Below, in pieces: positions 1 to 25,792 of a DNA stretch of 25,792 bases (position 1 is the stretch's first letter; each line of letters starts with the position of its first letter). The notes beneath the pieces are model-generated. The model saw only the letters and a program-made list of their open reading frames with translations. It was not told the origin of the DNA and ran no database searches. The DNA is from a virus: positions 1 through 25,792 of the IMG/VR virus record IMGVR_UViG_3300025147_000039; one strand, given 5' to 3'. Both the position numbers and the translations under genes were made by a program.

Positions 1-93
1 AGAGAAGCTTGTAAAAACACACGCATAGAGGGCGCGAAAATGTACGTTTATTTCGCGAAACTTCAATTTAGCGAACAAAAAATATATAAAAAA

Positions 94-125
94 ACAAGGT
101 ATAGAATATTACTTCCATACCTTGT
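94..125 (-). terminator. Terminator after small cassette protein, copy 1
   Basis: Arms 94-102 and 117-125 (ACAAGGTAT/ATACCTTGT) form a stem around an AT-rich loop. On the minus strand the stem is followed by a run of T (complement of 87-93). It lies just downstream of the stop at 144 and would end the rep transcript. The same hairpin occurs in copy 2 with a longer perfect stem. Confidence 0.75.
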
Positions 126-143
126 ATATATGTTTATATTTGT

Positions 144-365
144 TTATACTATCTCTGCATATAAAGTGTCGCCAAACATAGGTAGTTTTCCAGCGCCTTC
201 GTCCAAAACCAAATAGTAACCACCATTCCATAATTCATCATACTGGATAGTACCCTTCTCAATATCAGCGCCATACTTCATAGCTATATGAACACCGCAC
301 GATAAGAAGGCGCCACTATCGTCCTTCCACTTTCCATTGTCCTTGTCTCTCAACCATTTTTTCAC
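144..365 (-). CDS. Small conserved replicon-cassette protein, copy 1 (DUF5348-like, tentative)
   Basis: This 73-aa protein of unknown function begins at a GTG (363-365) behind an AAGGAG ribosome site. The perfect DnaA box 366-374 fills the spacer between that site and the start. It is soluble, with no signal peptide or membrane segment. The N-terminus has a W-x-x-D-x-G-K-W pattern, and the C-terminus (NGGYYLVLD, then GKLPMFGDTLYAEIV) is identical or nearly so in the second copy at 24815-25030. From the GKW motif onward about 52 of 63 residues match between copies. The pattern of small size, a central W and YYLV loosely resembles DUF5348 proteins of Bacillota plasmids and phages, but I recognise this only weakly. 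It is the last gene of the rep cassette, beyond the iterons and before a terminator, so a role in replication control or maintenance is plausible but inferred. Confidence 0.7.
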   Translation of the reverse strand: MKKWLRDKDNGKWKDDSGAFLSCGVHIAMKYGADIEKGTIQYDELWNGGYYLVLDEGAGKLPMFGDTLYAEIV

Positions 366-374
366 TTATCCACA
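366..374 (+). promoter_or_regulatory. DnaA box, copy 1
   Basis: TTATCCACA is a perfect match to the DnaA box consensus TTATNCACA. It sits 17 bp from the first iteron, between the ribosome site and start codon of the small cassette gene. The same box in the same place occurs at 25031-25039. Its position beside an iteron array suggests host DnaA helps open the origin, and DnaA bound here could also affect the small gene. Confidence 0.75.
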
Positions 375-391
375 ACTCCTTTTTCTGGAAG

Positions 392-473
392 TGCCAATTT
401 GGCATGTCCGGTGGTGCCAATTTGTCACTTCAGGTGGTGCCAAATTTACACTTCAAGGAATGCCAATTTGGCA
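392..473 (+). repeat. Iteron array 1: four 13-bp repeats at exact 23-bp spacing
   Basis: Four copies start at 392, 415, 438 and 461, exactly 23 bp apart, about two helical turns. The units are TGCCAATTTGGCA (392, 461), TGCCAATTTGTCA (415) and TGCCAAATTTACA (438). The core is nearly palindromic. The array is directly downstream of rep and beside a DnaA box, as expected of the Rep-binding part of a plasmid origin. Copy 2 has the same arrangement with a different core. Confidence 0.88.
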
Positions 474-480
474 CGCTAAC

Positions 481-525
481 TAACCTAATACTAACTAACC
501 TAATAATAGCTAACCTAATTAACTA
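481..525 (+). repeat. Three 15-bp direct repeats (TAACCTAAT core), copy 1
   Basis: TAACCTAAT starts at 481, 496 and 511, giving an exact 15-bp period between the iterons and the rep stop codon. The tract is AT-rich and could be the duplex-unwinding element or a second set of binding sites. Copy 2 keeps the 15-bp spacing but the core reads CCTGAT. Confidence 0.75.
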
Positions 526-544
526 TAGTGTGAGGGAGGGAAAA

Positions 545-1012
545 CTAATTATCCCAACCAAGCAGCTTCTTTTCCAGGTCATCGTAGTCGTATTCACGTT
601 CTACAAAGTCCTTTTTAGGTCTATGCCCTTTCTGCGCGTTCTCCGCCTGTTTAAAGGGTTTCACTGCTGCGTCATACTTTAGCTTTCCTACATATATTAA
701 ATTAGGCTTATTCAGTCCCTGGCGCGTTTCCTTCACCAATTCCACTTCGTTAAGCAAATTCATTGCCCTAACCACTGTTCTTACACTCACTCCAGCGCCT
801 GCGGCCAACTGTTCCCTGGTAAATATCAAATAGACATTTCCCATTTCATCGTACCATTGGTTTTTAACAGAAAGTTGAAGGCGGTCCAGAAGTAAAGCAT
901 AAATTATGCGTGCATCATTAGAAAGGTCCACATAAAGCTTGTTTGTAAATAGTTCTTTTGGTAGAATGAGATAAGAGTATTGACGAATTTCGTTAATGTT
1001 CATATAATTCAA
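545..1012 (-). CDS. Replication initiator, RepA_N-type, allele 1
   Basis: This 155-aa protein matches the RepA_N N-terminal domain of Bacillota plasmid initiators. It has the PKELF segment (18-22), LSNDARIIYALLLDRLQLS (30-48), the VYLIFTRE strand (60-67) and a winged helix-turn-helix with recognition helix about 76-88, then VKETRQGLNKPNLIY (93-107). The C-terminus EYDYDDLEKKLLGW is also typical of the family. Family members are usually about 250-350 aa, so this one keeps only the DNA-binding domain and short tail. The start is a TTG (1010-1012) about 10 nt after GGGG. The next ATG at 1003 is too far from the ribosome site, and allele 2 uses ATG at the equivalent place. An extended -10 promoter lies upstream and iterons lie downstream. 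It should bind the 392-473 iterons and recruit host replication proteins. Compared with allele 2, divergence is concentrated in the recognition helix. Confidence 0.88.
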   Translation of the reverse strand: MNYMNINEIRQYSYLILPKELFTNKLYVDLSNDARIIYALLLDRLQLSVKNQWYDEMGNVYLIFTREQLAAGAGVSVRTVVRAMNLLNEVELVKETRQGLNKPNLIYVGKLKYDAAVKPFKQAENAQKGHRPKKDFVEREYDYDDLEKKLLGWDN

Positions 1013-1053
1013 TAAAAAAACACCCCTTTTGCGTAATAGTTTGGTACAAAACC

Positions 1054-1062
1054 ATTATAGCA
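1054..1062 (-). promoter_or_regulatory. Extended -10 promoter of rep allele 1
   Basis: On the minus strand the sequence reads TGCTATAAT, an extended -10 with a perfect TATAAT (complement of 1054-1059). There is no clear -35. It lies about 45 bp upstream of the rep start. A partly symmetric TTTGGTACAAAACC (1040-1053) covers the likely start of transcription and could be an operator. The same block is in copy 2 at 25700-25708. Confidence 0.65.
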
Positions 1063-1067
1063 AAAGA

Positions 1068-1099
1068 AAAAGGGAAAGGCGATAAAACCTTTCCCTTTT
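1068..1099 (-). terminator. Terminator between the putative DNA-binding gene and rep
   Basis: A perfect 12-bp stem, AAAAGGGAAAGG (1068-1079) with CCTTTCCCTTTT (1088-1099), has an 8-nt loop and a T-rich tail on the minus strand. It would separate the long late transcript from rep, which has its own promoter immediately downstream. The plus strand is also T-rich after the stem, so it may act in both directions. Confidence 0.8.
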
Positions 1100-1113
1100 G
1101 TTTTGTAGTTTTT

Positions 1114-1407
1114 TTACTTTCTAGTAGTAACTGCGGCTGGTTTAACTTCTGGTGTCTTTGCTGCGCTTTTAGTCGGATCAGTTTCCTTCGCAACTTCCTT
1201 CTTCAAACTAGTCTGGTATTCGCTATCCTTCTCAAACACATTCTTCAATGCTTCTCCAACGATATAGTTAACTTTGTCCGCTGGTTTGCCACCAATTCCT
1301 GCAAACTTAGCGTAACTTGTCAACTCCTTCCATACCTCCATATCTAATGATACAGTTTTGTCTACGATACGTACCTTTGTCTCTTTGGGTGCCTTGATAA
1401 TTGCCAT
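1114..1407 (-). CDS. Small putative DNA-binding protein (ribbon-helix-helix-like)
   Basis: This 97-aa protein has a basic N-terminus and a strand-helix-helix pattern: KTVSLDMEVWKELTSYA at 17-33, then VNYIVGEALKNVF at 47-59. A low-complexity K/P/A/T-rich tail follows. The order of a VSLD strand, a W-containing helix and a second helix resembles ribbon-helix-helix regulators and plasmid copy-control or partition proteins, but the match is weak. It has its own good promoter (1440-1468), an AGGAGG ribosome site, and a strong terminator separating it from rep. The last 10 codons and the terminator are duplicated exactly at the right end of the window. A role in repressing rep or in partition is inferred from position. 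It could instead be a late phage protein of unknown function. Confidence 0.7.
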   Translation of the reverse strand: MAIIKAPKETKVRIVDKTVSLDMEVWKELTSYAKFAGIGGKPADKVNYIVGEALKNVFEKDSEYQTSLKKEVAKETDPTKSAAKTPEVKPAAVTTRK

Positions 1408-1439
1408 GTAAATACCTCCTAAATATTTTAGTTAAAAAA

Positions 1440-1468
1440 ACTATACCACATATGTTTTTACATAGCAA
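1440..1468 (-). promoter_or_regulatory. Promoter of the putative DNA-binding gene
   Basis: On the minus strand, a -35 TTGCTA (complement of 1463-1468), a 17-bp spacer and -10 TATAGT (complement of 1440-1445) preceded by TGG form an extended -10. The spacer contains the palindrome ACATATGT, a possible operator for the gene's own product. The start codon lies 33 bp downstream of the -10. Confidence 0.65.
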
Positions 1469-1483
1469 TTATAAGGGTATTTT

Positions 1484-1512
1484 AACACTACAAACCAAGT
1501 TTGTGTTGTGTT
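1484..1512 (-). other. Hairpin after the lysis genes
   Basis: ACAAAC (1490-1495) and GTTTGT (1499-1504) form a stem that extends imperfectly as AACACT/TTGTGTT. It lies between the stop of the BhlA-like gene and the 1440-1468 promoter. There is no clear T-run, so it is at best a weak terminator. Confidence 0.4.
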
Positions 1513-1530
1513 GCTACACAAGAATAACGG

Positions 1531-1851
1531 CTATAGCAACTTGTCCACGTTATTCCTTACCGCTTCTATCTTGTCGTGAATAACGTCTATCTTATTTTCA
1601 ATTGCGCATAACTTCTCTTCTGCCGTTTCCATGCGTTCGCTAAGTTGAATATGCCCTGCTAAGGTGTCCTGCAATTGTTTTGTGCTTTCCTTTAATACTT
1701 CTGCAAATAATTTATTAGCAGCCATTAGTTCATCTTCTCTACTCTTGTAGTCTGCGTAGTTAGTTCTGATAATGTCACGTAGATACGCACCCATCATTAA
1801 CACTAACGCTATAGGAAACCCTACGTTACTAACTAATGCTGAAATATCCAT
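1531..1851 (-). CDS. BhlA/UviB-type holin-like protein
   Basis: This 106-aa protein has one N-terminal membrane segment (about 5-24, SNVGFPIALVLMMGAYL). It is followed by a charged coiled-coil tail (about 30-106) rich in E, K and heptad-spaced L and I. This matches the BhlA/UviB family found next to phage and bacteriocin amidases, where the protein is thought to permeabilise the membrane. At 106 aa it is longer than many members, mainly in the coiled coil. The start is ATG with GGAGG seven bases upstream. It is the last lysis gene, directly after the amidase. A second holin candidate of another family lies on the other side of the amidase, so this one could be an accessory or regulatory protein. 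Confidence 0.75.
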   Translation of the reverse strand: MDISALVSNVGFPIALVLMMGAYLRDIIRTNYADYKSREDELMAANKLFAEVLKESTKQLQDTLAGHIQLSERMETAEEKLCAIENKIDVIHDKIEAVRNNVDKLL

Positions 1852-1873
1852 CTTTCTACCTCCTAGTTGTGTG

Positions 1874-2644
1874 TTACTTTATGTCAACAATTGTAAGGAA
1901 GGCAGAAAAACCTTTAGCTTTAACTGCGGCTATCTGTGCCATAGCGTTCGCTCTATCCTCGTAACTGCCAACAACGACTCTGTAAAAACGTCTTCCATAA
2001 GGGCTTGGTACTGGTGCCTTCACTTTAATTTTGAAACCCATGTATTTAGCCGCACCCTCTGAAACTTCCTTCGCAACTTCTCTACGGAAAGCATCACTAA
2101 CTAATAGTTCTGCTTCTTCTAAGTTGTCCATGAAGGCTGCTTCTACAAGTATCGCTGGCGCTACAGTATATTTCACCATATAGAAATTCTCTGCTTTGAT
2201 ACCGCGGTTACGAAGAGGTGTACCGTTTAATAGTTCTGTTAAAACGCTGGTTGCTAATTTTTGTCCTTCTGCGCTGCCAGTGTTATAAAATACGCCTTGT
2301 CCACCCCATGTTCCCCATCTTCCTAGATAGGCATTAGCATGAATGGATATATGTATTGACTTGAAGCCATCTGCGCCATACTTTTTCTTATATTCATAAT
2401 ACTTTGCGTTTGCTCGCTGCACACGGGTTGATAGCGCAGTATCTCCCCATTCTGTAGCGCAGTCGAATACTTCTACGTTAGGTGTATCTGCAAATATTTC
2501 CCTAATGTAAGCAACAACAACGTCATTAAATTCATTTTCTTTCATATGGCTGCCATCGGAAAAGTTAGGTGTGCGCTTTCCATAAGTGTCCATACCATGT
2601 CCGCCCTCAATTGTTATTAGATATTGCATTAATAATGCGTCCAT
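1874..2644 (-). CDS. Endolysin: N-acetylmuramoyl-L-alanine amidase with C-terminal SPOR domain
   Basis: This 256-aa protein has an Amidase_3 fold from about residue 7 to 200. Zinc-ligand motifs are EGGHG (His16), KENEFN (Glu36/38) and ISIHANA; the catalytic Glu is in ILVEAAFMDN. It would cut the bond between N-acetylmuramic acid and L-alanine in host peptidoglycan at lysis. The last ~45 residues (YRVVVGSYEDRANAMAQIAA, then FLTIVDI) form a SPOR-like domain that binds glycan strands stripped of peptides. There is no signal peptide, so export would depend on a holin. The ATG has GGAG nine bases upstream. It lies between two holin-like genes. Confidence 0.93.
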   Translation of the reverse strand: MDALLMQYLITIEGGHGMDTYGKRTPNFSDGSHMKENEFNDVVVAYIREIFADTPNVEVFDCATEWGDTALSTRVQRANAKYYEYKKKYGADGFKSIHISIHANAYLGRWGTWGGQGVFYNTGSAEGQKLATSVLTELLNGTPLRNRGIKAENFYMVKYTVAPAILVEAAFMDNLEEAELLVSDAFRREVAKEVSEGAAKYMGFKIKVKAPVPSPYGRRFYRVVVGSYEDRANAMAQIAAVKAKGFSAFLTIVDIK

Positions 2645-2645
2645 G

Positions 2646-2843
2646 CTAAATTACTCCTTTTTCATTCGGGTTGTTGACGATACCAAGCGATATTGCTACC
2701 ACAAGTATAAGGTTAACAAGTTCTTGGAAGCTTCCTTCATCTAGTCCAATGGCTTCATATAAGCCATAATTACCTAATACGAAAGCTACCAGGGCAGCTA
2801 CTGCCACCCATAGTGTTTTGCTTCTTAGTCTGTTCTGTTCCAT
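2646..2843 (-). CDS. Holin, phiLC3 / Phage_holin_1 type
   Basis: This 65-aa protein begins RLRSKTLWVAVAALVAFV, has two hydrophobic segments (about 10-28 and 42-56), and ends LGIVNNPNEKG. The ending and the basic N-terminus are typical of the phiLC3 holin family (Phage_holin_1). It would form membrane lesions that time the release of the amidase. I chose the ATG at 2841-2843, not the longer reading frame, because AAAGGAG lies just upstream and this start falls after the previous gene's stop at 2860. It is directly followed by the amidase gene. Confidence 0.88.
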   Translation of the reverse strand: MEQNRLRSKTLWVAVAALVAFVLGNYGLYEAIGLDEGSFQELVNLILVVAISLGIVNNPNEKGVI

Positions 2844-2859
2844 TTGCGTTTTCTCCTTT

Positions 2860-3642
2860 CTATGGTAGTATCTCAAGTGTGAAATTTCTAATATACTTAC
2901 CGTAAGCTGTCGCGTCATATTGTATTGCCATTATCGTTCCAGTATCGTTGAAAACAACATTCTCGAAAGTCCTTTCAAAATAAACAGTGCCATTGGCTCT
3001 TGAAACACCTTTTACATATAGTTGAGTTCCTCTTCTTTGTTGAGTGTAAATATATTCTCCTGGAAGTCCTAACTCAACTAATTGATAAGGTTGAAATACA
3101 GTCGGAATATTTAATGAAAGGTCCCCTAGGCTAGTATTACCAAACTTACCAAAATAATACCTATATGTAACATTTCTAGTTATATTAAGTAAACCTGTTC
3201 CAATTCCATTTACTCCATTGTTAGGACTAGTTAGGTTATCATTATCTGTCCCTTGTAATATAATTCTTGCGTTTTCACTACCGTCATAGAAATTGTTGTT
3301 CAAAGAAACTTCAAAGTTATAGTCTTTACCTGCCAGGTCTGGTATATTCATAGCAAAGAAATTGGCCGTACCTTGTTCTCCATGCCCTAAACGAAGTTCG
3401 CTATCTTCAAGGTAGAGTCTGCCACCATAAGAATAGGCTTTATAACCTGTTGGGTGTGTAAATTGGGTAAAGGCTGTTGGAGCATTATTTATCGTAGTTT
3501 TACATTCTGCCCACCTGGACTGGATAATTATACTGCCTAGTGGCTTTGTCCAAACACCATTTCCATTGTTCATCATTTTAGCGATAGTGAAGCCATTATA
3601 ATAAATGGCTTGCACCCCACTTCCATTGTATTTTATTCCCAT
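2860..3642 (-). CDS. Putative receptor-binding or fibre-tip protein
   Basis: This 260-aa protein has no family I can name with certainty. A short N-terminal segment (KYNGSGVQAIYYNGFTIAKM) looks like a baseplate or fibre attachment motif found in other tail proteins. The rest is rich in beta-forming residues, N, G, T and Y, with no membrane segment, consistent with a lectin-like beta-sandwich. It follows the collagen-like fibre gene by five bases and precedes the lysis genes, the usual place for a host-recognition protein. The ribosome site is GGAG before ATG. The receptor-binding role is inferred from position and composition. Confidence 0.6.
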   Translation of the reverse strand: MGIKYNGSGVQAIYYNGFTIAKMMNNGNGVWTKPLGSIIIQSRWAECKTTINNAPTAFTQFTHPTGYKAYSYGGRLYLEDSELRLGHGEQGTANFFAMNIPDLAGKDYNFEVSLNNNFYDGSENARIILQGTDNDNLTSPNNGVNGIGTGLLNITRNVTYRYYFGKFGNTSLGDLSLNIPTVFQPYQLVELGLPGEYIYTQQRRGTQLYVKGVSRANGTVYFERTFENVVFNDTGTIMAIQYDATAYGKYIRNFTLEILP

Positions 3643-3647
3643 ATTAT

Positions 3648-5063
3648 CTACTCCTTAATGTAGTAGAATACACCGTTAGTAAGTGGTAGACTACCTAATG
3701 CGTCATATTCTGCTTGTGTAAGAACTACTGCGTTAACTGTTCCGTTGGTTCCATCTACGCCATCTGTTCCATCTGTTCCATCAATACCGTTTGTTCCTGC
3801 CACACCTTGTATACCTTGTGGGCCTTCAGCTTCTTTTATTACGGGAATAGATAGTGTTGCTAAAGGAGATAAGCCAACCGCACCGCTTGAGTAAATTTTT
3901 ACAGAAATACTATCTACATTTACGGGTAGTGTAGTTGTATCTAATTGATAAGAAGTTCCTGTTCCAGTTATTTGACCGCCACCACCGTTTACTAAAGGAA
4001 CTACTACGTAATATACATTAACCGCCACTGGTTCTGCGTTAGATGTATGACTATAGAAGCTATAAACATCAGCAGGAATAGTATAAGTGCCATCAATTTT
4101 TCTAACCAAAGCACCGCTTAATGATGATATAAAGTATTTAACTCCATCGGTTCCATCAGTTCCTGCTGGGCCTACTTCACCTTGAATACCTTGAATACCT
4201 TGAATACCTTGAATACCTTGTTCACCTTTCAGTCCTTGAGGCCCTTCTGGTCCTACCTCACCTATGTCACCCTTATCACCTTTCAGTCCTTGAGGTCCTG
4301 TTAGTCCTGCTGGTCCTGTTAAACCTGCCGCACCATCTAGTCCTGCTGGGCCTGCGTCACCTCTGTCACCTTTTGGTCCTACTAGGCCTTGTATACCTTG
4401 AATACCTTGTGCGCCTGTGTCTCCCTTGTCGCCCTTCTCACCTTTTAGTGTAAGTAAAAATTCTTCAATGGTTCCTACGTTACCAAGTGCCAACCAATTA
4501 GTATAAGCACCTTCGCCATCAATACCATCGTGTCCATCAATACCTTGAACACCTATTGGTCCTTCTGGTCCAGTCTCACCTGGATAACCCATTGGCCCCC
4601 TATCGCCTTTGATACCCTGGTCACCTATGTAACCTCTTGGGCCTGTCTCTCCTGTCTGTCCTGCTGGCCCTTGAAGTCCCTGGTCACCTCTGTCACCTTT
4701 AGCGCCAGTGAAGCCTTGAATACCTCTTGGTCCCATTGCACCTTCTGGTCCTATGTCCCCTTTAACGCCTTTTAAGGTAGCTAAGAAGTCGTCTATTGTT
4801 CCTACATTGCCTTGTTCAAGCCAGTTAGGATAAGCGCCTTCTCCGCCATCACCTTTAACACCTTTTGGTCCTACGATACCTTGTGGGCCTTGTGCGCCTA
4901 CGTCTCCCTTTTCTCCTTTCAGAGAAGCTAGGAATACGTCTTTAGTTCCTACATTTCCTTCGTCTAACCATGCCTGGTAAGCACTGGCACCTTGAGCGCC
5001 ACCTGTTACTACACCATTAAGAGAAGTAACTTCTCCAATAATGCCTATAAATTCATTACTCAT
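3648..5063 (-). CDS. Collagen-like tail fibre
   Basis: This 471-aa protein consists mostly of Gly-X-Y triplets that should form a collagen triple helix. The triplets are interrupted by three copies of a ~24-residue module with the pattern AYxxWLxxGNVGTxxxFLxxLKG, known in Bacillota phage fibres, at about residues 28, 76 and 186. A non-collagen domain follows (about 300-410). The C-terminus reads VLTQAEYDALGSLPLTNGVF followed by YYIKE. Such fibres extend from the baseplate and carry host-binding domains. A run of GIQ triplets is encoded by a perfect 9-bp tandem repeat at 4181-4216. It overlaps the preceding gene by eight bases. Confidence 0.9.
   Translation of the reverse strand: MSNEFIGIIGEVTSLNGVVTGGAQGASAYQAWLDEGNVGTKDVFLASLKGEKGDVGAQGPQGIVGPKGVKGDGGEGAYPNWLEQGNVGTIDDFLATLKGVKGDIGPEGAMGPRGIQGFTGAKGDRGDQGLQGPAGQTGETGPRGYIGDQGIKGDRGPMGYPGETGPEGPIGVQGIDGHDGIDGEGAYTNWLALGNVGTIEEFLLTLKGEKGDKGDTGAQGIQGIQGLVGPKGDRGDAGPAGLDGAAGLTGPAGLTGPQGLKGDKGDIGEVGPEGPQGLKGEQGIQGIQGIQGIQGEVGPAGTDGTDGVKYFISSLSGALVRKIDGTYTIPADVYSFYSHTSNAEPVAVNVYYVVVPLVNGGGGQITGTGTSYQLDTTTLPVNVDSISVKIYSSGAVGLSPLATLSIPVIKEAEGPQGIQGVAGTNGIDGTDGTDGVDGTNGTVNAVVLTQAEYDALGSLPLTNGVFYYIKE
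4181..4216 (+). repeat. Tandem 9-bp repeat, four perfect units, in the fibre gene
   Basis: CTTGAATAC repeats four times without mismatch and a fifth unit starts (CTTG). It encodes successive G-I-Q collagen triplets. The unit is a multiple of three, so gain or loss of units changes fibre length without shifting the frame. Confidence 0.85.
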
Positions 5064-5397
5064 AAGTTACTTCACCGCCAATTTCAAAACTGGATGGCTT
5101 GATAATGGTGCGCTTAACGCCACTAGCTAGGCTTACTTGAATGTCGTATACATAAACGCCATATGCAAGTGCTGCGGTATCTGAAGGGTTAATTTCTATT
5201 ACCGCTTTTCCATCAACAAACTCTTCTACAATAAACTGTAGAACTTTGTCTGCGGTATTGATGTTCTGTTTAACAGTGAAGTATACTTTATCACCTATAG
5301 CCATTGGAATTGCAATACCATTCGGTTCTTGCAGCGCCACGCTAAGGCTTTCACTATCTCCCCTTGTTATATAAATATTAGTTCCTGATACTATCAT
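5056..5397 (-). CDS. Baseplate upper protein N-domain-like protein (BppU-like)
   Basis: This 113-aa protein begins with a pattern typical of BppU N-terminal domains (TNIYITRGDSESLSVAL). It continues as an all-beta protein with alternating hydrophobic strands (VYFTVKQNI, GVYVYDIQVSL, IIKPSSFEIGGE). In lactococcal phages this domain attaches the receptor-binding apparatus to the baseplate. Here it stands alone, without the long helical extension of full BppU, and directly precedes the collagen-like fibre, so it may attach the fibre. The ATG has GGAG six bases upstream. Confidence 0.7.
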   Translation of the reverse strand: MIVSGTNIYITRGDSESLSVALQEPNGIAIPMAIGDKVYFTVKQNINTADKVLQFIVEEFVDGKAVIEINPSDTAALAYGVYVYDIQVSLASGVKRTIIKPSSFEIGGEVTYE

Positions 5398-5398
5398 A

Positions 5399-5581
5399 TT
5401 ATTCTCCTTCCTCTATTAAGCCTGCTTGTATAGCAAGCAGTTCAAGAAGTGTATCTTTTTCCTTGCTGGAAAGAGTGGTGAAAGACTTATTTTTAAAGTC
5501 CATCTTTTTCTTTTCTCTTTTTGCCACCGCTTCCTGCTCTCTATCAGTATCTTCTTGACTCTTCCATTTAAACGCAGCCAT
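5399..5581 (-). CDS. Small charged phage structural-block protein (XkdX-region type)
   Basis: This 60-aa protein is highly charged at the N-terminus (KWKSQEDTDREQEAVAKREK), with a C-terminal helix of the form LSSKEKDTLLELLAIQAGLI. Small proteins with this ending are common among baseplate and fibre genes of Bacillota siphophages, and their exact function is unknown. It overlaps the upstream gene by one base (TAATG) and ends one base before the next start, so translation is probably coupled. Confidence 0.65.
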   Translation of the reverse strand: MAAFKWKSQEDTDREQEAVAKREKKKMDFKNKSFTTLSSKEKDTLLELLAIQAGLIEEGE

Positions 5582-5871
5582 TACTCTTCACCTACTTCTA
5601 TCCACTCTGGGAATTTTTCAAATTCACTGGCTTTTTGGCTTATAGGGTTTAAAACTTCAATGTATAAAATACCTTCCACTTTTTCCGCTGTAATAATTGG
5701 TAGAAAGGTAAAAGGTATTTCAATATCCTGCGACTCTAAACTTCCATTGGGTAAGCCAGTAAAGTCATACTCTTCTGTAATACCTTCAGCAGTGATGGTT
5801 ATTCTCTCGTTTTCTATCGCGTAGTTAATTTCTCTGTCCCAAACAATGGGACTAAAATATACTCTTATCAA
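5581..5871 (-). CDS. Hypothetical tail/baseplate protein
   Basis: This protein is about 96 aa from the chosen start and of unknown function. It is rich in beta strands and acidic (ITITAEGITEEYDFTGLPNG, IEIPFTFLPIITAEKVEGIL). I chose a TTG start at 5869-5871 because AGGGAGG lies eight bases upstream and it overlaps the preceding stop as TTGA. A longer frame to 5898 would place its start inside the preceding gene and use the ribosome site as coding sequence. The position between the tail-tip protein and the BppU-like gene suggests a baseplate accessory role. Confidence 0.65.
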   Translation of the reverse strand: MIRVYFSPIVWDREINYAIENERITITAEGITEEYDFTGLPNGSLESQDIEIPFTFLPIITAEKVEGILYIEVLNPISQKASEFEKFPEWIEVGEE

Positions 5872-7793
5872 GCTTTCCACCTCCCTGTGGCACTCCAACG
5901 AACAGTTCCAAGTGTTGAAGCAAGTGTAGCCCCTCTTACAAACCTATATCTTGCACTTGTAGAATACATGAAGTCTGTCATCATCCAATTAGAGTCTCCA
6001 CCATTATCAAATAGTGCTATAAAAGAAGGGGGATAGGTGAAGGCAATTGGAAAAGTAAGAGCATATTGACCAGAAATAAACAATGAACCCCATGTACTTG
6101 CTATAGCAACAGTTTTTGCTTCATATCCCCAACATAGTTGAGTACCATCACTATAACGAACATACCAGCCATTTGCGTTTGAACCATAGTCAACCAAAAA
6201 TGCAAATTCTTTACCAGAAACAGATGCACTTTCTCTATATAGAAGTTCTCCACTAAAAGGTTCTTTCCATACTCTTCCAATTTCTACACCAGACCCATCT
6301 CTAAATACTAAGTCTCCTGGGTCATCAGAGCCAGGAACTGCTTGTAGCTCAATATCCTTACCACCAAACATAGTTAATTTCCCATCTACATAAGCGTCTC
6401 CACCTACGTCTAAAGCACCTCTTTCCCAAATTTTACCTGCTGCTATACCTGTCTTACTCCAACTCATAGGTACTGCTTCAGTTCCTACACTAGAAACCAC
6501 CTCAATGCTTCCACCAACCTTATCGCTAATGGTAAGTTTATAGTCATAACTTGAAGTGGTAAGGTTTGATAAATAAGTGAAAACTGGGTTGAAAGTTATT
6601 GTGCCAACTGCCAAAGCGGTTGGACCAGTTCTAGGCGTCCAAGTGGAAGAGGTTTTAAGTTTACTGTGAACGGAGTATGTTAACTGGTTTTTACCATCAA
6701 GGCTGCTAATACTTGAACTACCAGTTGTGTTGATAGTTGTTTGCGTTGTCGCATTTCTTACTGCGGTAAATGTTGCAGAAGGAGAAGTATAAGCATGGAA
6801 AGTAACAGAAACTGTTCTAGCCGTACTTACTCGTCCTCTACTGTCTGTTACGGTAGCGGTTGCAACTACTGCGCCTATTCTATTTACGGCACTTGTCACA
6901 CCGTTCTGGCCGTAATTTACACTATTGAAGTTGATATTGTAACTTGCTATGGTTGAACTTTTAGTACCAGAAGCACCGTTGATAGTAAAGCGTATGCGGC
7001 TTAAACTCTGTGCAAACTGGTTGGTTCCCATTGCAAGTGCAGTAATAGCGCTTGCAGTTTCTGCCGCGGTTACACTTGATAAGGTAGGGATAATATCGCT
7101 ACCTACATAAGCTACTGCGGTGGCGCTGGACTGTCCTATTAAAGTTGTTCCACTGAATGTATTTACATAAGCAGTTACGCTAATAGACGTACCATTTGGC
7201 ACGTGTGCATAAATTGCGTCTAACTGTGCTGCACTGAAAGCGTAACTATCTGCTGATAATTTCCCAGTGTTGTGAATAACGGTTCCACCAATGTATATCT
7301 GATATTCATTAGTGAAAGTTGTACTGTTACGTGCAGCGCTTACTGTTATACCACTTCCAATTGTAAAGTTTGGAAAGCTTGTGATAATACTTGTGCGCGG
7401 TATTGTGTTCAAAGCAAAATTTGTTGTCGTTAACGTAACCGTACCTGTGTAACCACTTGAAAAACTGATACCCATGTACAAACTACCGCCAAGTGAGAAT
7501 GTTTTCTCACCTGCGGAAGAATGTGATACGGTTTTGGAAGTGGTAAATAGTAATTTATCTTCATTACCACTTAAACCAATGGTTACTGTGTCTGTATATG
7601 TTGTTCCATCAAGAATAATGGTTGCCGTTTTGCCAGTACTGGAAACGATATTGTAACCACTTCCTAAGCTTTTTAAATACATTTTCGCAGTAATGGTACT
7701 TGTATTTGCTGCCACATTCTGCGTGGCGGTCCATTCTATTCTTAATTGGTAACCTGTTCTAAAATTATTGGTTATTACTCCACTTAGTGCCAT
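5868..7793 (-). CDS. Siphophage minor tail/baseplate protein (DUF859-like)
   Basis: This 641-aa protein is mostly beta-structured and rich in S, T, G and A. It matches DUF859 proteins from streptococcal and other Bacillota siphophages: a repeated Ig-like body (about 1-440), then the marker SWSKTGIAAGKIWERGALDV and a GGDAYVDGKL motif (about 450-480). The C-terminal ~110 residues (GWYVRYSDGTQLCWG, later FPIAFTYPPSFIALFD) look like the fibre-tip domain found on many phage receptor-binding proteins. It shares one base with the end of the Tal gene. It is probably part of the tail tip and may touch the host surface. Confidence 0.82.
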   Translation of the reverse strand: MALSGVITNNFRTGYQLRIEWTATQNVAANTSTITAKMYLKSLGSGYNIVSSTGKTATIILDGTTYTDTVTIGLSGNEDKLLFTTSKTVSHSSAGEKTFSLGGSLYMGISFSSGYTGTVTLTTTNFALNTIPRTSIITSFPNFTIGSGITVSAARNSTTFTNEYQIYIGGTVIHNTGKLSADSYAFSAAQLDAIYAHVPNGTSISVTAYVNTFSGTTLIGQSSATAVAYVGSDIIPTLSSVTAAETASAITALAMGTNQFAQSLSRIRFTINGASGTKSSTIASYNINFNSVNYGQNGVTSAVNRIGAVVATATVTDSRGRVSTARTVSVTFHAYTSPSATFTAVRNATTQTTINTTGSSSISSLDGKNQLTYSVHSKLKTSSTWTPRTGPTALAVGTITFNPVFTYLSNLTTSSYDYKLTISDKVGGSIEVVSSVGTEAVPMSWSKTGIAAGKIWERGALDVGGDAYVDGKLTMFGGKDIELQAVPGSDDPGDLVFRDGSGVEIGRVWKEPFSGELLYRESASVSGKEFAFLVDYGSNANGWYVRYSDGTQLCWGYEAKTVAIASTWGSLFISGQYALTFPIAFTYPPSFIALFDNGGDSNWMMTDFMYSTSARYRFVRGATLASTLGTVRWSATGRWKA

Positions 7794-10700
7794 TAGTTAT
7801 CCTCACCTACCCATCGTATAATTGTTATGTTTGCGTCATGCTTTGTAAGTTCATGTACGCCTATTTTTATTTTTTCTGTAATATTAGCTTTGGTAATATT
7901 TAATTCATTACCACTTACATAAGCTACCTTTGTTGTACCGTTTAGGAACTGTAATTCTTCGTTAGTGATATTAACTTTTAAGCTACTATCGCTTTGTCCT
8001 ATCAGCAAGCCGCTAGCACTAAAGTCCATATAGTTCTCAATTACTTCATAGTCAGCGGTTGCGTTGTCCGCAGTAGTTTGTGCAGTAGATATACTTGTTC
8101 TAATACTCGTTAGACTTTGTTCTATCATGCTACCTACTGTTGTTGCGTCCACCTTACCAGAAAGTAAGCTATTCATAGCATCACTGTTGATAATACTGTT
8201 TCTAAGTGTGCCATTAGTAATACTTGTTTCAATATCCAACACTGTTCCTGCAAGTACTCCACCAGCCTGTGCGTCATAAGCACCTATGTCGTCAGCAGTA
8301 GTGGCGCCAATTGGGAACCAGTCGTCTACAACCCATCTTCTAGGAATATTAGGTTCTACGCTGGTGTCTATCCATATAAGGTTGTTAAACTTAATGGAAG
8401 GTTCTGTGTCGCTCTTTATCCAAGCGTCTTCCTTCTTTACTGCGATACTGTCTATATAAGCATTAGCTGCATCTTCTGCATCTTGTGCGGCTGCATCTGC
8501 GTAAGCTTTGGCAGTAACTAGTTTAGCGTTTACGTCTGTTATACGCGCTGCTTCTTCAGCAGTTACAATTCCATCTGCATAAGCTTCTGCTAGAACACGT
8601 TTGGCTTCTGCCACTGTGTCTGCATAACTCTGTGCAGTGGTTTTAGCGTTATTAGCAGCAGTGGTAGCATATGTCTGTGCGCTTGCAAGTGCAGCACTGG
8701 CTTGTGTTTCTGCGTATGTCTTAGCAGTAGCCAATTTGGCATTTACATCTGCTATTCTTGCAGTTTCCTCTGCATCTACTATTCCATCTGCGTAAGCTTC
8801 AGCTATGATACGTTCGGCTTCAGCTTTAGTAGCTGCGTAACTTTCTGCCGCAGTTCTTGCATTAGTTGCTGCGGTTGCTGCATATGCTTGTGCTGCGGTT
8901 TGTGCTGCGGTTGCTTTTGTAGAAGCGTCTGTAGCTGCGGTTACTAAAGCCGCATTAACTGCTGCAATTCTGGCTGCTTCTTCATCGTCTACTATTCCAT
9001 CAGCATAAGCTTCTGCTATAACGCGTTCTGCTTCAGCTTTAGCAGTAGCGAAGGCTTCAGCCGCCACTTGTGCATCACTGGCTTTATCTTCTGCATAAGC
9101 CTGTGCGATACCCAAATTAGTGTTGGCGGTTGTATCGTCTGTGTACTTGCTGGCTTTTATCCAGTCAGAAGCGTTGTAAGTTCCTGTTACTCTGTTGATA
9201 TTTGAACGCATAATGTCTCCACCAGTACCTTGAACCCATAAGTCTCCAATGTTGTAAGGTGGAACTGGCTGCGCTATAAATACTCGTCTTTTCGCGTCTG
9301 CGGTATCTTGTGCTTTAGCTGCGTCTGATAGTGCTTTAGTTACATCACTGTCGGTTAGACGCTGCCAACTGTATACACCTGTTAGTACCTGCCAACGGTA
9401 GGCATAACCTGTGAAAGTGTCATAATACAAGTCACCTAAATGGATATTCTTTGTATCTACATCTGTCCAATTAGCAGTTGGTTCATTAGTTAAAAGTGGC
9501 GCCACATTGTAAAACCAAGTGGTAATACTACCATCAATTTGGCCTTGTAGAGCATCAATGTCGTTAATTACTGTGTCTGCAAACGTATTAAGTTGCGTAT
9601 CAGCATAACTTTTAGCTGCATTTTCTGATGTAGCGATAGCATCTGCCACTGTTGTAGTGGAGTTAAGTTTCAAAGTGAAACCATCAGCGTCCAACTTCAT
9701 CATATTGCCTAAGTTGAAATACCCACTGTTAAGGTCGATATAAGAAAGGTTGTTTGTACTCTTTAAAATACCTGTGGCAATTCTGGCCGCACTCATACTA
9801 CCTGTGGTAATAAAGTTAGCGTTAATACTACCGTTAGCTAGAATAGCTAATTCGTAGTTACCACTGTAACCTGTTGAAGAATGTCCTAGTCCGTTTATAT
9901 TCCATCTCCACACGTTCTGTGCGGTAGAAATGTCCATTGTGTCCATTATTAGCATTTCATATGGCTGGTCGGTTTCGTTGTAACGAATTACTACATTACC
10001 ACCATTACCTGCTTTGATAAGTTCGGTAGCGTTAACTATCTCTACCATCAATTCAGTTTGTATTCTGATAAGGTCGCCACTTACTGCATCACGTATGGCC
10101 GCACCGTTATCCTGGAAGACAATGTGTTTGTTAGCTAATTGAATAACATTGCGTTCTGGTTGGATAGGGTAGTCGGTTAGTTTAACAATACGGTGGCTTT
10201 CCTGCCATGAGTTTTCTTTGTCAATAATGCGCACCACGTCACCTAACCCAAAGGTTAGAATGGTGTATTCTGGTTTAAGTTTAGCTAGTTCAAGCACGTC
10301 TACACTGTAGCTACGTCTTGGTTTTGCCATCTGTGATAACTTAGCGGTAGCATCTGCAAGTAAGCTTTCTTTCACTGTGTAGCGGTCGTCTGTCCATATT
10401 TCTTCTATAATTTTGTTACTATGCTCGAAGTTTTCAACGTATTCTTTGCCGCTATTTATATCAGCAAACGTTAGGTTGTCTTTACCATAAGCATAAAGCC
10501 TAGTAGCAAAGTCGTAGGTGTCACTCTGGAAGTCCAGGCGTCTAATGTTAAGGTCTGTATAAACATAGGCACCTCTATCACTACCAAGCAACTGTTTGAC
10601 TCTTACAACCTTGTTTAAGGTATCAAACTCCACTTCAAAACCGTATGTGTTCATGGCCTTAACAATTAAAGCAAAAGCATTAATGTTCTCTTCACGAAGG

Positions 10701-11074
10701 GTGCGGTTTTTCGCTGGAATGTCAACTAGGCTATACGTCCAACCTACTGGTAATATCTCATTAAGAACGAAGCTTATGTCACGTTCAACGCTTTCATAAC
10801 TACGTATCTTTGTTGCTTTCAATTCATCTACATCTAGCTTTCCAAATACCTCTACAAAGTCTTTGGAAGGATAGTTAATTTCTTTAATTACAAACCTGTT
10901 GTCTATCGTCTGTAAGTATAGTTCCTGTTCAATGTCCTTTACACTTGCGTCTGTTCTAGGCACCAGGAAGTGTATAATTTTGTCCGCAGTTTCCAGGTCG
11001 CTTTCTATGTAGTATTCCTTCACCTGTGTAATAAGGTGAAGGGTTTGTTTTGTACTATTAAGTAGTTTTATCAA
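7793..11074 (-). CDS. Tail-associated lysin/tail endopeptidase-type protein (Tal)
   Basis: This 1093-aa protein's first ~350 residues match the N-terminal region of phage minor structural proteins (Prophage_tail, gp27/gp44-like baseplate hub). Markers are IIHFLVPRTDA near 32 and the segments around VFGKLDVDELKATKIRS and FGLGDVVRI. The protein forms the ring below Dit that closes the tail tube and opens at infection. Residues ~330-480 carry a carbohydrate-module-like stretch. Residues ~660-900 contain three 71-aa Ala-rich helical repeats, each with an AYADGIVxxEE motif, then a YIDSIAVKKEDAWI segment. No catalytic peptidase motif is obvious. The order tape measure, Dit, Tal supports the call. 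Confidence 0.87.
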   Translation of the reverse strand: MIKLLNSTKQTLHLITQVKEYYIESDLETADKIIHFLVPRTDASVKDIEQELYLQTIDNRFVIKEINYPSKDFVEVFGKLDVDELKATKIRSYESVERDISFVLNEILPVGWTYSLVDIPAKNRTLREENINAFALIVKAMNTYGFEVEFDTLNKVVRVKQLLGSDRGAYVYTDLNIRRLDFQSDTYDFATRLYAYGKDNLTFADINSGKEYVENFEHSNKIIEEIWTDDRYTVKESLLADATAKLSQMAKPRRSYSVDVLELAKLKPEYTILTFGLGDVVRIIDKENSWQESHRIVKLTDYPIQPERNVIQLANKHIVFQDNGAAIRDAVSGDLIRIQTELMVEIVNATELIKAGNGGNVVIRYNETDQPYEMLIMDTMDISTAQNVWRWNINGLGHSSTGYSGNYELAILANGSINANFITTGSMSAARIATGILKSTNNLSYIDLNSGYFNLGNMMKLDADGFTLKLNSTTTVADAIATSENAAKSYADTQLNTFADTVINDIDALQGQIDGSITTWFYNVAPLLTNEPTANWTDVDTKNIHLGDLYYDTFTGYAYRWQVLTGVYSWQRLTDSDVTKALSDAAKAQDTADAKRRVFIAQPVPPYNIGDLWVQGTGGDIMRSNINRVTGTYNASDWIKASKYTDDTTANTNLGIAQAYAEDKASDAQVAAEAFATAKAEAERVIAEAYADGIVDDEEAARIAAVNAALVTAATDASTKATAAQTAAQAYAATAATNARTAAESYAATKAEAERIIAEAYADGIVDAEETARIADVNAKLATAKTYAETQASAALASAQTYATTAANNAKTTAQSYADTVAEAKRVLAEAYADGIVTAEEAARITDVNAKLVTAKAYADAAAQDAEDAANAYIDSIAVKKEDAWIKSDTEPSIKFNNLIWIDTSVEPNIPRRWVVDDWFPIGATTADDIGAYDAQAGGVLAGTVLDIETSITNGTLRNSIINSDAMNSLLSGKVDATTVGSMIEQSLTSIRTSISTAQTTADNATADYEVIENYMDFSASGLLIGQSDSSLKVNITNEELQFLNGTTKVAYVSGNELNITKANITEKIKIGVHELTKHDANITIIRWVGEDN
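8460..9110 (-). repeat. Three 71-aa (213-bp) repeats in the Tal gene
   Basis: The codons for the ADGIV motif lie at about 8568, 8781 and 8994, exactly 213 bp apart. Each unit encodes A/K/E-rich helix, AEAYADGIV, a D/E-rich turn resembling a loose EF-hand loop, then AARI or TARI, then NAxL. The repeat boundaries are approximate. Confidence 0.8.
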
Positions 11075-11088
11075 ACCCTTAACCTCCT

Positions 11089-11787
11089 TTAGTTAAATTG
11101 TGGGAAGTAGTTTATAGTCACGTTAGCCGCAGTTGAAGAGAAGCCTACAGTAGTTTGTCCTATAGCTAATTTTGGAAACTCAAAGCTTGAAAAGTTTGCT
11201 ATGTCGTTGTCTGCGTTCTTTGTGTATTTAAAGTTGTAACCATCTACTGTATAAGTGTTCCCCACTAATAGGTTCTTTAGAACTAAAGGTTCTTTTGTAA
11301 GTCCTGTTATAGTGTAAGTAACAAGGTTACCAGTTGGAACAATTACCAATTTGATAGGTGTTTCTACGCTGCCTGCATTGGTTATGCTCTTCGCACTAAG
11401 TGCGTTGGCTGCAACCGCCACTTCTGGTAGGTAGGTTCTTCTTACAAGCAAACTTACGCTTATTTTAAACTTACCATTGGTAAGCTTTTCCATAGCTGCT
11501 GCCCCTTCCATGTGTGCGTCATAAAGATGTGTTATGTCGTCAAACTTGAATGTTGCCATCTTCAAATGTCTTACCAGGGTGTCCATGTTATTAAACATAG
11601 CTTCATCGCTGGCGGCTTCAAGTAAAAATACTAGTTCCATGTTTTTGTATCTGTCATAGCTACGAAGGAACAAAGGAGAAGGAGAACCTTCAAGCCATTC
11701 ATTCACATTGATAACCTCATGGTTAGTGAAGTTACGGTCAATGAGTGTAGCACCCATAGTTGTTATATTAATGTTATTTATTACCAT
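11089..11787 (-). CDS. Distal tail protein (Dit, Sipho_tail)
   Basis: This 232-aa protein has the Sipho_tail layout. The N-terminal half forms the ring domain (GATLIDRNFTNHEVINV; MELVFLLEAASDEAMFNN; LVRHLKMATFKFDDI), with a typical FKISVSLLVRRTYLPEV segment near 105-125. The C-terminal half is a beta-sandwich (about 130-232). Dit hexamers connect the tail tube to the baseplate hub. It lies between the tape measure and Tal genes, as in TP901-1- and SPP1-like phages. Confidence 0.88.
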   Translation of the reverse strand: MVINNINITTMGATLIDRNFTNHEVINVNEWLEGSPSPLFLRSYDRYKNMELVFLLEAASDEAMFNNMDTLVRHLKMATFKFDDITHLYDAHMEGAAAMEKLTNGKFKISVSLLVRRTYLPEVAVAANALSAKSITNAGSVETPIKLVIVPTGNLVTYTITGLTKEPLVLKNLLVGNTYTVDGYNFKYTKNADNDIANFSSFEFPKLAIGQTTVGFSSTAANVTINYFPQFN

Positions 11788-11798
11788 GTTCTCCCTCC

Positions 11799-13805
11799 TT
11801 ATGTTGTTCTTCTAGTTGCCATAGCAAACTTGTTCATAAAGTAGTCCATATCGTCCTTATCTCTAAAGCTATAGTCACCGTTAAGGTTAATAGTCAATGC
11901 TTTATTGTCGTTACTACCTAGTCCAAGCATCTGCTTCAAGTCGCTTAAAGGTGCCACCACTTCTGGTGAACTGCCAAAGCCATTAGAAGCGTCTCCTACT
12001 CCGTTCTCTCCTAGTATTGCTGGTTTCTTGAATATCGCACCACGTGCGTTCCATGAAACTGCCATCTTAGGCACTGAAGGTGGAACTAGACTAAAACTAC
12101 CTGTTAATGAGAACTTAGGCATTTTGAGTTTAGGCCATTCCCACTTGAAGTTGAAGAAGCCTTTTATCTTGTTTATTGCCTTCTCTACAACGTCTCTAGC
12201 TGCTTCTATCTTGTCTTTAATACCATCGTATATATCTTTGAAGTAGCCTGTTACGTTGGTTACTGTAGTGCCAATACCGTCAAAGAAACCTTTGATACCT
12301 GCTATTACGGTAGAAACCGTTTCTAGTGCTGCATCCATCTTGCTCTCAATAGCAGTTGCTATCTTACCAAACCATTCAAATACCCAACCAACAATAGGTC
12401 CTATCCATTGTGTCCACTTATCTGCTACCCATTTAACATAGGCACCAATAAGGTCAAACACTGGTTTTAAAACATTGTTGTAAGCTTTGTCTACTCGTTC
12501 TGTCATACGCTCAAAGAATGCTTGTATCTGTGGCATATTCTCTTTGAACTTCTCCATTACTGCTTTCACAAGAGTAATAATAACGTCAAACACTGGTTTA
12601 AGAACAGTTTCGTATACCTGTTTAATTATCTTAAATGCTATTTCCACTACTTTCTGAATATAAGGGAACGCTATTTTGAAAATGTCCCACACTACGCCTA
12701 CAACGTCCATGATGGCTTCAAATGCTGGTTTCAATGTGTCTTTCCATACCTGTGATATGAACTCGAATACATTGCCAGCCATTTCCTTCATCTTAGGCAT
12801 ATTGTCCACGAAGAATGCTACTACTTCTCCAACTACGTCTCTAATGCGGTTGAATATAGCCACTGCGGTTTCTTGTATTAAAGGCCAATTATCTACGAAG
12901 AACGCAACAACCTGTGCTGCTATCTCTTTGATACGGTCAATAATTCCGCCACCTTCAGTGAATTTGCTCCAGTCAAGGGTTTTTACCTTGTCGGTAAGCC
13001 ATTGAACCGCAGCTATTAAACTCTTCATAATGGTAACAACTACTGATAGAATAGGTGCTCCAATAGTCGCTAAGAACCTACCCCACGTAGCTTTCAAGTT
13101 ACCCATTACGTTCTCATAATTTTCACTCTCACGTGCGGCTTGTCCCATCGCACCATTCATTTCATATGTTTTGCCAACTGTGTCAAGTAGTAACCATTGG
13201 CGTTCATCTTCTGAAAGGTCCTGCCAACTCTTTCCATACATTTCATTGGACTTAATGTCCATCTGTTTAGCGTTTGTAAATACACCAATAGCATCACCAG
13301 CCGCAAAGTTACCTTTCATAAAGCTAGCTAAACTACCGCTTGTAGTCTCAAGGCTTTGGTCGTAGAAAGCTGCCGCATCTGCTGCAAGGGAAGTTGCCTT
13401 CTCTGTAGCACTCATGGCTTGTTCTGCTTCCATACCAGCACCTTTAAACTGTCCTCCAAAGCTATTCCATGACTTAGTTAACCTGTCACCATGTATACCA
13501 AGTTCTTCACTTTGTTTGTTTATACGTTCAAGTGCTTTTTCGCCCTCTGTGCCTTTGAATATCTGGTCGAATTGTGCGTCCATAGCTTGTAAGTCTGCGG
13601 TAGTGGTAACTATTTTCTTACCAAATTCGATAATAGCTTTAACTGCAAAAGCTGCAACAATTACTTTACCAATTTTCTTCAAACCACCAGCTAGTCCATC
13701 ACCTTTCTGTTTGATACCATCCATTTGGCCTTTAACGTCATTCATACCTTTTTTCATGTCGCTTATATCGGCCAGTATCTTAATTTTTAGGGTTTCTTCA
13801 TTCAT
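11799..13805 (-). CDS. Tail tape measure protein
   Basis: This 668-aa protein is largely alpha-helical. It begins with a coiled-coil head (ISDMKKGMNDVKGQMDGI), then a hydrophobic segment (KVIVAAFAVKAIIEFG, about 47-63) and another near 255-270 (ILSVVVTIMKSLIAAVQWL). The middle holds many W- and F-containing helical units. Its length sets tail length: at about 0.15 nm per residue it predicts a tail of roughly 100 nm. Its start overlaps the GT reading frame by four bases (ATGA), the usual arrangement for the tape measure after the tail chaperones. Confidence 0.92.
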   Translation of the reverse strand: MNEETLKIKILADISDMKKGMNDVKGQMDGIKQKGDGLAGGLKKIGKVIVAAFAVKAIIEFGKKIVTTTADLQAMDAQFDQIFKGTEGEKALERINKQSEELGIHGDRLTKSWNSFGGQFKGAGMEAEQAMSATEKATSLAADAAAFYDQSLETTSGSLASFMKGNFAAGDAIGVFTNAKQMDIKSNEMYGKSWQDLSEDERQWLLLDTVGKTYEMNGAMGQAARESENYENVMGNLKATWGRFLATIGAPILSVVVTIMKSLIAAVQWLTDKVKTLDWSKFTEGGGIIDRIKEIAAQVVAFFVDNWPLIQETAVAIFNRIRDVVGEVVAFFVDNMPKMKEMAGNVFEFISQVWKDTLKPAFEAIMDVVGVVWDIFKIAFPYIQKVVEIAFKIIKQVYETVLKPVFDVIITLVKAVMEKFKENMPQIQAFFERMTERVDKAYNNVLKPVFDLIGAYVKWVADKWTQWIGPIVGWVFEWFGKIATAIESKMDAALETVSTVIAGIKGFFDGIGTTVTNVTGYFKDIYDGIKDKIEAARDVVEKAINKIKGFFNFKWEWPKLKMPKFSLTGSFSLVPPSVPKMAVSWNARGAIFKKPAILGENGVGDASNGFGSSPEVVAPLSDLKQMLGLGSNDNKALTINLNGDYSFRDKDDMDYFMNKFAMATRRTT

Positions 13806-14107
13806 GTTTGTCCTTCACCTTCTTTCTGAAATATGTTTAGAAGGTTCTTAAATTCGGCTTGCTTCTGTTCTATAGAAACAAATTCCTTCTTTGTCTTAAC
13901 CGCCTTCGTTTCAAATGGGTTGTGTGGTTTAAACTGTTTACCACCAAAGAACCTGCCTATGGAATTTGTCATAGCAGTTTGTGATAGAAAGAAATTACGT
14001 TCTTCCTGTTCTTTGAAACCTTGAATAGCTAACTCCATTTCTCTAGGCGTAGACGAATAAAAGGCGGTGGGACTAATATTTAGTTTTCCCACCGCCACTT
14101 TAAACAT
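13802..14107 (-). CDS. Tail assembly chaperone T segment, expressed by -1 frameshift
   Basis: This 101-aa frame (YSSTPREMELAIQGF near 18-32) resembles the downstream T part of GT tail chaperones. It is probably not made mainly from its own ATG. The frame stays open upstream of that ATG to a slippery heptamer at 14158-14164 inside the end of gene G. A -1 shift there would fuse 106 residues of G, 17 linker residues and these 101 residues into a 224-aa GT protein. GT would load onto the tape measure and recruit tail-tube subunits. No convincing ribosome site precedes the ATG at 14107, which supports frameshift expression. Confidence 0.8.
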   Translation of the reverse strand: MFKVAVGKLNISPTAFYSSTPREMELAIQGFKEQEERNFFLSQTAMTNSIGRFFGGKQFKPHNPFETKAVKTKKEFVSIEQKQAEFKNLLNIFQKEGEGQT

Positions 14108-14110
14108 ATC

Positions 14111-14127
14111 TTCAACATATTGTTGAA
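14111..14127 (-). other. Stem-loop downstream of the G/GT slippery site
   Basis: TTCAACA (14111-14117) and TGTTGAA (14121-14127) form a perfect 7-bp stem with a 3-nt loop. It starts 30 bases downstream of the slippery site, farther than the usual 5-9 nt spacer, so its role in frameshifting is uncertain. Confidence 0.4.
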
Positions 14128-14151
14128 AAGTATAACTTCCAGAAGAAGGGT

Positions 14152-14475
14152 TTAAGCGTTTGGGGAAGTATTCTCTTCTTTCTTCATACCTAACGCTTGT
14201 GTAAGTTCCTCAAGGAAAGCAGCGGAAATGTCCATAATGCTCATTCCACCCTCTATAAGCTGGTCGATGATAACGCCTGCTTTTTCTTCACTCATTTCAT
14301 GTTGTTTGGCCTTTAAGCCATAGAAAATTATTCTTCTTAGTGCGGTTAAGCTAACGCCCTCTTCGTTGTCAAATAGGTCGGTAAAAGGTTTACCTGTCGC
14401 CTTCTCAAGTTCCACTAAACTGTTGATACTGTAATGGACTATGTAGTCCACTCCATTCGCTTTAACTATCTTCAT
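14152..14475 (-). CDS. Tail assembly chaperone G
   Basis: This 107-aa protein begins KIVKANGVDYIVHYSINSLV and has an acidic helical C-terminus, as in phage tail tube chaperones of the lambda G / GTA gp10 kind. It prevents the tail-tube protein from polymerising early. It lies between the major tail protein and tape measure genes. The last codons (TCC CCA AAC GCT TAA) contain the slippery heptamer CCCAAAC in the correct frame, so a fraction of ribosomes should shift into the 13802-14107 frame. Confidence 0.85.
   Translation of the reverse strand: MKIVKANGVDYIVHYSINSLVELEKATGKPFTDLFDNEEGVSLTALRRIIFYGLKAKQHEMSEEKAGVIIDQLIEGGMSIMDISAAFLEELTQALGMKKEENTSPNA
14158..14164 (-). promoter_or_regulatory. 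Programmed -1 frameshift site (C CCA AAC)
   Basis: The heptamer C CCA AAC fits X XXY YYZ with zero-frame codons CCA and AAC, two codons before the G stop. After the shift, reading continues CGC TTA AAC with no stop for 17 codons, then enters the 13802-14107 frame. This is the conserved phage G/GT arrangement; lambda uses G GGA AAG. Confidence 0.85.
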
Positions 14476-14497
14476 CTGTTATACCTCTCTTTCATTA

Positions 14498-14905
14498 TTA
14501 CGCCTTAACTAAGGCTCCTGTTCCTGTAAAGGAAACTGCATAAGTTGCTACATCGTCATAAGGTGCTTCGATAGGGAAGTCTGTCATAATAGCCATACCG
14601 CTATATACCAATTCTGTTCCTTTAGCTATCTGAATTTCTACTTCGTCTCCTGCTTCAAAAGCAGCTTCAAGTGCTAGGAATGCCGCATCGTCTAGTGCGA
14701 ATAAACCATCGCAGTCGATACTCCATTCTTTGAAGCCAGTAATAGAACGTTTCCAACTACCGCTAACTTTATTAGTAACGTCAATTGACTCCGCACTTCT
14801 GTTAAGAGTTGCCCCTCTCTGTCCGCCTACTGCGGTGAATACTGGTAATTCTACAGTTCCTGTGTTAACAGAAACGAGAATATCAATACCTCTAATTTCT
14901 TCCAT
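14498..14905 (-). CDS. Major tail (tube) protein
   Basis: This 135-aa protein has the TP901-1-type tail tube pattern: IDILVSVNTGT at the start, VGGQRGATLNRSAESIDVT (about 26-44), then GSWKRSITGFKEWSIDCDG. The C-terminal strand is YAVSFTGTGAL. The SAESIDVTNK and W-S-I-D-C-D-G stretches are characteristic of the family (Phage_tail_2). It polymerises around the tape measure to form the tail tube. It lies between the tail terminator gene and the G/GT genes. Confidence 0.92.
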   Translation of the reverse strand: MEEIRGIDILVSVNTGTVELPVFTAVGGQRGATLNRSAESIDVTNKVSGSWKRSITGFKEWSIDCDGLFALDDAAFLALEAAFEAGDEVEIQIAKGTELVYSGMAIMTDFPIEAPYDDVATYAVSFTGTGALVKA

Positions 14906-14910
14906 GTGTT

Positions 14911-15267
14911 TTACCTGCCTTTATAATTTTTTAGTTGTAACATCAGCACTCCATGTGTTACGCCTAGTTGTTTCTCATTTAGAATACGCATAGAAAACCT
15001 AATTCCTACTGCGTCAAGTGCTGCTAACTGTGTCTTTATCTGTTCTACGTATGTCAAGGCGTTTGTCTTACCTTTATCCTGTGTGAAAACATGAATGTCG
15101 ATATAAACGTCCTGCAACGTGTCCAGTTTGTAGAATGTATCATCAACTGAAAGGTCGCTAATTACAATGTAAGGGAATGGTATATCCACTACCCAATAGT
15201 CGTAAGTATCAACGTTCGTTGCCATACACGCGTCATAAACTGCTTTTCTAATGTCATTAATTACCAT
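14911..15267 (-). CDS. Tail completion/terminator protein (DUF3168-like)
   Basis: This 118-aa protein begins VINDIRKAVYDACMA and continues PFPYIVISDLSVDD, then a strand pair DVYIDIHVFTQDKGKTNALT. This is the fold pattern of tail-terminator proteins (DUF3168, SPP1 gp17-like). It would cap the finished tail tube and join it to the head. It lies between the HK97 gp10-like and major tail genes. Its start overlaps the gp10-like gene by 11 bases. Confidence 0.82.
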   Translation of the reverse strand: MVINDIRKAVYDACMATNVDTYDYWVVDIPFPYIVISDLSVDDTFYKLDTLQDVYIDIHVFTQDKGKTNALTYVEQIKTQLAALDAVGIRFSMRILNEKQLGVTHGVLMLQLKNYKGR

Positions 15268-15601
15268 ATTGTTTCCACACCGCCTTCAATACATTCTTTG
15301 CTTGTCGTTGTGCGTCTCTAACTGCTGGTCGTAGATAAGGTTGTGCAGCTTGTGAAGTTGTCCCATACTCAAGGTGCGGTGCATACTCCAATGCACTTCC
15401 AATTTCTGCACTGTTGCCATCTACTTCCAATGTTATAGACTGTTTCAATGCTCCAGTATCAACTGGTGCATTACTTCTAGCACTCTTATGTGCTATTACT
15501 CCCAGGTTCTTCACTATCTCATTAGCCATCGGTTCTGAATTTGCGGCAATAGCAGCAATACGTTTTTCCAAACTAGTGCTATCAACGGTTATTTTGAACA
15601 T
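15257..15601 (-). CDS. HK97 gp10-like head-tail joining protein
   Basis: This protein is about 114 aa. It has the family pattern ANEIVKNLGVIAHKSARSNA followed by PVDTGALKQSI, then EYAPHLEYGT and QPYLRPAV. PVDTGALKQSI and EYGTTSQAAQPYLRPA are hallmarks of the HK97-gp10_like family involved in connecting tail to head. I chose the ATG at 15599-15601, with GAGG seven bases upstream, over an upstream start at 15628. That longer start would overlap the preceding gene and adds residues not seen in the family. Confidence 0.88.
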   Translation of the reverse strand: MFKITVDSTSLEKRIAAIAANSEPMANEIVKNLGVIAHKSARSNAPVDTGALKQSITLEVDGNSAEIGSALEYAPHLEYGTTSQAAQPYLRPAVRDAQRQAKNVLKAVWKQYGN

Positions 15602-15603
15602 AC

Positions 15604-15906
15604 CTAAACCTCGTGTCCAACAAAGCACTTAAAGTGGTTTGTACGATACTCAATTTCTCTTATCAACTGATATTCAGCGCCACCGTACTGTATAACGCTA
15701 CCTACCCCTACCTCACCATCGTTATCAACGATAATGGTAATAGTGCGGTAAAACCCTAGGCCAGAAGGCAAAGGTTTCAGGTCATTAGAACCTGTGCTAA
15801 CAGTGGCACGAATATCTACAGTTGAAGTGGTAAGTTCTTCTTTTCCGCCATATTCATCTATGATGGTAGAGGTCTGGAATTTAGTTACACTACTATCCAG
15901 TCTCAT
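15604..15906 (-). CDS. Head closure / head-tail joining protein
   Basis: The chosen start gives 100 aa beginning MRLDSSVTKFQTSTIIDEYG, the usual beginning for head-closure proteins (SPP1 gp16-like, phage head-tail joining). A beta-rich body follows (STVDIRATVSTG, YRTITIIVDNDGEVGVGSVI, AEYQLIREIEYRTNHF). It would plug or seal the connector after DNA packaging. The frame is open to an ATG at 15981, but that overlaps the upstream gene by 74 bases. The ATG at 15906 follows the upstream stop by one base and has an AGG ribosome site. Confidence 0.82.
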   Translation of the reverse strand: MRLDSSVTKFQTSTIIDEYGGKEELTTSTVDIRATVSTGSNDLKPLPSGLGFYRTITIIVDNDGEVGVGSVIQYGGAEYQLIREIEYRTNHFKCFVGHEV

Positions 15907-15907
15907 G

Positions 15908-16225
15908 TTATATAAACCTAAACTTACCGCTAGAGGTGTTAAGGTAGTGCGTAATTGCGTAAGTGTAAGGTGCCAATTCATCTATTGATGTATCGTATGT
16001 ACGACTAATACCTTCTACGCTTTCTGCACTAAGTCCTTCACTCCCTAGCTTGTTGTAAGCTTGTATAACTAATTCAATAAGGATATATTCCAGTGAAGTG
16101 GGAATGGTAGAGGCCCTTAAAGCAGCTTGGAGTTTGCCGCTTTTTAAACCAATAAGAGTGTTTAGAAGGGTGTCGCTTTCTGTATCACTGATATTCAGTA
16201 ATATCTTAATTTTCTCTAACACCAT
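15908..16225 (-). CDS. Head-tail connector protein (QLRG / gp6-like)
   Basis: This 105-aa helical protein has the family pattern KILLNISDTESDTLLNTLI, ALRASTIPTSLEYILIELVI and YNKLGSEGLSAESVEGISRT. The NKLGSEG and SVEG stretches are typical of phage connector gp6 / SPP1 gp15 proteins. It forms the adaptor ring under the portal. It lies directly downstream of the major capsid gene, as usual. Confidence 0.87.
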   Translation of the reverse strand: MVLEKIKILLNISDTESDTLLNTLIGLKSGKLQAALRASTIPTSLEYILIELVIQAYNKLGSEGLSAESVEGISRTYDTSIDELAPYTYAITHYLNTSSGKFRFI

Positions 16226-16243
16226 CTTCTAACCTCCCTACGC

Positions 16244-17035
16244 CTATGCTAAGGCTTCTGTAATTTTAACTACTTTAGTAGCATCAGTAAGGGCAACAAG
16301 TGCAACCTTTCTCATAACTACTGTGTTTTCTCTTGTCTCAATGTCTCTGTCCTGTTCTACTTCAGAGTCTTTCTTAACGAATAGGGAAATTGCGCCTTTT
16401 TCCATTAAGTAAGCTTCGCCTTCTGGAACAAGTTTAGAAATAACTACTGGAACTCCAGCGATAGAACCAATTTGTCCATTGTATAGAATGTCTCCTGCTC
16501 TTGAAGCTTTGAAGTCTACGTCTTTTCTAATAGCAGTTCTTAGGTCAACACCCATGATAAGAACCAGGTTGCTTTCCTCTTCTACGTTAAGTACGTCTAA
16601 AGCATCTACAACTGCGTTGTAGTCAAAGTCTGCACCTAAAGCGTAAGTAGCTGATAAAGTAGCTTTAGCTAATTCAGCGAAGAACTTGTCGTTCATATCG
16701 TTAACCATTGTTTGACTTGCACCCTTGATAGCCATGTCAAGAATTTTGTCATCTATCATTACCTGTTCGTCAAAGTACTCGAATGTTTGCTGATGCACGC
16801 CTACCTCGTATTCAACTGGTGCGAAAGTAACTGTACCTTTAACTGTGTTAGCTTCACCCATTGCAAGTGCTTCAACTGCACCTTCGTAGTTGTAAACGTT
16901 GATAATTTTCTTCATTCCAGGTCCCTGTGATAAAGAACTGTCAACGGTCATAAGGCTTCTTGTGTTTAGTTTGGTTTCTAGTAAGTCGTTTAGTTTGCTC
17001 TCTAGAATAAAGTTTTCATATGTTTGATGTGCCAT
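16244..17035 (-). CDS. Major capsid protein (HK97 fold)
   Basis: This 263-aa protein has features of a Bacillota siphophage coat protein: an N-terminal helix, the E-loop region (MKKIINVYNYEGAVEALAMG), ANTVKGTVTFAPVEYEV, IGSIAGVPVVISKLVPEG and YLMEKGAISLFVKKDSEVEQ. The GVPVVISK and late DRDIETRENTVV segments are conserved among such coats. No proteolytic prodomain is evident, fitting a separate scaffold gene upstream. The start is ATG with GGAG upstream. The mRNA just before it can form a large hairpin (17083-17205) and a small one (17056-17068). Confidence 0.92.
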   Translation of the reverse strand: MAHQTYENFILESKLNDLLETKLNTRSLMTVDSSLSQGPGMKKIINVYNYEGAVEALAMGEANTVKGTVTFAPVEYEVGVHQQTFEYFDEQVMIDDKILDMAIKGASQTMVNDMNDKFFAELAKATLSATYALGADFDYNAVVDALDVLNVEEESNLVLIMGVDLRTAIRKDVDFKASRAGDILYNGQIGSIAGVPVVISKLVPEGEAYLMEKGAISLFVKKDSEVEQDRDIETRENTVVMRKVALVALTDATKVVKITEALA

Positions 17036-17055
17036 AATGTTTTATCTCCTTTATA

Positions 17056-17068
17056 GCGGTTATACCGC
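17056..17068 (-). other. Small hairpin before the capsid ribosome site
   Basis: GCGGT-TAT-ACCGC is a perfect 5-bp stem with a 3-nt loop, six bases upstream of the capsid gene's GGAG. It could shield the 5' end of a processed capsid mRNA. Confidence 0.6.
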
Positions 17069-17082
17069 GTTGTTATTTTTTT

Positions 17083-17205
17083 AAGGTAGTGTAAGTGGTG
17101 GTTTTCTCTGCTTTCCCTCAACAAGAAGTTTTCTTATAATATAGTGAGTGTTGTAGCAATGTTGGGGAAACAGAGAGCAACTTCACACTAGCAACTTCGT
17201 ACCTT
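17083..17205 (-). other. Long imperfect hairpin between scaffold and capsid genes
   Basis: Nested complementary arms run AAGGTA (17083-17088)/TACCTT (17200-17205), AGTGTAAGT/ACTTCACACT, CTCTG (17106-17110)/CAGAG (17171-17175), TTTCCC (17112-17117)/GGGAAA (17165-17170) and CAACA (17119-17123)/TGTTG (17160-17164). A smaller stem, AAGAA/TTCTT, lies near the centre. It fills the whole gap from the scaffold stop. There is no T-run at the base in the direction of transcription, so it is not a normal terminator. RNA processing, stability, or a partial block of read-through are possible roles. Confidence 0.7.
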
Positions 17206-17810
17206 TAACCGTTAAGCTGCTTGTAAAGTGTTGGGTTAGTGCGGTAAAGTTCTGCGCGTTCTGCGATAGATAAAGTTTTGAATTTATCTTTATCAAGTCC
17301 TGCTTGGTTTACAGAAGCTTTTGGTTTGGAAGTGTTAATACGTTTCTCCACTTCTTCATTTACCATTCCTAGTACCAACTGTTCTAGGGTTGTAATTTTC
17401 TGTTCAACTATTTCCATATCATCGTCATAAACGAAGTCTGTAAGAACGCTTGAAAGTTTCTTCTCCTGTAGTTTGTTGCCAATTTCAACTTTACGTATCA
17501 TGCTTTGGTATTGTTTTTCTTTTTCGTCAAGCATCTTGAACTTTTGTTCAAGGTCAAGTTGTTTTAGTTGGTCAGGAGACATTTGCGCTCTTTTCTCATA
17601 GTCTTTAAGGTGGCTATCCATCTTGTTACCAATTTCGCTTTCCCACGTTTTCTTTGCTTTTGTTAAAGCTGAAGTTACTCGCTTGTCTGTCTCTTTTTGA
17701 AGCATGGCGGCTAACTCTTCTTTAGTAAGTGTTAAAGTTTCTTTGGTTTCATTAGTTTCGTCTACCCCTGTGTTTTGTTCCATGTTTGGGTTGGTATTTG
17801 TTGTTTCCAT
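17205..17810 (-). CDS. Capsid scaffold protein (DUF4355-like)
   Basis: This 201-aa, very charged protein is Q/E/K-rich and predicted to be coiled coil over most of its length (about 30-165). It has the family pattern LTKEELAAMLQKETDKRVTS, then KYEKRAQMSPD-like and EKEKQYQSMIRK segments, and a short C-terminal helical hook (DKFKTLSIAERAELYRTNPT) that would bind the coat protein. It guides capsid assembly and is then removed. It lies between the minor head and capsid genes. The ATG has AAGGAG eight bases upstream. Confidence 0.87.
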   Translation of the reverse strand: METTNTNPNMEQNTGVDETNETKETLTLTKEELAAMLQKETDKRVTSALTKAKKTWESEIGNKMDSHLKDYEKRAQMSPDQLKQLDLEQKFKMLDEKEKQYQSMIRKVEIGNKLQEKKLSSVLTDFVYDDDMEIVEQKITTLEQLVLGMVNEEVEKRINTSKPKASVNQAGLDKDKFKTLSIAERAELYRTNPTLYKQLNG

Positions 17811-17829
17811 TGTTTTTACTCCTTCTGCC

Positions 17830-17854
17830 CTTTAAGTTGCGTTGCCCCTTAAAG
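17830..17854 (-). other. Stem-loop between minor head and scaffold genes
   Basis: CTTTAAG (17830-17836) and CTTAAAG (17848-17854) form a 7-bp stem with an 11-nt loop in the short gap before the scaffold gene. There is no clear U-run; this may modulate expression across the junction. Confidence 0.45.
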
Positions 17855-17855
17855 T

Positions 17856-18800
17856 TCATAGTTTATATTTTTTTTTAAATTGCTCGAATGTCATGTTGCC
17901 ATCTATCTTCATTGGTTTGCCAAAACCATCTCGTCCATATTTGTAAGGTGGCTTCCAGTCAAGTATGTCAACTGGTTCTATGGTAGAACGACAATTAGGG
18001 TGAAGAGGTGGCGCGTTTAAGCCAACCTGCATGGCGGAAAAGTTAAATTTACGGTCGTCCATTTGACCGCACCTTTCGCTTGTTCTGCTATCGAAGGTGG
18101 CGTTGTAGCGGTATTCAGTGAAGCCTAATTCTGTGAAAGAAGCTTTATCACTTTCCGCTATAATGGCCGTTGTCTCTGTGCGCAATATACGCTGCGCGTT
18201 ATAGTAGCTATTAGAAGTAGCGTTACGGAGCAAATACGCAGTTGTGCGTGGGTTTTGTCCAGTAGTGATACTTTCTTCTATAAGGGTGCGCAGTTTAGTT
18301 CTTAGCAGCGTTTTATCACGCCATATACGGTCTGAAAACTCACGTCCATCTTTGGCCCAAGCAGTGTGTATTACCTGGGAAAGACGTTTAGGTTCTAAGT
18401 GGGCAAAAGCCAGTTCATAACCTAGTCCTTTCTGTACTTCATAAAACATTTCATAATAGTTTGCTTTGTATATGTTTATCAGGGTGCGGTCCATCAACTG
18501 AAGTTCCGTTTTTGCCAGGTTGCTTGTTAGCTTATCCAGTTTTTCCATCAGTGCCTGCGAACGTCCCAAACGCCCAGAGAAGGAAGGGTTATAAAACATA
18601 TCCATCTCAAGCTTGTTAAAGTCCACAATACCGTTCTTGGTATAAGGCTTCAGCATGGCGGTGTAGTCGTCCAATACTGTGTGGTAGAAAGCGTTGTATT
18701 TATCAAACATGATGCTCTCAACGTCTTCTACGTAGCGGAAACGTGTTTTCATTCGTTGTTCCCAATATTCTTTGTTTGGAAGATAGCTATAACTGTTCAT
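17856..18800 (-). CDS. Minor head protein (SPP1 gp7 / Mu F type)
   Basis: This protein is about 314 aa. The C-terminal part holds the Phage_Mu_F pattern: NAQRILRTETTAIIAESD, FTEYRYNATFDSRTSERC, then MDDRKF and LNAPPLHPNCRSTIEPV. The Cys and His in TSERC and PPLHPNCR are conserved. Members bind the portal and DNA inside the capsid. I chose the ATG at 18798-18800. The frame also opens at TTG 18809, but that start lies almost on the ribosome site. The gene overlaps the end of portal by 14 bases. Confidence 0.87.
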   Translation of the reverse strand: MNSYSYLPNKEYWEQRMKTRFRYVEDVESIMFDKYNAFYHTVLDDYTAMLKPYTKNGIVDFNKLEMDMFYNPSFSGRLGRSQALMEKLDKLTSNLAKTELQLMDRTLINIYKANYYEMFYEVQKGLGYELAFAHLEPKRLSQVIHTAWAKDGREFSDRIWRDKTLLRTKLRTLIEESITTGQNPRTTAYLLRNATSNSYYNAQRILRTETTAIIAESDKASFTELGFTEYRYNATFDSRTSERCGQMDDRKFNFSAMQVGLNAPPLHPNCRSTIEPVDILDWKPPYKYGRDGFGKPMKIDGNMTFEQFKKKYKL

Positions 18801-20136
18801 CGCTATCAACTACTTCCAATTCACCTAACTTTTCTGCGGTGTAGGCTTCGTCTACAAAAGCGTTTGATGTTGCCCTTTCATTTTCTATCTGTTCCATTTC
18901 AACTTGAACGTCTTCAATGAAGGATAGAAGGCTTAACATTGTTTCTTTTGATACGATACCTTGAAGGTTTCTAACCATTTCTGTTTCTTCTACCAGGTTC
19001 GCTGGAAGCGAACGTTTGAACATTGGCTTCATAGTCATGTAGTTATCAGCCGCCATTAGTCCACGTGTGTAGAATAAATTAAACATTAGTTCAAAGCGTC
19101 TCTGTAGGCCCTTTTTGAATTTACGTTCTTTCATAGCTGCCAGGTTTTCTAGGCCTAGAAGTTTGTACTTGATAGCTACACCAGATAGGTTTCCAGCAAA
19201 GCTTTCATCTGTAAGGTTAGGCACTGCGGAGAACTTATGAATGTCGTTAACAATACGGTTCTTGAAGTTTTCTAATGCTCCATCTTGTATGTTTTTAACC
19301 AACCATTCTGCTTTGGCACCTTCACTGTCGATGTTGATAATGCGGTTTTCCTTCATGTTTAAAGCGTCCGCATTGTCTATGGTGGCGCCACTTAGGAAAA
19401 GGTAAGCATCACTGAAGTACTGGAAGTCATTGGCGGTATCACTATTAAGTAGGTTATATTCGTCTATTAACGTTAATACCTGTTCATAGTCGCCTTGTTT
19501 GTTGTTGTTGTTTACGAATACTGTCACTGGCACGTCTTTGAAGAAATGCTCTGTGCTTTCTATCAAAGCTAAACCGTTGATAGAACCTTCATACACGTTA
19601 AAACTTTTAGCGTCATAGTATTCCACATGAAGTGTTCCAATGGTGTCTTCAAAGTAGCGAATAGCTGCAATGATGTTCGGTTCCAAGGCATAGTCATAAA
19701 CAACTATCATTTCCTCTGGACTAACCACCGCAAACCTTGTGTCAACCTGGCTTGTTTTGTCTACGTAAAGCAGTTCGTAAGATACTCCGTATATACTCAT
19801 GTTTTCTGCGTGGGTTGCGTTCATATCTGCTTCATCATTAAAGTCAAGTATGTTTTTAACCATTTCCAACGCTTTATCGTCTTCTGCGGTGTAGGAAATT
19901 GGTGTGCCCATGAAGTAGCTTGTCGCCTGGTTAGTGATATAGTTGGCGAAGTTATGAACTTGTCTAGCGTCTGGTTTGAATGGTTCGTAAGCACGTCTTA
20001 GAATGGCGTGTTCACCTAAGAAATAGTCTTTAAGCATTGTGTATCTTGGTGCGTCATTCATCTGGTGTTCGTGTATAAAATGGCTTATGGCTGCCATGTC
20101 CAGTTCGCCATCGTGTCTGTAGTTTTTATTTCTCAC
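18787..20136 (-). CDS. Portal protein (SPP1 gp6-like)
   Basis: This 449-aa protein matches SPP1-type portals. It begins with a helical N-terminus including RYTMLKDYFLGEHAILRR, then VHNFANYITNQATSYFMGTP, YGVSYELLYVD and FAVVSPEEMIVVYD. Later stretches are DEYNLLNSDTANDFQYFSDA and AVPNLTDESFAGNLSGVAIK followed by YKLLGLENL, near the stem and wing helices. It forms the dodecameric ring through which the terminase pumps DNA. It lies directly downstream of terL. The C-terminus is acidic. Confidence 0.93.
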   Translation of the reverse strand: MRNKNYRHDGELDMAAISHFIHEHQMNDAPRYTMLKDYFLGEHAILRRAYEPFKPDARQVHNFANYITNQATSYFMGTPISYTAEDDKALEMVKNILDFNDEADMNATHAENMSIYGVSYELLYVDKTSQVDTRFAVVSPEEMIVVYDYALEPNIIAAIRYFEDTIGTLHVEYYDAKSFNVYEGSINGLALIESTEHFFKDVPVTVFVNNNNKQGDYEQVLTLIDEYNLLNSDTANDFQYFSDAYLFLSGATIDNADALNMKENRIINIDSEGAKAEWLVKNIQDGALENFKNRIVNDIHKFSAVPNLTDESFAGNLSGVAIKYKLLGLENLAAMKERKFKKGLQRRFELMFNLFYTRGLMAADNYMTMKPMFKRSLPANLVEETEMVRNLQGIVSKETMLSLLSFIEDVQVEMEQIENERATSNAFVDEAYTAEKLGELEVVDSDEQL

Positions 20137-20161
20137 TTAGTTTTCACCTTCTTTTTTTTAT

Positions 20162-21403
20162 TTATAGTCCCAACACTGCTTTGTTTAGTGTGGAAACTTT
20201 ATTTTGTGTGTATATATCAGAGAAGGCATAGCGTAAAGCATCAAGTGAGTGGGAGAACTCGTGCGTTGTATCGTTTGTAAATTCTCCTGTTTGTTTGCTT
20301 TTGATGTAGCTATAGTTCTCTAATTCGCGTATTACGTCCTTACAAGAAGGGTGTATTACAAGTGTGTGGTTTTGAATAAATGCGATACCTATATCCACGC
20401 TGCCTTTACCTTTCTTGGAAGCTTCCACATTAAAGCGGTTACGTCTGAAGTAGGCTATGGCACGTGCATCTGCGCTATCGCAGTAGATACGTGTTTTGAT
20501 AAGGTGGCGCTCGGTTAGTGCTTCTGTCAATTCTTCCAACTGGCAACCTGTTTTATAAAAGTCGTTATAGACGTATATAGTGCGGTTGTCCGCATCGTAA
20601 AGAGTAGAAACAATAGTAGAAGCATCAATGAAACCCATATCCATTCCTACCCTGTGTGCGTAACCCTTAGCTGCTAATGCAGTGGCGTCAAATTCGCGTA
20701 TGCTCCAGTTTTGATAAACCAAACCATCGCTATCTATTCCCCACTCACCCAAACCGTAAATACGATATTTCTGTGGGTTCATATACTCCATTTCGTCCAG
20801 GGAAGCCACGTAGGCCGCTGGAAGGAAAGGGTTGTCTTTGTATGTACTGTGAGTGAATTTGAAGCTTGCTGGTGGGTTAACTACGCAATAGTTATAAAGC
20901 CAGTGGTTTTTGTTAATAGGGTTAAAGGCTGCAAATATCTGTTGGTCTTCTGCGGTACCTCTCATACGTAAGTTAAGTTGTTCAAAAGTTTCTTTGTTTA
21001 CCTCAAATACTTCTTCTACGAATACATCGCTGATGTTGTGTAAGGAAAGAAGCTTTTGTTCATCATCTAGGCCTATAAAAATTATTTCGCTTCCATTAGC
21101 TAGTTGAATATACATATCTGTCTCACGAATTTTGCAATGTTCAGTTAATTTGAAAGCTGCTATTATCGACTTGAAAGTTGCGAATGTACTGTTGCGGTTT
21201 GTGTTACCATAACGCCTTGCTACAAGTACGCGCCTTTTACTTTTTAAAGCTTTTAGTATTATCTTTTGTGTTATGAAGTATGACTTTGCGCTACCAGCAC
21301 TGCCCATGTATATTTCTATACGGTTGCTATAGTCGTTTAAAAGTGGAAAGAACTTTGGTGTGAACATTTTTTTGTCTATATTAAGTTCTATCTTCATCTT
21401 CAT
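20162..21403 (-). CDS. Large terminase subunit (Terminase_3, SPP1-like)
   Basis: This 413-aa packaging motor has an N-terminal ATPase with Walker A GSAGSAKS (34-41), Walker B DVFVEE (126-131) and a coupling region near AFNPINKNHW. The C-terminal RNase H-like nuclease has acidic motifs GMDMGFIDAS (about 255), CDSADA (about 310) and HSLDALRYA (about 390). These fit the Terminase_3 group, whose members often package by headful from a pac site. If so, packaged genomes would be circularly permuted and terminally redundant, consistent with a circular plasmid form. It overlaps terS by 23 bases. Confidence 0.95.
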   Translation of the reverse strand: MKMKIELNIDKKMFTPKFFPLLNDYSNRIEIYMGSAGSAKSYFITQKIILKALKSKRRVLVARRYGNTNRNSTFATFKSIIAAFKLTEHCKIRETDMYIQLANGSEIIFIGLDDEQKLLSLHNISDVFVEEVFEVNKETFEQLNLRMRGTAEDQQIFAAFNPINKNHWLYNYCVVNPPASFKFTHSTYKDNPFLPAAYVASLDEMEYMNPQKYRIYGLGEWGIDSDGLVYQNWSIREFDATALAAKGYAHRVGMDMGFIDASTIVSTLYDADNRTIYVYNDFYKTGCQLEELTEALTERHLIKTRIYCDSADARAIAYFRRNRFNVEASKKGKGSVDIGIAFIQNHTLVIHPSCKDVIRELENYSYIKSKQTGEFTNDTTHEFSHSLDALRYAFSDIYTQNKVSTLNKAVLGL

Positions 21404-21806
21404 CGCCTAGAATATTTATTGTGATAGTTGTGGTAGCGTCCACCTGTGCTTTAATGTTCTGTGTTTGAAGTCCTAACTGCTTTTGAATTAATTCCAATGC
21501 TTTCAGTTGTGCGCTTGAACCGTAGTAGTCGTCTCCACGTTCTGCAAAAGCTATCTGTTCAAGCTTTAGTAGGGTGCGGTCAGCCAGTTCTTCAAAGTCG
21601 CCTAACTGGTCTTTCATACGTCTTATAACTTCGTCTCTTATGTGTGTTTTGCGCAGTTCTAAATAACTGTTGGAAGCCACTGTTTTTTCTGAAGCATTTG
21701 GGTAGGCTATGCGATACGCTGGACGTATTGCAAAACCGTTAGCTATGTATTCACTTACGAATAGTTCCTGTTGTGGTGTTAACGTTGGTACTTGGTCTTT
21801 TGGCAT
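21381..21806 (-). CDS. Small terminase subunit
   Basis: This protein is about 141 aa and begins PKDQVPTLTPQQELFVSEYI. That pattern, with RPAYRIAYPNASEKTVASN and SYLELRKTHIRDEV, is typical of Terminase_2/SPP1-type small terminases with a helix-turn-helix DNA-binding head. A helical oligomerisation region and an acidic tail follow. It recognises viral DNA and delivers it to TerL. I chose the ATG at 21806 because GGAGGTGAACGCG precedes it; a start at 21860 would place the 39-aa upstream gene's stop inside it. Confidence 0.9.
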   Translation of the reverse strand: MPKDQVPTLTPQQELFVSEYIANGFAIRPAYRIAYPNASEKTVASNSYLELRKTHIRDEVIRRMKDQLGDFEELADRTLLKLEQIAFAERGDDYYGSSAQLKALELIQKQLGLQTQNIKAQVDATTTITINILGDEDEDRT

Positions 21807-21822
21807 CGCGTTCACCTCCTTT

Positions 21823-21942
21823 TTAAAGAATAATTGTGATGGCTGCGTATAAAGCGCCACCTAGGAATATGTAGTATGCCTTGCATAGAAGGCGGTTAAT
21901 TTTATTGTTTATTTCCAGGTCCATTAGTTTTTCGTTTAACAT
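21823..21942 (-). CDS. 39-aa putative membrane protein
   Basis: This short open frame begins MLNEKLMDLEINNKINRLLC and ends in a hydrophobic segment (AYYIFLGGALYAAITIIL). One membrane span with a charged N-terminus is likely. The ATG at 21940-21942 has GAGGGG about 10 bases upstream, and its stop lies just before the terS ribosome site, so it appears to be a real first gene of the head operon. Function is unknown. Similar tiny membrane proteins are common near phage packaging or lysis genes, but I cannot assign it. Confidence 0.55.
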   Translation of the reverse strand: MLNEKLMDLEINNKINRLLCKAYYIFLGGALYAAITIIL

Positions 21943-22047
21943 ATTAGCTAAACCCCTCTCTTTAATTTATTTAGGTTGTGGCCAGAGTGCGTTTTCATTC
22001 TCAAAAAGCTCTTCATTAGCGTGGGGAATGTGTCCTTCCAGCCACTC

Positions 22048-22533
22048 CTAAAGTATTTGTATTTCATATCCTTGTTGTGTGTAATGGTCCATATTTATTA
22101 GCCAGTTCTCTACGGTTTGCCCTGGAAAGCTTGAAGTTCTCACTTCATATTTGCCGCCACCTTCTAGGTAGTTGCGTATGTCTTCCATGCGGAAAGCGTA
22201 AATGGCGTGCGAATGTTCGCATACAAATATCAAACTATCTGCGGTTGTATAGTGGAACCACCCTAAGCCATCTTGGCGCTTGTTAGCACTGCAAAGGTGT
22301 TCAACTAAGAAGTTATTTGTAGAAGTGATATACTTGTCTGTTTTAACTTCTACGGAAAGGTGTAGGTCGCCTTTATGAATGCGATAGTCTACATCTTGCG
22401 CGCGGTAGTTATCACTGCTGCGTACATCTACCACTTCCCAACCCCTTTGCTCTAGCGCCATTGACGCTACCAATTCTCCTTTAACGCCCCTTGAAAGCTG
22501 GGAGTTAAAGAACTGCTGCTCTGTGTGGTTCAT
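22048..22533 (-). CDS. PD-(D/E)XK-type nuclease
   Basis: This 161-aa protein has the order of motifs expected in a PD-(D/E)XK fold: Glu20 in the first helix (RGVKGELVAS), then QDVDYRI with Asp49, then LSVEVKTDKY with Glu62 and Lys64. A following aromatic region (GLGWFHYTTADSLIFVCEHS, then AIYAFR) forms the rest of the core, a layout seen in phage endonucleases and in Holliday-junction-resolvase-like proteins. It could process branched DNA before packaging or cut competing DNA. The frame continues after the TAG stop as a protein-like stretch of 26 codons to TAA at 21967. Confidence 0.8.
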   Translation of the reverse strand: MNHTEQQFFNSQLSRGVKGELVASMALEQRGWEVVDVRSSDNYRAQDVDYRIHKGDLHLSVEVKTDKYITSTNNFLVEHLCSANKRQDGLGWFHYTTADSLIFVCEHSHAIYAFRMEDIRNYLEGGGKYEVRTSSFPGQTVENWLINMDHYTQQGYEIQIL

Positions 22534-22560
22534 ATTAAGTTTTCCTCCTAAATAGTTTTA

Positions 22561-22767
22561 TTAAATAGTTTTCTTAAAGTCGTCCCAAGTTGCTAGTAAT
22601 TCACGTAAACGCTCGTTGTTTTCAAAGCGCCACATTGGTCTACCGTTCTCGTCATAATACTTGTCTAGGTAGTTAATACCGTATAGTCCTAGGTAGTACA
22701 TAAGCTTGCGTGAATAGCAGTTGAAGTATTCCTCATTTGTATAGTCTCTTGATGGTTTAATTGTCAT
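22561..22767 (-). CDS. Small phage protein, DUF5659-like
   Basis: This 68-aa protein has the pattern YFNCYSRKLMYYLGLYGINY, then a charged loop and MWRFENNERLRELLATW. That sequence of one helix, a strand pair with FEN, and a final helix resembles DUF5659 proteins, which are small and of unknown function. The second DUF5659-like gene lies at 23508-23687. A GGAGG ribosome site precedes the ATG. It lies between the nuclease and the 229-aa gene, in the early/accessory block. Confidence 0.65.
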   Translation of the reverse strand: MTIKPSRDYTNEEYFNCYSRKLMYYLGLYGINYLDKYYDENGRPMWRFENNERLRELLATWDDFKKTI

Positions 22768-22781
22768 TGTTTTCTTCCTCC

Positions 22782-23471
22782 TTAAATGGGTAGTTGCTTA
22801 TTTGTTAGTTTGCGTTCTTTAACTCTTATAGGTGTCCCAAATTCTTCTTTCATATCTGCCCAAGCCATATGCCAAGCAGTTTCTTGAACTTCTGCGTCAT
22901 TTTCATCTTTCATACTGTCTTCTTTCGCGTGTTCAAGTTCTTTCTTTGCTATACCATCTGCATGAAAACCAATTACTTCAAATAAGAAGTGGAAAGCAGT
23001 AGAGTAGTCACCTTTTTCAATTCTTTCTTTTGTTCCATCTAGTTTAAGAAAGAAATAGTTGTATTCTGTGGCACCTAACGGCTCTATTAACCCTGCTTTT
23101 ATTAATTCATTTCTTGCTACGTTTATATTGGCTCTAGCTTCTCTACTTCCACAAAGTTCTAGTGCTGCTTCTGCATCACTCATAAAAGCAGCCATTGGTT
23201 CTGTCATTAAAAAGGTATAATAGCTAAGTGCTAAATATGCCCTTGTAGGTTTGAAACCAAATAGTTCTTCCCATCGTTTTGCTATTACCATTTGTTTGGC
23301 CTCCTTAGATATATATTCAAAGTGGTAGAGTGCGGTTTTACCTCTGCCTTCGGTTGTGAAAATACAACCTTTTTTTATTAAGGTTTTTTCAAACCTTTTT
23401 CTGTCGTTTAAGAAAATTCTTTCTTCTGTTCCAAGTAGTTGTGCTACCTGTGAGGTACTCATTATTACCAT
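22782..23471 (-). CDS. Protein with an N-terminal domain shared with the GIY-YIG gene
   Basis: This 229-aa protein is of unknown function. Residues ~3-52 (TSQVAQLLG, then RKRFEKTLIKKG, FTTEGR and YHFE) align with the N-terminus of the GIY-YIG protein at 23699, suggesting a shared DNA-binding wing or HTH. The middle is helical (KRWEELFGFKPTRAYLALSY, YYTFLM) and the C-terminus is acidic then basic. The start is ATG at 23469-23471 with GGAG nine bases upstream. The middle, around SREARANINVARNELIKAGLIE, looks like a second winged helix. A regulatory role in the early transcript is plausible. Confidence 0.65.
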   Translation of the reverse strand: MVIMSTSQVAQLLGTEERIFLNDRKRFEKTLIKKGCIFTTEGRGKTALYHFEYISKEAKQMVIAKRWEELFGFKPTRAYLALSYYTFLMTEPMAAFMSDAEAALELCGSREARANINVARNELIKAGLIEPLGATEYNYFFLKLDGTKERIEKGDYSTAFHFLFEVIGFHADGIAKKELEHAKEDSMKDENDAEVQETAWHMAWADMKEEFGTPIRVKERKLTNKQLPI

Positions 23472-23507
23472 TGTTCATTGCTCCTTTTGTTTGGCGTTGT
23501 GGTTGGC

Positions 23508-23687
23508 TTACTTGTTATCTCTCTCTTTGAAAATATCTTTCATATCTTGTTCAAGTTTTTCTGTCTTTTCAAAGACGAATACATCAAATTGAGGTTTATC
23601 TATGTTTTTAGTTTTGTAGAGAAGGTTGTTTCCTTTCTCTACTAGTTCTGAAGCTATTCTTAGTGAAAATATTGTTTTCTTACTCAT
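23508..23687 (-). CDS. 59-aa DUF5659-like protein
   Basis: This short frame begins SKKTIFSLRIASELVEKGNN, continues NIDKPQFDVFVFEKTEKLEQ and ends in a charged helix. The pattern LRIASELVEKGN, then PQFDVFVFEKTEKL is the DUF5659 signature found in many Bacillota phages and plasmids. Function is unknown. The ATG has an AGGAGG ribosome site. It lies between the GIY-YIG and 229-aa genes. Confidence 0.8.
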   Translation of the reverse strand: MSKKTIFSLRIASELVEKGNNLLYKTKNIDKPQFDVFVFEKTEKLEQDMKDIFKERDNK

Positions 23688-23698
23688 GTTGTTTCCTC

Positions 23699-24253
23699 CT
23701 AAATTAGTTTTTCTATTTGGTTAATTTCTTTTTGTTTCATACAAGGTTTACGCATATTGCCTTTTGGTTTTAATAGTTGAATGTAATAATATTCAATTTT
23801 TTCTACATCAACCTCTGAAGTTTCTAAAACTGTGTAAAGTTCTTCAAAAACTATTGTGAAACCTTTCGCGGCATATTCTCTAACAACCTTGTTCGTCTGG
23901 TTAGCTTTACTGTCGTTGTTTATTCCATATGTGTGAAGTGTCCATCTCTCTCCAAAACCTTTTAAAGTGCTTCCGATATAAAGTAATTCACCTGTCTCTT
24001 TACAAGATATTTTGTAGACTCCTATGTTTGTGTTGTTCCTGTCCCATTGAAGTTTAGTGTGGTGTTTAGCAAGGCTTATTACTTCCTCTTCCTCTAGTTC
24101 AAAGTGGTAGTCCCTATGAGTCCTTCCTGTGACTGTGAAGGCGTACCCATTTTCCAATAGCTTCTTCTCGTAATACCTTCTGTTTCCATCGAAGCTGGTT
24201 TTTTTAATACCTAGCGTTGCGGCTAGTTGTTCTGTGTTGAAAGTTTTTATCAT
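23699..24253 (-). CDS. GIY-YIG endonuclease with N-terminal DNA-binding-like domain
   Basis: This protein is about 184 aa. Residues ~1-55 (TFNTEQLAATLGIKK, NRRYYEKKLLENG, FTVTGR, YHFE) resemble the N-terminus of the neighbouring 229-aa protein. The GIY-YIG catalytic core follows: GVYKISCKETGELLYIGST contains the GVY and YIG strands, the catalytic Arg is in GERW, the metal-binding Glu in IEYYYI, and GN in KGNMRKP. It is probably a free-standing homing-type or packaging-related endonuclease. I chose ATG at 24251-24253 with GGGAG eight bases upstream; the longer TTG start lacks a ribosome site. Confidence 0.83.
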   Translation of the reverse strand: MIKTFNTEQLAATLGIKKTSFDGNRRYYEKKLLENGYAFTVTGRTHRDYHFELEEEEVISLAKHHTKLQWDRNNTNIGVYKISCKETGELLYIGSTLKGFGERWTLHTYGINNDSKANQTNKVVREYAAKGFTIVFEELYTVLETSEVDVEKIEYYYIQLLKPKGNMRKPCMKQKEINQIEKLI

Positions 24254-24323
24254 GTTTATCTCTCCCTTTGTTTTGTTTTGCTTTGAAAGGTTCAAAATAT
24301 TCTGTCAATTCTAAACATAAAAA

Positions 24324-24373
24324 ATAGTAAAGACAGAAGATAGTTTTAACCTATCTTAATATATCTTTACTAT
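24324..24373 (-). terminator. Leader hairpin with U-run immediately after the main promoter
   Basis: A two-part stem consists of outer arms 24324-24333/24364-24373 (10 bp, AGTAAAGA/TCTTTACT) and inner arms 24337-24343/24351-24357 (7 bp, AAGATAG/CTATCTT) with a 7-nt loop. On the minus strand it is followed directly by a run of T. The predicted transcription start (about 24373) is at the base of this hairpin. It would act as an intrinsic terminator in the leader, or as a stabilising 5' cap if read through. Confidence 0.75.
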
Positions 24374-24379
24374 ACCTAT

Positions 24380-24409
24380 AGTATATCACATTTTTGGTTA
24401 TTTTGTCAA
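24380..24409 (-). promoter_or_regulatory. Main promoter of the phage gene block
   Basis: On the minus strand there is -35 TTGACA (complement of 24404-24409), an 18-bp spacer and an extended -10 TGATATACT (TATACT, complement of 24380-24385). It is the best promoter-like sequence in the window and lies upstream of the whole 1.1-24.3 kb gene block. Confidence 0.78.
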
Positions 24410-24766
24410 ATTTGTAACAAGCGAATTGTTCAGAATTTTTTTCTGCCCCTTCACTAATAGAGTAGCTCCCTGGATATTCGATGGCATTTGGCCGACATTT
24501 TTTTTTATGCGAATTTGGTTTTGTGTTATTTTCCTTTTTCCCGAAAATTTGATACATGATAGTATATATATACTGTTTCAAATTTTCGGGGAAAAAGTAA
24601 AATACTATGTAGGTGGTGTGGGCTTCGCCCCCACGCCCCCAGAGAAGCTTGTAAATAGGGAAGGGAAAGGTGGCGGGAAATTGAACGGTGTTGCGTCTCC
24701 GCAGCTACGCTGCTCCGTTTATTTCGCGAAACTTCAATTTAGCGAACAAAAAATATATAAAAAAAC
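24410..24766. other. Intergenic region between main promoter and replicon terminator
   Basis: I find no convincing gene here. The region holds a large stem with an inner palindrome (24534-24597, listed separately) and a GC-rich segment around 24610-24640 whose GTGGG/CCCAC arms surround GGGCTTCGCCC. It also has a GCAGC-TAC-GCTGC stem-loop near 24700-24712 and a TTCGCGAA palindrome near 24723. The sequence AGAGAAGCTTGTAAA at 24641 is identical to the first 15 bases of the window. One open frame, 24351-24581, starts inside the hairpin, lacks a ribosome site and covers the promoter, so I do not call it. Confidence 0.6.
24534..24597. repeat. Large inverted repeat enclosing a perfect 14-bp palindrome
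   Basis: Arms CTTTTT+CCCGAAAATTTGA (24534-24552) and TCAAATTTTCGGG+AAAAAG (24578-24597) pair over 19 bp with one bulged G (24591). The interior contains the perfect palindrome AGTATATATATACT (24561-24574). There is no U-run on either strand, so it is not a typical terminator. It could be a secondary origin, a resolution site or an operator. Confidence 0.75.
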
Positions 24767-24794
24767 AAGGTATAGAATATTACTTCTATACCTT
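24767..24794 (-). terminator. Terminator after small cassette protein, copy 2
   Basis: A perfect 11-bp stem AAGGTATAGAA (24767-24777)/TTCTATACCTT (24784-24794) has a 6-nt loop and a T-run on the minus strand. It is equivalent to 94-125, with one base different in the arm. Confidence 0.8.
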
Positions 24795-24814
24795 ATATAT
24801 ATGTTTATATTTGT

Positions 24815-25030
24815 TTATACTATCTCTGCATATAAAGTGTCGCCAAACATAGGTAGTTTTCCAGCGCCATCGTCCAAAACCAAATAATAACCACCATTCC
24901 ACATGGCGTCAAATTGTACGGTACCCTTCTCAATATCGCTGCCATATTTCATAGCGATATGCACGCCAGATGATAAGAAGGCGCCTTCCATATTCGTCCA
25001 TTTTCCTTCTACCTTTTGCCACTTTTCCAT
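24815..25030 (-). CDS. Small conserved replicon-cassette protein, copy 2
   Basis: This 71-aa homologue of the 144-365 protein has the same C-terminus (NGGYYLVLD, then GKLPMFGDTLYAEIV). It differs mostly in the N-terminal third and at scattered conservative positions (11 differences in 63 aligned residues). It starts at ATG where copy 1 has GTG. AAAGGAG precedes it, and the DnaA box 25031-25039 fills the spacer. It is the last gene of the second rep cassette, followed by a terminator. Function is unknown; retention in both cassettes argues it is useful for replicon maintenance. Confidence 0.72.
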   Translation of the reverse strand: MEKWQKVEGKWTNMEGAFLSSGVHIAMKYGSDIEKGTVQFDAMWNGGYYLVLDDGAGKLPMFGDTLYAEIV

Positions 25031-25039
25031 TTATCCACA
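25031..25039 (+). promoter_or_regulatory. DnaA box, copy 2 (left)
   Basis: TTATCCACA, a perfect DnaA box, is in the same position relative to the small gene and iterons as 366-374. Confidence 0.75.
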
Positions 25040-25055
25040 ACTCCTTTTCGGACCA

Positions 25056-25137
25056 GCAAATTTTGCTTGTCCAGACACGCAAATGCTGCACTTCCTTGGA
25101 CCGGCAAATTTTGCTTGTCAAGAGAAGCAAATTTTGC
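25056..25137 (+). repeat. Iteron array 2: four repeats with GCAAATTTTGC core
   Basis: GCAAATTTTGC starts at 25056, 25104 and 25127, and a degraded GCAAATGCTGC at 25079. Spacings are 23, 25 and 23 bp. The core is nearly palindromic and clearly different from array 1 (TGCCAATTTGGCA). It lies between the same DnaA box and 15-bp repeats as in copy 1. Confidence 0.85.
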
Positions 25138-25145
25138 CTGCTAAT

Positions 25146-25190
25146 AAGACTGATATAAACTAACCTGATAAAAACTACCCTGAGAAGGCG
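25146..25190 (+). repeat. Three 15-bp repeats (CCTGAT-type), copy 2
   Basis: CTGAT/CTGAT/CTGAG fall at 25150, 25165 and 25180, keeping the 15-bp period of copy 1 although the bases differ (TAACCTGATA against TAACCTAATA). Confidence 0.7.
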
Positions 25191-25204
25191 GAAAAACCGC
25201 CTAG

Positions 25205-25213
25205 TGTGGATAA
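25205..25213 (-). promoter_or_regulatory. DnaA box, copy 2 (right)
   Basis: TGTGGATAA is the exact reverse complement of TTATCCACA and lies just after the rep stop codon. Copy 1 has only a weak match at the corresponding place. In cassette 2 the iterons are therefore bracketed by two DnaA boxes. Confidence 0.7.
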
Positions 25214-25214
25214 C

Positions 25215-25661
25215 TTATTCCCAACCAAGTAATTTACGTTCCAAGTCGTCATAGTCATAGGTTCTTTCATCAAAGTCCTTTTTAAGCGCCCTAACAGGCT
25301 TCCTAACAGGTTTTTTTTGCTCGTATGATATTTTACCAATATAAATTAAATTCGGCTTGTTTAGGCCTTGTCGCGTTTCCTTTACCAACTCCACATCATT
25401 TAGCTGCTTCATTATCGTAGTCATGCTGCGCAAACTGGTTCCTACCATTTCTGCCAAGCTTTCCCTGGTAAATATCAAAAATACCCTGTCCTCTTCATCA
25501 TGCCAACCGTTCTTAACAGAAAGGCTTAGGCGGTCCAGAAGAAAGGAATACGTTATTCGGGCATCGTTTGAAAGTTTTGCATAGCGTTCGTTAAGAAATA
25601 ATTCCTTTGGAACAATAAGGTAACTGTGTTGTCTAATTTCTGATAGTTTGGTATAATTCAT
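25215..25661 (-). CDS. Replication initiator, RepA_N-type, allele 2
   Basis: This 148-aa homologue of the 545-1012 Rep has the same layout: PKELF, LSNDARITYSFLLDRLSLSV, VFLIFTRE, winged helix, VELVKETRQGLNKPNLIY and TYDYDDLERKLLGW. Between residues 67 and 88 (HTH with recognition helix) only 9 of 22 residues match allele 1, while the next 19 match at 18. A variable linker of different length precedes the conserved C-terminus. The start is ATG seven bases after GGGG. It should recognise the GCAAATTTTGC iterons of its own cassette. Confidence 0.88.
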   Translation of the reverse strand: MNYTKLSEIRQHSYLIVPKELFLNERYAKLSNDARITYSFLLDRLSLSVKNGWHDEEDRVFLIFTRESLAEMVGTSLRSMTTIMKQLNDVELVKETRQGLNKPNLIYIGKISYEQKKPVRKPVRALKKDFDERTYDYDDLERKLLGWE

Positions 25662-25699
25662 TGATACACCCCTTTTGCGTAATAGTTTGGTACAAAACC

Positions 25700-25708
25700 A
25701 TTATAGCA
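25700..25708 (-). promoter_or_regulatory. Extended -10 promoter of rep allele 2
   Basis: TGCTATAAT is on the minus strand, identical to 1054-1062. Confidence 0.65.
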
Positions 25709-25713
25709 AAAGA

Positions 25714-25745
25714 AAAAGGGAAAGGCGATAAAACCTTTCCCTTTT
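25714..25745 (-). terminator. Terminator upstream of rep allele 2
   Basis: The 12-bp stem is identical to 1068-1099, with an 8-nt loop and T-rich tail on the minus strand. It ends the transcript of the putative DNA-binding gene. Confidence 0.75.
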
Positions 25746-25759
25746 GTTTTGTAGTTTTT

Positions 25760-25792
25760 TTACTTTCTAGTAGTAACTGCGGCTGGTTTAAC
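25760..25792 (-). CDS. 3' end of the putative DNA-binding gene (partial, cut by window edge)
   Basis: The last ten codons and stop encode VKPAAVTTRK, identical to the C-terminus of the 1114-1407 protein. The start lies beyond the window edge. In a circular genome this would be the same gene as 1114-1407, not a second one. Confidence 0.65.
   Translation of the reverse strand, partial: VKPAAVTTRK

Follow-up and report, generated by a model that had tools for sequence, protein, structure and literature searches.

Does the stretch of DNA analysed here (25,792 bp, listed as linear in the IMG/VR virus database and referred to below as the window) represent one phage with two replicons, or two phage variants with different replicons at the same locus? 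An earlier sequence-only reading had noticed the same replicon module at both ends and had allowed for either. We favour two variants over a single element carrying both, because the end overlap has the size of an assembler k-mer, a loop of 24,646 bp can be closed and a related contig, G001, has a single cassette. The record is probably a lariat assembled from the short reads of a small circular siphophage that occurs as two sub-populations. It would be composed of a closed loop with replicon allele 2 and of a rarer variant with allele 1, the cassette having been exchanged by homologous recombination.

Two replicon modules between matching flanks

The presence of the same module at the two ends of the window was confirmed, with a RepA_N rep gene, repeats, iterons, a DnaA box, a small gene and a terminator at each. 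On the minus strand the module is ordered as a 97-aa gene, a terminator, a rep promoter with an extended -10 element, rep, 15-bp repeats, four iterons, a DnaA box, the small gene and a second terminator. The rep gene of allele 1 (545-1012, minus strand) encodes an initiator of 155 aa (Pfam PF06970, 9e-21), and that of allele 2 (25215-25661, minus strand) an initiator of 148 aa (PF06970, 3e-23). Both proteins pass the PF06970 cutoff and so possess the domain that characterizes RepA_N replicons; the RepA_N relatives matched in the PDB are 4pta, 4pt7 and 4pql.

The outer flanks are identical as had been claimed, 45-115 to 24716-24786 and 1020-1146 to 25666-25792. Between these near-identical flanks the parts that determine specificity have indeed diverged, the two Reps being 65% identical (dN 0.29, dS 1.42). 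The terminator that follows the small gene lies at 94-125 in allele 1 (minus strand, fold z = -4.1) and at 24765-24796 in allele 2 (minus strand, terminator prediction). The links of cassette 1 to the backbone extend over 127 bp at one flank and over the terminator region at the other, and no further.

The further cassette alleles that the first reading had suggested seeking in relatives were not found among viral contigs. We compared rep allele 1, an alignment of the two Reps, an alignment of the small proteins, the 97-aa protein and two flank sequences with these contigs, and the only other carrier of the module is G001 (IMGVR_UViG_3300010331_000049). Allele 1 is present in no other viral record searched, and no close backbone besides G001 was found in the viral collection.

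End overlap and the proposed loop and branch

The exact match at the right end begins at 1020/25666, where the preceding base differs (A versus T, 1019|1020), and extends for 127 bp to the last base of the window. JGI assemblies are made by metaSPAdes with k up to 127 and by MEGAHIT with k up to 123 (PMC6243002). Since the match runs out with the final base of the record and has the length k, it marks a closed loop that re-enters the sequence at position 1020. Thus the identity of this flank is exact, but its length is that of an assembler k-mer to the last base and not that of a biological repeat. The window can be divided into a branch with replicon allele 1 outside the loop, probably a minor variant (1-1019, minus strand), a 24,646-bp loop that represents a complete circular phage genome with allele 2 (1020-25665), and the overlap (25666-25792), which repeats 1020-1146 and closes the loop onto it (k = 127 in the JGI metaSPAdes settings, PMC6243002).

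The G001 contig matches window positions 6307-25788 with 100% identity over 19,482 bp, contains cassette 2 only, and ends exactly 123 bp beyond the same fork (1020/25666). Its other end, at window position 6307, falls inside the gene of a 641-aa tail protein. The end overlaps of the window (127) and of G001 (123) equal the top k of the two JGI recipes, and therefore we read the window as a lariat; the same values point to metaSPAdes and MEGAHIT as the respective assemblers. Among the complete relatives, the terminal direct repeats are exactly 127 bp in G007 and G009 and 107 bp in two others, from one metagenome, and the likeliest reading is that they are k-mer overlaps left by circular contigs. 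A loop with cassette 2 and a branch with cassette 1 would be the simplest graph, and at the fork the path leading into the shared sequence divides between the two cassettes.

A single molecule with both replicons, arisen by tandem duplication or as a cointegrate dimer of two sister phages, is distinctly unlikely. The record as printed does contain both cassettes, and two initiator genes occur in 11% of staphylococcal theta plasmids (PMC5703833); moreover, a heterodimer with both alleles would produce almost the same k-mers as a mixture of two variants, which counts against the lariat reading. However, the end overlap equals k, G001 has one cassette, and the loop alone is already as large as the complete relatives, its 24,646 bp falling in the size range of four of them (24.6-26.7 kb less the end overlap). 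A dimer would also be expected to show equal depth and left rejoining for both cassettes, whereas only cassette 2 rejoins. That only this cassette closes onto the loop speaks for unequal abundance of the two.

The identity of branch 1 to allele 2 breaks at 1019|1020, and its left end has only 15 bp in common with 24641-24655. The point where it fails to rejoin the loop lies beside two hairpins predicted by folding to the left of the cassette (24534-24593 and 24616-24637, within 24534-24640), as would be expected of a rare variant, and we assume that the branch does rejoin the loop. The first hairpin is strongly folded (z = -7.6); the second is GC-rich and does not exceed shuffled sequences. 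The segment 24534-24593 is also a long, AT-rich, near-perfect palindrome located between a GIY-YIG nuclease gene and the replicon.

Cassette 1 could instead derive from another phage or from a plasmid with only this locus in common, the assembler having walked from that element into the present phage. Linkage past position 1146 depends on the single outgoing path taken by the assembler, and the lack of allele 1 from all other viral records searched would also agree with a foreign origin. On the other hand, both flanks match, one over 127 bp and the other over 71 bp as well as over the 3' part of the small gene, which places both cassettes at the same locus; a second outgoing branch is not visible, and no plasmid in PLSDB carries a relative of the small gene. 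We judge this origin to be improbable, to much the same degree as the single molecule.

Under the two-variant reading, the abundant variant, with replicon allele 2, would be the closed loop of 24,646 bp, its relative abundance being deduced from the graph, and the rarer variant would carry allele 1 at the same locus, with its replicon region alone assembled separately. More generally, a fork in a de Bruijn graph can make two variants resemble one genome with two replicons, which should be suspected when the ends of a contig overlap by exactly k.

The probable exchanged block and its presumed origin specificity

The small gene encodes 73 aa in allele 1 (144-365, minus strand) and 71 aa in allele 2 (24815-25030, minus strand), and the two products are 79% identical; their structure model is too poor for use (pLDDT 52). 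The boundary of the exchange lies inside this gene. The identity profile is flat at 100% to position 1021, falls at once to ∼65% across rep and the origin, and climbs back to 92-100% within the small gene. Among codons of unchanged residues, 11 of 29 differ in the first 45 codons of the gene versus 1 of 27 in the remaining codons (Fisher p = 0.0025), and the partly non-coding 127-bp flank has no changes between its two copies. A synonymous step inside one gene, opposite 127 unchanged bases, is a mark of recombination. This supports the earlier proposal that the pattern originated by homologous exchange of a replicon cassette, and the identity break within the small gene fits an exchange of Rep together with its origin, with recombination as the presumed cause. 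The exchanged block would cover about 200-1019 in allele 1 versus 24870-25665 in allele 2, and would include rep, the 15-bp repeats, the iterons, the DnaA box and roughly two thirds of the small gene. The cassette was probably replaced by recombination between the identical flanks, which are the rep control region on one side and the 3' half of the small gene with its terminator on the other.

It is very improbable that no exchange occurred and that the center diverged in place under fast diversifying selection while the flanks were conserved. The differences are concentrated in the specificity parts and the recognition helix of Rep is variable, as such selection would predict. Protein-level selection, however, makes no synonymous step of the kind seen here, where dS of rep is about 1.4 and the 11 of 29 synonymous differences in the 5' part of the small gene face 0-1 in its 3' part and none in the 127-bp flank.

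The window contains three perfect DnaA boxes versus 0.24 expected, and all three lie inside the cassettes. One box with the sequence TTATCCACA is found in each allele (366-374 and 25031-25039, plus strand, exact matches), and another exact match is present in allele 2 only, directly behind rep (25205-25213, minus strand). Each module had been described as having four iterons and three 15-bp repeats. This holds for cassette 1, where repeat analysis places four iterons with an exact 23-bp spacing and the core GCCAAATTGGC at 383-473 (minus strand) and three 15-bp repeats, a possible unwinding element, at 476-520 (minus strand). In cassette 2 one of the four iterons (25055-25138, minus strand, core GCAAAATTTGC) is degenerate, and only two copies of the 15-bp repeat are clear (25150-25179, minus strand). 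The iteron origin typically lies within the rep coding sequence in RepA_N plasmids; here the iterons are located behind the rep stop codon in both alleles.

The iterons are palindromes, and the letters of their outer half-sites differ symmetrically between the alleles (GCCAAATTGGC for allele 1, GCAAAATTTGC for allele 2). In the recognition helix of Rep (residues 77-86 of the structure model) only 2 of 10 residues are kept and 8 differ between the alleles. Overall the model is poor (pLDDT 52), and nothing but helix positions in its core (67-77) was taken from it. The strand region that follows the helix (residues 91-105) is identical at 15 of 15 positions. Over the whole helix-turn-helix region 15 of 30 residues are identical versus 81 of 118 elsewhere, an enrichment of differences that is suggestive only (p = 0.085). 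Because the iterons differ symmetrically and the recognition helix differs at 8 of 10 residues, the origin specificity has probably been switched between the alleles. Each winged-helix RepA_N initiator would then bind its own palindromic iterons and, together with host DnaA, open the neighboring repeats.

The shared rep control region (1020-1113, minus strand) comprises the terminator of the upstream gene (hairpin 1068-1099), an extended -10 element TGCTATAAT, a palindrome-like sequence GTTTTGTACCAAAC and a ribosome-binding site, the promoter having been read by eye. The 97-aa gene directly upstream of rep (1114-1407, minus strand) is an open reading frame that had no match in the family searches; its last 33 bases lie within the shared k-mer. 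Staphylococcal RepA_N replicons control rep by an antisense RNA. A candidate promoter antisense to the rep leader, TTGACG-17-TATAAT, is present at the start of rep in allele 1 (980-1008, plus strand, 11/12), and a second one occupies the same place in allele 2 (25629-25657, plus strand, 10/12). Both are consensus matches only and overlap coding sequence, and coding constraint may explain them instead. No Rfam RNA and no tRNA were matched in the window. The rep promoter, leader and upstream hairpin fall outside the exchanged block; if an antisense RNA controls rep, the variants would share this control, which could keep them incompatible despite their different iterons, in contrast to the escape from incompatibility that the first reading had thought possible.

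The phage backbone and known replicon swaps

Outside the cassettes the window encodes a compact siphophage, with genes for the terminase (TerS, TerL), portal, a Mu-F-like head protein, scaffold, capsid, tail, tape measure, a collagen-like protein, holin and amidase. Within the gene of a 1093-aa tail protein there are three direct repeats (8511-9037) with 213-bp spacing that are 73-76% alike. A full set of structural and lysis genes is thus combined with a plasmid-type initiator and an iteron origin, as in phage-plasmids. No integrase was found among the main open reading frames scanned in the window, and ParA/ParB and toxin-antitoxin genes, the partition and maintenance functions of phage-plasmids, had no match among the window reading frames scanned. 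A phage-plasmid is therefore taken as the likely life style, judged from gene content, and not as proven membership. The nearest complete relatives, G006 and G007, resemble this phage in TerL (53-54% identical), structural gene order and genome size. In both, a gene for a tyrosine integrase (L034 258-1397; L040 15408-16688) separates the lysis from the terminase genes, at the place taken here by the replicon, and a switch from integration to independent replication can reasonably be proposed.

Both Reps end in a short tail with the motif EREYDYDDLE..LLGW, and in RepA_N replicons the C-terminal domain is host-genus specific. Clostridia contigs encode, beside mobilisation-like genes, short RepA_N proteins whose tail is related, which suggests a Clostridia-type host and, with the above, a probable phage-plasmid of Clostridia-like Bacillota. 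The motif EREYDYDDLE..LL is likewise found at the end of a 221-aa protein of phage G011 (L042 1137-1802, minus strand) that is unrelated in all other respects, and it may be a common replisome-recruiting peptide.

About 0.5 kb from the replicon lies the GIY-YIG nuclease gene (23699-24295, minus strand; PF01541, 3e-7). The N-terminal domain of its product is shared with a neighboring 229-aa protein (22782-23471, minus strand; 40% over 48 aa) and is absent from Rep. The same early region contains two small genes with weak DUF5659 matches (22561-22767 and 23508-23687). Free-standing homing-type nucleases next to an exchange boundary have precedents (PMC10448857).

The window probably samples a natural population of a phage-plasmid-like virus in which one locus, flanked by identical sequence, has two alleles of a matched initiator and origin. 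With pairs of this kind it can be tested whether replicon swapping alters the incompatibility of plasmids or the resistance of phages to nucleases directed at the origin. It can be speculated, although we consider it unlikely, that selection keeps the replicon locus polymorphic, with identical backbones and matched Rep-origin alleles that allow cell sharing through compatibility or escape from origin-aimed nucleases, the GIY-YIG nuclease perhaps aiding exchange.

Divergent initiators and origins between near-identical flanks are also the pattern of replicon module swaps in the staphylococcal RepA_N plasmids pPR9 and pSK41 and in the PLE satellites of Vibrio cholerae. The RepA_N theta plasmids of Bacillota have the same winged-helix initiator type (PF06970 and the PDB entries above), but the pSK41 Rep has 319 aa versus 148-155 aa here, and their iterons lie inside rep. 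pPR9 and pSK41 likewise share a near-identical backbone in which a short stretch with the DNA-binding part of the initiator and the origin is replaced; their rep control region is 99% conserved, and the plasmids were found to be compatible by experiment (PMC5703833). There the N-terminus of Rep alone was replaced, by a non-RepA_N helix-turn-helix (PMC5703833). Here the exchange takes in the whole short rep, the origin and part of the small gene, both alleles belong to RepA_N and a phage is the carrier. In PLE, a RepA_N domain and an iteron origin are exchanged as a matched pair; these domains bind iterons, covary with the origins and have cognate specificity by experiment, and the selection for swapping was attributed to the phage nuclease Odn (PMC8263062). 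An Odn-like RepA_N nuclease was not found in the window, and the GIY-YIG gene was rejected as a candidate, having no similarity to Rep. PLE also differs from this phage in being an integrating satellite of a Gram-negative host with a conserved Rep C-terminal domain (PMC8263062). By analogy with PLE and pPR9/pSK41, and from the sequences and the Rep model, the two initiators are each expected to be specific to their own iterons and to travel together with them. Replicon swaps are already known from plasmids and phage satellites, and the present case adds a natural example in a phage.
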